From positions 186,001-250,000 of the forward strand of contig NZ_JACHXL010000001.1 of NCBI RefSeq assembly GCF_014192115.1: DNA of 64,000 nt, given 5' to 3'. The first letter of the stretch is position 1; each line of letters starts with the position of its first letter. A program made the translations under genes and the position numbers. This document shows, piece after piece, positions 1 through 64,000 of the stretch. The stretch is from Psychrobacter luti. GTDB taxonomy: Bacteria > Pseudomonadota > Gammaproteobacteria > Pseudomonadales > Moraxellaceae. The notes under the pieces were generated by a model. It was given only the letters and a program-made list of their open reading frames with translations, ran no database searches and had not been told where the DNA came from.

Positions 1-291
1 CTAGACGTCAGTCTAGAGACAGGGCGTACGCACCAAATTCGAGTACATCTTAGCCATATTACGTATCCGATAGTCGGTGACCGTGTTTATGGGGGTCGTC
101 GTCAATTGCGTGCCGGTTTAACAGAAGCCCAGCGTCAAGCGATTAATAATTTCCCGCGCCAAGCATTGCACGCTTATACCTTGGGCTTTGTTCATCCAAC
201 GACTGGCGAAGACATCGAAGTCACAACGCCAATCCCTGAAGATATGCAGCAATTGATGGCAGTTTTAAGCGATGGCTATGACGAAGAATAA
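1..291 (+). CDS. rluD: 23S rRNA pseudouridine synthase RluD, C-terminal fragment
   Basis: The frame is open from base 1 to a TAA at 289-291, giving the last 96 residues; the start lies outside the window. The motif LETGRTHQIRVHL is the C-terminal signature of the RluA/RluD family, which isomerises uridines in helix 69 of 23S rRNA. It is followed by the typical GD-x-VYGG-R stretch and a tail with HP-x(3)-GE. The acidic ending (DGYDEE) is ordinary. The next gene, 89 bases downstream, is pgeF, and rluD-pgeF is a common gammaproteobacterial pair, which favours RluD over RluA or RluC. The catalytic Asp region is not in view, so the exact family member is inferred. Confidence 0.9.
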   Translation, partial: LDVSLETGRTHQIRVHLSHITYPIVGDRVYGGRRQLRAGLTEAQRQAINNFPRQALHAYTLGFVHPTTGEDIEVTTPIPEDMQQLMAVLSDGYDEE

Positions 292-380
292 TCATTAATG
301 ACTTCATGATGTTTATTTAAAAAAGCATAAATTAGCGGTAATGCCTTAATAACGATAATGAGAAGTGTGGTAAATCGACC

Positions 381-1277
381 ATGACTAGCACAATAAACAA
401 GCTTCCTATTACCTTGCTCGCTCAGCTTAATGAGGTGGCTGTTTTCCAAACAGCGGCTTTTAGTAATGATGATAATGCTGACGCTATTGCTGCTAATTCA
501 CAAAATCAGCAGCAAACAGACCAGAAAAGCCAGGCAAGTTATGGAGCGCTAAATTTAGGCTTTCATGTTAATGACAATGCAAAGACCGTCTTAAACAATC
601 GCATGCATTTACTGAACGCTATCAATGAGCAATTAGTAGAAAATCAGCGCCAGTCGATTGATAGCTTGCACTGGCTCAATCAGGTTCATGGTAAGCAGAT
701 TCATGATATCGATGTGACCGCGCTGACTATGCGTCCGCTCGATGCTGATGCTATGGTTAGCAGCCAAGTGAACTTAGGGCTTGCGATTATGACCGCCGAT
801 TGTGTGCCGATTGTTTTATATCAGCCAGCAACGGAGCAGATAGCCGCCATACATGCAGGCTGGCAAGGACTGGCATGTGGTGTTATTAAAGCGACGGTCG
901 AACGCTTTAATAGCTTTGAACCAATCATGGCATGGATTGGTGTCTGTATTAGTCAAGAGAATTATGAAGTCGGCAGACAAGTGCGAGATAAGCTGTTAAC
1001 AGGGTGTATCGAAAATCAAACCTTAGTAGCGCAGCATCTAGAGAGTTTTGAACAACGTTACGTCTTAGCTTCTGAGGCGGATAAAATTAAGCTGAACTTA
1101 CCAATGCTTGCTGCTGATCAATTAAATAGTGAAGGGATTATAGTCAGCAATGACTCCGCTGTACCTTGCAGTTATGCTGACCCGCATTATTATTCTTATC
1201 GGCGTCAAACGCACCTTCAGCAGCCTGCGACAGGACGTATGGCATTGGTCATTGTCCGCAGCCTTGCTGTTTGTTGA
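381..1277 (+). CDS. pgeF: Peptidoglycan editing factor PgeF (YfiH/laccase-domain family)
   Basis: This 298-residue protein belongs to the Cu-oxidase_4 family (YfiH, DUF152). Family members act on purine nucleosides and in E. coli keep incorrect amino acids out of peptidoglycan precursors. Visible signatures are LNQVHG, a DADAMV-x-LG-x(3)-TADCVP segment with the metal-binding Cys, AAIHAGW with the metal-binding His, and PHYYSYRR near the C terminus. It is longer than the usual ~245 residues. Most of the excess is an Asn/Gln/Asp-rich insertion around residues 30-55, before the conserved GALNLGFHV strand. The ATG at 381 has only a weak ribosome site. The gene follows rluD as in many relatives. 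The family call is secure; the exact cellular role is by homology. Confidence 0.93.
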   Translation: MTSTINKLPITLLAQLNEVAVFQTAAFSNDDNADAIAANSQNQQQTDQKSQASYGALNLGFHVNDNAKTVLNNRMHLLNAINEQLVENQRQSIDSLHWLNQVHGKQIHDIDVTALTMRPLDADAMVSSQVNLGLAIMTADCVPIVLYQPATEQIAAIHAGWQGLACGVIKATVERFNSFEPIMAWIGVCISQENYEVGRQVRDKLLTGCIENQTLVAQHLESFEQRYVLASEADKIKLNLPMLAADQLNSEGIIVSNDSAVPCSYADPHYYSYRRQTHLQQPATGRMALVIVRSLAVC

Positions 1278-1334
1278 TGCAAATAATTGGCGATAGTTTT
1301 TAAACAATAAAGCGCATTATATTGATGATGCAAT

Positions 1335-1374
1335 AAAAAATAGCAGGCTTATCATTAGTCTGCTATTTTTTTTA
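1335..1374. terminator. Bidirectional intrinsic terminator between pgeF and the YeeE/YedE gene
   Basis: The arms aaaaaatagcag (1335-1346) and ctgctatttttt (1360-1371) are perfectly complementary around a 13-base loop. A T-run follows on the plus strand and an A-run precedes, so the hairpin can serve both convergent genes. Confidence 0.85.
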
Positions 1375-1394
1375 TTAAAATTATACTTTAGGAA

Positions 1395-2666
1395 TTAGCA
1401 TACAGAATCATTTGATTTTGGCACGGATAGCCCGAATAAAGGACGCAGATATAAGGCTAAAAAAGTCCCTGCCATCGCCATGATGCCCCATATATAACCA
1501 TGAGCACTAAAAGAGGCGATGCCGCCGAAGTAAGCACCGATGTTACAGCCGAATGCCAAACGTGCGCCATAGCCCATCATTAACCCGCCAATCACCGAAG
1601 CGGCGAAATTCCCCAAAGTAATCTGGGTGAATTTGAATAAACCACCGGCTGCTGAGGCAATAAAAGCACCAATGATAATGCCGATATTCATGACGGTGGT
1701 TGAATCAGCGAAAATAGATGCGTTCAATGCGGCGGCATTCGCCCCTTGCCAATAGCCCCAGTTGGCAACATCAACACCAAAATTGCTGGCGATTTTAGAG
1801 CCCCACAATGAAAATGCAGAAGTAATGCCCCATGGTTGACCACGTGTGAGCAAGGTTAAAGCATTTAATATCGCTAAGACAATGGCGGCTGCGAACAATG
1901 GCCAAGAACCTCGAAAAATACGTCTCCAACCTGACTCAGTTGGAACGGGAGCCATCTTTGGAGCCTTGGTCTTTTTCTCAACAACGAGCGTAACCCACGC
2001 AATTAAAGCAAACAGCACTAAAGACAATACCCAAGCACCGCTATAACCAAGACCAGTAGAGGTGGCTAAAGAAAAAGGCGCAAAAGAGGGCATCTCTTCT
2101 GTCCAAAACGGCAGATGATAAGCACCAATGGTCGCGCCAATGACGAAGAAAATAAAGGTGATAAACATCACCGAACGTCCGCCGCCTACTGCGTAAAGCG
2201 TACCAGAAGCACAGCCACCGCCAAGCTGCATGCCAATACCAAATACAAAAGCGCCGACCAGTAGACTGACACCAACTGGTGACACATAACCTGCGACCGA
2301 GCTGCCAAAAATCGTCGTTCCATAAGCGAGAATGGGCGCAAACAACGTAACTGCAACGGCCAACATCAACATATGAGAGCGCATTGCTTGTCCATTACCA
2401 ACCGACATCAGGCGTCTAAAGGCAGAAGTAAAACCAAAGCGCGCATGAAATAAGGTATAGCCGAGCAACAAGCCGATACCGAAAAGCAGCGGTTGGGCGG
2501 TAGTCTGGGTAATAGACAAATAGACCAACAGGATAATACCAACAATAGCGCCACCTATTATCAATGGTTTTTGTGGATTATTTAAAGCCAGTGTCTCTTT
2601 AGCAATCGGGTCTTGTGTATCGTTCACGGGCTGAACGCTCGTCGTTATAGTCGTCAAGGGAATCAC
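1395..2666 (-). CDS. YeeE/YedE-family sulfur-compound transporter (TsuA-like)
   Basis: This 423-residue polytopic inner-membrane protein has about ten hydrophobic segments after a soluble N terminus of ~30 residues. Two glycine/cysteine signatures of the DUF395/TsuA family are visible: GGGCASGTLYAVGGG near residue 150 and GCNIGAYFGG near residue 375. In TsuA such cysteines line the thiosulfate path, so import of thiosulfate or a related sulfur species is the likely role. Both repeats are in one chain, as in TsuA, rather than in two short subunits. The GTG start at 2666 sits almost directly on an AAGGA sequence, so a slightly later start (TTG at codon 4) is possible. No rhodanese or TusA-like gene adjoins it. 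The substrate is inferred. Confidence 0.82.
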   Translation of the reverse strand: MIPLTTITTSVQPVNDTQDPIAKETLALNNPQKPLIIGGAIVGIILLVYLSITQTTAQPLLFGIGLLLGYTLFHARFGFTSAFRRLMSVGNGQAMRSHMLMLAVAVTLFAPILAYGTTIFGSSVAGYVSPVGVSLLVGAFVFGIGMQLGGGCASGTLYAVGGGRSVMFITFIFFVIGATIGAYHLPFWTEEMPSFAPFSLATSTGLGYSGAWVLSLVLFALIAWVTLVVEKKTKAPKMAPVPTESGWRRIFRGSWPLFAAAIVLAILNALTLLTRGQPWGITSAFSLWGSKIASNFGVDVANWGYWQGANAAALNASIFADSTTVMNIGIIIGAFIASAAGGLFKFTQITLGNFAASVIGGLMMGYGARLAFGCNIGAYFGGIASFSAHGYIWGIMAMAGTFLALYLRPLFGLSVPKSNDSVC

Positions 2667-3182
2667 ATCCTTCTCTGATATAATGTTTCAGAGTTCATTG
2701 TTTGTATCATTATTTATGATAGGGTATTTGGAATATCCAACAGATTTTTCTAGGTATGATTGAATAAGGGCTATATGATAGACCCGTTTTAAAGAGTCAC
2801 TACAAGAAGAGCAGGAATTATCATATTCATATATGGAATAACTATTTAAGTTTTAATGAATGCTAATCCTAAATGAATGCCGAAGCATGTATATACCTAA
2901 ATACATATTCTTTGTCATTGAATTCAATCAATTTGATTTTACGTTTGAGTTAGGTTTTAATCATTATGTATTCCTACCTCACAAATTAAGCACCGAAAAA
3001 TACCGCAGCTTAATCAAGGTTGAATTTATCAAAGCTTGCCTCATATCAATGAATTAATGCGTCCGCTGTCCTATATAATAGCTAACTGCTACATAACAGT
3101 AGCAAAATAAAGTATTTACAATAAAAACTATTTAACATTTGCAGAATTACTACTATTCACCCAATCCATTATTAGAGTTCGT
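2667..3182. other. Divergent intergenic region, no convincing gene
   Basis: This 516-base AT-rich spacer separates the minus-strand sulfur transporter from the plus-strand flavodoxin. It must hold both promoters. A short dyad, ttgga-ata-tccaa, lies near 2729-2741 on the transporter side and could be an operator. A 65-codon open frame at 2860-3057 lacks a ribosome site and family resemblance. Confidence 0.5.
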
Positions 3183-3782
3183 ATGACTACATCTATCACG
3201 TCTTCCTCAGCTTCCACAGACAATCCGCCTAACGTATCGATGGCGGTCATCTACCATAGTAATTATGGACATACTAGGCGCGTTGCCGAAGCCATAGTAA
3301 CGGGCGCGCGCCAGCAATTGCCAGAGGCACAAGCCAAAGCTGTTGATGTCAATGATGTCGATTGGGATTTTTTAGATCAAGCAGATTTGTTGGTTTTTGG
3401 TAGTGCCGTATATATGGGCAGCGTGACAGCAGGCTTTAAGACTTTTATGGACGCGACATCCAAGCGTTGGTATCACGGCAAATGGCAAGGCAAATGGGCA
3501 GCCGGTTTCGCCAACTCAGGTGGGCTTAGCGGCGATAAGCTTGCTGTACTACAGCAGATTTGTCTTTATAGCATGCAGCATGGGATGAACTGGATAGGAT
3601 TGCCGCTCAGACCGACGGGACATGAGCCTCATGATTTAAATCGTTTATCGAGTAATTTGGGTTTGATGACCCAGTCGCTTGATGGTCCACCTGAAGAAAC
3701 TCCAGGGAAAGGCGATATTGATACGGCTATGTGGTTTGGTGAGCATTTAGCGAAGACCATTATTAAGCATCAGCCTAGATAG
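3183..3782 (+). CDS. Flavodoxin-fold NAD(P)H:quinone oxidoreductase, WrbA-like
   Basis: This 199-residue soluble protein has the FMN-binding signature of the flavodoxin/WrbA group: a beta strand, then YHSNYGHTRRVAEAI for the phosphate loop (residues ~25-40). LLVFGSAVYMGSVTAGFKTFMD binds the flavin ring, and WAAGFANSGG precedes the third flavin loop. The GSP-x-YG motif of true WrbA is replaced by GSAVYMGS, so it is a WrbA-like relative rather than a certain WrbA. Expected activity is FMN-dependent two-electron reduction of quinones or related acceptors. It appears monocistronic, with its own promoter region and a strong terminator downstream. Confidence 0.8.
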   Translation: MTTSITSSSASTDNPPNVSMAVIYHSNYGHTRRVAEAIVTGARQQLPEAQAKAVDVNDVDWDFLDQADLLVFGSAVYMGSVTAGFKTFMDATSKRWYHGKWQGKWAAGFANSGGLSGDKLAVLQQICLYSMQHGMNWIGLPLRPTGHEPHDLNRLSSNLGLMTQSLDGPPEETPGKGDIDTAMWFGEHLAKTIIKHQPR

Positions 3783-3866
3783 CAGATGAAAGCCTCTAGA
3801 AACTAGCGTAAGCAGTCACTCAGGCGCTATTAGTATTTTGAGGGCTTTATGAAGCGCAAAGCAAGA

Positions 3867-3897
3867 AAGCAGATATCAATCGATATCTGCTTTTTTT
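3867..3897. terminator. Intrinsic terminator (usable by both convergent genes)
   Basis: The 9-bp arms gcagatatc (3869-3877) and gatatctgc (3882-3890) flank a 4-base loop and are followed by seven T. The stop codon of the minus-strand lipoprotein gene (3896-3898) lies inside the T-run, so the two transcription units converge on this hairpin. Confidence 0.85.
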
Positions 3898-4189
3898 ATT
3901 GAGCATGATTTTGTGTTGATATCTTTTTAACTGTAATCGTTCTAGTAACATTATTATCAATGATAAAGGGGTTATCAACAGTATTCTTAGCAGGAATAAT
4001 CATAACTAATGGGGCAATAGAGGTAGAGATATTGTCATTCGGCACAGCTGTCAGTGGTACATCTTTGACAGCGAAAGCTTTCGCGGGAATACTTTTGACA
4101 GGAATAGGGCTTTCGACAAATTGGAAAGACTGGCAACCTGTCAGGGGCATCGTCGCTAAAAGTAGACAGATAAAGGTAAATGATTTCAT
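3896..4189 (-). CDS. Small predicted lipoprotein, function unknown
   Basis: The 97-residue product begins with a short basic n-region (MKSF) and a hydrophobic core. A lipobox, LTGC, has its Cys at residue 19, predicting export and lipidation. The mature part is a repetitive Pro/Val/Ala/Lys sequence (VKSIPAKAFAVKDVPLTAVP) with a basic, Thr/Ile-rich end and no recognised domain. A longer plus-strand open frame overlaps it antisense, but the signal peptide and the terminator just downstream support the minus-strand reading. The promoter would lie in the 4190-4878 spacer, which holds a Fur-box-like sequence 219 bases upstream. Confidence 0.6.
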   Translation of the reverse strand: MKSFTFICLLLATMPLTGCQSFQFVESPIPVKSIPAKAFAVKDVPLTAVPNDNISTSIAPLVMIIPAKNTVDNPFIIDNNVTRTITVKKISTQNHAQ

Positions 4190-4407
4190 AAGGACATCTC
4201 AGGTAATAGTTAGCAACGTCAAGATAGTTAGTAACGTTAAAATAATGAGCGACGTTAGCATGGCGCTTATCATAAACAAAATAAAGGATAAGGCAAAAGA
4301 GTATTGGTTATTAAGGTAGACATAATACATAAGCTATAGAGAACAGGAGGTATAACGCCATAGAAAGGTAAATCTCCCTAACTGCTATGTATCTATTATG
4401 TACACTC

Positions 4408-4425
4408 ATAATTGATAATGATAAG
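4408..4425. promoter_or_regulatory. Possible Fur-box-like operator
   Basis: Three abutting hexamers, ATAATT-GATAAT-GATAAG, match the NAT(A/T)AT repeat description of Fur binding sites. It lies in the spacer between the lipoprotein gene and the cytochrome/amine oxidase unit. In AT-rich DNA such matches arise by chance, so this is a weak call. Confidence 0.3.
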
Positions 4426-4581
4426 CAAAAAAGTCTAATTTTATTAGGTAAATAATTTATTATATTCGTTTTTATGAATTAAAATAAGTTTTATCGGACT
4501 TTAGTGATTGTTTTCTAAAGGATTATTCTAATTATTTTTAATTATAATATAGAAAAGCATATTATCTATTAGGATTTGGCA

Positions 4582-4668
4582 ATGATTCAACGTTTCTTTA
4601 AGTTTTGTAAAAACATGCAGTCAATGCGTTACTATTCAAGTAATAGTCGTGAAATAGTCTTACATTAG
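4582..4668 (+). CDS. Possible 28-residue small protein
   Basis: An ATG at 4582 lies seven bases after AGGA (4571-4574) and 34 bases after a TATAAT-like box (4543-4548). The frame encodes 28 residues starting MIQRFFKFCK and ends with TAG. The peptide is basic and aromatic with one Cys. I do not recognise it. The ribosome site and spacing are the only support, so it may be chance. Confidence 0.25.
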   Translation: MIQRFFKFCKNMQSMRYYSSNSREIVLH

Positions 4669-4878
4669 TGAGGTGAGTAGACATTATTTAGCAACTATCT
4701 TTGTTAGATTGTTTTTATTACCCTGTTTTATGAAGCATTTACTGGACGATTTGCTACCTCATTTAATGGATTATCCATTGGGCATTATAAATCATCAGTT
4801 ATAAAAACTTGCCCAATATCAAATGTCTTATCCCAACAATAATTACAACACCCTAGGTGCCAGCTATATGAGGATATT

Positions 4879-6318
4879 ATGAAGCCACTTTCTGTGATGT
4901 TATCGATGCTAGCCATTGGTATTACCTCCAGTGCCGTGATGGCTGAAGGTGTTAACCTTCCTAATGCCAGCTTACCCAATGTAAGCCCTGCCAATAGCGA
5001 GCTTGTCAACCGCGGTGCATATATTGCCCGTGCTGCTGACTGTATGGCGTGCCATGGTGAGGATTACACCGGCGGCACAGCGATTGAAACTCCGATGGGA
5101 GAGATTTATTCAACCAATATTACCCCCTCTAAACGTTACGGTATCGGCGATTATACCGAAACGGATTTAAAGAACGCTTTGCAAAAAGGTCGTGCACCGA
5201 GCCATATGCTGTATCCAGCCATGCCGTATCCTTCTTATAGCGGTATGAAAGAAGAAGATATCAGCGCATTGTTTACTTATTTGCAAACTGTTCCGGCAGT
5301 CGATGAAGCCCCGAAGCACAAAACCAATTTACCATTTCCTTTTAATATTCGCAGCTTAATGCTTGGCTGGAATTTTCTTAATGTACCGTCTACTGAAAAG
5401 CGCGACGGACTGAACGAGACGCAAAAACGCGGTGAATATCTGGTCAACAATTTAGAGCATTGCGGCACTTGTCATACCCCGCGTAATAGCACCATGGGTT
5501 TTGATAAAAAAATGTACTTATCAGGTGCTCAGCTTGGTCATTGGCATGCGCCAAATATCACGCCTGATGAGTCGAGCGGTATTGGCAGTTGGAGTGAGCA
5601 AGATATTATCACCTATCTACGTACCGGTGAGCTAGACCAACGCGCTTATGCGGGTGGTCCCATGGGTGAGGCAGTCGCGCATAGTACGCGATATCTAAAG
5701 AATGAAGATTTGAGTGCCATTGCCTCTTACCTAAAAGCCGTACCTGCCATTCAAACAGACGATAAAGTCTCTGCTGTCGATGTATCGCGCTTGCCAACGC
5801 CCGTCAATGAATCTATTACTCATGACTTACTTGCGCAAAAAGATTATTTAGCGCAAGCAAAAACAGAGGTGAGCAATGGTAGCAATTCACCAGAATCGCT
5901 ATATCTAGCAGCGTGTGGTAGCTGTCACGGTGTCGATGGTTACGGTCAGCCTGATGCGCGTTATGCGCCTATCGTGGGACTCAGCAGTATTCGCCGTGAA
6001 AAGCCTGATGCCCTTGTTAACATGATACTTCATGGGGTAGAGGGAGCGACTGATACGTCGCCTATCATGCCGGGATTCTCAGAAGAGCTGAACAGTGATC
6101 AAATTGCTGGCATTGCCAATTACGTACGTGTCAATTTTGGTGGGCTTACTAAAAGTGAGGTAAGTGCTGCTGATGTCGATCGCATCGCTAACACAGGGGT
6201 GGATAAACCCTTCTTAATCAAGTATGCAGGTTTATTGGCAATCATCGGTATTCTCGTCGCTATTGCGGTCATTATATTTATTATACGAGCCATTTTACGT
6301 TCTAAGCGCCGCCGTTAA
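4879..6318 (+). CDS. Membrane-anchored triheme cytochrome c (alcohol/amine dehydrogenase cytochrome subunit type)
   Basis: The 479-residue precursor has a Sec signal peptide (residues 1-22, ending AVMA). Three CxxCH haem-c sites follow: CMACH (55-59), CGTCH (195-199) and CGSCH (346-350). One C-terminal membrane helix (about 447-470) ends in a basic stop-transfer tail, RSKRRR. The three-domain layout matches the cytochrome subunits of membrane-bound alcohol and gluconate dehydrogenases, which pass electrons from a periplasmic dehydrogenase to ubiquinone or a terminal oxidase. AGGATATT provides a ribosome site before the ATG. The next genes encode an exported flavin amine oxidase and a second cytochrome c, so it probably accepts electrons from that flavoenzyme. 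The partner and final acceptor are inferred. Confidence 0.85.
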   Translation: MKPLSVMLSMLAIGITSSAVMAEGVNLPNASLPNVSPANSELVNRGAYIARAADCMACHGEDYTGGTAIETPMGEIYSTNITPSKRYGIGDYTETDLKNALQKGRAPSHMLYPAMPYPSYSGMKEEDISALFTYLQTVPAVDEAPKHKTNLPFPFNIRSLMLGWNFLNVPSTEKRDGLNETQKRGEYLVNNLEHCGTCHTPRNSTMGFDKKMYLSGAQLGHWHAPNITPDESSGIGSWSEQDIITYLRTGELDQRAYAGGPMGEAVAHSTRYLKNEDLSAIASYLKAVPAIQTDDKVSAVDVSRLPTPVNESITHDLLAQKDYLAQAKTEVSNGSNSPESLYLAACGSCHGVDGYGQPDARYAPIVGLSSIRREKPDALVNMILHGVEGATDTSPIMPGFSEELNSDQIAGIANYVRVNFGGLTKSEVSAADVDRIANTGVDKPFLIKYAGLLAIIGILVAIAVIIFIIRAILRSKRRR

Positions 6319-6552
6319 TTGGACATTAGCTATTTGTAATGACTTTTATTGAAATTGTTTTGACTTAAATATGCTCAATTGACGTCATACAAATAGCAAG
6401 AAACTCAATCAAACAGCGGACTATTAATCTTATAAATGCGTTTTAGGCAGCTATTATAAAACAATTATTATAGGGCAGGGATTCACGGCAATACGGTAGC
6501 GTAGGGCAGCTTGGCAAATAAGCGCAGAATTATGCCAAGCGGATAAATAGCA

Positions 6553-6582
6553 TAAATACTTATTAATAAAGATAAGTATTTA
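6553..6582. repeat. Perfect 11-bp inverted repeat
   Basis: The arms taaatacttat (6553-6563) and ataagtattta (6572-6582) are exact reverse complements separated by taataaag. No T-run follows, so it is not a classical terminator. It could be an operator, an mRNA-stability hairpin or a processing site between the two coding regions. Confidence 0.6.
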
Positions 6583-6591
6583 TCAATAGAA

Positions 6592-6626
6592 CCACTGTCT
6601 AAGAGCCAGTGTCTAAGAACCTGTGT
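6592..6626 (+). repeat. Short imperfect tandem repeat, 14-base unit
   Basis: Two near-identical units, ccactgtctaagag (6592-6605) and ccagtgtctaagaa (6606-6619), are followed by a partial third (cctgtgttta). They lie about 40 bases before the flavoenzyme start codon. Confidence 0.5.
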
Positions 6627-6665
6627 TTACCGTTATGCACGAACGTCTACTTTAAGGATATTATT

Positions 6666-8267
6666 ATGAAAGACATGCTTCAATCACCAACGCGGCGCCA
6701 ACTGCTTTCGATGATTGGTAAAACAGCGGGCGCAACCGCGATGTATCAGGCAATGACGACGTTAGGATTTGCATCAGAGTCGAGCTTTAAGGAAACCATG
6801 GACCTTAAGGGTGCACCGCCGGGTGCTAGTATCGTCATTCTTGGCGCTGGACTTGGCGGCCTGACCGCTGCTTACGAGCTACGTAAAGCGGGCTATGATG
6901 TCAAAGTGCTCGAGTTCCAGAACCGTGGCGGCGGTCGTAGTTGGACGCTTAATAGCGGTGATAAATATACCGAGCTTGGCGGCGAAGAAGTTACCTGCGA
7001 TTTTGAAGAAGGTAACTATTTTAATGGTGGACCATGGCGTCTGCCTAGTCATCACTATGCCGTCTTCCACTATTGCAAACAGTTCGGCGTTGAGATGCAA
7101 CCATTTGTGCAAACCAATGATCGTGCTTATTTGCATCGTACTACCCATTTCAATGGTGTGCCGCAGCGTTTAGGTGATATAAAAAATGACATCCAAGGTC
7201 ATGTAGCGGAACTGCTGTCAAAGTCAGTGAACGTCGGTGGTTTAGATCGTTCGGTTAATACTGAGGATAAAGAGAAGCTACTAGAAGGCTTAAAAGGTTG
7301 GGGCGTACTCGATAAAGACTATCGTTACCGTGCCAGCAATGCGACCAGTAAGCATCGTGGCTATAGCGTTTTCCCAGGTGGTGGCTTGATGCCTGATGAG
7401 AAGCCATCGAAGCCTTTGCCTATCAGTGAGATATTAGACTCGGGCATGTGGGCGGATATTTATGGCAATCATATGACTTATGGTCATCAACCAACGATGT
7501 TTCAGCCAGTGGGCGGTATGGGCAAAATCGGTGATGCTTTCACCCGTGAATGCCGTGATATGATTGAGTTTAATGCCAAAGTTACAAAGATTCACCAAGA
7601 TGAGACTGGCGTGACAGTCGATTATGTCGATAGCAATAGCCCTGATGGCGCAACCAAAACTATTCGCGCTGATTGGTGTGTCTGTAATATTCCGCTGACA
7701 GTATTGACTCAAATCGATATTAACGTCTCAAAACCAATGAAAGAAGCCATGGCAGCAGTGCCTTACGAGACTTCTTATAAAGTTGGCTTAGAGTTCAATC
7801 GCCGCTTTTGGGAAGAGGATGAGTGGATCTATGGCGGCTTGACCTATACTGATATGCCGATAGCCCAGATTGCTTATCCTTCAGAAAATATGTTTAAAAC
7901 GGGTACGGGGGTGTTATTAGGCGCTTATGGTTACGGTCCAACCTCTTATAAGTTTAATACCTTAACCCCGCAGGAGCGTATCAATGTTGCGCTGGCTTAC
8001 GGTAAATATATCCATCCTCAGTATCCAAAAGAGTTCCGCGCCGGTACATCAGTAGTATGGCACCGTATCCCGTGGACACTAGGTTGTTATGGTATTTGGA
8101 ATGAATCGACTCGTCGTCAGCATTATGACACCTTGTGTAGTATTGATAACCGTATTGTACTCACGGGCGAGCATTGCTCACACATTCCGGCATGGCAAGA
8201 AGGCGCTATTTTATCTGGTATGGATGCCGCTAAGCGCCTACATAAAAAAGCAAAAATGCTGGGTTAA
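6666..8267 (+). CDS. Tat-exported flavin amine oxidase/dehydrogenase, probable covalent FAD
   Basis: The ATG at 6666 follows AAGGATATTATT and gives 533 residues; an upstream in-frame extension has no ribosome site. The N terminus has a twin-arginine motif, TRRQLL (residues 9-14), then a hydrophobic stretch ending near residue 36, predicting folded export to the periplasm. A Rossmann dinucleotide motif, GAGLGG (60-65), is followed by an acidic strand end. The RGGGRSW and C-terminal TGEH...WQEGAILSG motifs are those of the flavin monoamine oxidase family. Cys474, in WTLGCYG, sits where monoamine oxidases attach FAD through cysteine. The flanking cytochrome c genes suggest electrons go to cytochrome rather than to oxygen, as known for NicA2-type enzymes. 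The substrate, presumably an amine, is unknown. Confidence 0.85.
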   Translation: MKDMLQSPTRRQLLSMIGKTAGATAMYQAMTTLGFASESSFKETMDLKGAPPGASIVILGAGLGGLTAAYELRKAGYDVKVLEFQNRGGGRSWTLNSGDKYTELGGEEVTCDFEEGNYFNGGPWRLPSHHYAVFHYCKQFGVEMQPFVQTNDRAYLHRTTHFNGVPQRLGDIKNDIQGHVAELLSKSVNVGGLDRSVNTEDKEKLLEGLKGWGVLDKDYRYRASNATSKHRGYSVFPGGGLMPDEKPSKPLPISEILDSGMWADIYGNHMTYGHQPTMFQPVGGMGKIGDAFTRECRDMIEFNAKVTKIHQDETGVTVDYVDSNSPDGATKTIRADWCVCNIPLTVLTQIDINVSKPMKEAMAAVPYETSYKVGLEFNRRFWEEDEWIYGGLTYTDMPIAQIAYPSENMFKTGTGVLLGAYGYGPTSYKFNTLTPQERINVALAYGKYIHPQYPKEFRAGTSVVWHRIPWTLGCYGIWNESTRRQHYDTLCSIDNRIVLTGEHCSHIPAWQEGAILSGMDAAKRLHKKAKMLG

Positions 8268-8298
8268 TATGAATAACTATAAAAATTCAGAGGCTATC

Positions 8299-8976
8299 AT
8301 GGACAATGCAATCGTGAATAAGGCAGTCGTGAAGAAAAAAGTCATGAAAAACATGACCCCCAAACTTTTGACTGCGATGCTGCTAAGTGTGATGAGCAGT
8401 GCAGCACTTTTAGGCTGTAGTCAACAGTCAGATGATGAAGTGACCATTTCTACTGTACAAGATCAAGATTCCCTGACAACCAATGACTATCAAGCAAGTC
8501 GTAATACGGGAGCGTGGGGCGGTGTTTATATGAGCCGTGAGGAGCTTGCCGCGCCTGCTATCAACATCGTTGATAGCAGCTCACTTCCCACTATGGATAA
8601 CGATCCAAGTATTGCCGAATGGGATGCCAAGTTTGAAGGAACGAATGCTTTTGTGACGACAGATGGTAAAAAGCTATATCATGACTCTTGTGCCGCTTGT
8701 CATATGCATAAAGGCGAGGGTGCTTATGGCGCAGGTTATTATCCGCCTCTCGCCAATAACAGCAAAATGCAGTCGAAGTATTATATTATTGATATCTTGA
8801 TTAATGGCTTCCGAGGTATGCCATCATTCCATAAGATGATGAACGATGAACAGATGGCAGCGGTCACTCAGTATGTGGTCAGTGATTTAAATGGTTATAC
8901 TGATACGGTTACCGCTGAAGATGTGGCACAGCTAAGACACGCGGTTCCACCAGCTAGCGATCCAAGTGACGAGTAA
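8299..8976 (+). CDS. Monoheme cytochrome c lipoprotein
   Basis: This 225-residue precursor has a lipobox, ALLGC (Cys at residue 40 from this start), and one haem site, CAACH (131-135). A conserved MPSF segment probably supplies the axial Met. I chose the ATG at 8299 because AGAGG lies five bases upstream. ATGs at 8269 (overlapping the end of the flavoenzyme gene region) and at 8344 (giving a standard-length signal peptide) are alternatives. The gene starts only 31 bases after the flavoenzyme stop, so the two are almost certainly co-transcribed. It is most simply the primary electron acceptor of the flavoenzyme, relaying to the triheme protein, or an outer-membrane tethered carrier. Confidence 0.85.
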   Translation: MDNAIVNKAVVKKKVMKNMTPKLLTAMLLSVMSSAALLGCSQQSDDEVTISTVQDQDSLTTNDYQASRNTGAWGGVYMSREELAAPAINIVDSSSLPTMDNDPSIAEWDAKFEGTNAFVTTDGKKLYHDSCAACHMHKGEGAYGAGYYPPLANNSKMQSKYYIIDILINGFRGMPSFHKMMNDEQMAAVTQYVVSDLNGYTDTVTAEDVAQLRHAVPPASDPSDE

Positions 8977-9100
8977 AGCAATCGGTTAATGTTTTAGCCA
9001 ATAGTATTTAAGGACTGGTTTCTAGGATAGATAATTTTAGAATAGCCAGTATTTAGTATCATGGATTGCTGCTATAAAAATTGCTCTATTGTTCCAAGTC

Positions 9101-9139
9101 AAAAAAAGCGCCTAATGAATTTATTAGGCGCTTTTTTTA
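9101..9139. terminator. Strong bidirectional terminator
   Basis: The arms aaaaaaagcgcctaat (9101-9116) and attaggcgcttttttt pair perfectly around gaattt. A-run and T-run on the two sides serve the cytochrome gene (plus) and tolB (minus). Confidence 0.92.
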
Positions 9140-9204
9140 TATTTATAGATTTGATTTCTAGGATTTGCTTAATTAGTAAAATAACAAATTAATAAGTTCA
9201 TAAG

Positions 9205-10497
9205 CTACTTAGGACTCGCTGACCAAACTGGCGAGCGGATAGTACCTTGACCAGATTTACCAAATGATTCGCCACCATTGAGTGATTTAATAGTCAGTAC
9301 GCCTTTACCGCCTTGCTTTGAAGCGTAAACCACGCGCTTACCATTGGGCGAAAAGCTTGGAGCTTCGTCGATACCGGTATTGCCTAAATTGGCAGTGACC
9401 GCGCCGCCACTGTTCATGATGGCAGCTGAGCGACCACTTAAAAAAGCAATTTGTGAGCCATCGCTACTGAACTGCGGGCTGGTCGCATAGCCACTGCTTG
9501 ATACCTGAGTCGTACGTCCTGAGCCAAATTCATAACGATAAATACGCGGTTTGTTAAACCCTGCACGGTCACTGACGAATACAAAAGATTTGCCATCAGG
9601 TGCGTAGTTCGGCTGCACTTCACTGCTTGGCCAATTGGTGATACGTCGAGGCGTACCGCCGCTAGCGCTCATCTCATAAATATCAGCACTGCCTTCAAAG
9701 CTGCTAGAAAACAGTATTTTGCTGCCATCGGGTGAAAATGAGGGGCTAAGGTTGCTACCAGGGAAGGGTGTTAATGGCGTTGCACCGCCGCCGCTCACGC
9801 TTTGTACATAAATAACAGGGTAAGACTTATCGCGCTGGACTGAATAAGCGATGCGATTGCCATCGGGTGACCAAGTAGGCGAGAAAATAGAGCCTGCCAC
9901 TTCTGTAATGGTTTTGGCATTTTCGCCATCAGCATCCATCACTTTTAGGCGCGATATCTTCTCTTTGCCAGTGCCAATCTCTTCGATATAAGCAATGCGT
10001 CCTGAGAAGTCACCGGGAATGCCCGTGATAAGCTCATATACTTTATCAGCGATAACGTGAGCTGCGTAACGCATGCTTTCTTTATTATTATCAGCAGTGA
10101 GGCTTTGTTTGCCTTCTATCACGCGCCCAGATTTGATATCGATAACTTCATAATCGGTGACGACTTTGCCGCGATTACTGCGCGTGCTACCGACCACAAG
10201 ATAAGGGATACCCATACTTTGCCATACAGGTAGTGTGCCCGCCAACTCGCTACTACTACGCGGCTGCTGCGGTAGGTTTTGACTGGTGACTTTTAGCTCT
10301 GTTTTACTTAAATCATTTAAGATAATAGGCGATAAGGTAGTGTCACCAGCAAATGGTACAAAAGCCACTTGGTTTTGCTGCACTGGAATCTCATAATCCA
10401 ACTCTAGAACGACGGGTGCGGCAAAGACGCTAGGAGCAAGCAATAAGCTTGAGGTGCTGGCAAGTAAAGAGATGCATAGTTTTTTATGGATGCGCAT
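9205..10497 (-). CDS. tolB: Tol-Pal system beta-propeller protein TolB
   Basis: The 430-residue precursor has a signal peptide (MRIHKKLCISLLAS... cleaved after VFA near residue 27). An N-terminal alpha/beta domain is followed by a six-bladed propeller, seen as repeated WSPDG, FSPDG and YAPDG motifs from about residue 200. TolB is the periplasmic exchanger between Pal and the TolA/TolQR motor, important for outer-membrane constriction. AGGAG lies 12 bases before the ATG used here and six bases before a TTG at 10503, so the longer TTG start is possible. It is the last gene of tolQRAB; no pal gene follows, unlike the common tolQRAB-pal order. Confidence 0.95.
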   Translation of the reverse strand: MRIHKKLCISLLASTSSLLLAPSVFAAPVVLELDYEIPVQQNQVAFVPFAGDTTLSPIILNDLSKTELKVTSQNLPQQPRSSSELAGTLPVWQSMGIPYLVVGSTRSNRGKVVTDYEVIDIKSGRVIEGKQSLTADNNKESMRYAAHVIADKVYELITGIPGDFSGRIAYIEEIGTGKEKISRLKVMDADGENAKTITEVAGSIFSPTWSPDGNRIAYSVQRDKSYPVIYVQSVSGGGATPLTPFPGSNLSPSFSPDGSKILFSSSFEGSADIYEMSASGGTPRRITNWPSSEVQPNYAPDGKSFVFVSDRAGFNKPRIYRYEFGSGRTTQVSSSGYATSPQFSSDGSQIAFLSGRSAAIMNSGGAVTANLGNTGIDEAPSFSPNGKRVVYASKQGGKGVLTIKSLNGGESFGKSGQGTIRSPVWSASPK

Positions 10498-10625
10498 AAC
10501 CAAATCGAACTCCTAGGTTGGGATAATGTTTTTTAAAGGCGGTAAACTAACGATAACGATAATATCGCCGCATATATAGGTTGCATTAGCTAAAGTTAGC
10601 AATAATATCGTCTTAGGGCAACTGA

Positions 10626-11669
10626 TTAATTGCTGCCCTTAAACTGTATAGTAAAGGTAGGGTATTTAGGATCATCGGCATCAATCGGTAAGCTGCCGGT
10701 ATTCAACACTGCCTGCTTAGCAGCTTCATTGACCGCACTATCAGGTCCTGAGGCAGAGACGTTAACCACATTACCACTAGCATTGACAGTGATGGTTAAG
10801 GTGGCGCGTTGAGTCGAGCCTTTCGCTGCCGTCGGTGGATTATAGTTGCGTTTGATGAGGTTGATAATTTCACTGTTACTGGCACCGCGGCTGCCACTGG
10901 ATGCCGAGCGGCTACTGCCTTTTGCGGTACTTGAAGTCGTAGCGTCACCAGATAGCGTCGACTGTCCATCATCTCCTAGGCTAAAGGTTTGACCTGCGCT
11001 ACCAGAACCACCGGTATTGATTTCTATATTTCTATCGTTGGCCGTAGGGCGTTTAATCTTAGGCGGATTATTTTGCTTATTGCGAAAATCCCCAAGCCTT
11101 TTTTGCTCTTCAATAAGCTGTTGTCTCTTATCTTGTTCAATTTGCTCATGCTCTTCTAGTACAGACTCATCTAACTGCGATGCCCACTCTGCCATATTGC
11201 GCTCATACTCTTGAGTTTGCTCAAGTAGGCGTTGGTGCTGTTCTTCGCTCATCAGCATGGGGCGACTAGCGGAATCATCAGAACGGGTAAAAACGGGCAC
11301 ACGCTGAGAATTGGGCTGAGTTGGGCTGTCGTAACTGACACTGCCATCAGTGCTATTTTCTGGCATATTACTGGATGAGCCACTTGCACCGCTGTCGGCT
11401 TGCATGGCACTGGCCGCTGCTGCACGATTGGCAAGTATCTGTCCTTGCATCTCAGCCAACTGTTCAGGCGATATCATGACAGTTTCAATAGTGCCGGCGG
11501 TCTCGACTTCCATATTCTGATAGGTATAAATCAGGATGCCAATCACAAGACCATGCGCCAGCAAACTGAGCAACGTAGGCAAGGTTAGCCCGTTACCTTC
11601 AGGTTCGGTCGGCACATAAACGGTTGGTCCATTACGCATGGCACTGATACTCGAAAATAGGGTACTCAA
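10626..11669 (-). CDS. tolA: Cell envelope protein TolA
   Basis: This 347-residue protein has one N-terminal transmembrane helix (about residues 28-50, LPTLLSLLAHGLVIGILIYTY). A long polar, partly coiled-coil middle (EEHEQIEQDKRQQLIEEQ...) and Ser/Gly-rich stretches follow. The C-terminal TonB/TolA-type domain has a YNPPTAAKGSTQRATLTI segment and ends in FTIQF. TolA spans the periplasm, takes proton-motive energy from TolQR and contacts TolB and Pal. The middle domain is shorter and less Ala/Lys-repetitive than the E. coli one. It lies between tolR (75 bases upstream) and tolB (122 bases downstream) in the expected order. Confidence 0.92.
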   Translation of the reverse strand: MSTLFSSISAMRNGPTVYVPTEPEGNGLTLPTLLSLLAHGLVIGILIYTYQNMEVETAGTIETVMISPEQLAEMQGQILANRAAAASAMQADSGASGSSSNMPENSTDGSVSYDSPTQPNSQRVPVFTRSDDSASRPMLMSEEQHQRLLEQTQEYERNMAEWASQLDESVLEEHEQIEQDKRQQLIEEQKRLGDFRNKQNNPPKIKRPTANDRNIEINTGGSGSAGQTFSLGDDGQSTLSGDATTSSTAKGSSRSASSGSRGASNSEIINLIKRNYNPPTAAKGSTQRATLTITVNASGNVVNVSASGPDSAVNEAAKQAVLNTGSLPIDADDPKYPTFTIQFKGSN

Positions 11670-11744
11670 GAACGTGAGACTGAAAAAAGAGCTTCATCAA
11701 ATTATCTACTTTATTATAACCAACTGAGCTAAAAGTGGGTGATA

Positions 11745-12203
11745 TTATAATGCAGGCGCGGGTAAAGGCGCGCCTGTCAATAGTCCTACCTTTTGGATGC
11801 CTGCTTGTTGCAAGGTTGCCATCAGGGTCATGATAGCGCCATACTGATTGTTTTGATCGGCATTGATCATCACCTGTAAAGGCTGTGCACCTACTTCGCT
11901 ACTTTGATTTTGCAGATTGGATAACGTATCAATCAGCTCCGGCTCGCTAATCGGCAAGTCGATATTATTCTCATAACTGATAAAAATCTCGCCACTGCCC
12001 GTTAACGACACGATCACGGGTAGCTGACTTTGGCTCATGGTATTGGTTTGCTCTTTTGGCAAATCAACGTCGACACCCGTAATCAGCATCGGCGCTGTGA
12101 CCATAAAGATAACAAGTAGCACTAGCATTACGTCGATATAAGGAACAACGTTCATCTCCGCATTGAGCGCTTTTTTCTCACGGCGATAGGGACTTTGTTT
12201 CAT
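11745..12203 (-). CDS. tolR: Tol-Pal system protein TolR (ExbD/TolR family)
   Basis: This 152-residue protein has a short cytoplasmic start and one transmembrane helix at about residues 18-40, with the essential Asp in VPYIDVMLVLL. A periplasmic ExbD-type domain follows (VDVDLPKEQ..., MINADQNNQYG). With TolQ it forms the proton-driven stator of the Tol system. Its start codon overlaps the tolQ stop by four bases, indicating translational coupling. The unmistakable TolR order and the tolA/tolB neighbours exclude a TonB-linked ExbD. Confidence 0.94.
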   Translation of the reverse strand: MKQSPYRREKKALNAEMNVVPYIDVMLVLLVIFMVTAPMLITGVDVDLPKEQTNTMSQSQLPVIVSLTGSGEIFISYENNIDLPISEPELIDTLSNLQNQSSEVGAQPLQVMINADQNNQYGAIMTLMATLQQAGIQKVGLLTGAPLPAPAL

Positions 12204-12946
12204 AGACCGGTTACCTGAGTGCTTTTTACCTGAGTGCCTTGATTAACTTGGCTGACTTGCGTACTAGGCTGTGGATTTTCGATACTGGTTTCGCGTTGTA
12301 GCATCCCCGTCATCTCATCACAGAATAAGGCGCGTGAGTCGTATAGGCGGCTTGATTTGGCGGTAAAATGGTTATAAGCCAATACCGCAGGAATAGCCGC
12401 AAACAAACCCATGGCGGTGGCAATCAAGGCTTCAGCAATACCGGGCGCAACAGTGGCTAAGGTCGCTTGTTCGCTCTGTGACAACCCCAAAAAGGCATTC
12501 ATAATGCCCCAAACCGTACCAAATAAACCCACATAAGGTGCTACCGAGCCAATACTTGCCAGCGTAGTCAGTCCTGACTCTAACAACTGCTGCTGACGAC
12601 CCAATCCAACGCGAAGCTTACGTTCAACGCCATCGATGATGTCATCTTTAGGCTGGCGTTTTTTATGCATTCTTAAGTATTCAGAAAACCCAACATAAAA
12701 AATCTGCTCAAGTCCTTGGCGCTCAGGCGAACCTTGCACGCCTTGATAGAGCTTAGCTAAATCTTCTCCTGACCAAAACCAAGTTTCAAACTGCTGGTCG
12801 AAATTTTTGGCCGTACCCAAACGGGCACTCATACGAAAAATAATCACCCAACTAAGCAACGAGGCTAATAATAACAATGCCATCACAATCTGTACCAATA
12901 GACTGGCTTGGGTGATAAGGTCAACAATATTTAATGATTCAGGCAT
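12200..12946 (-). CDS. tolQ: Tol-Pal system protein TolQ (ExbB/MotA family)
   Basis: This 248-residue inner-membrane protein has three transmembrane helices: residues ~15-38, a second in the VAPYVGLFGTVWGIMNAFLGL segment, and a third in APGIAEALIATAMGLFAAIPAVLAY. These are the hallmark segments of the TolQ/ExbB proton channel. It is the first gene of the minus-strand tolQ-tolR-tolA-tolB operon. The usual upstream thioesterase gene ybgC is absent; the spacer upstream leads to a divergent purine permease. A C-terminal Gln/Val/Thr-rich tail (TQVSQVNQGTQVKSTQV) is an odd, low-complexity extension. Confidence 0.95.
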   Translation of the reverse strand: MPESLNIVDLITQASLLVQIVMALLLLASLLSWVIIFRMSARLGTAKNFDQQFETWFWSGEDLAKLYQGVQGSPERQGLEQIFYVGFSEYLRMHKKRQPKDDIIDGVERKLRVGLGRQQQLLESGLTTLASIGSVAPYVGLFGTVWGIMNAFLGLSQSEQATLATVAPGIAEALIATAMGLFAAIPAVLAYNHFTAKSSRLYDSRALFCDEMTGMLQRETSIENPQPSTQVSQVNQGTQVKSTQVTGL

Positions 12947-13202
12947 GGGTTAGGCTCATGGGTAATTAATAATAAAGGCTTTTATTTTAATGGTTAAATG
13001 CTTATAGCGGCTAGGGGCGGGTAGTATTTTCACAATACGTGCATTCTGCCAGCTCGCTATAACCCCGTAGTGTACTGTGAAATGATAAAAAGGTCATTTA
13101 TTAAAGTGTTAAATGTAAATTTAACGCTTTGTCCAAAAATATAATAGTGAATGAGTTTTATCTGGCTGACTATATCGACAGCTAATTGTACCCATTCATT
13201 TA

Positions 13203-13273
13203 AAAAGCGATGACATTAATTGAAATTGTAAGACAATTTCACTAGAATGTAATTGTTTGTTGCTATCGCTTTT
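13203..13273. repeat. Nested inverted repeats
   Basis: The outer 9-bp arms are aaaagcgat (13203-13211) and atcgctttt (13265-13273). Inside lies a perfect 9-bp dyad, tgaaattgt-aag-acaatttca (13221-13241). RNA or DNA could fold into a multi-stem structure. There is only a four-base T-run after it, so it is not a good terminator. Confidence 0.6.
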
Positions 13274-13340
13274 CATGGTGGCTCTGCATTTGCCAAAGTT
13301 ATATGTGGCTAAAGGATTAAAAACATCATCTCGAATCTTA

Positions 13341-13392
13341 GTTTGTAAGCGTCATTTATAGTCGCAATTTGGAAGCGTCATTTATCGTCGCA
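13341..13392 (+). repeat. 26-base tandem direct repeat
   Basis: Unit 1 is at 13341-13366 and unit 2 at 13367-13392. They share the 18-base core gcgtcatttatNgtcgca, with one difference in the core. Diverged copies of the core occur at 13426-13443, 13452-13469 and 13506-13523, the last overlapping the permease start codon. Confidence 0.7.
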
Positions 13393-13410
13393 ATTTGGAT
13401 GTATTTTTAT

Positions 13411-13518
13411 ATGTTTGATTTAAAAGCAGCATTGATGGTCGCTATCGCAAAACGGCACTTATCAACGCAGGTGGATAATGATAATTTACTTACTGCTATT
13501 TGGAAGCGACTCTTATGA
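13411..13518 (+). CDS. Possible 35-residue upstream open reading frame
   Basis: The ATG at 13411 opens a 35-codon frame (MFDLKAALMVAIAKRH...) ending at a TGA (13516-13518) that overlaps the permease ATG (13515) as ATGA. That is the arrangement of translational coupling. The peptide holds a repeated AIAKRHL/AIWKRLL motif 18 codons apart. A GGA occurs 12 bases upstream, a weak ribosome site. It could be a regulatory leader peptide or decayed coding sequence. Confidence 0.3.
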   Translation: MFDLKAALMVAIAKRHLSTQVDNDNLLTAIWKRLL

Positions 13519-14810
13519 ACGCAATCGAACGCTATTTTGGGATCAATGGTGAAAATACCACGATCAAAACAGAGATTTTAGCTGGTGTAACCACGTTTTT
13601 AACCATGGCTTACATCATATTTGTCAACCCTAACGTACTTGCAGATGCAGGTATGGATAAAGGCGCGGTATTTGTTGCCACCTGTCTTGCCGCCGCTATT
13701 GGTTGTTTTATTATGGGGTTTTATGCCCGCCTGCCAGTTGCGCAAGCACCAGGTATGGGACTTAACGCCTTCTTTACTTATGGCGTGGTTTTGGGCATGG
13801 GTTACACATGGCAAACGGCGCTTGGCGCGGTATTTTTGTCAGGTTGTATCTTTGTCCTACTAAGCTTATTTAAAATCCGTGAAATCATTATTAATTCTAT
13901 TCCAGACAGTATCAAACAAGGCGTTGTCGCTGGTATTGGTGCATTTTTGGCATTTATCTCCATGCAAACTGCTGGTGTCATCGTTAATAACGATGCGACA
14001 TTGGTAGGTCTTGGTGATATGACAACATTTGCGCCGGCAATGGCAGCACTTGGTTTTATTATTATTGTTGGGTTGTCTCATAAAAGGATACCAGGCGCGG
14101 TCACTATTGGTATTTTACTGGTAGCGCTTATTAGTCTTATCACCGGTAATACACAGTTTGCAGGTATCATCTCAGCACCGCCGTCTATTGCCCCAACGTT
14201 TATGCAGCTTGATATCGCTGGTGCGTTTGATATAGCAATGATTAGTGTTATCTTTGCCTTCTTATTTGTGGATTTATTTGATACGGCAGGTACGCTGATT
14301 GCAACCACCAGTCAAGCAGGTTTGATTGGTAAAGATGGTAAAATCCCTAATATGGGTAAAGCGCTGCTAGCAGATTCGACGGCGACTGTGGCAGGTACTT
14401 TACTGGGTACCTCATCAACGACCAGTTATATCGAAAGTGTCTCAGGTATCGCATCCGGTGGTCGTACTGGACTGATGGCTGTGACCGTTGGCGTGCTATT
14501 TTTACTCAGTGTGTTCTTCTCACCACTTGCTGCAATGATTCCTGGTTATGCGACAGCAGGAGCTATCTTTTATGTGGCAGTACTCATGATGGGCACATTA
14601 AAAGACGTTAAATGGCATGACTTAACAGAAGCGGCGCCAGTCGTGGTGGTATTGTTATTTACGCCTTTGACCTATTCGGTCGCTGACGGTATTGCACTTG
14701 GCTTTATTACCTATACTGCTATCAAGGTAATCGCTGGTAAATTCTCTGATGTGAGTATTCCTGTTTGGCTCTTAACAGCCGTTTTATTGGTTAAGATTAT
14801 CTTCTTATAA
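13515..14810 (+). CDS. AzgA-type NCS2 purine (adenine/guanine/hypoxanthine) permease
   Basis: This 431-residue inner-membrane transporter has about 13 hydrophobic segments. It carries the COG2252 signatures MAYIIFVNPN near residue 32, APGMGLNAFFTYGVV near residue 80, and FLFVDLFDTAGTL plus GTSSTTSYIESVSGIA in the transport core. The family imports adenine, guanine or hypoxanthine by proton symport. The ATG at 13515 with GGAAG eight bases upstream fits homologues; an in-frame TTG at 13500 is less likely. It stands alone, about 6 kb from the purine catabolism cluster, whose guanine deaminase and xanthine dehydrogenase could use its substrates. Exact specificity cannot be read from sequence. Confidence 0.9.
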   Translation: MNAIERYFGINGENTTIKTEILAGVTTFLTMAYIIFVNPNVLADAGMDKGAVFVATCLAAAIGCFIMGFYARLPVAQAPGMGLNAFFTYGVVLGMGYTWQTALGAVFLSGCIFVLLSLFKIREIIINSIPDSIKQGVVAGIGAFLAFISMQTAGVIVNNDATLVGLGDMTTFAPAMAALGFIIIVGLSHKRIPGAVTIGILLVALISLITGNTQFAGIISAPPSIAPTFMQLDIAGAFDIAMISVIFAFLFVDLFDTAGTLIATTSQAGLIGKDGKIPNMGKALLADSTATVAGTLLGTSSTTSYIESVSGIASGGRTGLMAVTVGVLFLLSVFFSPLAAMIPGYATAGAIFYVAVLMMGTLKDVKWHDLTEAAPVVVVLLFTPLTYSVADGIALGFITYTAIKVIAGKFSDVSIPVWLLTAVLLVKIIFL

Positions 14811-14835
14811 AATATTAAATAGTGTATTCACCATG

Positions 14836-14878
14836 AAAAACCCTCTTTATCTACTAGAATGATAAAGAGGGTTTTTTT
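14836..14878 (+). terminator. Intrinsic terminator of the AzgA-type permease gene
   Basis: Long arms aaaaaccctctttatc (14836-14851) and gataaagagggttttt flank a 9-base loop and end in a T-run at 14872-14878. Confidence 0.92.
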
Positions 14879-15513
14879 ATAGATAAATTATAGGTAAAAC
14901 GTGAACAATTGAGATAGAAAGCCCCAATTATGGCCTCAAAAAAACAGTTAAATGGACGTCAGACATTTAGATATATAACCAAATCGTGATATTTGCTGCG
15001 AGGTTAATAACCAATTGTTTTTAAAGAATGTCTTTCTTGGTTAAGATAAGTAACAGCGGGGCTTTGAGGCTTTTTTTCATGCTACCATAACTAAGCTAAG
15101 CGCATCACCTCAATCAACGCCGTAGAGGTTTTTCTTACAGTGAATTTGCGTCATATAAGATGACAGATTAGGTTTTATTAAAACGATACCGCATCTGAGC
15201 ATTACTCTCCATTCACTACTAACAAGAAGAAGGCACTAATGTCGCTTAGCTGTTAGTTGTTGCCTTTATATTGTTAATGTAGCCCGTTTAACACTAAAAC
15301 GACCTACTTGACCGCTTCCAGCCTATGCTGGATTTTCTCGTTTTGTGATGGTGTGGTTTGGCCTTTTGATTATTGCTGTAAATATCCATTTAAGACTATT
15401 ATTTAATTTAATCATGTATTCAATTTAATGATGGTTATAAGTATTTTTCAAAATAATCAGAATTCCCAGCGCGCTATTTATTATGGTTTTTAAACGATAG
15501 TTATGGAGTTGTT
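14879..15513. other. putA upstream region, no gene seen
   Basis: This AT-rich stretch of about 630 bases lies before putA. No open frame with a ribosome site or RNA family is recognisable. A small hairpin, tccagc-ctat-gctgga (15318-15333), is followed by a weak T-rich stretch. The putA promoter and any operator should lie here, because this PutA cannot repress itself. Confidence 0.5.
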
Positions 15514-18500
15514 ATGAACCCAGTAGACCAGTTTACCCCGCAAGAGCCGATTTTATTTAAGCCGGTAGATTTGCTAGCGCCAGACTATATTGCCCAGTCG
15601 TCAGAAACGCTGCACGCCCGTATTTCACCTTTATATAGCGTGGATGAAGAACGTTGGTTATCCGAGTTATTGCCACTTGCCAAGCCGACAGATAGCGAAC
15701 GTGAAGCCGCTGCCACGCAGACGCGCCAACTGGTCGAGCACGTACGTAATGATGGCAAAGCTGTAAAAATGGTTGACTCATTATTGCTTGAATATAGCCT
15801 TGATACCCAAGAAGGTATTCTGCTCATGAGCTTAGCTGAGGCATTGATTCGCGTACCAGACAATTATACTGCCGATGCGCTGATTCATGACAAAATGAGT
15901 GTGGCTGACTGGAAAAAACATCTAAAAAACGACAACGGTTTTATGGTCAATGCCTCGACATGGGGCATGATGATGACCGGCCGTGTGGTCAGCATTGATA
16001 GTAACACGACAGCATCTGGATTTTTGGACCGTATGACTAAAAAAATGGGTGAGCCAGTCATTCGTAGTGCGATGCAAAAAGCCATGCGTATCATGGGTCA
16101 TCAGTTTGTGTTGGGTGAAACCATTGAAGACGCTAATAAAAACAGCCAACCTTATCGTAATAAAGGCTATACCTATTCATTTGATATGCTAGGTGAAGCA
16201 GCTATTACTCATAAAGACGCTGAAAAATACTTTAATGACTATCTGCATGCGATTAAAGCGACTGCCAGTATTAAAGTTAAAGAGGGTATGCCAAAGCCTT
16301 CGGTATCTATTAAGCTATCTGCCTTGCATCCGCGCTATGAAGCAACCCAAGAAGAGCAGGTCATGGGACTATTGCGTCAACGCTGTTTGCTATTGATTGA
16401 AGCGGCGCGTGAGGTCAATGTCGATATCAGTATCGATGCAGAAGAAGCTGATCGTCTTGAGATATCGTTAAAACTATTTGAGTCTCTATATCGCGATAAT
16501 TTGACAGCGGATTGGGATGGCTTAGGTATTGTAGTACAAGGTTACTCAAAACGCGCGATTGCTATTTTAGTGTGGCTAGCGCGCTTGGCAACTGAAGTCG
16601 GCGATCGTATTCCAGTACGTTTGGTAAAAGGTGCATATTGGGATACTGAGATTAAACTGGCGCAGCAAAAAGGTCTGTCAGGCTATCCTGTGTGGACGCG
16701 TAAAGAAGGTACCGATACCGCTTATCTTGCGTGCGCGCGTTTCTTATTATCCGAACATTTACGCGGGCTAATCTGGCCACAGTTTGCCACGCATAATGCG
16801 CACACGCTAGCGTCGATTATGACCATGAGTGCGCATAGAGATTTTGAGTTCCAACGCCTACACGGTATGGGCGATGCGCTTTATGACCATATCTTACAAG
16901 CTTATCAAATTCCAGTACGTATCTATGCGCCCGTTGGCGCGCATAAAGACTTGCTACCATATTTGGTACGTCGTCTACTTGAAAATGGTGCCAATAGCTC
17001 GTTTGTCCACCAGTTATTAGACAAATCTTATCCGATTGATAAGCTAACCGTGCATCCGTACGACAAATTATTGACCAACGATACTTTACATAATCCTGAT
17101 ATCCCGCTGCCGTTAGATATCTATGGCGAGCGCCGTGCCAGTTTCGGTCCCAATATCTTTGTAGAATCGCAATGGCTCCCGTTTAAAGCTGCTATTGATG
17201 GCCATCTACATAAAACGTGGTCAGCGACTTCTATTATTAATGGTAAAGCAGTTGATGAGTACGAAGCGGATGGTAACACCCATAAGCTTGAATCTCAGAA
17301 AGTGCGTGCGCCTTGGAATCATGAAGTCATCGCTGGTGATGTCAAATATGCCAATGCGGATTTGGCCGTTCAAGCTATCGATGTGGCGGTAGCAGGGCAA
17401 AGTGCATGGCAAGCAGTACCGGCAGCGCAGCGAGCTGCTATATTGCGTAAAGTAGCAGATTTATATGAAGAAAACTATGCTGAATTGATGGCGCTATGCC
17501 AGATTGAAGCTGGTAAAACCATGCAAGACGGTATCGATGAAATCAAAGAAGCGGTTGATTTTTGCCGTTTTTATGCCGACGAAGCAGAGCGTTTAGACGA
17601 CGTAGTCCATGAGTTTACAGATTTGTCTGGGAAAGACTCTCGTCAGGTTTATAAAGCGCGCGGTACTTTTGTATGTATCAGCCCTTGGAATTTCCCATTG
17701 GCGATCTATACGGGTCAAATCGTGGCGGCACTTGCAGCAGGCAATACAGTAGTAGCTAAGCCTGCTGAACAGACCAGCTTAATTGCTCATTTTGGTGCGC
17801 AGTTAATGTACCAAGCAGGTGTGCCAGCAGAAGCATTACAGCTAGTGATGGGTGCAGGCGATGTTGGTGGTGCTTTGACGGCAGCGGATAATATTGCAGG
17901 TGTTATCTTCACCGGTTCAACCCAAACGGCGCAGCGTATCAACCAAAGCTTAAACAATCATGTGCAAGCCAACGGCGAGCTACCAGTCTTTATTGCTGAG
18001 ACGGGTGGTCAAAATGCCATGATTGTTGACTCAACCGCATTACCTGAACAAGTGGTTAAAGATGCGGTATTGTCAGCCTTTGGCTCGGCCGGCCAACGTT
18101 GTTCAGCTTGTCGTATCTTATGCGTGCAAGAAGAAGTCGCGGATAATTTAATCGAATTGCTACAAGGTACTATGGCAGAATTGGTCGTCGGTAATCCACT
18201 GCACGTAACCACAGACGTAGGTCCGGTGATTGATGCGGATGCCAAGCGCAGTCTGGAGGCGCATATCGAACGTATGAGCGCTGAGCCAACCGCAAATATT
18301 TTGGCGCAGACACCTATCAGTGCAAGCTCGGTTGTCAGCGAAGAGCACTCTACCTTCGTCTTGCCAACAGCGATTGAGGTCAAAAGTATCGATGTCATCG
18401 GTGGCGAGCATTTTGGTCCGATATTGCATGTATTACGTTATAAAGCACCTGACCTTAACAAGCTTATCGATGCCATTAACGGTACTGGTTTTGGTTTGAC

Positions 18501-18741
18501 TTTAGGTATTCATAGCCGTATTGAAAATATTGCCGAGCATATTGAGCGCCGTGCGTTTGTCGGTAATACCTACATCAACCGTAACCAAATTGGTGCCGTC
18601 GTCAACGTTCAGCCATTTGGTGGCTGTGGTCTATCCGGTACAGGTCCAAAAGCAGGTGGTCCACATTATGTGGCTCGCTTGATGCAGCTGCGTTCTGAGT
18701 CAATAACGACTGAATCACTCACTCAAACACAAATCGCATAA
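15514..18741 (+). CDS. putA: Bifunctional proline dehydrogenase / glutamate-semialdehyde dehydrogenase PutA
   Basis: This 1075-residue enzyme oxidises proline to P5C with FAD and then P5C to glutamate with NAD. The FAD-binding proline dehydrogenase barrel is at about residues 130-450 (KPSVSIKLSALHPRY, DAEEADRLEISL, VRLVKGAYWDTEIK, FATHNAHT, FEFQRLHGMGD). The ALDH part starts near residue 560, with SPWNFPLAIYTGQ, FTGST, ETGGQNA and catalytic Cys863 in SAGQRCSACR. There is no N-terminal ribbon-helix-helix domain, so unlike E. coli PutA it should not bind its own promoter. It also lacks the C-terminal ALDH-like domain of long PutAs; that domain is encoded by the next gene, whose ribosome site overlaps this stop codon. 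The 3' end (QTQIA) is a clean terminus. Confidence 0.96.
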   Translation: MNPVDQFTPQEPILFKPVDLLAPDYIAQSSETLHARISPLYSVDEERWLSELLPLAKPTDSEREAAATQTRQLVEHVRNDGKAVKMVDSLLLEYSLDTQEGILLMSLAEALIRVPDNYTADALIHDKMSVADWKKHLKNDNGFMVNASTWGMMMTGRVVSIDSNTTASGFLDRMTKKMGEPVIRSAMQKAMRIMGHQFVLGETIEDANKNSQPYRNKGYTYSFDMLGEAAITHKDAEKYFNDYLHAIKATASIKVKEGMPKPSVSIKLSALHPRYEATQEEQVMGLLRQRCLLLIEAAREVNVDISIDAEEADRLEISLKLFESLYRDNLTADWDGLGIVVQGYSKRAIAILVWLARLATEVGDRIPVRLVKGAYWDTEIKLAQQKGLSGYPVWTRKEGTDTAYLACARFLLSEHLRGLIWPQFATHNAHTLASIMTMSAHRDFEFQRLHGMGDALYDHILQAYQIPVRIYAPVGAHKDLLPYLVRRLLENGANSSFVHQLLDKSYPIDKLTVHPYDKLLTNDTLHNPDIPLPLDIYGERRASFGPNIFVESQWLPFKAAIDGHLHKTWSATSIINGKAVDEYEADGNTHKLESQKVRAPWNHEVIAGDVKYANADLAVQAIDVAVAGQSAWQAVPAAQRAAILRKVADLYEENYAELMALCQIEAGKTMQDGIDEIKEAVDFCRFYADEAERLDDVVHEFTDLSGKDSRQVYKARGTFVCISPWNFPLAIYTGQIVAALAAGNTVVAKPAEQTSLIAHFGAQLMYQAGVPAEALQLVMGAGDVGGALTAADNIAGVIFTGSTQTAQRINQSLNNHVQANGELPVFIAETGGQNAMIVDSTALPEQVVKDAVLSAFGSAGQRCSACRILCVQEEVADNLIELLQGTMAELVVGNPLHVTTDVGPVIDADAKRSLEAHIERMSAEPTANILAQTPISASSVVSEEHSTFVLPTAIEVKSIDVIGGEHFGPILHVLRYKAPDLNKLIDAINGTGFGLTLGIHSRIENIAEHIERRAFVGNTYINRNQIGAVVNVQPFGGCGLSGTGPKAGGPHYVARLMQLRSESITTESLTQTQIA

Positions 18742-18745
18742 GGAG
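18740..18745 (+). promoter_or_regulatory. Ribosome binding site overlapping the putA stop codon
   Basis: AAGGAG lies seven bases before the ATG at 18753 and shares two bases with the putA TAA (18739-18741). It shows that the downstream PutA-tail gene is translated as a separate protein, probably coupled to putA. Confidence 0.75.
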
Positions 18746-18752
18746 TAGCAAG

Positions 18753-19445
18753 ATGGCGACTGAATTTAAAAAGAATCATGCCCAAGTTTGTGAATCTTGG
18801 CGATTACTTGGCGCGGTCAATCGCGCGACGTATCTACAAGCAGCTATTGCAAAATTGGCCTTGCTGACTGGCGATGTCAATAAAGCAAAGCGTTTATTCA
18901 CTCATTTATTGAGTGCCGCGCCCAGCTTAGACGAAGTACAGCGTATGACGGGCGCGACGGGTGAGTCTAACGATTTATACGTAACCGCTCGTGGCAAAAC
19001 TATGGTCATCGGCGGTGAGTCTGCACGCGCAATGGCAGTACTTGGGCAGTTAATCGCCGCATTATTGACTGGTAACGAGGTGATACTACATTGCCCAAGC
19101 CAAGATGAGATGTGCAATGAGGCAGCAAAGATACTGTATGACACTGGTATCAGCGACGATGTATTGAGTGTGGCGAACGATTCGCAAACCGTGACGCTGC
19201 TATATATCGATCGTTTGGCTCAAGTTGCAGTCTCAGGCAATAACAGCGAAGTACAAGCCATCAGTCAAGGACTTGCCAATACTGACGGTATCTTGACGCA
19301 AGTCATTAGCGTCACTGATATGGAAGGCTTTTCAGAGATGCTGACGCCTGATTACCTCTATCGCTTTGTCACCGAAAGGGTAAGAACCATTAATACCACA
19401 GCGATTGGTGGTAATGCGAGCTTATTAGAGCTTGGGACGGAGTAA
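18753..19445 (+). CDS. Stand-alone PutA C-terminal (ALDH-superfamily-like) domain protein
   Basis: The 230 residues match the C-terminal domain of long (type B/C) PutA proteins. GATGESNDLYVTARGK corresponds to the GPTGERNTY...R block of E. coli PutA. The ending RFVTERVRTINTTAIGGNASLLELG corresponds to the conserved final ER-x-SVNTAAAGGNASLMTIG type tail. In fused PutAs this domain caps the tunnel that channels P5C between active sites and helps assembly. Here it starts 11 bases after the putA stop, in another frame, with its own AAGGAG site, so it is a true separate gene. I infer that it binds the PutA chain to rebuild a long PutA. It has no catalytic Cys of its own. Confidence 0.8.
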   Translation: MATEFKKNHAQVCESWRLLGAVNRATYLQAAIAKLALLTGDVNKAKRLFTHLLSAAPSLDEVQRMTGATGESNDLYVTARGKTMVIGGESARAMAVLGQLIAALLTGNEVILHCPSQDEMCNEAAKILYDTGISDDVLSVANDSQTVTLLYIDRLAQVAVSGNNSEVQAISQGLANTDGILTQVISVTDMEGFSEMLTPDYLYRFVTERVRTINTTAIGGNASLLELGTE

Positions 19446-19506
19446 TAATCTCATATAGCTAAAAAGTTAAATTATTGCCAGTAGATAAAAAATAGAATCA
19501 CACATG

Positions 19507-19561
19507 ACGGTCAGTAATTGTTTTCCAAGCGCTTTGGTAAATGATTACTGACCGTTTTTTT
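19507..19561 (+). terminator. Intrinsic terminator of the putA unit
   Basis: The arms acggtcagtaat (19507-19518) and attactgaccgt (19544-19555) are perfectly complementary. A second dyad (ccaag..ctttgg) sits in the loop, and a run of T follows from 19555. Confidence 0.9.
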
Positions 19562-19743
19562 ATAGTCTTCTTAAAGTATTTACTATTTTGAATAGAAGTT
19601 AAAAACCTTTTGAATCCATAATTTTTTAGCTTGTAGGCGAACAATAGTGGTGATACTATAAATAAAACCTGACCAAATAGTCATCTTTTAATTAATGCTA
19701 TGACTAATAATAAGGTGCAAAAGCTCACTAGAGCAGCCTACAA

Positions 19744-19766
19744 CTATTAACAAGGATTGTTAATAG
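19744..19766. promoter_or_regulatory. Perfect 10-bp inverted repeat, probable operator of the xanthine permease gene
   Basis: ctattaacaa (19744-19753), gga, then ttgttaatag (19757-19766) is an exact dyad ending 32 bases before the permease ATG. The even, AT-rich 23-base form is typical of a dimeric repressor site. Similar sequence recurs before xdhA at 21210-21226 and 21256-21264. The regulator is not in the window. Confidence 0.55.
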
Positions 19767-19798
19767 ATTTAAGGTCATATTAATCAAGGATGATTAAA

Positions 19799-21160
19799 AT
19801 GTCTCAATCTTTAGAGCCTCAGAAAAACGCCGAGTTGATGTATCAGCTCAATGACAAGCCTAGCTTTTGGCCGGCAAGCTTTGCCGCTTTACAACATCTG
19901 CTGGCTAGTATCGTCGCTATTGTTACTCCTACCTTGATTGTCGCAGGAACCCTAGGTTTGGGCGATTATGTGCCTTATCTAATCAGCTGCGCGCTCATTT
20001 CATCTGGCATCGGAACATATATTCAATGTAAAAAAATAGGTCCTATAGGCGCTGGCATGCTCAGTTTGCAAGGTACTAGCTTTGCTTTCTTGACCGCTAT
20101 TATCGCTGCTGGACTGATTGTAAAAGGCCGAGGTGGTTCGCCAGAAGATATTTTAGCTACTATTTTTGGCGTTAGTTTTTGTGCCGCCTTTGTTGAAATT
20201 GTTCTTAGCCGCTTTATTCATAAATTAAAAAGAATATTTACCCCTGTGGTCACTGGTACCATTATTATTCTCATCGGTGTTCCGCTTATTGAAGTCGCCA
20301 TGACTGATATTGCAGGTGGTTTCGGTGCCGAAGATTTTGGCAGTTTGCAAAATCTGTTTTTAGGTATGGTTGTGCTGGTGTCAGTGATTGTATTTAACCG
20401 CTCAAAAAACCCACTATTAAGACTTTCCTCTATTGTCATTGCCTTAATCTTAGGAATGCTAGCTGCTTTTTTTATGGGCAGATTAGATTTTTCTTCATTA
20501 AACAATGTTGGTTTTATTACCATTCCTATCCCATTCAAATTTGGTTTTCAGTTTGATATCACCTCTTTTATTCCATTAGCTATCTTGTACTGTGTCAGCG
20601 CCCTTGAAACGACGGGCGATCTAACAGCCAATGCTGTAGTATCAAAAGAGCCTGTCAAAGGTCCTGTCTATCTTAATAGAATTCAAGGTGGGGTATTGGC
20701 AGATGGGGTCAACTCTATGATTGCTGCCACCTTAAATAGCATGCCATCGACCACCTTTAGTCAAAATAACGGCGTCATTGCGCTTACTGGGGTCGCCAGC
20801 CGTCATGTCGGTATTTATATTGCGGCTCTTATGATTATCATTGGGTTGTTTCCTATCTTTGGTGCCATATTGCAAATGATGCCGCAGCCAGTACTTGGTG
20901 GCGCAACATTGGTTATGTTTGGGACAGTAGCGGTAGCTGGTATAAAGGTTTTGGCTAGCGCTAAGCTTGATCGCCGTGATATGTTGATTATTGCTACCTC
21001 TGTGGGCATCGGTATCGGTGTGTCTATGGTACCTGAGGTATTATCACAAATGCCTGAATCAATACGTAACGTGCTGATATCGCCTGTCGCAATAGGTGCG
21101 ATTACTGCCATTGCATTGAGTTTATTTTTGCCAGAAGATACCCAAGACGCTGATATATAA
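19799..21160 (+). CDS. NCS2-family xanthine/uracil-type permease (probable xanthine or urate uptake)
   Basis: This 453-residue membrane protein belongs to the nucleobase-ascorbate transporter (NAT/NCS2) group, with about 14 hydrophobic segments. Signatures include FAALQHLLASIVAIVTPTLI near the N terminus, the half-helix region LQGTSFAFLTAI, SALETTGDLTANA, and the family motif region LNSMPSTTFSQNNGVIALTGVASR (near residue 310). The closest types are bacterial xanthine (XanP/XanQ) and urate (UacT) permeases. The ATG at 19799 is preferred because AAGGA lies eight bases before it; an ATG at 19790 overlaps that site. The gene precedes xdhABC-guaD on the same strand, supporting xanthine or a related purine as substrate. 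Confidence 0.87.
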   Translation: MSQSLEPQKNAELMYQLNDKPSFWPASFAALQHLLASIVAIVTPTLIVAGTLGLGDYVPYLISCALISSGIGTYIQCKKIGPIGAGMLSLQGTSFAFLTAIIAAGLIVKGRGGSPEDILATIFGVSFCAAFVEIVLSRFIHKLKRIFTPVVTGTIIILIGVPLIEVAMTDIAGGFGAEDFGSLQNLFLGMVVLVSVIVFNRSKNPLLRLSSIVIALILGMLAAFFMGRLDFSSLNNVGFITIPIPFKFGFQFDITSFIPLAILYCVSALETTGDLTANAVVSKEPVKGPVYLNRIQGGVLADGVNSMIAATLNSMPSTTFSQNNGVIALTGVASRHVGIYIAALMIIIGLFPIFGAILQMMPQPVLGGATLVMFGTVAVAGIKVLASAKLDRRDMLIIATSVGIGIGVSMVPEVLSQMPESIRNVLISPVAIGAITAIALSLFLPEDTQDADI

Positions 21161-21209
21161 AAGTAAATATTTAATAGAAGTGTGATTGGTAAATATTATT
21201 GTGTGGTAG

Positions 21210-21264
21210 CTATTAAGTGTTAATTGATTGGTTTGCGCCATCAAGCAAGTGTTTTTATTAACAA
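21210..21264. promoter_or_regulatory. Operator-like half-sites upstream of xdhA
   Basis: ctattaa-gtg-ttaattg (21210-21226) is a near-perfect dyad, and tattaacaa (21256-21264) repeats nine bases of the arm found before the xanthine permease gene. Both lie within 110 bases of the xdhA start. The similarity suggests one regulator for both transcription units; it is not proven. Confidence 0.4.
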
Positions 21265-21317
21265 TCTATGTAAGCTATTTAATTTCACAAAGCCCAATTT
21301 TTTAGCCGAGTATTGCT

Positions 21318-23012
21318 ATGATTAGTTTCTATCTGAATGGAAAGTACCATGAGATAAGCCACCTCAATCCGAATACGACGGTACTTGAGTATCTGCGCTT
21401 GCACGAATATCAAACTGATACTAAAGAAGGCTGCGGTAGTGGGGATTGTGGCGCATGTACGATTATGGCGCAACGTTTGCCTAATCATGCGATGAGCGAT
21501 TCTAGTGACAGCACTCCTTTTTATACCTTTAACTCCTGTATTGCTATATTGTCGTTGATGGATGGTCATCATTTAATGACCGCTTCTTACCTAGCGGACA
21601 ATCCAGCACATCATCCAGAGCGGGCGCTATTGCATCCTGCACAGCAGGCAATGGTTGATTGCCATGGCTCGCAATGTGGATTTTGTACTCCTGGTTTTGT
21701 GATGTCTCTGGCGAATCTTTATGAAAATAATCGTATGCAACAACAAAAGAATGCCAAGCAGGGTAGCTCAAATGATGACCCAAGCTATGATGATATTGTC
21801 GCCGCAATTTCAGGCAACCTATGCCGCTGTACCGGTTATCGACCCATTATCGAAGCAGGTCTAACAATGGGTAAAATTGGTCAGCAAAGAGACGCTGATG
21901 AAATGGTAGCAAAAGATTTAACGATAAGCTTAGCGACGGATGCGATGGCAAGTAACAGTAAGTCGCTACCTAAAAACGAGTCGTTCAATAAATCGAATCA
22001 AGCGTCAACTATTGAGCCTGCACTGAGTGAAGGGTCGCTGCAGCTATTCATTCCAAAGACAGTGGATGAGTTTAATCAGTTATTAGCTGTATATCCAAGT
22101 GCAACAATTTGGGCGGGTGGTACGGACTTGGGATTAAGCATTACCCAGCACTTGGTTGACCATGAAGTGATTATTCAGCTGTCTGCTATTGATAAACTAA
22201 AAGTGTGGTCATTGTCTGAATTAAATAAGTACACTGATAATAAAAAATCAGTACAAGAATTGACGTTTGGGGCTGGCATGACATATCAGCAAATGCTGCC
22301 AATACTGGAACATAACTTTCCTGCCTTTGCAGCATTATTCGCAAGAACCGCTTCACCGCAAATACGTAATATGGGTACGCTTGGCGGTAATATTGCTAAT
22401 GCCTCGCCAATCGGAGATTTACCACCAATCTTGCTGGCGTTAGAGGCACGCATTCATTTGCGTCATTGTAATCCCAATAATAGAGATATTGGTGGCGAAG
22501 ATGCCAGTGCTAAGGATGAAAGCAATGAACATAACAAAACATCCTATGTCGACGAGATAATACCTTTATCAGAATTTTTTCTAGATTATAAAAAAACAAA
22601 GCTACGGGCAGGCAGTTATATCGTTGCTATTCATATGCCACTGATGCAGGCTAATCAACATCTATTTATTCATAAAATTAGTAAGCGTTATGAAGATGAT
22701 ATTTCCGCTTGTTTGGTTGCCGTAAGAATCGATTTGTCAGCAGATGGTATGACTATCGACCATGCAAAAATCGGTCTCGGCGGTATGGCGGCTATACCCT
22801 TATTAGCAAAAAATTGCCAGCAAGCACTCGTAGGTCAGCCCCTTGAGCTTGCAAGTTTTAAGAAAGCTGCAAAAGCACTACCGATGGATGTCTCGCCATT
22901 AACAGATGTCAGAGCAAGCCGTGAGTATCGCTTGCATGTGGTGCAACGTTTACTAATTAAGTGTGGCAAGCAATTGTTGAAAGAGACGCAAACTGAGAGA
23001 GAATCATCATGA
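21318..23012 (+). CDS. xdhA: Xanthine dehydrogenase small subunit XdhA (2Fe-2S and FAD)
   Basis: This 564-residue subunit carries two [2Fe-2S] clusters and FAD. The plant-type ferredoxin motif CGSGDCGACTI is near residue 40. The second cluster is formed by CGFCTPGF (near 118) and CRCTGYRPI (near 172). A CO-dehydrogenase-type FAD domain follows, with WAGGTDLG and ASPQIRNMGTLGGNIANASPIGDLPP. It passes electrons from the molybdenum subunit to NAD. It is longer than typical (~480-500) owing to polar insertions at about residues 195-235 and 390-410. Its stop overlaps the xdhB start by four bases (ATGA), a tight operon junction. Confidence 0.95.
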   Translation: MISFYLNGKYHEISHLNPNTTVLEYLRLHEYQTDTKEGCGSGDCGACTIMAQRLPNHAMSDSSDSTPFYTFNSCIAILSLMDGHHLMTASYLADNPAHHPERALLHPAQQAMVDCHGSQCGFCTPGFVMSLANLYENNRMQQQKNAKQGSSNDDPSYDDIVAAISGNLCRCTGYRPIIEAGLTMGKIGQQRDADEMVAKDLTISLATDAMASNSKSLPKNESFNKSNQASTIEPALSEGSLQLFIPKTVDEFNQLLAVYPSATIWAGGTDLGLSITQHLVDHEVIIQLSAIDKLKVWSLSELNKYTDNKKSVQELTFGAGMTYQQMLPILEHNFPAFAALFARTASPQIRNMGTLGGNIANASPIGDLPPILLALEARIHLRHCNPNNRDIGGEDASAKDESNEHNKTSYVDEIIPLSEFFLDYKKTKLRAGSYIVAIHMPLMQANQHLFIHKISKRYEDDISACLVAVRIDLSADGMTIDHAKIGLGGMAAIPLLAKNCQQALVGQPLELASFKKAAKALPMDVSPLTDVRASREYRLHVVQRLLIKCGKQLLKETQTERESS

Positions 23013-25597
23013 GCCATCAATCATCCTTATTTGACACTTATAGCATTCGCCGCGTACGTCCGCCTAAAAACAAAATCGGCACTTCTGCCAAACATGATAG
23101 TGCGATAAGCCACGTCATGGGAACAGCAACTTATGTGGATGATATCTTAAAGCCGCAAGGTACCTTACATCTGGCAGTCGGTAAAAGCAGTCACGCTCAT
23201 GCTCGGGTAACCAGTACGGATCTCAGCGCTGTTAGAGCGGCTGACGGGGTGATTGATGTTTTAAGTTTTAAAGACTTACCCGCTCAGACGGATATCGGCG
23301 CGGTGTTTGACGGTGAGCCATTGATGGTAGGTGAGATCACAGAATACGTGGGTCAGACGCTGTTTTTAGTCGTTGCAACCACTCACCGTGCTGCTAAAAA
23401 GGCGGTGCTCAAAGCAGTCATCGAATATGAACCATTGTCAGCGATACTGAGTATTGACGAGGCCTTAGAGCAGGAGCAGTTTGTACGTCCCAGCCACTTC
23501 ATGCAGCGCGGTGATACCGAAGCGGCACTTGCAAATGCACCTATGCGTATTGCAGGCCATATTCATATGCTGGGACAAGAGCACTTTTATTTGGAAGGAC
23601 AAGTGTCCTATGTCGTGCCTTGCGATGATGGCGGGCTTGAAGTCTATACCTCATCACAGCATCCGAGTGAAGTGCAGCAGCTGGTCGCTGAGGTGACGGA
23701 TTTGCCATTTCATGCCGTCAATACGATAGTACGCAGAATGGGTGGCGGCTTTGGCGGCAAAGAAACCCAAGCCGCTGCATGGGCATGCTTTTGTGGAATC
23801 GTCGCCAAGCGTCACAATGTACCTGTCAGTATGCGCTTGGATCGTCAAGATGACATGGTTGTGACCGGTAAACGCCATGAATTTGCCAACCGTTATGAGG
23901 TAGGTGTCAACGAGGCAGGACAAATCCTTGGGGTCGATATGCAGCTTGCTGGCTTGTGTGGTTATGCACCAGACTTGTCCGATGCTATCGTCGATAGAGC
24001 GATGTTCCACTGTGATAACGCTTACTATTATCCAGCCGCGCAGGTAGCAGGACATCGCTGCAAAACGCACACGGTGTCGAACACTGCCTATAGAGGTTTT
24101 GGCGGGCCTCAAGGTCTGATGACGGCCGAATATATGATGGATCATATTGCCTATACTTTAGGCAAAGACCCTTTGCAAGTGCGTTTGACGAACCTCTACC
24201 AAAATGGGCAAAGTACTCATTATGGTCAGCCAATCGAGCATTTTGATTTGGCAACGATTATGGAGACACTGGCAAAAGATTGTGATTATGATCAGCGTCG
24301 CCAGCAGATTATAAAAGCCAATGAGCAAGCCGAAGCTGAAGGCAGCGATAAGCGTCTTGGCATTGCCCTAACGCCTGTGAAGTTTGGCATCTCATTCACC
24401 GTGCAGACGCTCAATCAAGCAGGTGCTCTGGTACACATCTATACTGATGGCAGCATCCACCTTAATCATGGCGGGACAGAGATGGGGCAAGGGCTATTTG
24501 TCAAAATTGCTCAAATAGTCGCCAATGAGTTTGATGTGGATTTGGATACCGTAAAAGTATCTGCAACGCGTACCGATAAAGTACCCAATACCTCGCCGAC
24601 CGCGGCCTCATCTGGCACCGATATCAATGGTAAAGCAGCGCAAAATGCTTGCTTAACCATTAAGGCACGTATCGTCGAGTTTGCCGCTAAGTATTTTGAA
24701 GTGGCAAAAGAAGACATACGCTTTGAGCGCAATTATGTCTATATTGGTGATAAGGAAGATTTTACTTTTGCTGAAATGGTGCAGTTGGCGTATCAGCACC
24801 GCGTTAGTTTATCTTCAACTGGTTACTATAAAACGCCAAAGATATTTTACGACCGCTCTAAAGCGTGGGGTCGACCCTTCTTTTACTTCGCTTTAGGCGC
24901 GGCGTGCGCTGAGGTTGAAATAGATATTTTAACTGGTGAGTATAAAGTACTGCGCTGCGACATCTTACATGATGCAGGACAGTCGATTAACCCCGCTATC
25001 GATATTGGTCAGATTGAAGGTGGCTTTGTGCAAGGTATGGGGTGGCTGACAACTGAGGAGCTTACTTGGGATAAAAAGGGCGCGCTAGCATCTAATAGTC
25101 CCGCCAATTATAAAATTCCAACGTCGCACGATTTACCAAAACAATTTACAGTTAAACTGTACGACCGTAAAAATGAAGAGCAAACCATTTACAATTCTAA
25201 AGCAGTTGGCGAGCCACCTTTTATGCTGGCAGCTAGCGTTTGGTGTGCTATCAATAATGCAGTCGCAAGCTTGGGTGTTTATAAGAAAAACCCAGATCTT
25301 ACGGTGCCTGCAACCCCAGAGGCAGTATTAAAAGCGGTGATGCGCATGCAAGGCGAGGAGTGGGAGATTGACACGAATATAAACTTTGATGCGATTGATA
25401 ACTTGACTAGAGATGAGGAGGACAACTGCGGTATTGACGACAATAAAGTTAAGCCACAACTTGTGCCGCATGCCGAAGATATCAAACCGTCAGAGGTCGA
25501 GGGTCAGACAGTCGACGAGCAGCCAGAAGCGATAGAGCATCCTAACGTATCAACGGCTAGAGGCCCTGCCCATAGTGAGCCGACGCACAGTGAATAA
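23009..25597 (+). CDS. xdhB: Xanthine dehydrogenase large, molybdenum-binding subunit XdhB
   Basis: This 862-residue subunit binds molybdopterin and hydroxylates hypoxanthine and xanthine to urate. Family motifs are RRMGGGFGGKE, AYRGFGGPQG, GGTEMGQG, SSGTDINGKAAQNAC, and GEPPFMLAASVW containing the catalytic Glu. The enzyme ends conventionally near residue 800, after which a ~60-residue acidic Glu/Asp/Pro-rich tail follows (from about DNLTRDEEDN). This tail is unusual for the family and may be disordered. The last 23 bases overlap the proposed GTG start of xdhC. It is the middle gene of xdhABC. Confidence 0.95.
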   Translation: MSHQSSLFDTYSIRRVRPPKNKIGTSAKHDSAISHVMGTATYVDDILKPQGTLHLAVGKSSHAHARVTSTDLSAVRAADGVIDVLSFKDLPAQTDIGAVFDGEPLMVGEITEYVGQTLFLVVATTHRAAKKAVLKAVIEYEPLSAILSIDEALEQEQFVRPSHFMQRGDTEAALANAPMRIAGHIHMLGQEHFYLEGQVSYVVPCDDGGLEVYTSSQHPSEVQQLVAEVTDLPFHAVNTIVRRMGGGFGGKETQAAAWACFCGIVAKRHNVPVSMRLDRQDDMVVTGKRHEFANRYEVGVNEAGQILGVDMQLAGLCGYAPDLSDAIVDRAMFHCDNAYYYPAAQVAGHRCKTHTVSNTAYRGFGGPQGLMTAEYMMDHIAYTLGKDPLQVRLTNLYQNGQSTHYGQPIEHFDLATIMETLAKDCDYDQRRQQIIKANEQAEAEGSDKRLGIALTPVKFGISFTVQTLNQAGALVHIYTDGSIHLNHGGTEMGQGLFVKIAQIVANEFDVDLDTVKVSATRTDKVPNTSPTAASSGTDINGKAAQNACLTIKARIVEFAAKYFEVAKEDIRFERNYVYIGDKEDFTFAEMVQLAYQHRVSLSSTGYYKTPKIFYDRSKAWGRPFFYFALGAACAEVEIDILTGEYKVLRCDILHDAGQSINPAIDIGQIEGGFVQGMGWLTTEELTWDKKGALASNSPANYKIPTSHDLPKQFTVKLYDRKNEEQTIYNSKAVGEPPFMLAASVWCAINNAVASLGVYKKNPDLTVPATPEAVLKAVMRMQGEEWEIDTNINFDAIDNLTRDEEDNCGIDDNKVKPQLVPHAEDIKPSEVEGQTVDEQPEAIEHPNVSTARGPAHSEPTHSE

Positions 25598-26699
25598 TTC
25601 ATCATTGCCACCTATGCCAATACCAGTACGTTGGTATGATGGTCTAGCCCAGTATCAGCAGCAAGGGTCTGCGCACGTATTGGCGACTATCGTTGCGGTC
25701 AATGGTTCTGCGCCCCGAGCGCTACAAGCAAAAATGGTGATTACCCATGACAACTGCTGCGATACGCTTGGTGGCGGCGGCCTTGAGCATGATGTAATCT
25801 CGACAGCACGGCAATTGCTAAATGGTGAGATAGATACAACCGTACCAAAAGCTTCTAAAAGAGATAAAGGTGTCAACAAGAATATCGACAATGACAATGA
25901 TAACGACAGTGATTCGACGCCATCTAAAGTGGTAAGACGCGATACTGTTTATACCAAACATTATCCGCTAGGTGCGAAGTTGGCGCAGTGCTGCGGTGGT
26001 AGTGTCACCATTATGTTTGAATGTTTTAACGTGATGCCACCGATGTCGATATTGGTATTTGGGGCAGGGCACGTGGCAGCAGCATTGATGACGATACTGG
26101 CAGAGCTACCTTGCCAAGTGGATTGGGTTGACAATCGCCCTGAGATGTTTGAGCGCTATTTATTAGACAATTCTAATTTACCAAATACATCTACCCAAAC
26201 AGAGGAATTATCCCAAGAATTAGAAACCCAGCCTAGTTTAACTCAGCCTAAGCTTTATAATCTTCCTACCCATATCCGTGCGCATATTGATGATGATCCT
26301 GTTGATTTCATTCGCCCGTTTATTGAACCATTTCTTAAACAAAGCGGTCAGCGTTTTATTTTGGTTATGACCCATGATCATAGTCTGGACTTTGAGCTAG
26401 TACGTGCCGCGTTGGATGCTGGTTCAGAGGCAAAAAATTTAGCAAACAATCTTTATAATAATGGTTCAGATAACGAGCTAGATAATGGTCGCTCAAAAGT
26501 CTCAATGCCTTATGTTGGTTGTATTGCCTCGGCAACTAAAGCGGAACGTTTTAAAAGTCGTCTGCTGCAACGTGGTTATGATAAGCAAATAGTCGATGAA
26601 CTAACTATGCCAATAGGATTACCGATTGGTGGTAAAGAACCTATGGCCGTTGCCGTATCTATTGCCGCACAAATTTTGCAACATTATCATCAAAAATAA
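25575..26699 (+). CDS. xdhC: Xanthine dehydrogenase accessory protein XdhC
   Basis: The XdhC/CoxI family binds molybdenum cofactor, promotes its sulfuration and inserts it into XdhB. The N-terminal domain shows VNGSAPRALQAKM and LGGGGLEHDVI. An AQCCGGSVTIMFE motif follows. The Rossmann-type C-terminal domain has VFGAGHVAAALMTIL and ends IGLPIGGKEPMAVAVSIAAQIL. At 374 residues it is longer than usual (~280-320). Two polar insertions account for this, at about residues 97-120 (Asp/Asn-rich) and 200-230 (Gln/Thr/Glu-rich). The start is uncertain: GTG at 25575 overlaps xdhB by 23 bases, and GTG 25590 or ATG 25614 are alternatives with no better ribosome site. Confidence 0.9.
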   Translation: MSRRTVNNSSLPPMPIPVRWYDGLAQYQQQGSAHVLATIVAVNGSAPRALQAKMVITHDNCCDTLGGGGLEHDVISTARQLLNGEIDTTVPKASKRDKGVNKNIDNDNDNDSDSTPSKVVRRDTVYTKHYPLGAKLAQCCGGSVTIMFECFNVMPPMSILVFGAGHVAAALMTILAELPCQVDWVDNRPEMFERYLLDNSNLPNTSTQTEELSQELETQPSLTQPKLYNLPTHIRAHIDDDPVDFIRPFIEPFLKQSGQRFILVMTHDHSLDFELVRAALDAGSEAKNLANNLYNNGSDNELDNGRSKVSMPYVGCIASATKAERFKSRLLQRGYDKQIVDELTMPIGLPIGGKEPMAVAVSIAAQILQHYHQK

Positions 26700-26798
26700 G
26701 CCATAAGATATAGACCATCAATACTGATTTCTACCTTTACCATTAATTTATATTCCAACTAAAACGTTCGGTATGATCAAGTGACGGGAGATTTACCC

Positions 26799-28232
26799 AT
26801 GGCTCTACATATTTATCAAGCGCAGCTCCTGCACTATCTTACCGAAGATGATCTGAATCAAGTGGCTGAGCGTGCGCATGCTGAAAAACCCAACTCAACA
26901 TCTTCTAATTATCCAAATACAGCAACCATTGATAAAAACATCACGCTACTACCAGTTATTGCGGGCGTGAACGTCTATCCTGAGTATATTGCTGACGGTG
27001 CGCTGATTGTCGATGATGTGGCAGGCTGCATTATAGATTATGGTAGTAGCGAAACAATACTAGCGAATTATGCTGAAGCTAATAATCAAGCACCGGTAAA
27101 GATTCATGACTATCGTAATAAATTAATTATGCCGGGCTTCATCGATACCCATGTGCACTATCCGCAGATAGATATGATTGCGGCTTACGGTGAGCAGCTT
27201 CTTGATTGGCTTAATAATTATACTTTTGTCACTGAAGCCAATTTTGCTGATCCAAAGATTGCGCATGATACGGCGCAATTCTTTTTGAATCAGTTAATGG
27301 CTAATGGTACAACCAGCGCTATGGTGTTTTGTACTAGCCATCCGCAATCTGCAGAAGCCTTTTTTACTGAAAGTCACAGGCTTAATACCCGCATGATTAC
27401 TGGCAATGTGTTGATGGATAAAAACGCGCCTGAGCATCTGTGTGTACCTGCTGAGCAGAGCATTCAAGACACGCAAAATATTATTAATAATTGGCATGGG
27501 CGTGGACGCCAACATGTGGCTATTACCCCAAGGTTTGCTATTACCTCAACGCCAAAACAATTGCAATTGGCAGGCGAGTTATATGCCAGCTATGACAATG
27601 TTTATCTGCAAACACATCTGGCAGAAAACCGTGATGAAATGGCTTTTGTGCGTAAGCTCTATCCCAAGCATAAAGGCTACTTAGATGTCTACGAAGATAT
27701 GGGTCTGTTGGGTCGATACACCACTTTGGCACATGGTATCTATCTGGAGACTGCAGAATACGAAAGGCTACGCGCAACTGGTACGCAGATAGCGCACTGT
27801 CCAACGTCCAATCTGTTTTTGGGTAGTGGATTATTTGATTTACCTAAAACATTAAGCTATACCAGCGTCAGTATTGCGACTGATGTAGGGGCGGGAACCA
27901 GTCTATCAATGTTAGTAACTTTGTCGGAAGCTTATAAAGTTCAGCAGCTACAAAACAATCAACTGTCCGCTCATCAAGGGCTATACCAGATTACTTTGGG
28001 CAATGCGCAGTCGTTAATGCTAGATGATAAAATCGGTAACTTTATGCCTAATAAGGAAGCCGATTTTGTAGTAATAGACATGGCGGCGACGCCTTTATTA
28101 GAAAGACGTATTGCACAGACTAAAACACTGGAAGAACGATTATTTGTATTGATGATGCTCGGTGATGATAGGGTGATTGATGAGACAGTTATTGCAGGGG
28201 TAAGCCGTTATAAAAAAGTGGCTACAGCATAA
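26799..28232 (+). CDS. guaD: Guanine deaminase GuaD
   Basis: This 477-residue zinc amidohydrolase converts guanine to xanthine and ammonia, feeding xanthine dehydrogenase encoded just upstream. Metal and substrate motifs are PGFIDTHVHYPQID, a THLAEN strand His, LAHGIYL, CPTSNLFLGSG and ATDVGAGTSLSML with the catalytic Asp. GGGAG lies nine bases before the ATG at 26799, whereas an in-frame GTG at 26781 has no site, so the later start is chosen. A short Asn/Ser/Thr-rich insertion occurs near residues 36-50. It is separated from xdhC by about 100 bases and may be co-transcribed or have its own promoter. Confidence 0.94.
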   Translation: MALHIYQAQLLHYLTEDDLNQVAERAHAEKPNSTSSNYPNTATIDKNITLLPVIAGVNVYPEYIADGALIVDDVAGCIIDYGSSETILANYAEANNQAPVKIHDYRNKLIMPGFIDTHVHYPQIDMIAAYGEQLLDWLNNYTFVTEANFADPKIAHDTAQFFLNQLMANGTTSAMVFCTSHPQSAEAFFTESHRLNTRMITGNVLMDKNAPEHLCVPAEQSIQDTQNIINNWHGRGRQHVAITPRFAITSTPKQLQLAGELYASYDNVYLQTHLAENRDEMAFVRKLYPKHKGYLDVYEDMGLLGRYTTLAHGIYLETAEYERLRATGTQIAHCPTSNLFLGSGLFDLPKTLSYTSVSIATDVGAGTSLSMLVTLSEAYKVQQLQNNQLSAHQGLYQITLGNAQSLMLDDKIGNFMPNKEADFVVIDMAATPLLERRIAQTKTLEERLFVLMMLGDDRVIDETVIAGVSRYKKVATA

Positions 28233-28324
28233 GGTTAAGTGATATAGAATCAGTTCATGTGCGAGGAGCGTAGAGACATTAAATTGCAGAACTTTTAGGA
28301 GTTAAGGTACATTTTTAAATGACA

Positions 28325-28378
28325 ATCAGTATTTTTTCACTACAGCTTTCAAGTTGAGTAAAAAAACACTGATCATTT
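28325..28378 (+). terminator. Possible terminator after guaD
   Basis: atcagt (28325-28330) pairs with actgat (28368-28373), and the adjoining T6 and A7 blocks extend the stem with one mismatch. catttttaatt follows. The hairpin is AT-rich and imperfect. Confidence 0.5.
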
Positions 28379-28429
28379 TTAATTATTAACGACGTTTAAC
28401 CTTCAATCGCTAAAGACATTGCTTGCATA

Positions 28430-29614
28430 TCATTCAGCATAATCAATCCATACCCAGCCATTTTCTAACCACTCGCTTAATTCATCTGGGTCAACATCCA
28501 TCACATCTTGACTCTGTAAATGTTCACCATTAGCCAAACGTACTAGTATGGATGTTGCCGCAGCATCAAGACCATCGATACGTTGACCATTGGCATATAG
28601 CTTGAGGTCATCGTTATTCTGGCTGTAGAGTAGGCGATTACTATAGTCTGCTTGCAGCGTTGCACCTTCTGATAATGCTTGCATTAACTCATCAGTATCT
28701 AACGTCTCTTCAGGAATTAGCGCATCATATTGACGTTTGCTCACGACTTCCGACACTGCTTGACGAATGATATCTGAGCCACGCTCAGACTGCAGCATTT
28801 GTAATAACTGGTCTTTAATCGCATCGATACTGTCCGCTTGCAATTCGCCAGACGCTTGCAGCGCTTGTGGCAATAGCATCGGGATAAATAAATCGCTATC
28901 ATTGGTTGCGATATCAGCCAAGCTATCAATGATTTGCATAAGGTTTGGACGACGACAGCCAAAAGAGAATGTCAGGCAATCATCTTGTGCGACGCCAAAA
29001 TGCGAGAGTTTCGGCGGTACATAAAGCACGTCACCAGCTTCTAGTATCTCATCAAAGATAACTTCACCCATATCATCAAATAATCTAATTGGTTCATCGG
29101 CGACAAACTCTGTGCTCTTGTCACAGAATTTGCCAAGCTGCCAACGACGTGAGCCAAACCCTTGTGCTAAAAACACATCATAGTCGTCATAATGCTTGCC
29201 CACTGAGCCACCTTTAGGTGCGTAAGAGACCATAATATCATCACGTTGCCACTGCGGAATAAAGTCAAACGCTTGCCATAATTGACCAAGCTCAGGTGAC
29301 CACTGTTCCATATTCTGTACCAGCACGGTCCATTGTTCTGGTAACTTATCAAAATCAGTTTCAACCAATGGGCTTTTTTTAAGTTGCCATTGTGGCAATC
29401 CTTCTTGCTTATTCGCGGCTTGAGTTAATAAGCGCGCTGAAGCGTCTTCTTCAAGCGCAAGGCCAAGCATGTCTTCTGGCTCGAACATGCCGACTAATTG
29501 TGGCAAACCTTGTTTAATAAGTAATGGTTTTTTTTGCCAATACTCGTTCAAGAATTGCTCAGGAGTAATAGAGTCGGGTAAACAAAGAGGGATTGAGGTC
29601 ATTGATAAATCCAT
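28430..29614 (-). CDS. roxA: 50S ribosomal protein L16 arginine 3-hydroxylase RoxA (YcfD family)
   Basis: This 394-residue JmjC/cupin-type 2-oxoglutarate/Fe(II) oxygenase is related to E. coli YcfD, which hydroxylates an arginine of ribosomal protein L16. Visible are the N-terminal FLNEYWQKKPLLIKQ motif, the iron-binding His-x-Asp region in GSVGKHYDDYDVFLAQ, and GDVLYVPPKLSHFG carrying the distal His. The length is slightly above the E. coli protein (373). It stands alone and is divergent from the small lipoprotein gene. Start alternatives are ATG 29614 and ATG 29602; neither has a strong ribosome site. Confidence 0.9.
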   Translation of the reverse strand: MDLSMTSIPLCLPDSITPEQFLNEYWQKKPLLIKQGLPQLVGMFEPEDMLGLALEEDASARLLTQAANKQEGLPQWQLKKSPLVETDFDKLPEQWTVLVQNMEQWSPELGQLWQAFDFIPQWQRDDIMVSYAPKGGSVGKHYDDYDVFLAQGFGSRRWQLGKFCDKSTEFVADEPIRLFDDMGEVIFDEILEAGDVLYVPPKLSHFGVAQDDCLTFSFGCRRPNLMQIIDSLADIATNDSDLFIPMLLPQALQASGELQADSIDAIKDQLLQMLQSERGSDIIRQAVSEVVSKRQYDALIPEETLDTDELMQALSEGATLQADYSNRLLYSQNNDDLKLYANGQRIDGLDAAATSILVRLANGEHLQSQDVMDVDPDELSEWLENGWVWIDYAE

Positions 29615-29760
29615 ATCTAAAAATGGGTATAAGATTAATAGTGAGGAGAGCTTTATAGGACAGTTTTAATAGTTTATGATTATTGCCTATCTGATAGTGA
29701 GTATTACAGTGTCAATATCAATAGCTACTGTCAGAACATCCCATCAATCGTAGGAAGTTT

Positions 29761-29952
29761 ATGAAAAAATTGCATTTTATCGTCATTATCGCTAGCGTGT
29801 TTTTATTACAAGCTTGTGTCCATAAGATAGTGACCGTACCGGCTAAAATCGCTTATAAAACCACCAAAGGCGTGGTAAAAGGCACCGTCGCTGTTGGTAA
29901 AGCTATTATACCGGGCGATAGTGATGACGAAGATAAAAAGGATAAAAAATAA
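29761..29952 (+). CDS. Small lipoprotein, 63 residues
   Basis: A basic start (MKK), a hydrophobic core and the lipobox LLQAC (Cys at residue 19) predict an exported lipoprotein. The mature part is short and lysine-rich, with a Val/Lys/Gly stretch (KTTKGVVKGTVAVGKAI) and a charged DSDDEDKKDKK tail. It resembles the small lipoproteins common in Moraxellaceae, but I cannot name a function. GTAGGAAGTTT provides a ribosome site. It is monocistronic, divergent from roxA and followed by a strong hairpin. Confidence 0.75.
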   Translation: MKKLHFIVIIASVFLLQACVHKIVTVPAKIAYKTTKGVVKGTVAVGKAIIPGDSDDEDKKDKK

Positions 29953-30034
29953 AACCTTACTCAAAAGCTATGTACCATTAAAGACGCATCTTTAAGGATA
30001 AATCATAGCATTCAAAGTAAGGTTGTTGTTTAGC

Positions 30035-30068
30035 AAGATATCAATGAATAGTCATTGATATCTTTTTT
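30035..30068 (+). terminator. Intrinsic terminator after the small lipoprotein gene
   Basis: The perfect 13-bp arms aagatatcaatga (30035-30047) and tcattgatatctt (30052-30064) have a 4-base loop and are followed by TTTT. It lies between this gene and the convergent purB. Confidence 0.88.
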
Positions 30069-30087
30069 AAGGTAACGGCAGTGTTTA

Positions 30088-31512
<1,425 letters not shown>

Positions 31513-31567
31513 TTAAAAGTAATAAAAATAAGCCGGAAAATAAAGAAAGGTTGAAAATTATCCGACA

Positions 31568-32794
31568 TTAAAACCCACAAGGCGCATCAATAGCGGCAAT
31601 CACACCGCCACCTAGACAAACCTCATCGATATAAAATACCGCTGATTGACCAGGAGTAACGGCACGTTGCGGCTCATCAAATAGCACACGAACCTCAGAG
31701 CCATCATCATTTAACGCGTAAACACGGCAGGCCTGATCAGGCTGACGATAGCGAGATTTTGCCATACAGCGTAAACCTTCCGCGCTAAAAATATCGGTAG
31801 GCGGCAATCCATCGACCCAGTCAAGCTTATAAGCTTGCAGTTCATTACTTAGCATCATCGGATGCTCATGACCTTGACCGACGATTAAACGGTTTTTGTC
31901 CAAATCTTTTGCCAGTACAAACCAAGGCTCTTCAGGACGGTCTTTGACACCACCGATACCGATGCCGCCTCGCTGACCTAAAGTATAATACATCAAGCCG
32001 TCATGCTGACCTATCACATGACCATCATCAGTGACGATATCGCCTTTTTGTGCTGGCAAGTACTGCTGTAAAAAGTCTTTAAAACGGCGCTCACCAATAA
32101 AGCAAATACCGGTAGAATCTTTCTTTTTAGCTGTTGCCAAGTCATGTTCTTCAGCGATTTGACGTACCACTGGTTTTTCAAGCTCACCTACTGGGAATAG
32201 CGTCTTAGCGATTTTATCGCCGCCGACCGCATGTAAGAAGTAGCTTTGGTCTTTATTATTATCTAGTCCACACAGTAGCTGGGCGACGGTTTCGCCTTTG
32301 TTGTTTTCATAATTCAGGCTGCGGCGCGTATAGTGACCGGTGGCAATATAATCAGCACCGAGGGTCAAAGCATAGTCTAAGAATGCTTTAAACTTGATTT
32401 CTTTATTGCATAAAATATCTGGATTTGGGGTGCGTCCGGCTTTATATTCGGCTAAGAAATGCTCAAAAACGCGATCCCAATATTCCATCGCAAAGTTGGC
32501 GGTATGCAGCTTGATACCGATTTTGTCACACACCGCTTGCGCGTCTGCTAGGTCATCCATTGCCGTACAGTATTCGGTGCCGTCATCTTCTTCCCAGTTC
32601 TTCATAAACAGACCTTCCACTTTGAAGCCTGCTTGCTGGAGCAAAACAGCAGAGACGGAAGAGTCGACGCCGCCCGACATCCCGACAATCACGTGCTTGC
32701 TGCTAGGATTGTCGATATCGACAAGCGTCAAAGGACGATGGACGCTAAAAGAGTCTGAAACGGGCAGGCTTGAGGTGTTTGGCGTGGCTGACAT
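31568..32794 (-). CDS. mnmA: tRNA-specific 2-thiouridylase MnmA
   Basis: This 408-residue enzyme thiolates U34 of Glu, Gln and Lys tRNAs using sulfur relayed by TusBCDE, also encoded in this window (59.7-61.5 kb). The PP-loop motif GMSGGVDSS is near residue 39. The catalytic Cys pair is in NPDILCNKE and [10 protein letters not shown], and [14 protein letters not shown] is in the C-terminal part. An N-terminal extension of about 35 residues precedes the PP-loop, unusual for the family. I use the ATG at 32794; a TTG at 32806 would add four residues. It is divergent from ispF. Confidence 0.95.
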
Positions 32795-33015
32795 AAAATT
32801 GCTCAACAGTTTATACGTTATCCAAAATTGGAAATGACGCTATTCATTAATAAAACGACTAAGAGTGATAGACTTAGTCAGCGGATAAGGTCATCTCGTT
32901 TTTTGGACTGGGTATTTTGGTCTAGGTATTGTGATAAAATAAGGGTCATATTATAACAGTTAATTGAAAGCGGTGGCGACCTATGCGCGCCTACCGTGAG
33001 TAAAAGCGCTTGAGA

Positions 33016-33038
33016 AATTTAGATAGTGGTTCTAAATT
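33016..33038. repeat. 8-bp inverted repeat upstream of ispF
   Basis: aatttaga (33016-33023) and tctaaatt (33031-33038) are exact reverse complements with a 7-base spacer, about 35 bases before the ispF ATG. It could be an operator or leader hairpin. Confidence 0.4.
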
Positions 33039-33071
33039 ATTTTAATCACCCCTAATTTACTTGGAATAATA

Positions 33072-33608
33072 ATGATAAGAATTGGTCAAGGTATTGATGT
33101 TCATGCTTTTCATAATAATGGTCAGCAGCAGCAATATGTCATACTGGCAGGTGTGCCGATAGAGCACACGCATAGTTTGCTTGCGCATTCTGATGGGGAT
33201 GTAGTACTGCATGCGCTTGCTGACGCCCTGCTTGGCGCATTGGCACTTGGTGATATTGGGCAGCATTTTCCAGATACCGATGCCGCGCACGCCGGTTTGG
33301 ATTCGCGCGTCCTACTCCGTTATGTGTATGGTAAAGTGCAAGTCGCCGGTTATACTTTAGGCAATGCTGATATCACGGTGATGTGTGAGCGCCCAAAATT
33401 GGCACCCTATAATCAAGCGATGCGCGAAAATATCGCCAGTGACTTGCAAACCGATGTGAGTAATGTCAGCATTAAAGCCACAACGACTGAAAAACTGGGC
33501 TTTACTGGTCGGCAAGAGGGCATCATGGCCAATGCCGTGGTATTATTGGTATCGAATATAAATCGGGCGAGCGATCATGTTTCTGATGTTAATGTGTCGG
33601 ACGCTTAA
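33072..33608 (+). CDS. ispF: 2-C-methyl-D-erythritol 2,4-cyclodiphosphate synthase IspF
   Basis: This 178-residue enzyme of the non-mevalonate isoprenoid pathway forms a cyclic diphosphate. Zinc ligands appear in GQGIDVHAF and the family motif [33 protein letters not shown] follows. The C-terminal [22 protein letters not shown] is typical. A 20-residue tail extends beyond the usual ~158-residue enzyme. IspD and truD, common partners, are absent; the neighbours are mnmA (divergent) and grxD. Confidence 0.96.
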
Positions 33609-33637
33609 TCCCTGATAATGATCTATGATGGTTGCAA

Positions 33638-33671
33638 TATAATGGCAATTGCCCCATGTAGCAGCTACATG
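33638..33671 (+). promoter_or_regulatory. grxD promoter region with two adjacent palindromes
   Basis: A TATAAT box (33638-33643) is followed at once by the perfect palindrome ggcaattgcc (33644-33653) and then by catgtagc-a-gctacatg (33655-33671). The palindromes would sit on or just after the transcription start, a classic repressor position. A half-match to a Fur box (gataatgat) lies about 20 bases before the -10. Confidence 0.4.
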
Positions 33672-33729
33672 CCAAATTTAATGTGAAATATCTTTTTTTG
33701 ATAAATAGTTTTAATACATAGGAGCTTTT

Positions 33730-34080
33730 ATGAGTGAGCAAACCCCAAATACTGCTGCAAACGATGTTGAACAGCTGATTCGTGATCAAATTAAAGATAA
33801 TAAAGTCATTCTTTATATGAAAGGCACGCCGCAGTTCCCGCAGTGTGGTTTTTCTGCCAAATCGATTGAAGTTCTGACGCAAATTGGTCGTCCATTTGCC
33901 TTTGTTAATATTTTAGAAAACCCAGAAATCCGTGCAACATTGCCAAAAATCGCCAACTGGCCGACGTTTCCACAGTTATGGATTGATGGCGAGTTGATGG
34001 GCGGTTCAGATATCATTTTGCAAATGTATCAATCAGGCGAGCTTAAGCCTTTGGTTGAAGCGAATAGTCCTGCTGCTTAA
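33730..34080 (+). CDS. grxD: Monothiol glutaredoxin GrxD (Grx4)
   Basis: This 116-residue protein has the monothiol CGFS active site (in PQCGFSAKS, Cys near residue 37) after VILYMKGTP, plus WPTFPQLWIDGELMGGSDI. Such proteins bind a [2Fe-2S] cluster with glutathione and BolA and act in Fe-S trafficking. TAGGAGCTTTT is a clear ribosome site. It has its own promoter-like region and terminator, so it appears monocistronic. Confidence 0.96.
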   Translation: MSEQTPNTAANDVEQLIRDQIKDNKVILYMKGTPQFPQCGFSAKSIEVLTQIGRPFAFVNILENPEIRATLPKIANWPTFPQLWIDGELMGGSDIILQMYQSGELKPLVEANSPAA

Positions 34081-34146
34081 TATTTAAGCGCTTTTATTGG
34101 GCAGTTTATATGTCTCAATAAATAGTTTGAAGTATTGAAGTACAGT

Positions 34147-34197
34147 AAACCCGAGTAGCTTTCCTTAGTAGATTGGAATGGCTATTCGGGTTTTTTA
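34147..34197 (+). terminator. Intrinsic terminator of grxD
   Basis: aaacccgagtagc (34147-34159) pairs with gctattcgggttt with one G-U pair, and a run of six T follows. Confidence 0.85.
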
Positions 34198-34282
34198 TTG
34201 TCTATGCAATTTATTGTTTTTATAGGTTGTAGCCCCATATAGTGTCCAAGAAAAGTATATTTTGAATAAAAGAGAGAATTAT

Positions 34283-34831
34283 ATGAATAATCAATCACTA
34301 AACAGTGAATTATCAAACCCGGAATTAGCGGAGCAACAAGAGGCGGCTGAACAAGCAGCCATCGAAAAACGCCGCGAGCATTTAAAAAACGAATCAATCC
34401 GCTTAATTGATATGGCAGACAATGAGCCAAATTCTGCCCTTAAATGTATCCATCAGCTGAGCGTGGCAGGCGGCGCAACTGAAGCAACTTATATTGCTAT
34501 TGAGCAGCGTATCGTTGCTGATCAAGATGCTGCTGGTGCCTATCATTTGGCATTATTGGCGCAAAATACCCCGGACTTACCCATCGATGCGCGTCAACTT
34601 ATCGAGCTTGTGGTCAATAAAGGCGATAACGCTCAACGTTTGGCTTTGTTAAAAAACTTGCCATTACCGCCAGTTGAGATGATTAAAGAGCAAATCTTGG
34701 CTAGCGATGATGGTGATGCTATTGGGCAAATGAATGCCTATTTGCAGATTAACCCAGAAGGTTATGGCAGCCACCATATGCTGGCAAGTGGGCAGTCCGA
34801 CCGTATTGTACCGCTCAGTCCGGGTAAATAA
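34283..34831 (+). CDS. Conserved-looking protein of unknown function
   Basis: The ATG at 34283 follows AGAGAG by six bases; a TTG at 34262 is less likely. The 182-residue product has an Ala/Glu/Gln-rich N-terminal helix (ELAEQQEAAEQAAIEKRREHLKN, cut here to its character: a short coiled-coil-like stretch at residues 10-35). A helical body with Leu/Asp/Ala spacing follows, and the end is a Gly/His/Ser tail (GYGSHHMLASGQSDRIV). There is no signal peptide, membrane helix or Cys-rich motif. I do not recognise a family. It lies between grxD and mnmG with its own spacers. Confidence 0.65.
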   Translation: MNNQSLNSELSNPELAEQQEAAEQAAIEKRREHLKNESIRLIDMADNEPNSALKCIHQLSVAGGATEATYIAIEQRIVADQDAAGAYHLALLAQNTPDLPIDARQLIELVVNKGDNAQRLALLKNLPLPPVEMIKEQILASDDGDAIGQMNAYLQINPEGYGSHHMLASGQSDRIVPLSPGK

Positions 34832-34941
34832 ATCCCACCTAGGCTCATCAAGCTTCTATTGATGCACCTTCATCGTTAATTTGAATAATAGTTAATTTAA
34901 ATAGTTTTTCGTATAACGTTTTTTAAGCGGCAAAAAATTGT

Positions 34942-34947
34942 TATAAT
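34942..34947 (+). promoter_or_regulatory. TATAAT -10 box of a probable mnmG promoter
   Basis: TATAAT is perfect and lies about 145 bases before the mnmG ATG. The -35 region is T-rich without a good TTGACA. A small dyad (ggctcatctgagtc) follows downstream in the leader. Confidence 0.4.
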
Positions 34948-35090
34948 TACCGGCTATCTAACCTATCTTTAATGGCTCATCTGAGTCGTTATCTCTTTTT
35001 TAAATTCGACTGACGTTTATTTACCGGTAGCCATGCTATTTGAACATAGCCTCTGCCTCATGGTAGCGTTGAAAGTCAAGTGAGGCATAC

Positions 35091-36989
35091 ATGCAATACC
35101 CAAAAAATTACGACGTGGTAGTGATCGGCGGCGGTCATGCTGGCACAGAAGCTGCTCTGGCAGCCGCACGTATGGGGGCGCAAACTTTACTTTTAACGCA
35201 TAATATCGAGACGCTGGGGCAGATGAGCTGTAACCCTGCGATTGGTGGTATCGGTAAGTCGCATTTGGTGCGTGAGATTGATGCGCTTGGTGGCGCGATG
35301 GCATTGGCGACTGACAAATCTGGCATCCAGTTTCGGGTGCTAAATAGCCGTAAGGGTGCTGCCGTTCGTGCCACGCGCGCGCAAGCAGATCGTATCCTTT
35401 ATAAAGCCGCCATTCGTCATACGTTAGAAAATCAGCCAAACCTTGATATATTCCAACAAGCGGCTGACGATATCTTGGTCGAAAATGGTCGCGCGACGGC
35501 TGTTGTGACGGCAACGGGTATTATTTTTAACACCCAAACTGTCGTACTGACTTCAGGTACTTTTTTAGGCGGTGTCATTCATATCGGTTTAGAGAACTCA
35601 AAAGGTGGACGCGCAGGCGACCAGCCTTCTATCAAACTTGCTGACCGTTTGCGTGAGCTAAAGTTACCAGTTGGACGTCTAAAGACAGGCACGCCCGCGC
35701 GTATCGATGCACGTAGCGTTGACTTTAGTGTGATGACCGTACAGCCCGGTGATACGCCTTTACCAGTGATGAGCTACATGGGTGATGTATCCATGCACCC
35801 TGAACAGGTCAACTGCTATATTACGCATACTAATGCGCGTACCCATGATATCATCCGTGAGAATCTAGACCGCTCACCGATGTTCTCTGGAAAAATCGAG
35901 GGAGTAGGGCCGCGTTATTGCCCGTCTATTGAAGACAAGATTCACCGCTTTGCGGATAAAGACAGCCATCAAATCTTTATTGAGCCAGAAGGTTTGACCA
36001 CGCATGAGTTGTATCCAAATGGCATCTCAACCAGCTTGCCGTTTGATGTGCAATTAGACTTTATCCATAGTATGAAAGGCTTAGAAAATGCTCATATCAC
36101 CCGTCCAGGCTATGCGATTGAGTATGATTATTTCGATCCGCAAAATCTAAAGCCAACGCTTGAAACTAAATCGATTGATCGCTTGTATTTTGCTGGTCAA
36201 ATCAATGGGACAACAGGCTACGAAGAAGCGGGCGTGCAAGGTCTATTAGCTGGTACTAATGCGGCATTGGTCACCTGTGAAAACAGTGAGTTTGATGTTT
36301 GGACGCCGCGCCGAGATGAAGCGTATCTTGGCGTACTGGTCGATGATTTGATTACGCATGGTACTACTGAGCCATATCGTATGTTTACCAGCCGCGCCGA
36401 GTATCGTTTGCTGTTGCGTGAAGACAATGCCGATCAACGTTTAACCGAAACCGGTCGCAAATTAGGCTTAGTGGATGACGTGCGCTGGCAAGCTTATGAA
36501 GAAAAAATGGAAGCTATTGCTTCAGAAACTGCACGTCTTAAAGATATTTGGGCAACCCCTGCTAATGCTCTAGGTCAGCAAGTCACCGAGCACACAGGAG
36601 AGGTACTGTCTAAAGAATCTACCGCTTATGACTTATTGAAACGCCCACAGATACATTTTAATGATATCGCGGCCATCACGGGTTCAGAGGTCGATAGCCA
36701 AGTCGGTGAGCAGATCGAGATTTCTGTGAAATACGCCGGCTACATTGACCGTCAGCAAGAAGATATTGATCAGATGAAGCGTTTGGAAAATACTGCATTG
36801 CCAATGGATTTTGATTATAGTGTCGTGTCAGGATTGTCCAATGAGATTGTGCAAAAACTGGCGCAAATTCGTCCTGCAACCTTAGCACAAGCTGGACGTA
36901 TTAGCGGTGTCACGCCTGCAGCCATTCAATTACTAGCGATGACCGTTAAAAAACAGAAAAAAGTACAGGCGGCATTAAATGCTTCATAG
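35091..36989 (+). CDS. mnmG: tRNA uridine-5-carboxymethylaminomethyl modification enzyme MnmG (GidA)
   Basis: This 632-residue FAD protein works with MnmE to add cmnm5 at U34 of several tRNAs. The N-terminal dinucleotide motif is [44 protein letters not shown] and [11 protein letters not shown] are family signatures, as is the [18 protein letters not shown] motif near residue 370. The C-terminal helical domain ([41 protein letters not shown]) is complete. Length equals the E. coli protein. A strong terminator follows, so it is not in an operon with rsmG as in many bacteria. Confidence 0.98.
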
Positions 36990-37062
36990 TCATAAGTTGA
37001 GAGATAAAAGTAAAAAGGTAAGATAGAAAAGTAACGTAGCAACAACTATCAGCTTAAAGCGT

Positions 37063-37102
37063 AAAAAAAGCCCATAATGAGAAATCGTTATGGGCTTTTT
37101 TT
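37063..37102. terminator. Intrinsic terminator of mnmG
   Basis: The arms aaaaaaagcccataa and ttatgggcttttttt pair perfectly around a 10-base loop and end in eight T. Confidence 0.92.
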
Positions 37103-37262
37103 GTCAAAATATCGCCGTTACGAAAAGAAAGTCGCATACCAGCTTGTCTTGCTTGCTGTTTTGTCTCTATACTCATGTGACCAATCATCCTATTTATCAT
37201 TCATTAATTTATGTCGCTGTTGTCCATAGTATGGTGGGCCTGTCACCGAATTGAGCTTATTT

Positions 37263-38222
37263 ATGACCGCTGCTATTATTTTTGCCATCACCATTGTACT
37301 GCCTAACCTTTTTTTGATGGGGTTGGGTTTTTTTATGCAGCGGCGTGGTGAGGCGAGTCAAGCTTTTATCGATCAAGCATCCAGCTTTGTCTTTAATTAT
37401 TGTTTGCCTTGCTTATTGTTTTTTAGCGTTGTCGATAGTGAGGTCGATTACGCTAAGCAAATGATTTTAATTGTGGCTGGTATTTTGGTGACCTTTATCC
37501 TATTTATTGGCGCCGAGATTTATGCCAGTTATTTTATCCGTAAGCCTGCCGACCAAGGTGTGTTTGTACAAGGTATCTTTCGCAGTAATATGGCGATTAT
37601 CGGGCTAGCAACCGTCGCCAACGCTTACGGAGAGCAGGGCTTAAGTATTGGCGCCGTCTATATGGGTGTGGTGACGATATTATTTAATATCTTAGCAGTT
37701 ATTACACTCAGTCGTGTGTCCAAAAGCGCAGCCGATACGTGGCTCAGTCGCAGCATAATGATTATCAAGAAATTGTTTACCAACCCATTAATCATTGCGT
37801 TGGTAGCGGCATTTGCTTACAAAGCGTTACCGCTGCCGCCTATTACGGGCGTGATTCATAAGACGGGCGATTTATTGGCAGCGGTAGCATTACCGTTAGC
37901 ACTGATTTGCGCTGGTGCGAGTATTGATTTAAAGTCGATGTTGCACCCGTCTGGGCTGTCCATGCAGGCTAGTATTGGCCGTATCGTTATTGCCCCTTTT
38001 GTGGCGATCGCTGTTGGGTTAAGCTTTGGTTTATCAGGCGTGCATATGGGCGTGCTGTTTTTGATGGTAGCATCACCGACGGCAGCTGCCAGTTATGTGA
38101 TGGCAAAGGCCATGGGTGGGAATGATATATTGGCCGCTAATATTTTAGCATTTACAACCGTGGTAGGAATGTTTGGCATGGCGATTGGTGCGGCAATACT
38201 ACGTGTGTTAGGGTGGATATAG
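37263..38222 (+). CDS. AEC-family (auxin efflux carrier-like) transporter
   Basis: This 319-residue inner-membrane protein has about ten hydrophobic segments, starting with a tight helix MTAAIIFAITIVLPNLFLMGLGFFMQRR. Family traits include FVQGIFRSNMAIIGLATVANAYG in the centre and the C-terminal repeat ending LMVASPTAAASYVMAKAMGG. Relatives export or import small carboxylates or amino acids (malate, malonate), so specificity is open. The ATG at 37263 is chosen over a TTG at 37251. The ornithine-cyclodeaminase-like gene follows after 79 bases and may share its transcript, hinting at amino acid transport. Confidence 0.88.
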   Translation: MTAAIIFAITIVLPNLFLMGLGFFMQRRGEASQAFIDQASSFVFNYCLPCLLFFSVVDSEVDYAKQMILIVAGILVTFILFIGAEIYASYFIRKPADQGVFVQGIFRSNMAIIGLATVANAYGEQGLSIGAVYMGVVTILFNILAVITLSRVSKSAADTWLSRSIMIIKKLFTNPLIIALVAAFAYKALPLPPITGVIHKTGDLLAAVALPLALICAGASIDLKSMLHPSGLSMQASIGRIVIAPFVAIAVGLSFGLSGVHMGVLFLMVASPTAAASYVMAKAMGGNDILAANILAFTTVVGMFGMAIGAAILRVLGWI

Positions 38223-38301
38223 CACCAATCATTATGCTTAGTCATCGCGTTTAATTATGGATATAAACTAAATAATAAATTGATAAAAAGGAGCACCCAA
38301 C

Positions 38302-39321
38302 GTGCAGTTATTAAATCAAGCAGTCGTGACCGAATATCTCAATATGCAAGCGGCCATTGACGCCATTGAAGCGATGTTACATCAACAAGCGGCGCATCCT
38401 AAGTGGATTAAAGCGCCTGAGCGTTTAGTCATTGAGACTTTTAGTGAAGATGATAAACACAGCTCAGGGTCGCATCTATCGATGCCCGCCACGATTTATG
38501 ATGGTGAAAAAGAATATACTGCCGTGAAATTGGTGACCATTTGCCCTGATAATCCTAGCCGCAATATGCCAACGACTACTGCCCTTATTACCGTATCTGA
38601 TAATGATACTGGCGCCATATTAGCGATTATGGATGGCATTTATATTACTCAAGTGCGTACCGCGGCGTTGTCAGGTATTGCAACCAAATATATGGCAAAG
38701 CCTGATTGTCAAAGTGTGGCTGTCGTTGGTTGTGGCGGTATGGCTTATGAGCAATTGCATGCGGTATTGACAGTACGTCCTGAGATTAAAACCGTTTATT
38801 TGTGGAATAGAAGCAGTGAAGGCGCTGAGCAATTTAAAACGCGTTTTGAGCGTGATTACAGTCAATGGAGCGTTGATATAAGCATTTGCAAAGATATCAA
38901 TGATGCTATCTGTGATGCCGATATTATCAATGTGGCGACACGGGCGACAGAAGGCTTATTTGATAGCAATCATATCAAGGCCGATGTACATATCAATGCG
39001 GTAGGAGCATATCAGCCGTTGATGAAAGAGATCAGTAATGAGGTTATCGCCAATAGTAATATGGTGGTGGTTGATGACTTAGCGGGTAGTCGCCATGAAG
39101 CAGGTGATTTAATCCAAGCTCACGATAGTTCTGATTGCGCATGGACATGGGATGACCTTAGTGGCGATTTACAAGCGCTCGTAACAGAAAAGATAGTAAA
39201 ATCAGAGTCAGGTATAACTCTGTTTAAATCGGTCGGCGCAGCAAGTTTTGATGCAGCCGTGGCTTTATATGTGGCCAAACAAGCCAAACAAAAAACCTTT
39301 GGTGCTGCAGTTGATTGGTAA
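38302..39321 (+). CDS. Ornithine cyclodeaminase / mu-crystallin family protein
   Basis: This 339-residue protein starts at a GTG with a very good site (AAAGGAG, eight bases upstream). It has the OCD/mu-crystallin layout: an N-terminal dimerisation part with HLSMPATI, VKLVTICPDNPSRNMPTT and an RTAALSGIATKYMA motif. A Rossmann domain with VAVVGCGGMAYEQLHAVLTV near residue 140 and the WNRS strand follow. NAVGAYQPLMKEI lies further on. Family activities include ornithine cyclodeaminase, alanine dehydrogenase, ketimine reductase and lysine cyclodeaminase; sequence alone does not decide. It probably forms a unit with the AEC transporter and ends at a strong terminator. Confidence 0.88.
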   Translation: MQLLNQAVVTEYLNMQAAIDAIEAMLHQQAAHPKWIKAPERLVIETFSEDDKHSSGSHLSMPATIYDGEKEYTAVKLVTICPDNPSRNMPTTTALITVSDNDTGAILAIMDGIYITQVRTAALSGIATKYMAKPDCQSVAVVGCGGMAYEQLHAVLTVRPEIKTVYLWNRSSEGAEQFKTRFERDYSQWSVDISICKDINDAICDADIINVATRATEGLFDSNHIKADVHINAVGAYQPLMKEISNEVIANSNMVVVDDLAGSRHEAGDLIQAHDSSDCAWTWDDLSGDLQALVTEKIVKSESGITLFKSVGAASFDAAVALYVAKQAKQKTFGAAVDW

Positions 39322-39382
39322 GAATACTGACGGCTTTTAACGTCAATATTTGAATGTTTTTATCCCAACTATTATTACCATT

Positions 39383-39421
39383 AAAAAGCCCCCTTTTCAA
39401 ATTAGAGAAGGGGGCTTTTTA
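39383..39421 (+). terminator. Intrinsic terminator of the AEC/OCD unit
   Basis: aaaaagcccccttttc (39383-39398) pairs with gagaagggggcttttt, with a T-run at the end. The GC-rich core makes this a strong site. Confidence 0.92.
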
Positions 39422-39434
39422 CATCGAGTGTCAT

Positions 39435-39587
39435 TTATTTAAAGTTATCTTTATTACGTTTTTTTTCAGTACGCTGTTTGCGCTTGGGGCTAATATGATA
39501 AGTAAAATAGCCGGCAACGACCATCACCGCAATAAAGGCCACAATATATAATAATATTGATAAATCGATAAAGGCCGAGGGTTTCAT
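39435..39587 (-). CDS. Small single-span membrane protein (50 residues)
   Basis: The minus-strand frame from ATG 39587 to TAA at 39435 encodes 50 residues. MKPSAFIDL is followed by one clear hydrophobic helix (about residues 9-31, LSILLYIVAFIAVMVVAGYF) and a strongly basic tail (SPKRKQRTEKKRNK). Basic residues after the helix predict an N-out, C-in orientation by the positive-inside rule. It begins 48 bases after the stop of the luciferase-like oxidoreductase gene on the same strand and may share its mRNA. GAG about ten bases upstream is a weak ribosome site. Function unknown. Confidence 0.6.
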   Translation of the reverse strand: MKPSAFIDLSILLYIVAFIAVMVVAGYFTYHISPKRKQRTEKKRNKDNFK

Positions 39588-39635
39588 GACCGTAATCTCA
39601 TTAGGGCTTATCAATAATTATGCGAGCAGGGCGGT

Positions 39636-40637
39636 CTATTGTAAAGTAAACAAGTTTAGCTCAGGTGTAAGTTCCAGTGAACGTAAACGCGCTGCTTGAT
39701 CATAAACGTTGGCAGTGACAATCAATTCATCTGGCTGATACTGCGCAAGGAATTTAGCAAGTTTCGGTTTGACCGTTTCTACAGAACCGACAAATGAGAC
39801 GGATAAAGCGCTGTCTACCATCATTTGCTCGGCAGGGCTCCATATGCTGTCCATATCGTAAGTTGGCATTGGCATTTGTCCGCGTTCGCCGCGACGTAGA
39901 CGCACGAAGCTTTGCTGCGCTGAAGTAAAGTGATATTGTGCGGTCTCGTCATCATCGGCAAGTAACAGGTTTGCCGCTAGCATCACATAGGGCTTAGCAA
40001 GATGCGCCGATGGTTTAAACTGTTCACGATACGCGGTGATGGCTTGACCCAGCATCTGCGGAGCAAAATGTGAGGCAAAAACGTATGGTAGGCCTAAATG
40101 TGCTGCTAAGGTCGCGCCAAAAAGCGACGAGCCCAGTATCCAAATAGGAATATTTGATTTAGCCCCTGGGAATGACTGCACAGGACTGTCATCGGTGCCA
40201 TCGCCTAAGAAATACAGCAGTTCTTGTACATCTTGTGGAAAACGATCGGCATCTTGCATTTGACGACGCAGTGCCTGAAAAGTAGCACCATCTGTACCCG
40301 GTGCGCGGCCTAGACCTAAATCTACGCGGTCACCATATAGCGCCTGTAAAGTACCGAACTGCTCGGCGATAACCAGCGGTGCATGATTGGGCAGCATGAC
40401 GCCACCAGCGCCAATGCGTATACGCTTGGTTTGACTGCCGATATGCGATAACAGCACGGAAGTCGCTGCACTAGCTATGCCAGGCATGTTGTGATGCTCG
40501 GCCATCCAATAACGGTTAAAGCCAGATTTTTCTGCTTGCTGCGCGATAGCAACCGTCTGTGCAATGCCTTCAGCGATGGTTTTTCCTTCAGGAACGGGTG
40601 CTAAGTCTAAAAAGGATAATGGAATTGTATTGCTCAT
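39636..40637 (-). CDS. LLM-class (luciferase-like) flavin-dependent oxidoreductase
   Basis: This 333-residue (beta/alpha)8-barrel protein of the bacterial luciferase superfamily is close in layout to E. coli YhbW. It starts [15 protein letters not shown], has [50 protein letters not shown] and [11 protein letters not shown], and a C-terminal [17 protein letters not shown]. Such proteins use reduced FMN (and sometimes F420 in other lineages) for oxidation of small substrates; the substrate is unknown. A possible co-transcribed membrane micro-protein lies downstream. Confidence 0.9.
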
Positions 40638-41007
40638 GATTCACCTATTGTTATGATGGCGCTATTCAACGACATTTTTATAGTTAGTTTTTTTAAACAT
40701 CAGTAATAAAATAAAAAGCATTCTGATTATTCAATAGCTCATATGATGGGGCAGTTATAGAGAATATAAAGGTCAACGCTCAAGGTAATAACAAATCGTA
40801 ATAATTCGAGGCGTATATAAGAGTACCGCACAGATTTTTTACCGAAATAAATAGTCTTATAAAAGAAAAAATACAAACGGCACCCTTATCAATAGATAGC
40901 GGTGCCGTTTGTATTTGTTAAAAAGATGATTGTTAAACAATGATGCTTGAAGTCGCTATTAATTGCCTAAGCGCCGCTGCTTAATAAGCTACTGACTAAG
41001 TTAAAAG
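40638..41007. other. Spacer between cysB-like gene and oxidoreductase gene
   Basis: The 370-base gap contains one strong terminator (40869-40916) for the upstream minus-strand regulator gene, then AT-rich sequence that should hold the oxidoreductase promoter. No further gene seen. Confidence 0.5.
40869..40916 (-). terminator. Intrinsic terminator of the CysB-like regulator gene
   Basis: aaatacaaacggcacc pairs exactly with ggtgccgtttgtattt around a loop of about 16 bases. On the minus strand the T-rich run (complement of aaaagaaaaaa) follows the stem. Confidence 0.9.
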
Positions 41008-41940
41008 TTACTGGCTAAATTGCTTTTGGCATAGCTCCATAAAGGCGCGTCCATATTGACGAATTTCTGCATCATCACGTACGGCCATCCAACTGGTAAA
41101 ACGTCCGAAATGGTCAACAGGAATAGCAGTCAAATTCTGATAATGACTTGGCTCAAATGCCATTTCGGCAATAATACCAATGCCCAATCCCAATCCAACA
41201 TAAGTGCTAATCACATCGGCATCAAGCGCTGCGAGTACAATGTCAGGCTCAAGTCCTGCGTCGCTAAATGTTTTATCAATAGCGCCGCGCCCCGTAAAGC
41301 CGCCATGATAAGTCACGATTGGATAGCTGGCAAGCGTTGGTAAATCAATCGATTCCAGTCCTGCCAGCTCATGGTCGCTTGGTACAATGACGCGATGCGT
41401 CCAGTCATAATAGCGGTAGCAACGTAAATAGTTATTGTGTAATAACGATTCAGTGGCAATACCAATATCTGCCTGCCCGCGAATGACCATCTGAGCGATG
41501 GTTTCAGGATCTGCCTGTTGCAGGATTAAATTAACCTTGGGGAAGCGCTCTTTAAACTCTTTGACTACTTCTGGCAATACATAACGCGCCTGCGTATGCG
41601 TGGTGGCAATTGTCAGCGTGCCAATATTGGGATTATTAAAATCCAGACTGAGGTTTTCAATGGTACGAATTTCAGCAAAGATAGATTCGATGTGCGGCAT
41701 AAGCGCTGTGCCCATGGTCGTCAGCCCAGTTAGACGTTTGCCTTGGCGCACGAACACTTCGGTTTTAAGCTGGTTTTCAAGTGCTGCAATATGTTTTGAT
41801 AGACTCGATTGGCTGGTGTGCAGCACGGTTGCTGCTTGACTTAAATTATAGCCATTAATTACCGTATGCCACACTGTTTCCAACTGCTTGAGTTGGATTT
41901 GTAGATGCCGCTGATTGACCACTACGTCGATTGCCATCAC
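41008..41940 (-). CDS. LysR-family regulator, CysB type
   Basis: This 310-residue protein has an N-terminal winged helix-turn-helix (QLETVWHTVINGYNLSQAATVLHTSQSSLSKHIAALE) and a periplasmic-binding-like effector domain. Its hallmark segments are closer to CysB/Cbl than to general LysR proteins: LTIATTHTQARYVLP, the ADIGIATE strand, PIVTYHGGFTGRGAIDKTF and LDADVISTYVGLGLGIGIIAEMAF. CysB controls sulfate and cysteine assimilation with acetylserine as inducer. No cys gene adjoins it. It lies divergent from ampG after a 472-base spacer; a YeeE/YedE sulfur transporter is 39 kb away. Which CysB paralogue it is cannot be decided. Confidence 0.88.
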   Translation of the reverse strand: MMAIDVVVNQRHLQIQLKQLETVWHTVINGYNLSQAATVLHTSQSSLSKHIAALENQLKTEVFVRQGKRLTGLTTMGTALMPHIESIFAEIRTIENLSLDFNNPNIGTLTIATTHTQARYVLPEVVKEFKERFPKVNLILQQADPETIAQMVIRGQADIGIATESLLHNNYLRCYRYYDWTHRVIVPSDHELAGLESIDLPTLASYPIVTYHGGFTGRGAIDKTFSDAGLEPDIVLAALDADVISTYVGLGLGIGIIAEMAFEPSHYQNLTAIPVDHFGRFTSWMAVRDDAEIRQYGRAFMELCQKQFSQ

Positions 41941-42412
41941 TTAACCCTATGGTATAAATATACAAAACCTATCTGTATATAAAAATAAAAACGTACAAAT
42001 ACTCAGTAAGTTGCTAGTGTAAATCAAAGCTATTATTCTTGTATATAATAAATAGCTATGAATTTATGTTAATTTGGAATATGGGCTAGTTTGTTTTACT
42101 TAAAATGGCAAGAGAGCTTAAAAGCAAGATGCGATTAAAAATAGGTATTTTTAATACTTAAGTGAGATTTTGATACACGACGTTACCGTAATGAAATAAA
42201 TGACGGTGCTAAATACTGTGGTCATTAAGTTAATGCAAAAACATCTAGTCAAGGTTCGTGTTCTCAAGTACCATAATTCAATTTTGTACTGATGATGGTT
42301 TTATGCAACGCTGAGCAATTTTTATCGATCCTTTTTATCTATTATCAATAAGAAATGATTGATAAAAATTGTGCGCAGTTGTGTTATTTATCTCAATTTT
42401 TGGTGAGTTATT
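41941..42412. other. Divergent spacer between the CysB-like gene and ampG
   Basis: These 472 AT-rich bases contain no credible gene. Near ampG an 8-bp dyad (ttatcaat 42342-42349, attgataa 42358-42365) with an 8-base spacer could be an operator or a leader hairpin. Confidence 0.5.
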
Positions 42413-44323
42413 ATGTCTGCTGTCCAACCTGTAACGCCTGATCAACCGATTGCCAAAAAATCATGGGGAGAAGCCGCCAAAGCTTATCTAGACCCACGTG
42501 TCATTATCATGCTGTTTTTAGGGTTTTCAGCCGGTATTCCTATCTTGCTCATTTTCTCCAGTCTGTCATTATGGCTGAGAGAAGCAGGCATTGACCGTGG
42601 TGTTGTTACCATGTTCAGCTGGGCGGCATTGGGGTACTCATTTAAGTTTATTTGGGCGCCATTAATCGACGCGCTACCGGTACCTTTTTTGACCAAATGG
42701 TTGGGCCGCCGCCGTAGTTGGATGGTGGTATCACAGCTGCTCATCGTATTGGCTATTTTTTTGATGGCGACGGTCAACCCTATTAGTGAAGACGTGTTGG
42801 TTTATATGGCTGGCGCGGCAGTTCTACTTGGCTTTTCTTCTGCCACGCAAGATATCGTCATTGATGCTTACCGCATTGAGCTGGCACCGCCATCGATGCA
42901 GTCTATTTTGTCTTCTATCTATGTGTCAGGTTACCGTGTTGGTATGATTGTCGCTGGGGCAGGCGCGCTATATTTAGCAGATTATTTTGGTTCGACGGAA
43001 AGCTTTTATAGTTATGAAGCGTGGCGTAATACTTATTATATTATGGCTGGGGTTATGACCTTGGGTATATTGACCACCTTTGCCAGTTATGAGCCAACCG
43101 CTGAGATTTTACAAAGTCATAAGCAAAAAAGTAATCTCAAAATTTTCTTAATATACTCAGCGTTACTGTTAATACCAGCCTTGTTATTCGGCGTCATATA
43201 TCTTATCAATATCCTTATTAATAAAGTTTTTGATAGTACTATCGCCCTGATACCGCTAATGGCAATGCCCAGTATTAAGTTCTACTTTATAGCGTTGGTT
43301 GTGTGTGCCCCATTGCTGCTATTGTACTTTATGATTAATCAACCTAAGATTATTAATAAAGCACCATTGGTGGCTGAAACGCGCGAAGACTACGTCAGAT
43401 TGGTTTTACTGTTTGTATTTGCCGTCGTAGCATTTATCGCGGCCTATGTATTAATAGGGCAAGTATTGCCAGAGTTTGAAGGTGTGTTTGTTAGCTTTAT
43501 TAGTGAGACATTGCATTTATTAGTAAGCTTAGCAGCAGCACTGGCAGCAGGTTATGCATTGGTAAAAGTCGGTTTAGTGAAAAAAGAAATTGCGATGGCA
43601 ACGTGGATTGAGCCTATCTTAGATTTCTTTAGACGCTATGGAAAAAAGGCGTTATTGTTATTAGCACTGATTGGTTTATACCGTATCTCAGACATTGTGG
43701 CAGGGGTAATATCAAACGTTTTTTATCAAGACATGGGCTTTAGTAAAACTGATATTGCCAATGCGGTAAAATTGGTTGGCGTGATTATGGCCATTGCTGG
43801 TGGTTTCTTAGGAGGGCTGTTGGCGCAGCGTTTTCGCATCATGCATGCCATGATGATTGGCGCTGTCCTTGCTTGTGCGACTAATTTATTATTTGTGGTC
43901 CTGACCTATAATCCTGGCAGTTTGCCCATCATGTATATGGCGGTGATATTTGATAACTTAGCAGCTGGTCTTGCTAGCGCGGTATTTATTGCCTTCTTAT
44001 CGGCATTGACCTCTATACGTTTTACCGCGGTACAGTATGCTATTTTCTCTTCACTGATGACTTTGATTCCTAAGGTCATGGGTGGTTATTCAGGCTCTAT
44101 TGTAGATAGTATGGGCTATCCATTCTTCTTTATTTTTACCTTTGCGATTGGTATTCCAATTTTAGCGCTGATTTACTTTGTCGATAAACATATCGTCATT
44201 GGTGATAACGACGATATTTATGGCGACAGTGATGGTGAAGGCAGCAAAGGTATTGGTGATAAGTTGACAAAAGCCAATCCGAATCTAACGGATACCAAAG
44301 AGCCACCACGTGCCTCAGAGTAG
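42413..44323 (+). CDS. ampG: AmpG-family muropeptide MFS permease
   Basis: This 636-residue protein has about 14 hydrophobic segments. The N-terminal half matches AmpG: YLDPRVIIMLFLGFSAGIPILLIFSSLSLWLREAGIDRG, FIWAPLIDALPVPFLTKWLGRRRSW, and SATQDIVIDAYRIE. AmpG imports anhydromuropeptides released during cell-wall turnover. The length exceeds the E. coli protein (491); an internal stretch of extra hydrophobic segments and a polar C-terminal tail (DGEGSKGIGDKLTKANPN) account for this, as in other Moraxellaceae/Pseudomonas AmpG. It is followed by prmC on the same strand after 66 bases. Confidence 0.9.
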   Translation: MSAVQPVTPDQPIAKKSWGEAAKAYLDPRVIIMLFLGFSAGIPILLIFSSLSLWLREAGIDRGVVTMFSWAALGYSFKFIWAPLIDALPVPFLTKWLGRRRSWMVVSQLLIVLAIFLMATVNPISEDVLVYMAGAAVLLGFSSATQDIVIDAYRIELAPPSMQSILSSIYVSGYRVGMIVAGAGALYLADYFGSTESFYSYEAWRNTYYIMAGVMTLGILTTFASYEPTAEILQSHKQKSNLKIFLIYSALLLIPALLFGVIYLINILINKVFDSTIALIPLMAMPSIKFYFIALVVCAPLLLLYFMINQPKIINKAPLVAETREDYVRLVLLFVFAVVAFIAAYVLIGQVLPEFEGVFVSFISETLHLLVSLAAALAAGYALVKVGLVKKEIAMATWIEPILDFFRRYGKKALLLLALIGLYRISDIVAGVISNVFYQDMGFSKTDIANAVKLVGVIMAIAGGFLGGLLAQRFRIMHAMMIGAVLACATNLLFVVLTYNPGSLPIMYMAVIFDNLAAGLASAVFIAFLSALTSIRFTAVQYAIFSSLMTLIPKVMGGYSGSIVDSMGYPFFFIFTFAIGIPILALIYFVDKHIVIGDNDDIYGDSDGEGSKGIGDKLTKANPNLTDTKEPPRASE

Positions 44324-44389
44324 CTAAGACAATAAAGTATAACCAGTTCGACAGGCTTATTCAGTAAACAGTAATTTTACGAGTTATTT

Positions 44390-45295
44390 ATGGCATCAGC
44401 TACCATTGGTCAAATAAAGCAGCAGATTCAGCAGTGGTTAAACGAGAGTGAAAATAGCAATATACCTTCATTTTGGTTCACTGATTGGTTGTTGTTTGTC
44501 ATTGAGCAGCCAAGCTCATTTTTAATCACTGATGAAAACTATCAGCTGACCGATGGCGAGCTTGAGCAATTTCATAAAGGTGTGACTAAGATGCAGCAGG
44601 GCACGCCCTTGGCATATTTGACTGGTCAGCAAGAGTTTTGGTCGCTGAACTTTAAAGTGAATGAGCATACGTTAATACCGAGACCGGATACTGAGATATT
44701 GATTGAAAAAGTATTAACGTGGATAAACTCTCGACCGAAAAGTGTCGATAACGAAAATAAACTGAAACGCCTATTAGATTTAGGTACTGGCTCAGGTTGT
44801 ATTGCTATTAGCTTAGCGCATGAGTTAAAACAAAGCTGTCAAAATAGTTCAGCAGAGAGCTGGCATGTTATTGCCGTTGATTTATCATCCGAGGCGCTAA
44901 AAGTCGCTAGTCATAATGCAATGGTAAATGAGGTTGCTGATATTAAGTTTATCCAAAGCAGTTGGTATGACGCGCTGGCTACTCAGGATGAGCCATTATT
45001 CGATGTGATTGTGTCTAACCCGCCTTATATTGATGAAGAAGATGCGCATTTAGCAAGACTAGTCGCTGAGCCGATTAGCGCGTTAAGTGCCCCCAATCAT
45101 GGACTTGCCGATATCGAGCATATTGTCCAACATGCTCCGCAATATTTACTTAAGGGTGGCCTACTAGCAATTGAGCATGGTTTTGATCAAGGTTCGAAAG
45201 TTCGTCAGCTATTTTTAGACAATCGCTTTGAGTCTGTTCATACTGTTCAGGATTTTGGTGGGAATGACAGAGTGACTTTGGGCCAACTATCGTAG
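44390..45295 (+). CDS. prmC: Release factor glutamine methyltransferase PrmC (HemK)
   Basis: This 301-residue enzyme methylates the Gln of the GGQ motif of RF1/RF2. The SAM motif LDLGTGSGCIAISLA and the catalytic NPPYI are present. LIPRPDTEILIE and the N-terminal helical domain (PLAYLTGQQEFW) are typical. Length is slightly above E. coli PrmC (277), with a polar insertion before the SAM motif. The start at 44390 is an ATG preceded by ACGAGTTATTT, a weak site. It is commonly beside a MoeB/ThiF gene, as it is here. Confidence 0.95.
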   Translation: MASATIGQIKQQIQQWLNESENSNIPSFWFTDWLLFVIEQPSSFLITDENYQLTDGELEQFHKGVTKMQQGTPLAYLTGQQEFWSLNFKVNEHTLIPRPDTEILIEKVLTWINSRPKSVDNENKLKRLLDLGTGSGCIAISLAHELKQSCQNSSAESWHVIAVDLSSEALKVASHNAMVNEVADIKFIQSSWYDALATQDEPLFDVIVSNPPYIDEEDAHLARLVAEPISALSAPNHGLADIEHIVQHAPQYLLKGGLLAIEHGFDQGSKVRQLFLDNRFESVHTVQDFGGNDRVTLGQLS

Positions 45296-45387
45296 TTAAT
45301 TATTGTAGTGGATAGGTTTTAGACTCCCGTTATTTTAGTAATACATTTTTTGATGATAACTCGTGGTGACAAATTGTGGTGGAAAGT

Positions 45388-46182
45388 ATGGCGCACTCAA
45401 AAGAAACGGGGCAGCTAGCAGATGAAGAGCTGCTACGTTATGCACGGCAGATATTGCTTGATGGTTGGGATATCGATGCTCAATTACGCTTGAAAGCATC
45501 GCGAGTGGTTATGATTGGTGCAGGTGGTCTTGGTTGCCCTGCTTCTGAGACGCTCGTACGGGCAGGGTTGGGGCGAGTGCATCTAATAGATGATGATGTG
45601 ATTGAAGCCAGTAATTTGCAACGGCAAACACTATTTTTACCTGAAGATATCGGTAAACCTAAGGCGCTAACAGCGGCGCAGATGCTCACCAAGATTAATC
45701 CTCTGATTAGTGCCCGTGGGACAGTGGCAAGGTTGAGCGAAGATAATGCTTATGAGCTGCTTGATATGGCATCTGGCAAGCCTGACCTGCTTTTAGACTG
45801 TACTGATAATTTTGCCACCCGAGATATCATCAATCGCATTAGTGTTCGTTATCAGATTCCTTTATTATCCGCTTCAGCGATAGCCATGCAAGGGCAGTTG
45901 GCATTATATGAGCCGCAGTTGGACACAGGCTGCTATCATTGCGTCTTTGGTTCTGTGGTACTTGATGCAGAGGCTGATGAACGTACCTGTGCCAATTCAG
46001 GGGTACTTGCTAGTACGACTGCTATCATGGGTAATCTTCAAGCAAATGCCGCCCTACAATATCTAGGATTAACCAAAAATCCACTGACAAATAAGCTATT
46101 AATATGGGATGGTAGCCAGATGCAGCAGCGGATGATGGGCTATCGCAAAGATGCGTATTGTCCGATTTGTGCCAAACATTAG
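45388..46182 (+). CDS. moeB: MoeB/ThiF-family adenylyltransferase
   Basis: This 264-residue E1-like enzyme adenylates the C-terminal Gly of a ubiquitin-like sulfur carrier (MoaD or ThiS). It carries ELLRYARQILLDGWDI, the ATP loop GAGGLGCPASETLVRAGLGRVHLIDDDVIEASNLQRQ, and two CxxC zinc motifs (CYHCVF and CPIC). There is no rhodanese domain. ATG 45388 with GGAAA upstream is preferred; two GTGs just before it (45376, 45379) are alternatives. A MoeB role fits the molybdenum need of xanthine dehydrogenase encoded in this window, but ThiF/HesA identity cannot be excluded. Confidence 0.85.
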   Translation: MAHSKETGQLADEELLRYARQILLDGWDIDAQLRLKASRVVMIGAGGLGCPASETLVRAGLGRVHLIDDDVIEASNLQRQTLFLPEDIGKPKALTAAQMLTKINPLISARGTVARLSEDNAYELLDMASGKPDLLLDCTDNFATRDIINRISVRYQIPLLSASAIAMQGQLALYEPQLDTGCYHCVFGSVVLDAEADERTCANSGVLASTTAIMGNLQANAALQYLGLTKNPLTNKLLIWDGSQMQQRMMGYRKDAYCPICAKH

Positions 46183-46250
46183 CAAATTGCTCAACCTTTT
46201 TAAATATCTGTATCCTCGTAACATCCTTTTTATTACCATAGTTGTTTTTT

Positions 46251-47606
46251 ATGAAAATTCATCGTCCGCATTTATTAAAGCATACCTTTAATGTCGTTAA
46301 TCGTGTTCGCCAAACGGCAAGCGTTGCTGGTTTGTCAGCGCTTAGAGTCGCAAGAGGTGAAAAACCTGATGCCATGCTGCTAAAGGAAACCTTTGAACAA
46401 TTAGGTACGACTTACATTAAAATTGGGCAATTTATTGCCAGTACGCCGTCACTATTCCCGCGTGAATATGTGCAAGCATTCCAAAGCTGTCTGGATCAAA
46501 CGACGCCTTTATCCTACACTTATATTGAACAGGTATTGAAAGAAGAGCTGGCTGTTGATGGGTTAACGCTTGAGGAGATGTTTGCTCATATTGACACAAA
46601 GCCATTGGCATCAGCCTCTATTGCCCAAGTTCATGCGGCGCGTTTGCATAATGGCGATGAAGTGGTATTAAAGGTGCAAAAACCGGGCGTTGAAACCATT
46701 ATGCAAACCGATTTGGGAGTTTTGCATGGTGTGACCAAGTTGGTTGAGCTGTTAATGCCTTCTATGCGCTTTGCCAGCATTGCGCCAATCATTGATGAGA
46801 TTCGTCTTCGGATGCTTGCTGAAACCGATTTTATCGCTGAGGCGCAAAATATTCGCGATTTCCAGCAATTTTTAGCGATATCAGGAAATACACGCGTCGT
46901 TGCGCCGAGCGTCTATGAAGAGCTCACCACCAAGCGTGTACTGACTATGAGCCGCTTATATGGCGTCTCTATGGTAGATGAATCAGCCATGCGTCAGTAT
47001 TGTAATGACCCTGCACAAGTAATGGCAGATACGCTTAATACGTGGTTTGCCAGTCTTATGCTATGCAATAGTTTCCATGCGGATTTGCACGCGGGCAATT
47101 TGATGCTATTAACTGATGGGCGTATTGGCTTCTTAGACTTCGGTATCGTTGGTAAATTAAAGGCTGAGAGTTGGCGCGCCTGTATGGGTATGATGCAAGC
47201 GATGCAAGACAGTGATTATCAAGCAATGGCGCGCCATATGATTGATATGGAGATGACCCATAGCGACAATCAGGTAGATGTGGTGGCATTGGGCAATGAT
47301 TTGCAGCGCATGATGAAAACCATTATGGCTGAGGACAAGGCTTTTACCAGTGGTGTGCCTTTTAATAGTAAAGAGCAAGCCGATGAGTTAAATACAATGA
47401 TGCTAGAGATTGTTGAGGTCGGCAAGCGTCATGGTATTCATTTCCCACGTGACTTTGCCTTATTGACCAAGCAAATGCTCTATTTTGATCGCTTTATGCG
47501 CACGCTTGCTCCCGATATGGATATGTTTAGCGATCAGCGGGTGCAAATGTTAGGTCAAGCAGAAACAGCTGAGCAGGCAAGTCGTTCAATCCGAAATATC
47601 TCTTAA
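46251..47606 (+). CDS. ABC1/UbiB-family atypical kinase
   Basis: This 451-residue protein has the UbiB/AarF protein-kinase-like fold. The KxGQ motif (YIKIGQFIAS) is near residue 60, the Ala-rich nucleotide loop is SASIAQVHAA, VVLKVQKPGVE follows, and the catalytic and metal motifs are FHADLHAGNLMLL and IGFLDFGIVGKL. UbiB supports ubiquinone synthesis by an ATPase activity. Typical UbiB has two C-terminal membrane helices; here the C terminus (FSDQRVQMLGQAETAEQASRSI) is soluble, so it is a UbiB-family paralogue rather than certain UbiB. ATG 46251 is used; a TTG at 46242 is less likely. Confidence 0.85.
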   Translation: MKIHRPHLLKHTFNVVNRVRQTASVAGLSALRVARGEKPDAMLLKETFEQLGTTYIKIGQFIASTPSLFPREYVQAFQSCLDQTTPLSYTYIEQVLKEELAVDGLTLEEMFAHIDTKPLASASIAQVHAARLHNGDEVVLKVQKPGVETIMQTDLGVLHGVTKLVELLMPSMRFASIAPIIDEIRLRMLAETDFIAEAQNIRDFQQFLAISGNTRVVAPSVYEELTTKRVLTMSRLYGVSMVDESAMRQYCNDPAQVMADTLNTWFASLMLCNSFHADLHAGNLMLLTDGRIGFLDFGIVGKLKAESWRACMGMMQAMQDSDYQAMARHMIDMEMTHSDNQVDVVALGNDLQRMMKTIMAEDKAFTSGVPFNSKEQADELNTMMLEIVEVGKRHGIHFPRDFALLTKQMLYFDRFMRTLAPDMDMFSDQRVQMLGQAETAEQASRSIRNIS

Positions 47607-47713
47607 TACTAAGCGTTATATTTAGAACTCTTTTATTCTTTCTTTGATTGGCTGTATATAAACTGCTTTTAACACAAAGGATTGTGTGCTTCTCGCCACA
47701 AAATGGCTCTGTC

Positions 47714-49027
47714 ATGATGACTGTATTTAAAAGCCGTGTTGTTACTATCATTACCAATGAAATGGCGGTTGCTTGTATAGGGCTGTATTGTATGGCGGTA
47801 GTTATGGGGTTTGGGCGGTTTTTATTTACCGCAACCTTACCTGATATCATGATTCAATTATCGTTATCGACGGTCATTGCAGGTTGGCTGGCCTCGGTCA
47901 ATTATAGTGGTTATTTCATTGGCGCACTCATTGCGATGTTTGTGCCCCAGCGTTTGACATGGCAAATGCTCATAGCATGGACAGCAGTCAGTATCGTTAC
48001 CACCATGCTATTGGTGGTACCAAATATGTCATTAAATCTCTGGTATCTCATCCGGCTGCTATCTGGTATCGCCAGTGGATTGGCAATGATTTTGAGCTCA
48101 TCTTTGGTGATTCAAAGCTTTAGTGAGGAGCGCCGCTCGGTACTCTCAGCCTTGCATTATGCGGGTATTGGCGTCGGTATTAGCGCCTCTGCTGTATTGA
48201 CTTGGTGCTTGTTAACGCTCGGCTATCATTTCGATATCATTTGGCTGGCAGCAGGAATTATCAGTCTACCGTTATTATGGCTGCTCTATGCCATCAGACC
48301 GCAAAACGCATCTTCATCAAAAGTATGTAAATCACCAACATCCCAATTTAAATATTCTCAGCAACAAGCCGCTGAATCAAACCACAGCAATCAGCGCATA
48401 TCTGTACAGCAAACTTATCTTAATTTTAAACGTTCTTTATATGAAGCGGCGGCCGGTCATACCAAGGCGATTGCATTACTGTCGGCAAGTTATGTGCTGG
48501 CAGGGTTTGGGTATATTACTTCGGCGACTTTTCTGCCGGTGATGGCAACTCAGCGTCTTACGACACAAAGCTATGCAGGGTTACTGATTTGGCTTGTGGT
48601 AGGCATCTTTGCCATGCTATCGAACCCTATTTGGGGCGCGCTTGCTAGGCGAATTGGCGAAACCAAAACTTTGATGGGTTTAACGTTATTACAAGCGTTT
48701 GGTATGTGTTTGCCAATATGGTCTGATGGTGCTCTTGGTTTATACGGTAATGCGGTGATTTTGGGCTTAACCTTTGTCGGTATGGTTTCAATGACGCTCA
48801 ATTTGATTAAAAATATCAATCCCGCTTACTCAAATTTATTGATTGGGCTGGCAACTTTGGCGTATGCAGTAGGGCAGTTCATAGGGCCACTGGTCACGGT
48901 AGCGCTGGCAGGTAAACATGACAATTTTAATGCGGGGTTATTGGTCGCTGCTAGCGGTTTATTAGTAGGGTTGCTACTGGTCTTCTTTTTTCAGCGTCAA
49001 ACCCAGCGCCATTCCTCATTTAATTGA
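47714..49027 (+). CDS. MFS transporter of the YbfB/YjiJ type
   Basis: This 437-residue protein has 12 hydrophobic segments. Its beginning (AVVMGFGRFLFTATLPDIMIQLSLSTVIAGWLASVNYSGYFIGAL) matches the YbfB/YjiJ branch of the major facilitator superfamily, whose substrates are mostly unknown. A polar 40-residue insertion lies in the central cytoplasmic loop (around residues 205-245, Ser/Gln/Asn-rich). The start is uncertain: ATG 47714 or 47717, or an upstream in-frame TTG at 47648, with no strong ribosome site. It follows the UbiB-like gene after 107 bases and is convergent with the Lrp-type gene. Confidence 0.82.
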   Translation: MMTVFKSRVVTIITNEMAVACIGLYCMAVVMGFGRFLFTATLPDIMIQLSLSTVIAGWLASVNYSGYFIGALIAMFVPQRLTWQMLIAWTAVSIVTTMLLVVPNMSLNLWYLIRLLSGIASGLAMILSSSLVIQSFSEERRSVLSALHYAGIGVGISASAVLTWCLLTLGYHFDIIWLAAGIISLPLLWLLYAIRPQNASSSKVCKSPTSQFKYSQQQAAESNHSNQRISVQQTYLNFKRSLYEAAAGHTKAIALLSASYVLAGFGYITSATFLPVMATQRLTTQSYAGLLIWLVVGIFAMLSNPIWGALARRIGETKTLMGLTLLQAFGMCLPIWSDGALGLYGNAVILGLTFVGMVSMTLNLIKNINPAYSNLLIGLATLAYAVGQFIGPLVTVALAGKHDNFNAGLLVAASGLLVGLLLVFFFQRQTQRHSSFN

Positions 49028-49076
49028 TAACTAGAATTAAAAGAAAGTTAAAAGCCACAGCCTTATTAACTTCAAA

Positions 49077-49565
49077 TTAAACCACGCTACGGCTAAACAC
49101 TTCCCGTAGCTCAAAGCTGGTATGCACTTGGGCGACGCCTTCTATACGATTGAGCCTATGCAATAAAAACTCTTCATAATGCGCCATATCGCGTACACGC
49201 ACTTTGATTAAGTAATCTTCAGTGCGACCGGTGACAATACTACAGCTAACCAACTCATCGAAACTTTGAATTTTTTCTTCAAAATGCTCAAAACGGTCGG
49301 CAGTATGGCGATCCATACTGATCGCGATAAATACCGCTAGAGGGTAACCGAGTTTTTGTGCGTCTGTCTGGGTATGGTAGCCTGTGATAATACCTGAGTC
49401 TTCTAAGCGTTTAATACGGCGCGCGCAAGGGGTGGCAGATAAATTGACCCGCTCGGCAAGCTCGGTAATACTCATACGTGCTTGGGTTTGTAATAAGCGT
49501 AATAACTGTTTGTCGGTGTCGTCAATATCTATAGCGAAAGAGTTTTCCGTATGGTTATTTAACAT
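49077..49565 (-). CDS. Lrp/AsnC-family transcriptional regulator
   Basis: This 162-residue protein has the Lrp layout: an N-terminal winged HTH (IDDTDKQLLRLLQTQARMSITELAERVNLSATPCARRIKRLEDSGIITGYH) and a C-terminal RAM effector domain (VSCSIVTGRTEDYLIKVRVRD, EGVAQVHTSFELREVF). It is transcribed away from leuA across a 229-base spacer, so control of leuA or of its own gene in response to leucine is a reasonable inference. It could equally be a specific regulator such as BkdR or PutR; a PutR-type role is interesting because PutA here lacks its own repressor domain. Confidence 0.88.
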   Translation of the reverse strand: MLNNHTENSFAIDIDDTDKQLLRLLQTQARMSITELAERVNLSATPCARRIKRLEDSGIITGYHTQTDAQKLGYPLAVFIAISMDRHTADRFEHFEEKIQSFDELVSCSIVTGRTEDYLIKVRVRDMAHYEEFLLHRLNRIEGVAQVHTSFELREVFSRSVV

Positions 49566-49794
49566 CGAATATCATCTTATTGGTGAATTAAGGCAATTAT
49601 AGTCATAATTGTATGTTTTTTCACTAAATTACTATAGTTTTGGTTGAAATAAAGCTGATTTCTAACGCAGAAACTTTGTTATTATAATGGCATAAACTTT
49701 TATTATCTCGTATGATAAAGAATGATTTGGTCATTAGTTGCCCAGCTAAAATCTACAATTCAACTCAGCTCTTTATGTTATCTAAGGATTGATT

Positions 49795-51579
49795 ATGCCT
49801 AATCAAGCAACACGCCATGCAGACAGTACCTCTGCAAAAGTTACCCCAAAAAACGCCGCTTTCGATTTCCGTAAATATCGCCCTTTTGCATTTGCACCTG
49901 TGCTGACAGATCGCAGCTGGCCGAGCAAAACGATTGAGAAATCACCAATTTGGGCAAGCGTGGATCTGCGTGATGGTAATCAAGCACTGATTGATCCGAT
50001 GACGATTGAACAAAAGATGCGCTTTTTTAAAACCTTAGTGGACGTTGGTTTTAAAGAGATTGAAATTGGTTTCCCATCAGCGGCACAAGTTGAGTTTGAT
50101 TTTGCACGTAAGTTAATTGAAGAAAACCATGTGCCTGCTGATGTCACATTGCAAGTTTTGGTGCAGGCGCGTGAGCATTTGATTGCTCGTACTTTTGAGT
50201 CATTAAAAGGAGCGAAACGTGCCATCGTTCACGTTTATAACTCAACGTGCCGTATCCAACGCGAAAAAGTATACGGTAAAAATAAAGCTGAAATTAAAGA
50301 GATTGCGATTACCGGTGCTAATTTATTGGTTGAATATGCAGCCAAATATCCAGAAACAGAATGGGTATTCCAGTATTCACCTGAAAGCTTTAGCCAAACT
50401 GAAACGGAATATGCGGTCGAAGTCTGTGACGCAGTTTGTGATGTTTGGAAGCCTGAAAATGGTCAAGAAGTGATTTTAAACTTGCCCGCGACGGTTGAAG
50501 CATCAACGCCAAACGTATTTGCTGATCAAGTTGAGTATTTCTGCCGTCATCTTGCCAAACGTGAGCATGTGACTATCAGTTTGCATACCCATAATGACCG
50601 TGGCTGTGCGGTAGCTGCTGCTGAGCTTGGTGTGCTTGCTGGTGCTGATCGTATTGAAGGAACCTTGCTTGGTAATGGTGAGCGTACTGGCAATATGGAT
50701 ATCATGGTCATGGCAATGAACTTGTTTAGCCAAGGCGTTGATCCAGAGCTCGATTTTAGTAATATGAGTGAAATTGTACAGGTGGTGAGTGAGTGTAACA
50801 ACTTGCCACTCCATCCTCGTCATCCGTATGTTGGCGAATTGGTCTTTACCGCCTTTAGTGGCTCACATCAAGATGCTATCAAAAAATGCCTCGATTATAA
50901 TGAACAGCATGCCGAGCAGACCGAAAATGTTTGGGACGTGGCGTACTTACCAATTGATCCGGCGCATATCGGTCGCAGCTATCAAGACGTGGTTCGTATC
51001 AATAGCCAATCTGGTAAAGGCGGTGTTGCTTATATCTTACAGCGTAACTATGGTTTTAACTTGCCACGTTGGATGCAGATTGACTTTAGTGGTGTCGTGC
51101 AAAAACAAGCGGAAAGCGCTGCTCGTGAACTGCAGAATGATGAAATCTTACAAACCTTTGAAGACACTTATTTGCAGCAAGGCAGCTTTGAGCTTTTAGA
51201 TTATAGTATTAATAATAAAGGTGGCGAGGTGTACTTTAACGGTCAAGTACAGATGAATGGTGACGCCATCACTATTGATGGTACGGGTAACGGTCCTTTG
51301 TCTTCATTTATTGACGGACTTGCACAGCACACGGGTAAATCTATTCATGTCATTAATTACGCTGAGCATGCAATTAATCCGCAGCATAATAGCGGTGATG
51401 GCATTGATGATGATACCAATAATGACAACAAAACCAATGCCAACGCTGCTGCTTACATTCAACTAAATGTCGACGGCGATGTTTATTCAGGGATTGGTAC
51501 TTGTAGCAGTACCGTATCGGCGATGCTTAAAGGTGCTTTATCCGCCTTTGCTCAGGCAGTAAATACTGTCGCTGCTTAA
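49795..51579 (+). CDS. leuA: 2-isopropylmalate synthase LeuA (long, actinobacterial/fungal-type)
   Basis: This 594-residue enzyme makes the first committed intermediate of leucine synthesis. The catalytic barrel has VDLRDGNQALIDPM, the metal motif HTHNDRGCAVAAAELG and GTLLGNGERTGNMDIM. The N-terminal RPFAFAPVLTDRSWPSKTIEKSP segment identifies the long LeuA class like the M. tuberculosis enzyme rather than the 523-residue E. coli class. The C-terminal regulatory domain, which binds leucine, contains an Asp/Asn-rich insertion near residues 540-560 (GDGIDDDTNNDNKTN). AAGGATTGATT precedes the ATG at 49795. No leader peptide of Leu codons is seen. Confidence 0.95.
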   Translation: MPNQATRHADSTSAKVTPKNAAFDFRKYRPFAFAPVLTDRSWPSKTIEKSPIWASVDLRDGNQALIDPMTIEQKMRFFKTLVDVGFKEIEIGFPSAAQVEFDFARKLIEENHVPADVTLQVLVQAREHLIARTFESLKGAKRAIVHVYNSTCRIQREKVYGKNKAEIKEIAITGANLLVEYAAKYPETEWVFQYSPESFSQTETEYAVEVCDAVCDVWKPENGQEVILNLPATVEASTPNVFADQVEYFCRHLAKREHVTISLHTHNDRGCAVAAAELGVLAGADRIEGTLLGNGERTGNMDIMVMAMNLFSQGVDPELDFSNMSEIVQVVSECNNLPLHPRHPYVGELVFTAFSGSHQDAIKKCLDYNEQHAEQTENVWDVAYLPIDPAHIGRSYQDVVRINSQSGKGGVAYILQRNYGFNLPRWMQIDFSGVVQKQAESAARELQNDEILQTFEDTYLQQGSFELLDYSINNKGGEVYFNGQVQMNGDAITIDGTGNGPLSSFIDGLAQHTGKSIHVINYAEHAINPQHNSGDGIDDDTNNDNKTNANAAAYIQLNVDGDVYSGIGTCSSTVSAMLKGALSAFAQAVNTVAA

Positions 51580-51631
51580 TAAGTTTCATACTATTAATAT
51601 TAAGACAGTTGATTCAATACGATAATTTATA

Positions 51632-51680
51632 GCGTCATGGCTTTTGCAATTAGCAAGTCAGCCATGACGTTATTTTTTAT
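51632..51680 (+). terminator. Intrinsic terminator of leuA
   Basis: gcgtcatggct (51632-51642) pairs with agccatgacgt (51660-51670), with one G-U pair, and tattttttat follows. Confidence 0.85.
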
Positions 51681-51869
51681 GTAAGAATTCATCCTAGCAG
51701 AACGCTATTTTAAAGGTACCGTTTTTATATTGAAATCATTATAACTAAGTGAGTGCTCAACTGCGTCTTTACGACTAATAGCATAATGTTACTTGTGTTT
51801 TTAGTGTCTAAGACTTACGCTAATGTATATATCATTCATTATTATAATACTAGAAAAACAAGGTTAATT

Positions 51870-52487
51870 ATGGAACCTATATCATTTGCTTCATTTACAT
51901 TGGCATCTATTTTAGCTTCATTGCCAGCGAATGGTGAAGTCGTTAGTAAGCCCACGATTACCACGCATATTAGTCCCGCTATTGCTGGACAGTGGGAGAT
52001 AGATTTAGACAGTAGCATCACAATGACTAAAGAAGCGGAGGCCAGACAAGCGGCGTCAAAGCAGCAAAAAGAAAAAAGTGCTGAACCAAAAGTAAATGCT
52101 GATACGAAAGATGGACTACTGACTCAAAATGAGAAGCGTATTGTTAATATCAAGCCGAGCACTAGTCAAAAGCTCATAGCTTCAGCAGCTAAATCCAATC
52201 AATGCCGTGAGTTATATAACTTTGCTGCGGATAATGAGATGTGGGCGGTCAGCGGTAAAGAATGGACGTACGGTCGTTATTTAGTCACCCACCGTGAAGA
52301 GGGTCTGCCTATTATTGCTCTCAAGACGGTCTATGATAATAATGAGGTAGATTGCTCAGGCAACCAGATAGATCAGACCGATGAAGCGTTGATTGCATTT
52401 TTAAACCATGACGGCAATCAGATGCAGTGGTGTGCCGACCCTGATGGTACCGAGTGCTTTATGAATTTCACTAGAGTGTTGCCATAA
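51870..52487 (+). CDS. Secreted protein of unknown function
   Basis: The ATG at 51870 follows AAGG by six bases and begins a signal-like segment (EPISFASFTLASILASLPANG); a longer frame from 51753 is less convincing. The 205-residue product has a QWEIDLDSSITMT strand and a charged Ala/Lys/Gln linker. Its C-terminal module of about 95 residues contains four cysteines (CRELY, DCSGN, WCADPDGTECF) that could form two disulfides. The Trp/Tyr-rich pattern (EMWAVSGKEWTYGRYLVTHRE) is distinctive but I do not recognise a family. It is monocistronic between leuA and accC. Confidence 0.65.
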   Translation: MEPISFASFTLASILASLPANGEVVSKPTITTHISPAIAGQWEIDLDSSITMTKEAEARQAASKQQKEKSAEPKVNADTKDGLLTQNEKRIVNIKPSTSQKLIASAAKSNQCRELYNFAADNEMWAVSGKEWTYGRYLVTHREEGLPIIALKTVYDNNEVDCSGNQIDQTDEALIAFLNHDGNQMQWCADPDGTECFMNFTRVLP

Positions 52488-52555
52488 TATTTTATTGTCA
52501 TCTATAAATTATCATCTGTGAAATTTGAAACTCTGATTTATAAAAACCAGACGCA

Positions 52556-52594
52556 ATAAAAAACCACTATCCAAATAGATAGCGGTTTTTTTAT
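52556..52594. terminator. Bidirectional terminator between the secreted protein gene and accC
   Basis: The A-run plus accactatc and gatagcggt plus the T-run pair with one mismatch around a short loop. The hairpin lies between convergent genes. Confidence 0.75.
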
Positions 52595-52628
52595 TAACTT
52601 TGCTGTAAAACAACAGAGTTTAGAAAGC

Positions 52629-53990
52629 TTACGAATCAGCCTTGTCTTTATTGGCCGTTAATAATTCTCTTTCAAGATAATGAATATTTTGTGCCTCATG
52701 GACAAATTTGTCATCAGCCAAAATCACATCACGATGCATCGGTATATTGGTTTTAATACCCTCAATCACCAATTCATCAAGTGCATGCAATGTTTTAGAT
52801 ATTGCTTGCTGACGCGTTTGACCATGACAGATAAGCTTGCCAATGAGCGAGTCGTAGTAGCTTGGAATCTCATAGCCTGGATAGAGATGTGAATCAAAGC
52901 GAACGCCAGCCCCACTAGGTGAGTACAGCTGAGTGACAGTACCGGGTGATGGCATAAAAGTCACTGGATCTTCAGCATTGATACGACATTCAATCGCATG
53001 CCCTTGAACCTCAATCTCGCTTTGACGATAAGATAATCCGTAGCCCGCCGCGATTTTAAGCTGCTCAACGACCACATCAATCCCTGTAATCATCTCAGTA
53101 ATGGTATGCTCAACCTGTACACGTGTATTCATCTCGATAAAAAAGAATTCATTGTTTTCAAATAAAAACTCAAATGTCCCAGCACCGCGATACTTGACCA
53201 GTTTACAAGCTTTGACGCAGGCATCGAGGATAGGCTGACGTACATCGTCAGGGATATCAGGGGCAGGGGCTTCTTCTAATACTTTTTGATGGCGGCGTTG
53301 TAAAGAGCAGTCACGGTCATAAAGATGAATAGCATTACCATTGCCGTCGCCAAGTACCTGTACTTCTACATGGCGCGGATTTTGTAGATAACGCTCCATA
53401 TAGACGGTATCATCGCCAAACCACAATTCAGCTTCTTGCTTTGCCGCTTGCACCTGACCAATAATTTCCTCAAAGCGCTCAACGACGCGCATACCACGAC
53501 CACCACCGCCTGCAGCTGCTTTAATGATGAGCGGAAAGCCAATATTACGTGCTTGCTCTTCTGCATTGTGCATGGTCACCGCACCAACTGAACCGGGTAC
53601 CGTGGGTACACCTGCTTTTTTCATGGCATTGATGGCGGAAACTTTATTGCCCATTAAGCGGATATGATCGGCGTTAGGACCAACGAAGGTCAATCCAGCT
53701 TCTTCGATACGCTCAGCAAACTCAGCATTTTCAGCTAAAAAGCCATAACCAGGATGAATGGCATCAGCGCCAGTAATTTCAGCAGCGGTCAAAATGGTAT
53801 TAATATCAAGATAACTTTGGTTGGCATTGGGTTTGCCAATACAGATTGCTTCATCAACAAAGCGTAAGTGCATCAAATTTGCATCAGCGGTAGAATAGAC
53901 GCCGACAGTCTCTATGCCGAGCGCCTTACAAGCTCGAACGATACGTAGGGCAATCTCACCTCTATTGGCGATGAGCAGTTTTTTTATCAT
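52629..53990 (-). CDS. accC: Biotin carboxylase subunit AccC of acetyl-CoA carboxylase
   Basis: This 453-residue ATP-grasp enzyme carboxylates biotin on AccB for fatty acid synthesis. It starts [24 protein letters not shown], has the Gly-rich ATP loop [15 protein letters not shown], then [51 protein letters not shown] and the C-terminal ECRINAEDP. Length and order are standard (E. coli 449). It follows accB on the same strand after about 160 bases, the usual accB-accC operon. Confidence 0.98.
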
Positions 53991-54149
53991 GGGGTCATCC
54001 TTGTTGAAGCGGCAGTCATTGATAAAGTCGCTATTTTAGACATCATAAAAATAAATGACGATACAACTCATTTAGGTAAATTGAGCGCTGATGTCGTATC
54101 AATAATAACGAGGTCTCAATCATTACAAAGTAAGGGTTGGAAAACAGCG

Positions 54150-54578
54150 TTACGCTTTGTAGCGTATGACCGGCTGACCAAACTGCACAACATCAGAGTT
54201 GTTCACTAAGATTTCATCCACAATACCGCTTTGAGTCGCTTCAAGAGGATTCATGATTTTCATAGCTTCAATAATACCAAGCGTGTCACCCGCTTGTACT
54301 TTTTGTCCAACCTTTACAAACGGTGGATCGTTAGGACTTGGGGCGGAATAGAAAACACCAACCATCGGCGATGTCTCAACGCTACCAGCTTTGATAGTTG
54401 CTGTGGCTTCAGCAGCGATTGGCGCAGCGCCAACAGCAGGAGCGGCCATCATCGTTGGTGCAGGCGCATCATAGTGACGAGTTAAGCTAATATGCTCATC
54501 GTCTGAGCTGATTTCTAAATTAACCAGCTCACTTTCTTCCATGAGTGCGATCAGGGTGCGTATTTTTTCAATATCCAT
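54150..54578 (-). CDS. accB: Biotin carboxyl carrier protein AccB
   Basis: This 142-residue protein has an N-terminal helical region (MDIEKIRTLIALMEESELVNLEI), an Ala/Pro-rich linker (APAPTMMAAPAVGAAPIAAEA) and a biotinyl domain. The biotinylated Lys is in EAMKIMN (near residue 108). It carries CO2 from AccC to the carboxyltransferase AccAD. It is the first gene of accB-accC; the AccA and AccD genes are not in this window, as usual. Confidence 0.97.
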   Translation of the reverse strand: MDIEKIRTLIALMEESELVNLEISSDDEHISLTRHYDAPAPTMMAAPAVGAAPIAAEATATIKAGSVETSPMVGVFYSAPSPNDPPFVKVGQKVQAGDTLGIIEAMKIMNPLEATQSGIVDEILVNNSDVVQFGQPVIRYKA

Positions 54579-54829
54579 AATTGTATTTTTGCCTTGTACT
54601 AAATTCGAGAAAATAGTGTAACTAAATATTGTGTTGGTAATTGCTAATGATACCTATATTCACGCCAATGAGCAATCGATGTACAGTTGTTAACTGAGTT
54701 TTTTTACATATTATGACGTAAGCTATTCTTAAGCGTAAGAAATACTCAATGATTTATCATAGTCTATGTGACAAGGTAGCGCTAGTAATGGTTACTAGAC
54801 GCTACGATTGGATAAAAGCAATTACGGCA

Positions 54830-56197
54830 TTAAGCCCACATCATCGTTAAACGTTTTTGCTGATAGCGCAAACGTATGGTAAGCAAGATGGAAGAGAGGA
54901 ATAATCCGGTGATAAGTGCCATCCAAAAACCTTGTGCGCCAACGTCAGTAAAGCGTACCAGATAAATACCAAGTGGTAGGGCAACAAGCCAATAACAAAA
55001 TAGCGTTACCCACATCGGTATGGTGGTGTCTTGCATACCGCGTAATATACCGGCGACATTGACCTGCCAACCATCAAATAACTGATAAGCCAGCGCAAAG
55101 ATAAGTAGATGCATGGCTTGCGCTGTAACATCGGGATTGTCGGTAAATGCGGCGGCCAATTGCGGTCTAAATAACCAAATACCAAGCATACAAGTAAGGG
55201 CAATCATTACTGTCCATATCAAACCCGTCGCTTGCACCTGACGTAATGCCATCAGGTTTTTTTCACCAAAGCGGTTGGACACCATAATCGTCAGCGCCAT
55301 CGCGACTGAGATGGGAATCATAAACAGCTGCGAGGTCACCGATAGCGCTACCTGATGCGAGGCGGTTGCAAGCTCGCCTAAGGGACTTATTACCAAGGCT
55401 CCCAAGCTAAACAAACTGGCTTCAAAAAAGATAGAAATACCAATCGGGATACCAAGCTTTAATAGTTTTTTTATTTGCGTGCGATTGGGACTGGCAAAAG
55501 CATAAAAGAAGCGTGTACTGGCAAACTGCTGGCGCTTAGTAAAACTGGTATAAGTTGCTAATAGGATGACGTTAATCCAAAGGACTATTGCGGTTGCCAC
55601 TCCGCAACCAGCGCCGCCCATCTCAGGCATGCCAAATAGACCATGGATAAAAATATAGTTAAGCGGGATATCAGCAAGCAGTCCGATGATACTGATAACC
55701 GTCACAGGCTCCGGTCGACCAAGCGCCTCACAATAGCTGCGCAGTACCGCATAGACCGCAATCGCAGGGAAACCGAACGATACCCCACGTAGATATTGGG
55801 AAGCGATGGGTTGAATGTTTTCAGGCACACCCATCACCCCAAGTATATTGGGTGCTAAATTAACAATAATAAAACCGAGGATGCCGATAACACCAGCCGT
55901 CCATAAAGACTGCTGGGTGATGTGTGGTACTTGGCTGTGCTGGTTTTGACCGATTGCTTCACCAATAAGCGGCGTCGTGGCAATCAAAATACCTGTTGCC
56001 AATAAGAATAATGGCAGCCAAATACCGGAACCGACGGCCACTGCCGCCAAATCAAGGGCAGAGACTTGACCGGCCATAATGGCATCGACAACCCCAAGCG
56101 CGGCTTGGCAAAACTGGGTAATTAAAATAGGGAGTGCAAGTACGCCTAAGCGTAAGCTATAACTTTTAAAATCTCTGAAAGATAATGGGAAAACCAT
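54830..56197 (-). CDS. MATE-family multidrug/cation exporter (NorM type)
   Basis: This 455-residue protein has 12 hydrophobic helices in two repeats. It carries the N-terminal FCQAALGVVDAIMAGQVSALDLAAVAVGSGIWLPLFLLATGILIATTPLIGEAIGQ signature and a conserved Pro-rich second half (GIPIGISIFFEASLFSLGALVISPLG). NorM members export toxic cations by Na+ or H+ antiport. A TTG at 56206 could extend it by three residues; ATG 56197 is preferred. It is on the same strand as the accBC genes but 250 bases away, with no evidence of co-transcription. Confidence 0.92.
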   Translation of the reverse strand: MVFPLSFRDFKSYSLRLGVLALPILITQFCQAALGVVDAIMAGQVSALDLAAVAVGSGIWLPLFLLATGILIATTPLIGEAIGQNQHSQVPHITQQSLWTAGVIGILGFIIVNLAPNILGVMGVPENIQPIASQYLRGVSFGFPAIAVYAVLRSYCEALGRPEPVTVISIIGLLADIPLNYIFIHGLFGMPEMGGAGCGVATAIVLWINVILLATYTSFTKRQQFASTRFFYAFASPNRTQIKKLLKLGIPIGISIFFEASLFSLGALVISPLGELATASHQVALSVTSQLFMIPISVAMALTIMVSNRFGEKNLMALRQVQATGLIWTVMIALTCMLGIWLFRPQLAAAFTDNPDVTAQAMHLLIFALAYQLFDGWQVNVAGILRGMQDTTIPMWVTLFCYWLVALPLGIYLVRFTDVGAQGFWMALITGLFLSSILLTIRLRYQQKRLTMMWA

Positions 56198-56542
56198 AAT
56201 AAGCAACTTTTTATTCTTTGCGGTAATGATTGTAGATGAGCAAATGCTGCCATCAACAAGTTAATAGCAAGACAGTAAAATAGGATTGGTGCGACGATAA
56301 TACTCCGATAAATAATATGAGCAAGCCCAATCTAAGTAACAATAGGCTAGCTAAGTAAAAAAACAAAATTGGCAAGCCTAAAATAAAAATAACCCGTCAA
56401 TTCGCAAGCAGAATTGACAGGTCATGATGAGAGAAATGGTAAACAGGCTAAAGTCGAATGTCAACGTTTTAGAAGTGTTTGTTAAAACTAAAGCATAGCT
56501 TCTTTCTTGAATTTTAAGGCGTCGTAAGCCAGGCAGTAAGCG
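56198..56542. other. Spacer between MATE gene and EVE-domain gene
   Basis: These 345 bases hold the MATE promoter and the terminator of the upstream EVE-domain gene (56384-56423). No other feature is seen. Confidence 0.5.
56384..56423 (-). terminator. Terminator of the EVE-domain gene
   Basis: On the minus strand, acctgtcaattc and gaattgacgggt pair with one mismatch, followed by tatttttatttt. Confidence 0.7.
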
Positions 56543-57037
56543 TCAAATAGAGTTAGCCTCATTCGGTATGAGATTAAGCTCTTCTGCCATATCTATAATC
56601 GTGTTCCAATGCTTGGGTTCAAGCGGAAGAATGGTCAGCTGCTCACAGCCTTTTCTCAGCAACAAGGAATCTTCAAGCGTCGGTAAAAACTTAAGTTGCG
56701 CTAAGGGCAATATATCCATAAAAGCTTGCTCGAAAGTCACATCGACCATATACCAGCGCGGCTCATCCTCAGTTGCTTTAGGGTCATAATGGCGATGTTC
56801 GGGATGAAACTGAGTAGTATCAGGATATCCAGTCTTGCTAATGGTCACGATACCAGCGATACCAGAAGGCTTGGCGCTTGAATGGTAGAAAAACGCTTTA
56901 TCACCAATTTTCATATCGTCACGCATAAAGTTACGGGCGCGGTAGTTACGGACGCCATCCCACATTTCTGTGCCTGCACGTTGTAAGTCTTCTATACTAA
57001 AACAGCTTGGATTAGATTTTATAAGCCAATAGGCCAT
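56543..57037 (-). CDS. EVE-domain protein (PUA-like fold)
   Basis: This 164-residue protein matches the EVE (thymocyte nuclear protein 1-like) family: MAYWLIKSNPSCFSIEDL, EMWDGVRNYRARNFMRDDMKIGDKAFFYHSSAK and a late PRWYMVDVTF segment. EVE/PUA-like domains are thought to bind modified bases in RNA or DNA; the ligand here is unknown. I choose ATG 57037, eight bases after AGGA; ATG 57043 overlaps the ribosome site. It is divergent from hemW and ends at a hairpin. Confidence 0.9.
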   Translation of the reverse strand: MAYWLIKSNPSCFSIEDLQRAGTEMWDGVRNYRARNFMRDDMKIGDKAFFYHSSAKPSGIAGIVTISKTGYPDTTQFHPEHRHYDPKATEDEPRWYMVDVTFEQAFMDILPLAQLKFLPTLEDSLLLRKGCEQLTILPLEPKHWNTIIDMAEELNLIPNEANSI

Positions 57038-57275
57038 AGTCATTATCCTTTTAAGAGTTATTATTCTAGTAGTGATGATTTTAAAAGCTGCTAATCATAG
57101 ATTCTCATCTTATATGTCTATTAAGCTTTTCTAGCTATCAGCTTAAAAGCCAGTTTGTGTCACTGATTTATGCCTGATTTATGATGATTATGCTTTTCTT
57201 TAGCTCGCACAGCCGTTATCCTAGCGCTACTTTCTGCTTATGACCGCAGCTACCCCTTTATAGATAAGTCCGCTT

Positions 57276-58601
57276 ATGTCAAATATCAAATCGTCTCATT
57301 TTTCTAACAATCTTGGATCTGTTAATCGTAATAATACAAGCGTGCTCAATATCAGAGATATTCCGTTGGCACTTTATATTCATATTCCATGGTGTGTCAA
57401 AAAATGCCCTTATTGTGATTTTAATTCACATGAGCTACCAGTAGACAGTCAGCTGTCTATGTATGATGAGTATGTAGATGCACTATTGCAAGATGCTGCT
57501 ATGCAACAGAGATTGACCCAAGGACGTGAGATCAGCTCCATATTTATCGGTGGTGGTACACCGTCGCTGCTGCCTATTATCCAGTACCAACGTCTGTTTA
57601 ACGGTTTGCGAGCGATTTTTAAGTTTGCAGATGACATTGAAGTAACGATGGAGGCCAATCCAGGCACCCTTGAGCATGCGCCATTTGCTGAGTATTTAGC
57701 CGTAGGGATAAATCGTCTTTCGATTGGTGTACAGAGCTTTTCTGCTGAGCAGCTCACCACGCTGGGGCGTATTCATAATCCAACCCAAGCGCTTTCTGCC
57801 ATTAAAGCCGCTCGTAGCGCTGGATTTGAGCGCGTAAACGTGGATTTGATGCATGGGCTACCGCAGCAAACTATGAGCGAGGCGTTAGACGATATTCAAA
57901 TGGCGCATGAAGCAGGCGCGACTCATATCTCTTGGTATCAGCTAACGATTGAGCCAAATACTGTGTTTTATCGCAGTCAGCCGATTTTACCCGATGAGGA
58001 TAGCTTGGCAGATATTGAACAAGCGGGTCAGGCATTGCTTGAAAGTTTGGGCTATTACAATTATGAAGTGTCGGCATGGGCAGGTGCGACCGATAGACCC
58101 TGCCGTCACAATGTCAATTATTGGCAGTTTGGCGATTATCTGGCAATTGGCGCTGGGGCGCACGGTAAAGTAACGGTTGGACAAGACAATATCGGACAAA
58201 ATATCAGCAATGAGCTGACGTCTTATGAATGGGATATAGATAACGAAAACACTCAAGCAGGTATTTATCGCTTTAGTAAATCTCGTATGCCAAAAGATTA
58301 TATGGAAAATAAACAAGATAGTCAGCAAGGTAATGCATTAATAATAGCGCCAAAAATGGTTGGCTGGCAAGCTATTGATGAAGAGGAATTGGTGAGTGAA
58401 TTTATGCTCAATGCTTTACGTTTACACGATGGCGTAGCATGGTCGTTATTTAAAGCACGTACGGGTCTAAGCTATGACAGCATTGAAAGGCAAGTTGCTA
58501 AGTTAATCGAGCAAGGTTTACTAATAGATAGTCTTGAACAGCTGCAACCGACAGAACTTGGCAAAAGATATCTCAATCAAATATTAAGAGCATTTTTATA
58601 G
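57276..58601 (+). CDS. hemW: Radical SAM haem chaperone HemW (HemN-like)
   Basis: This 441-residue protein has the radical-SAM cluster motif CVKKCPYCDFNSHE (near residue 42), the GGGTPSLLP motif, MEANPGTLEHAPFAEY, GVNRLSIGVQSF and NVDLMHGLPQQT. These fit HemW, a haem-binding chaperone often annotated as oxygen-independent coproporphyrinogen oxidase, which lacks the HemN activity. A polar insertion of about 40 residues (QDNIGQNISNELTSYEW, then MENKQDSQQG) enlarges it over the E. coli protein (378). Genes rdgB and others that often adjoin it are absent. It ends at a bidirectional hairpin. Confidence 0.93.
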   Translation: MSNIKSSHFSNNLGSVNRNNTSVLNIRDIPLALYIHIPWCVKKCPYCDFNSHELPVDSQLSMYDEYVDALLQDAAMQQRLTQGREISSIFIGGGTPSLLPIIQYQRLFNGLRAIFKFADDIEVTMEANPGTLEHAPFAEYLAVGINRLSIGVQSFSAEQLTTLGRIHNPTQALSAIKAARSAGFERVNVDLMHGLPQQTMSEALDDIQMAHEAGATHISWYQLTIEPNTVFYRSQPILPDEDSLADIEQAGQALLESLGYYNYEVSAWAGATDRPCRHNVNYWQFGDYLAIGAGAHGKVTVGQDNIGQNISNELTSYEWDIDNENTQAGIYRFSKSRMPKDYMENKQDSQQGNALIIAPKMVGWQAIDEEELVSEFMLNALRLHDGVAWSLFKARTGLSYDSIERQVAKLIEQGLLIDSLEQLQPTELGKRYLNQILRAFL

Positions 58602-58649
58602 AATAGTATATTAATTTAGTTTATATAATAAAAAATCTAACTGATTAAA

Positions 58650-58682
58650 AAAGGCTTATCACATCAATGATAAGCCCTTTAA
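58650..58682. terminator. Bidirectional terminator between hemW and the entericidin-like gene
   Basis: ggcttatc (58653-58660) and gataagcc (58669-58676) pair around an 8-base loop, with an A-run before and cttt after. On the minus strand a six-T run follows the stem. Confidence 0.8.
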
Positions 58683-58702
58683 GTAATCTAAATGTTTAAA
58701 AC

Positions 58703-58843
58703 TTAGATTTTGTTTTGTACTTCTTGTGCAGTACCACTTACAGCACTACCAGCGCTTGATACGTCTTGACCTAGACCTTTAAAAGTATTACAACCAGTTA
58801 ATACAAACATAGCAGCCAAAGATGCGATAACCAATTTTTTCAT
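58703..58843 (-). CDS. Entericidin-like small lipoprotein (46 residues)
   Basis: The minus-strand ATG at 58843 follows AGGAAAAAATT, a clear ribosome site. The 46-residue product begins MKKLVIASLAAMFVLTGC, a signal peptide with a lipobox (LTGC, Cys at residue 18). The mature part, NTFKGLGQDVSSAGSAVSGT, matches the entericidin EcnA/EcnB pattern (GxGxDVxxxG). Entericidins are cell-envelope lipoproteins of a putative antidote/toxin pair; here only one copy is seen. It is monocistronic and ends at the hairpin shared with hemW. Confidence 0.85.
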   Translation of the reverse strand: MKKLVIASLAAMFVLTGCNTFKGLGQDVSSAGSAVSGTAQEVQNKI

Positions 58844-59097
58844 AATTTTTTCCTCAAAAAAGACAGGGTTTTATAAGTAATAACAGTAAAACCTAGCATT
58901 TTGCTTAAGTTTTACTGAGGGGTTGCAGGATAGGATGATAATGTTTTTAGATTATCTCGTTATCCGTTACAGCCATCATAATCAAAGTTAAAATCAGAGC
59001 ACAGTATCAAAATGTAATTATTGGCAGTAAACTGTAACTTTTGATTACGCCTGCTATATACGCCCAATATCAAGTTCACACCATTTACGGAGTTCGT

Positions 59098-59670
59098 ATG
59101 ACCATCCATATCGTGTTGGTAGCGCCAAAAATGCCTAGTAATACGGGTAATATCATTCGTCTGTGTGCCAATAGTGGGGCGCAGCTACATTTGGTCAGAC
59201 CGTTAGGATTTGAGCTCGACGATAAGAAGCTACGCCGCGCTGGTTTGGATTATCATGAGTATGCCCACCTGAAAGTACATGATGACTGGGCAATGACCAA
59301 ACAGGCGCTGCAAGCTGCTGGTTGCGATATTATTACCGCGCTTACGACTAAGCTCAGCAAGCCATTTTATGAGTATGATTTTAGCGTGCAGAAGACTGAC
59401 CATACAGATAACCAGTCGACTACTAGGCCATCATCAAATCATATTGCTTTAGTTTTCGGTTCTGAAACGGCAGGGCTGCCAGATGATATTCGTGCCGATA
59501 TTGGTGCTGATAACTGGCTGCGCTTGCCTATGCTTGCGGACTCGCGCAGTTTAAATCTGTCTAATAGCGTGGCAATATGCTTGTATGAAGTCTGGCGACA
59601 GCAAGGGTTTGACGGCGATGAAGGGCGCAGTATCGGTTATAGCACATTGACGGTTTATGATCCGAAATAG
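59098..59670 (+). CDS. trmL: tRNA (cytidine/uridine-34 2'-O)-methyltransferase TrmL
   Basis: The ATG at 59098 follows GGAG by six bases and gives 190 residues; an upstream TTG at 59041 is unlikely. The SPOUT-fold signatures are NTGNIIRLCANSGAQLHLVRPLGF, LVFGSETAGLPDDI and LNLSNSVAICLYEVWRQ. TrmL methylates the wobble ribose of tRNA-Leu isoacceptors. It is longer than E. coli TrmL (157), with a polar insertion (KTDHTDNQSTTRPSSN) in the loop before the third motif and a short C-terminal tail. It is convergent with tusE. Confidence 0.93.
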   Translation: MTIHIVLVAPKMPSNTGNIIRLCANSGAQLHLVRPLGFELDDKKLRRAGLDYHEYAHLKVHDDWAMTKQALQAAGCDIITALTTKLSKPFYEYDFSVQKTDHTDNQSTTRPSSNHIALVFGSETAGLPDDIRADIGADNWLRLPMLADSRSLNLSNSVAICLYEVWRQQGFDGDEGRSIGYSTLTVYDPK

Positions 59671-59683
59671 AGAAGGTAGTTAA

Positions 59684-59738
59684 GTTAAAAAAAGGTCAAA
59701 TAAAATCATTGGTTTAATTTTTTTAACCTCTTTTTTTA
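59684..59738. terminator. AT-rich terminator between trmL and tusE
   Basis: gttaaaaaaa (59684-59693) pairs with tttttttaac (59718-59727), and ctcttttttt follows. The stem is almost all A-T, so strength is uncertain. Confidence 0.5.
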
Positions 59739-59749
59739 TAGTACGTTTT

Positions 59750-60103
59750 TTATAAACAATTAGGCGGTTTTGGTAAGCCAGCAAGACGATTGACATGACG
59801 GGCGACCAAGCCAGTATTAAATAGCTGCTGTAGCTTTTGATTACTGATGTCATGATCGGGTAAGGTTTGCTGTAGCCATTTAATCAGCGGACGGGTAGCA
59901 GGCGCGTGATTAAATTTGACAAAAAATGCGCGTACCTGCTGCAAGATAGCTAAATGTTCAGCATTGATAGTCACTTCTAAGGTGTTAGCTAGCTGCTGCG
60001 CGATAGCAGGCGTCCAAATCGTATGGTCACATAAATGCCCGTCTTGGTCTAATTCAACGTTGAGCGCTGCTGTGATAGGAGTGATGGCATTGTCATTATT
60101 CAT
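59750..60103 (-). CDS. tusE: TusE/DsrC-family sulfur relay protein
   Basis: This 117-residue protein has the DsrC/TusE fold pattern. The C-terminal arm ends KPPNCL with the sulfur-accepting Cys as the penultimate residue, and HLAILQQVRAFFVKFNHAPATRPLIKWLQQ precedes it. TusE takes sulfur from TusD and hands it to MnmA, also encoded here. The start overlaps the tusB stop by four bases. The second Cys of dissimilatory DsrC is absent, supporting a TusE role. Confidence 0.93.
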   Translation of the reverse strand: MNNDNAITPITAALNVELDQDGHLCDHTIWTPAIAQQLANTLEVTINAEHLAILQQVRAFFVKFNHAPATRPLIKWLQQTLPDHDISNQKLQQLFNTGLVARHVNRLAGLPKPPNCL

Positions 60104-60459
60104 AGAGCAATCGTTACCACTTTATCGAAATTGCTACCGTCAACAAGACTGTTTTGAGTCAAGGCAACCCATTCACTATCGCTTAAAACAGCAGTTAATT
60201 TGGCAGTGAGATTAAGCTTAGACCTTGTATTGTCGCTCAGCTGCGCTATATCCTCAGTCAGGGCGTAAATAGCAGCAATATCTTCTATCTCAATGCTCTC
60301 AAGGTCACCCAAGTAAGCATTAAACCAGTCAATAAAAGCGACCGTTGCACCTAATAATATGATGCTGTCACCCGCACGCCACGTCGATGCCATTTGTTCT
60401 GTACTGCGTCTAAGCGTGTCCATAGTGCAATGTAATTGGTATAAAGTTGCCATAATCAT
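60100..60459 (-). CDS. tusB: TusB/DsrH-family sulfur relay protein
   Basis: This 119-residue protein has the DsrH/TusB start ATLYQLHCTMDTLRRS and GDSIILLGATV strand. It forms the TusBCD complex that moves sulfur from TusA to TusE. Starts at 60459 and 60453 are both possible. TusB is the least conserved member, so the call leans on its place between tusC and tusE. Two ATG codons lie within two codons of each other. Confidence 0.8.
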   Translation of the reverse strand: MIMATLYQLHCTMDTLRRSTEQMASTWRAGDSIILLGATVAFIDWFNAYLGDLESIEIEDIAAIYALTEDIAQLSDNTRSKLNLTAKLTAVLSDSEWVALTQNSLVDGSNFDKVVTIAL

Positions 60460-60591
60460 CGTGTCCGCTTGCTTGCTATATTTGTTGTCATATTAAGCTA
60501 AGTGTTAAGAATAGAAATTCGCACTAATATTTGAGATTTATAGTGTTTTGAAAGTTAGAATTTTAATTGTTGATATTTCTAAATACTGGTA

Positions 60592-60915
60592 TCAAAAAAC
60601 CAGAATCTGGTCAAAATCTTGCGAATTTATTACCTCTGGCATCAAAGTCAGTTGCGTCGCCAAATCAGTTGGTAGCATACCCGTAATCCAACCGCTAAAC
60701 ACATCGTCAGGTAACCAAGCGGCTGGCATGTCATATAATTCAAGCGACTGAATCATGCCGTGCAGACGTGAATCAGGCTGCATCAAAAACCCAAATACAG
60801 GCGCATCCAAATACAGCTGTACCTCATGGCCAAAAGTAGCTAAAGTCAAAGCCAGCGCGCAGCCTTCATAGCTTGACATCTCAGTAGGGGTTTGCAAGCG
60901 AATGAGTAATTTCAT
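60592..60915 (-). CDS. tusC: TusC/DsrF-family sulfur relay protein
   Basis: This 107-residue protein matches TusC: KLLIRLQTPTEMSSYEGCALALTLATFGHEVQLYLDAPVFGFLM and a late Asp/Leu-rich part. It is the central scaffold of the TusBCD hexamer and has no transfer Cys. It starts 96 bases after the tusD stop and precedes tusB by 132 bases. Confidence 0.85.
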   Translation of the reverse strand: MKLLIRLQTPTEMSSYEGCALALTLATFGHEVQLYLDAPVFGFLMQPDSRLHGMIQSLELYDMPAAWLPDDVFSGWITGMLPTDLATQLTLMPEVINSQDFDQILVF

Positions 60916-61011
60916 GATGTCTTCCTAATCTTAGGTATCGCTAACCATTATTGCTAAGCTGATTGTTTAAGGGCTGATTGTTTGTACAGCGAACTATAAT
61001 TCCAATGCTCA

Positions 61012-61455
61012 TTAAAACTGTATCAAACGACAGTCACTTTGCATCATCATCGCAAGCTCACTCAGTCCAACCAGCTTAAAACCAGCTGCCAGATTTTCGC
61101 TATCTAACTGATGACGGGTACTATTTTCACTATCTGAAATACCACGGCTGAGGGCCGTACTAACACAAACAGGGAGTGTCAACTGATACTGTTTGGCAAG
61201 CTTTTGCCATTCTTGAGTGATATTCATCTGGTCTGCTGATTGCCAGCGTAATCGATTGGCCGTATTGGCAGCATCCGCATAGAAAAAAATATTTAACGGC
61301 GCGTGCGGGTCTGCATGGTGGTCGCTATTATCCGTTTTATCATGGTTATTTATTTCAGTGGTTTGTAAGTAAGTACGAGCATAGCGTAGTGCAATATGCG
61401 CCAACGGATGGCTGGGATCAGCTGTAATCAATAATAGCGGAGTCGTGGTCGTCAT
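61012..61455 (-). CDS. tusD: TusD/DsrE-family sulfur relay protein
   Basis: This 147-residue protein has the DsrE fold with IALRYARTYLQ after the first strand, IFFYADAANTAN, and the catalytic Cys in LPVCVSTALSRGI. It carries sulfur as persulfide to TusE. A His/Asp-rich insertion (EINNHDKTDNSDHHADPHAP) near residue 35 is unusual. It is the first gene of the minus-strand tusD-tusC-tusB-tusE unit and is divergent from glnE across a 297-base spacer. Confidence 0.85.
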   Translation of the reverse strand: MTTTTPLLLITADPSHPLAHIALRYARTYLQTTEINNHDKTDNSDHHADPHAPLNIFFYADAANTANRLRWQSADQMNITQEWQKLAKQYQLTLPVCVSTALSRGISDSENSTRHQLDSENLAAGFKLVGLSELAMMMQSDCRLIQF

Positions 61456-61752
61456 AATCGCGGTGTCACCTATGATTAATGAGTATGAAGAAAAAAGCGC
61501 AGCGCCTTAAGGTTCTTAAAACTCAAGTTTTTTAAGCCTTTCAAGCATTAGCTATTGTAGCATTATTCATGAAATTTTCGTGCGTTCCTCATTTTTTAGT
61601 CAATAGGGTGCTGTTAATAGCATGGTTGAGAATTTATGCTACTATAAAAACCCTAAAATAAGATTGTATACCGTTGTTTTAACATTATAGAAAACAATTT
61701 TTCCGATTGATGTGGTTTTTATAGCTTTATGCTGCAAGGAGTTGTCGTCGTT
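61456..61752. other. Divergent spacer between tusD and glnE
   Basis: An AT-rich spacer of 297 bases holding the tus and glnE promoters. A TATAAA box at 61643-61648 is a candidate; its -35 partner is unclear. No gene or RNA is recognised. Confidence 0.4.
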
Positions 61753-64000
61753 ATGCTATCTACCGTGCCTAGTGGTACAGGCTTTCAGCCCACAGCAGAG
61801 CAGCTACAAGTGCTACAGACTGCCAGCGAGTTTGCTTATCAGGTTTGGCAAAGTCGAACGGGCGCTTGCCAGACGTTTTTGCGCAGTTATCCGTTACAAA
61901 GCACCTTAACACGCCAGCAAATTGACGATTTGATTCAAGATTATACCTTGGATGAGAATTACCAACTTGCCAATGAAGACAAAGTGATGAGCGGCTTGCG
62001 GCATTTGCGTATGCTGTTGATGATGCGCTGGATTTGGCAAGATGCCTTGGCCGTCATTGAGCTTGAGCAATTGACTGATGAGCTGTCTGAGTTTGCGGAT
62101 GGCTGCATTTTATTTGCCAAAGACTATACCTACCAGCAGCTGATGGCGCAATATGGGCAACCGACCTTTATTAATGCTAAAGGTAATGTGCAAGTCGATG
62201 ATATGGCGATTATGGCGATGGGTAAGCTTGGCGCGCATGAGCTGAATTTATCCAGTGATATCGATCTTATTTTTGTCCATCAGGCGCGCGGTGAGACGGA
62301 TGGTGACAAAGCAAAAGGCACGCGCAGTATTGATAATAAGCGTTTTATGACGCGGCTTGGTCAAGGTATTATCAGACTGCTCGATAATAATACCGCTGAT
62401 GGTTTTGTGTTTCGAGTCGATATGCGTTTGCGTCCTTGGGGTGATGGCAGTGATTTGGCGATTCATTTATCAGCATTACAGAAATACTTTGCTCAGCATG
62501 GGCGGGCATGGGAGCGCTTTGCTTGGCTTAAGGCCCGTGTGGTTGGGCATATAGAGCAGCCGTTTTATGACGACATTCAAGCACTGATTAAGCCTTTTGT
62601 GTTTCGCTATTATGTTGACTATAGTGCCTTTTCAGCCCTGCGAGAGATGAAGTCTCTTATTCAGAATCAAGTCGCTCAACGTGAGGATTTGGATAATATA
62701 AAGCTTGGCGCGGGTGGTATTCGAGATATTGAGTTTATCGTCCAAGCCTTTCAATTGATTTATGGTGGGCGGCATCCGCAGCTACAGGTTAAGTCTTGTT
62801 TGGCGGCGATGCAGGCGCTCTGTCAGCTTGAGTATTTAGAGGAGAGAACTTATCAAGAGCTGCAAGCTGCTTATCGTTTTTTACGTCGCCTTGAGCACGG
62901 TATTCAAGCGATTAATGATCAGCAAACGCAGCGCTTGCCGCATGACACACAGTGGCAGCATAATCTGGCACTTACCCTTGGCTTTGATAATTGGGAAGGG
63001 TTATTAGCGACACTCAATCAACACCGCTATCATGTTAATGTACCGTTTGAGCGTATGGTCACCGAACGGCAGATACCCGATCAAGAGGATGATGAGCTTG
63101 AGCCTGAACATCTAAATGAGCAGGTTGCGCGCTTAAATGAGGTATTAACTGAAGAAAACCGCGCGCTGCTACAAGGCTTTTGGCAGTCAAAAATGGTTGC
63201 CAATTTGAGCGATGAAGCGCGTGAGCGTTTGGATAACGCCTATCCTGTAATCGTGCATGCGCTACTTGCGCATCAAGAACAGCAGCAACTTGCTAATACC
63301 GCTTTGCCCCGTTTAATTACCTTGCTAGAAGCTATTTGCCGCCGTTCTATCTACTTAGTCATGATTGCAGAAAATCCTAATGCCACCGTTGAGCTGATTC
63401 CAATGTTATCAGCCAGCCCTTGGATTGCAAAAGAATTGGCGCAGTATCCCGTACTTTTAGATACCTTTTTACAGCAGCGCTATCGTCACTTACCGGACAA
63501 GCCGGAGCTACGTGATATTTTGCGTCAACAGTTATTGCGCGTAGAGCCTAACGATGAAGAAGAGCTACTCAGCGTACTGCGTCTATTTAAAAAGAACCAA
63601 GTGTTGGCAGTGGCTGCCAGTGATGTATTGGCAGAACGCCCAATTATGAAAGTGTCAGACTCACTGACTTATATTGCTGCTGTGGTACTCGAGGCCGCGC
63701 TTGAGCGTGCCTTTGCCGAAATCGTCAAACGCTATGGCTATCCAATTGGCCAAGATGGCGATCCAGTCACAGAAGCGGATTGCGGCTTTGCTATTATTGG
63801 CTATGGCAAGCTTGGCGGGTTGGAGCTGTCATATTCATCAGATTTAGACTTGGTTTTTTTGCATAAAATAAAAGAGCAGGGTATGACCACGGGTGAGAAA
63901 TCAGTCAGTGGTATGAAGTTTGCGGCACGATTGGCGCAAAAGCTGATGACCTATCTTAATACCCAAACCCGTGATGGCCGCGCTTATGAAGTCGATATGC
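61753..64000 (+). CDS. glnE: Glutamine synthetase adenylyltransferase/adenylyl-removase GlnE (5' part)
   Basis: The frame is open to the window end, giving 749 complete codons of an enzyme usually ~950 residues. The adenylyl-removase nucleotidyltransferase motif is GKLGAHELNLSSDIDLIFVH (near residue 155). The regulatory linker and the second, adenylyl-transferase motif GKLGGLELSYSSDLDLVFLH (near residue 690) are present, so both catalytic halves are begun. GlnE adjusts glutamine synthetase activity with PII protein. ATG 61753 is used, 12 bases after AAGGA; ATG 61729 upstream overlaps no site. The window end cuts the transferase domain. Confidence 0.95.
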   Translation, partial: MLSTVPSGTGFQPTAEQLQVLQTASEFAYQVWQSRTGACQTFLRSYPLQSTLTRQQIDDLIQDYTLDENYQLANEDKVMSGLRHLRMLLMMRWIWQDALAVIELEQLTDELSEFADGCILFAKDYTYQQLMAQYGQPTFINAKGNVQVDDMAIMAMGKLGAHELNLSSDIDLIFVHQARGETDGDKAKGTRSIDNKRFMTRLGQGIIRLLDNNTADGFVFRVDMRLRPWGDGSDLAIHLSALQKYFAQHGRAWERFAWLKARVVGHIEQPFYDDIQALIKPFVFRYYVDYSAFSALREMKSLIQNQVAQREDLDNIKLGAGGIRDIEFIVQAFQLIYGGRHPQLQVKSCLAAMQALCQLEYLEERTYQELQAAYRFLRRLEHGIQAINDQQTQRLPHDTQWQHNLALTLGFDNWEGLLATLNQHRYHVNVPFERMVTERQIPDQEDDELEPEHLNEQVARLNEVLTEENRALLQGFWQSKMVANLSDEARERLDNAYPVIVHALLAHQEQQQLANTALPRLITLLEAICRRSIYLVMIAENPNATVELIPMLSASPWIAKELAQYPVLLDTFLQQRYRHLPDKPELRDILRQQLLRVEPNDEEELLSVLRLFKKNQVLAVAASDVLAERPIMKVSDSLTYIAAVVLEAALERAFAEIVKRYGYPIGQDGDPVTEADCGFAIIGYGKLGGLELSYSSDLDLVFLHKIKEQGMTTGEKSVSGMKFAARLAQKLMTYLNTQTRDGRAYEVDM

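Follow-up and report, generated by a model that had tools for sequence, protein, structure and literature searches.

A Psychrobacter luti gene trio for a probable respiratory L-amino-acid dehydrogenase attached to the periplasmic side of the membrane

The closest described gene arrangement is the lao-cccA-ridA cluster of Gluconacetobacter diazotrophicus. Available portions of the report on this cluster state that a Tn5 insertion in lao abolishes IAA formation from Trp and that ccm mutants have IAA at 5%; cccA and ridA are also turned down in the mutants, so the parts were not separated (PMC5053998). In a survey of the flavoprotein superfamily seeded from NicA2, a Tat signal together with an adjacent cytochrome c (CytC) gene was the mark of cytochrome-using dehydrogenases (Akram 2025, PMC12224317). 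As described in the main text of the survey, clade 1 cytochromes are membrane-bound diheme proteins with which the enzymes are only modestly reactive, and one clade 2 enzyme reacts with O2 and CytC alike. These results mean that gene context is no proof of the electron acceptor. That main text contains none of the terms 'amino acid oxidase', 'LAAO', 'L-amino', 'triheme', 'RidA', or 'Psychrobacter'.

The window is the whole 64,000-nucleotide stretch of P. luti DNA that was analyzed (contig NZ_JACHXL010000001.1, positions 186,001 to 250,000). A triheme cytochrome c with a membrane helix, a Tat-signal flavoenzyme, and a monoheme lipoprotein cytochrome c are encoded head to tail on the + strand at 4879-8976, which agrees with the three-gene unit of the preliminary description. 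The features are as follows.

4879-6318, +, triheme cytochrome c of the fructose/alcohol-dehydrogenase cytochrome-subunit type with a C-terminal membrane helix, 479 aa
5041-5055, +, haem motif CMACH, residue 55
5461-5475, +, haem motif CGTCH, residue 195
5914-5928, +, haem motif CGSCH, residue 346
6223-6291, +, C-terminal transmembrane helix, approximately residues 449-471, a hydrophobic stretch assigned by eye
6319-6665, +, gap between the triheme and flavoenzyme genes, 347 bp, possible internal promoter
6666-8267, +, Tat-signal flavoenzyme, 533 aa from ATG 6666
6666-6773, +, twin-arginine signal region, TRRQLLSM, motif conserved in relatives
7038-7040, +, Arg125, aligned (hand-numbered) with the carboxylate-binding Arg90 of snake L-amino-acid oxidase
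7779-7781, +, Lys372, aligned with Lys326 of snake L-amino-acid oxidase on the flavin N5 side
7926-7928, +, Tyr421, aligned with Tyr372 of snake L-amino-acid oxidase
8269-8976, +, monoheme lipoprotein cytochrome c, candidate direct electron acceptor, 235 aa from ATG 8269
9101-9138, +, terminator-like hairpin 3' of the trio, 17-pair stem and T run

The gap between the first and second genes is 347 bp, and that between the second and third is 1 bp. Co-transcription of the triheme gene with the other two is unproven across the longer gap. The sigma-70 promoter scan gave 14 sites compared to a shuffle mean of 14.6, which is not above the shuffles. The hairpin scan placed no terminator-like hairpin between the trio genes, and there were no Rfam matches over 3700-9300. 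The flavoenzyme probably starts at ATG 6666 rather than at GTG 6609 of the program-made open reading frame list. Its Tat export is judged from the twin-arginine motif, in which R11 is conserved in 78/78 and R10 in 77/78 aligned rows that have a residue there. The single CXXCH of the lipoprotein cytochrome is CAACH at residue 141, and its lipobox is LLGC with Cys50 at 8416-8418. The real start of this protein may be Met26 (8344).

The flavoenzyme matches PF01593 (Pfam, 177.9 bits), and its sequence and fold place it with the L-amino-acid oxidases. Among the 60 of 106 sequence matches listed, the closest solved relative is the Rhodococcus opacus L-amino-acid oxidase 2jae (279.6 bits, E 4e-82, residues 47-529), the snake L-amino-acid oxidases come next, and outside the L-amino-acid and L-glutamate oxidases the score drops to 53 bits for the top match, monoamine oxidase B. 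The entry 5ts5 is labeled an amine oxidase in the sequence listing and a snake L-amino-acid oxidase in the fold listing. Foldseek ranks 2jae and 2jb1 first among 1954 matches to a predicted flavoenzyme structure of moderate quality (mean pLDDT 67.7, parts of the pocket poor). The match to the R. opacus/snake fold group covers the whole chain in sequence and fold and includes the Arg, Tyr, and Lys residues, whose roles in the snake enzyme as Arg90, Tyr372, and Lys326 are treated in the consulted part of PMC3971498. Arg125 and Lys372 are kept in 79/79 aligned rows. Tyr421 is kept in 75/79, with Phe in the remaining four. The viral contigs contained no relative.

The triheme protein belongs to the alcohol/fructose-dehydrogenase type that the preliminary description had proposed. 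Its best solved relative is 7w2j_C, a fructose dehydrogenase cytochrome subunit (E 4.6e-92, residues 19-478). Pfam Cytochrom_C matches it in three stretches, and, as in GMC-type triheme subunits, three haem c domains extend across the full subunit length. First-trio orthologues have the same triheme tail with a hydropathy of 2.6-3.5 in most rows, and the second-trio triheme proteins are without a membrane tail.

Recurrence of the trio in other genomes, on which the preliminary description had staked its proposal, was borne out among the best 80 matches of a genome contig scan. These include 65 Psychrobacter loci holding 66 flavoenzyme copies, and in 66/66 copies the flavoenzyme is preceded by a triheme sequence and followed by a monoheme cytochrome, forming one conserved unit of exported flavoenzyme and cytochromes. 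The triheme frame is intact in 63 of the 66 and split in three (L093, L118, and L132), of which L132 also has a split flavoenzyme frame. The monoheme cytochrome is downstream in 85/85 rows that have the triheme. Pairwise protein distances across 30 trios correlate at r 0.98 for flavoenzyme and triheme, 0.90 for flavoenzyme and lipoprotein, and 0.90 for triheme and lipoprotein; 0/2000 permutations were equally high, and the correlation is partly expected from common ancestry. The triheme-linked flavoenzymes form one clade in the tree of relatives, and seven alignment columns distinguish this clade from the others. The tree was built from 68/70 non-Psychrobacter rows, 10/81 Psychrobacter rows, and the window enzyme. 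L036 (26% identity) and L195 (a fragment), both among the 70 non-Psychrobacter rows, were left out, L053 was omitted as a second copy of L127, and only the longer piece of the split L131 flavoenzyme frame was used. The 70 rows are a non-random pool from several searches that includes near-copies (four Pseudomonas, two Marinobacter), and some genomes occur twice among the 81 Psychrobacter rows. Cytochrome c oxidase genes adjoin the Roseinatronobacter trio and the Dinoroseobacter enzyme-cytochrome pair, and ccoN and ccoO of the cbb3 oxidase are above cut-off in the window's genome. The Pseudomonas helleri homologue has benzoylformate decarboxylase and aromatic transporter genes nearby, past a LysR-like gene on the opposite strand.

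Outside Psychrobacter, most relatives that adjoin a cytochrome and have no triheme are linked to RidA. By the similarity test, RidA is on the same strand in 28/43 non-Psychrobacter rows that have an adjacent cytochrome and no triheme. In four further rows (L034, L035, L180, and L183), the comparison with the window's cytochromes had overlooked a frame with one or two haems lying immediately downstream, and adding these rows brings the linkage to 32/47. All five linked Rid copies tested are PF01042 proteins, and a crude test detects an N-terminal hydrophobic stretch in 41/44 linked Rid frames. The search for a same-strand RidA up to 4.5 kb away was negative in the 81 Psychrobacter rows and in the 7 other triheme rows; some loci are shorter than this span, and L128 ends 0.7 kb past the flavoenzyme. 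A model of the linked-type RidA gave E < 1e-60 in 5/5 positive genomes, two of which supplied model rows, and 8/8 triheme genomes had no match better than 1e-10. Loss of RidA from the window's lineage was considered and rejected because the genome carries an unlinked exported-type Rid.

The unlinked Rid is present in 46/49 flavoenzyme-positive compared to 1/11 flavoenzyme-negative Psychrobacter genomes. Presence was scored at E <= 1e-100 for the flavoenzyme and E <= 1e-40 for Rid with hand-entered labels, and G059, whose flavoenzyme is split and whose Rid match contains stops, was scored positive for both. Three of the 49 positive genomes have no unlinked Rid match at this threshold. A hand recount without the five genomes less than 90% complete (G014, G032, G050, G057, and G059) gave 43/46 versus 0/9. 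On the mnmG tree, five to six of seven independent pairs agree and no pair conflicts (median p 0.031, range 0.031-0.063). The single control gene does not track the flavoenzyme (27/49 versus 5/11, p 0.74). The signal of the unlinked Rid was read in four proteins, and 4/47 matches start past the signal region. The unlinked Rid may serve other reactions.

We consider it likely that the three proteins form a respiratory dehydrogenase for L-amino acids, attached to the membrane on the periplasmic side, which passes electrons through c-type haem to respiration, with Rid hydrolyzing the imine. The substrate class, the electron acceptor, the electron path, and the part played by Rid are inferred from gene content and order, homology, conserved residues, and co-occurrence. 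The Tat system would export the flavoenzyme folded with FAD bound, and Arg125 and Tyr421 would hold an L-amino acid by its carboxylate. Oxidation would yield the 2-imino acid, and reduced FAD would give electrons singly to a c-type haem. The first acceptor would most likely be the lipoprotein cytochrome, which corresponds to the enzyme-adjacent cytochrome in relatives, together with the triheme protein. The triheme protein would hand the electrons to the respiratory chain at a cbb3-type cytochrome c oxidase, or possibly to quinone. The imine would give the 2-oxo acid and ammonia, and in Psychrobacter the separately encoded exported-type Rid would aid this hydrolysis.

The wider family likely includes O2-using members, given that the nearest solved relative carries an oxidase name and that 12/70 non-Psychrobacter rows have RidA with no cytochrome found nearby. 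One alternative, a truly O2-using L-amino-acid oxidase in the periplasm with cytochromes that handle peroxide or have another task, would fit these rows, the oxidase names of the solved relatives, and the dual reactivity of one enzyme with O2 and CytC in Akram 2025. For the trio, this is improbable. The monoheme cytochrome accompanies every triheme row and co-varies with the flavoenzyme, and a Tat signal with adjacent CytC is the dehydrogenase mark in clades 2 and 3 as the survey's main text describes them (PMC12224317). Gene context argues against an O2-fast, H2O2-making L-amino-acid oxidase activity (EC 1.4.3.2).

The preliminary description had assigned the enzyme to the NicA2/Pnao kind of periplasmic amine dehydrogenase, acting on polyamines or aromatic amines. 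The shared superfamily PF01593, and the Tat signal and adjacent cytochrome c likewise found in that group (PMC12224317), agree with this assignment, and kinship holds at the superfamily level. Closer kinship is not supported. NicA2 and Pnao are not named among the 60 of 106 sequence matches listed, in which all entries other than L-amino-acid and L-glutamate oxidases stay at or below 53 bits, and the R. opacus enzyme is the nearest by sequence and fold. The invariant carboxylate-binding Arg, with its Tyr and Lys, the RidA adjoining 32/47 cytochrome-linked non-Psychrobacter rows without the triheme, and the co-occurring unlinked Rid also favor L-amino acids over a simple amine. We therefore regard an amine dehydrogenase of this kind as quite unlikely, and assays with polyamines and aromatic amines would be unlikely to find the substrate. 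A single-substrate specialist, for example one converting glycine to glyoxylate, instead of a broad L-amino-acid dehydrogenase is least likely of all: the second trio of P. frigidicola is downstream of bhcABCD of the glyoxylate-assimilating beta-hydroxyaspartate cycle and malate synthase is upstream in 2/4 Deinococcus plasmids, but the bhcABCD linkage is confined to P. frigidicola among loci examined with flanks of up to ~8 kb, bhcC is above cut-off in 7/36 Psychrobacter genomes with no match in the window's genome, and the neighbors differ in the other two Deinococcus.

If the respiratory L-amino-acid dehydrogenase reading is true, a group often annotated 'flavin monoamine oxidase' consists of respiratory L-amino-acid dehydrogenases that would allow bacteria to draw on amino acids outside the cytoplasm for energy and ammonia with no peroxide formed. 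It would also explain the purpose of the neighboring cytochrome, which the Gluconacetobacter auxin paper, in the portions available, left open (PMC5053998). Psychrobacter is a workable system with single, duplicated, or naturally missing trios. One evolutionary scenario, which we hold tentatively at somewhat under even chances, is a module swap. An L-amino-acid-oxidase-fold flavoprotein would once have acquired a fructose-dehydrogenase-type triheme membrane subunit that displaced the linked RidA, giving a three-subunit membrane-bound respiratory L-amino-acid dehydrogenase that was later duplicated within Psychrobacter.

Compared to known systems, the window enzyme resembles the R. opacus L-amino-acid oxidase (2jae/2jb1) in fold and in the substrate-binding Arg, Lys, and Tyr residues, but unlike it has a Tat signal. 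To our knowledge, a cytochrome partner is not part of the description of the R. opacus enzyme. The trio shares its triheme membrane cytochrome with fructose dehydrogenase and other triheme-subunit dehydrogenases (7w2j, 8hdd, and 8gy2). The catalytic subunits of those enzymes belong to other families and are not amino-acid-oxidase-fold flavoproteins. The pairing, which the preliminary description had called unusual, is indeed so: a triheme membrane cytochrome paired with this kind of enzyme looks new, and the kind itself is partly known. NicA2, Pnao, and other CytC-using dehydrogenases, as the available text presents them, share with the window enzyme the superfamily, the Tat signal, the adjacent cytochrome c gene, and the predicted dehydrogenase logic (PMC12224317); the Tat motif and adjacent cytochrome c gene that identify CytC-using flavoprotein amine dehydrogenases are both present in the trio. 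The lao-cccA-ridA cluster, in the portions of its report available, likewise has a Tat-signal flavoenzyme, named an L-amino-acid oxidase, and an adjacent cytochrome c (PMC5053998). Its likeness to the flavoenzyme-cytochrome-RidA relatives is one of gene make-up. The trio has the same order of flavoenzyme then cytochrome c without the linked RidA. In the Gluconacetobacter cluster RidA is linked and no triheme protein is named, whereas in the window the triheme gene is linked and Rid is encoded elsewhere.

The window carries three plus-strand genes that a preliminary description had read as a periplasmic amine oxidation unit. All three proposed components were confirmed.

4879-6318, plus strand, gene 1: triheme cytochrome c, 479 aa, C-terminal membrane helix
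6666-8267, plus strand, gene 2: flavoenzyme, 533 aa, twin-arginine signal
8269-8976, plus strand, gene 3: lipoprotein cytochrome c, 235 aa, one haem motif

Gene 1 is separated from gene 2 by 347 bp, and gene 2 from gene 3 by 1 bp. A terminator scan placed a strong terminator-like hairpin 3' of gene 3 and none between the trio genes. A sequence search of solved structures identified the triheme protein as the fructose-dehydrogenase cytochrome-subunit type (E 4.6e-92).

By sequence, the top solved relative of the flavoenzyme is 2jae, an L-amino-acid oxidase from Rhodococcus opacus (280 bits, E 4e-82, residues 47-529), and snake L-amino-acid oxidases come next; among the best 60 of 106 matches, no other kind of protein scored above 53 bits. 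The predicted structure (19 sequences, mean pLDDT 67.7) gave the same top fold matches. Snake Arg90, Lys326, and Tyr372 align to the window protein's Arg125, Lys372, and Tyr421 in a pairwise alignment numbered by hand. A review describes Arg90 and Tyr372 as holding the substrate, with Lys326 near flavin N5, in a second snake enzyme numbered in the same way (PMC3971498), and work on ancestral L-amino-acid oxidases reports an essential Arg that hydrogen-bonds the substrate and an important partner Tyr (PMC9814856). All 79 aligned rows, the window counted, have Arg125 and Lys372, and 75 of them have Tyr421. The retention of these residues argues for an alpha-amino acid, rather than a simple amine, as the predicted substrate.

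Rid genes near flavoenzyme relatives outside Psychrobacter were surveyed in 70 rows, with RidA sought on the same strand up to 4.5 kb away and cytochromes assigned by a similarity test. By this test, 43 of the 70 rows have a cytochrome but no triheme, and 28 of these 43 have RidA; RidA occurs without a cytochrome in 16 rows, and four rows have neither. RidA was not detected in this same-strand interval in any of the seven triheme rows, one of which (L128) ends 0.7 kb past the flavoenzyme and may have RidA there. The difference between triheme and cytochrome-only rows (0/7 vs 28/43) gives a Fisher p of 0.0017 with relatedness ignored. When any haem motif was accepted, four rows joined the cytochrome group, giving RidA in 32/47 and RidA alone in 12 rows. 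At four loci (L034, L035, L180, and L183) a one- or two-haem frame unlike the window's cytochromes lies directly downstream and is a different predicted cytochrome partner. PF01042 was found in 5/5 linked RidA copies tested, and a crude test detected an N-terminal hydrophobic stretch in 41/44 linked Rid frames. An Arg-Ser pair, whose Arg is probably the catalytic one, is invariant in 12 copies.

A profile search did not detect the linked type of RidA in the window's genome (G000); its positive control gave E < 1e-60 in 5/5 genomes, two of which had supplied model rows. This genome encodes another, unlinked Rid (G000:C2:373822-374313), in which a Sec-like signal was recognized by eye. Among 60 Psychrobacter genomes, an unlinked exported-type Rid is present in 46/49 flavoenzyme-positive vs 1/11 negative genomes (Fisher p 4e-8). 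Five or six of the seven independent pairs on an mnmG tree agree and none disagrees (sign test, median p 0.031, range 0.031-0.063). The sole control, the dispensable window gene for guanine deaminase, did not track the flavoenzyme (27/49 vs 5/11, p 0.74). RidA is reported to hydrolyze the imines made by L-amino-acid oxidases (PMC5053998), and the RidA context points in the same direction as the Arg evidence, to an L-amino acid substrate. The conserved substrate-binding Arg125 and Tyr421, Lys372, and the Rid proteins argue against a simple amine. Together with the closest relatives being L-amino-acid oxidases, they correct the amine of the preliminary description to a predicted L-amino acid.

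A scan of genome contigs yielded at least 526 confirmed flavoenzyme relatives, of which the best 80, at 79 loci, were taken; Psychrobacter accounts for 65 of these loci and 66 copies. Within this best 80, the trio recurs in the same triheme, flavoenzyme, monoheme order in 66/66 Psychrobacter copies, the triheme frame is intact in 63/66 and split in 3/66, and the nearest named flavoenzyme homologue is from Psychrobacter (98% identity). The flavoenzyme occurs in 49/60 genus-sample genomes, 57/199 family-sample genomes (3/16 genera), and, at E <= 1e-60, 6/369 class-sample and 28/398 phylum-sample genomes, the window's genome counted throughout. The surroundings vary: flavodoxin-like and tolB-like genes flank the window type, and other trios adjoin other genes or bhcABCD (some of the gene names assigned by eye). 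Tandem pairs of trios occur at the first place in some genomes (L037, L038), and a second complete trio, with an 80% identical flavoenzyme, lies elsewhere in the window's genome. The triheme proteins of second trios (L039:11001-12386 and others) do not have the C-terminal membrane helix, so their attachment must differ. In Psychrobacter frigidicola (L045:164-4748, L098:1295-5876) the second trio is closely preceded by a complete bhcABCD cluster of the beta-hydroxyaspartate cycle, with all four bhc genes above NCBIfam cut-offs; bhcC exceeds its cut-off in 7/36 Psychrobacter genomes searched.

In a 79-row flavoenzyme tree (quick method, midpoint root), the 18 triheme-linked rows form one clade (SH-aLRT 94; 99 without Cobetia). 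Its members are the window, 10 other Psychrobacter rows, Moraxella atlantae, a Rhodobacterales MAG, Marivita, Rappaport israeli, Cobetia, Roseinatronobacter, and one other genome. The clade is nested in a group of 56 rows, all with an adjacent cytochrome. The simplest account would be a single triheme gain with loss of linked RidA. Pairwise distances across 30 trios correlate at 0.98 for flavoenzyme and triheme, and at 0.90 for the lipoprotein with either.

In the proposed mechanism, Tat would export the flavoenzyme, which would oxidize an L-amino acid to an imine and hand two electrons one by one to a c-type haem. The lipoprotein cytochrome, which occupies the place of the cytochrome in triheme-less relatives, is the likelier direct acceptor, and the triheme would serve as the unit's anchor and pass electrons onward. 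In fructose dehydrogenase, the triheme directly contacts the flavin subunit, so the triheme may instead come first in the electron order. Two genes in the window's genome matched PF00115. One, ccoN, is followed by ccoO, and both of these cbb3 oxidase genes exceed their NCBIfam cut-offs; the other PF00115 gene has no NCBIfam name at E <= 1e-20. Cytochrome c oxidase genes directly adjoin the Roseinatronobacter trio and a Dinoroseobacter flavoenzyme-cytochrome pair on plasmids (L196:1454-8035, L200:857-8027). These neighbors favor an electron path that would end at an oxidase rather than quinone.

Other loci and neighboring genes were also noted. On a Metabacillus dongyingensis plasmid (L203:5995-9258), a flavoenzyme relative has a Rid gene and then tatA and tatC of its own downstream, as though it moved together with its export machinery. 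Four Deinococcus plasmids (L202, L209, L210, L212) have a cytochrome c gene upstream, not downstream; two have malate synthase and malic enzyme as neighbors, and two have cysteine synthesis genes and an S8 peptidase. In the window, a 230-aa ORF (18753-19445) begins 11 bp past putA (15514-18741); it matches nothing in NCBIfam at E <= 1e-20 and, by eye, may represent a piece split off from a PutA-like protein. Xanthine dehydrogenase genes followed by guanine deaminase occupy 21318-28232; the large subunit and XdhC exceed NCBIfam cut-offs, the small subunit falls just below, and guanine deaminase is present in 32/60 Psychrobacter genomes.

The closest described arrangement is the lao-cccA-ridA cluster of Gluconacetobacter, also reported in Caulobacter and Xanthomonas, where Tn5 in lao stops auxin formation from tryptophan, cccA and ridA are also turned down, and the authors propose that the cytochrome helps the oxidase (PMC5053998). 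Chlamydomonas is described as having an L-amino-acid oxidase in the periplasm together with a Rid partner (PMC10805672). Working from NicA2, Akram and others showed a Tat signal plus an adjacent cytochrome c to be a dehydrogenase marker in the superfamily, less clear for their clade 1; their main text does not include L-amino-acid enzymes, the triheme, RidA, or Psychrobacter (PMC12224317). No published account of the triheme-flavoenzyme-monoheme trio was found in the open-access papers searched. Judged from sequence, pairing an L-amino-acid-type flavoenzyme with a membrane triheme cytochrome gives a new predicted version of a known kind of system.
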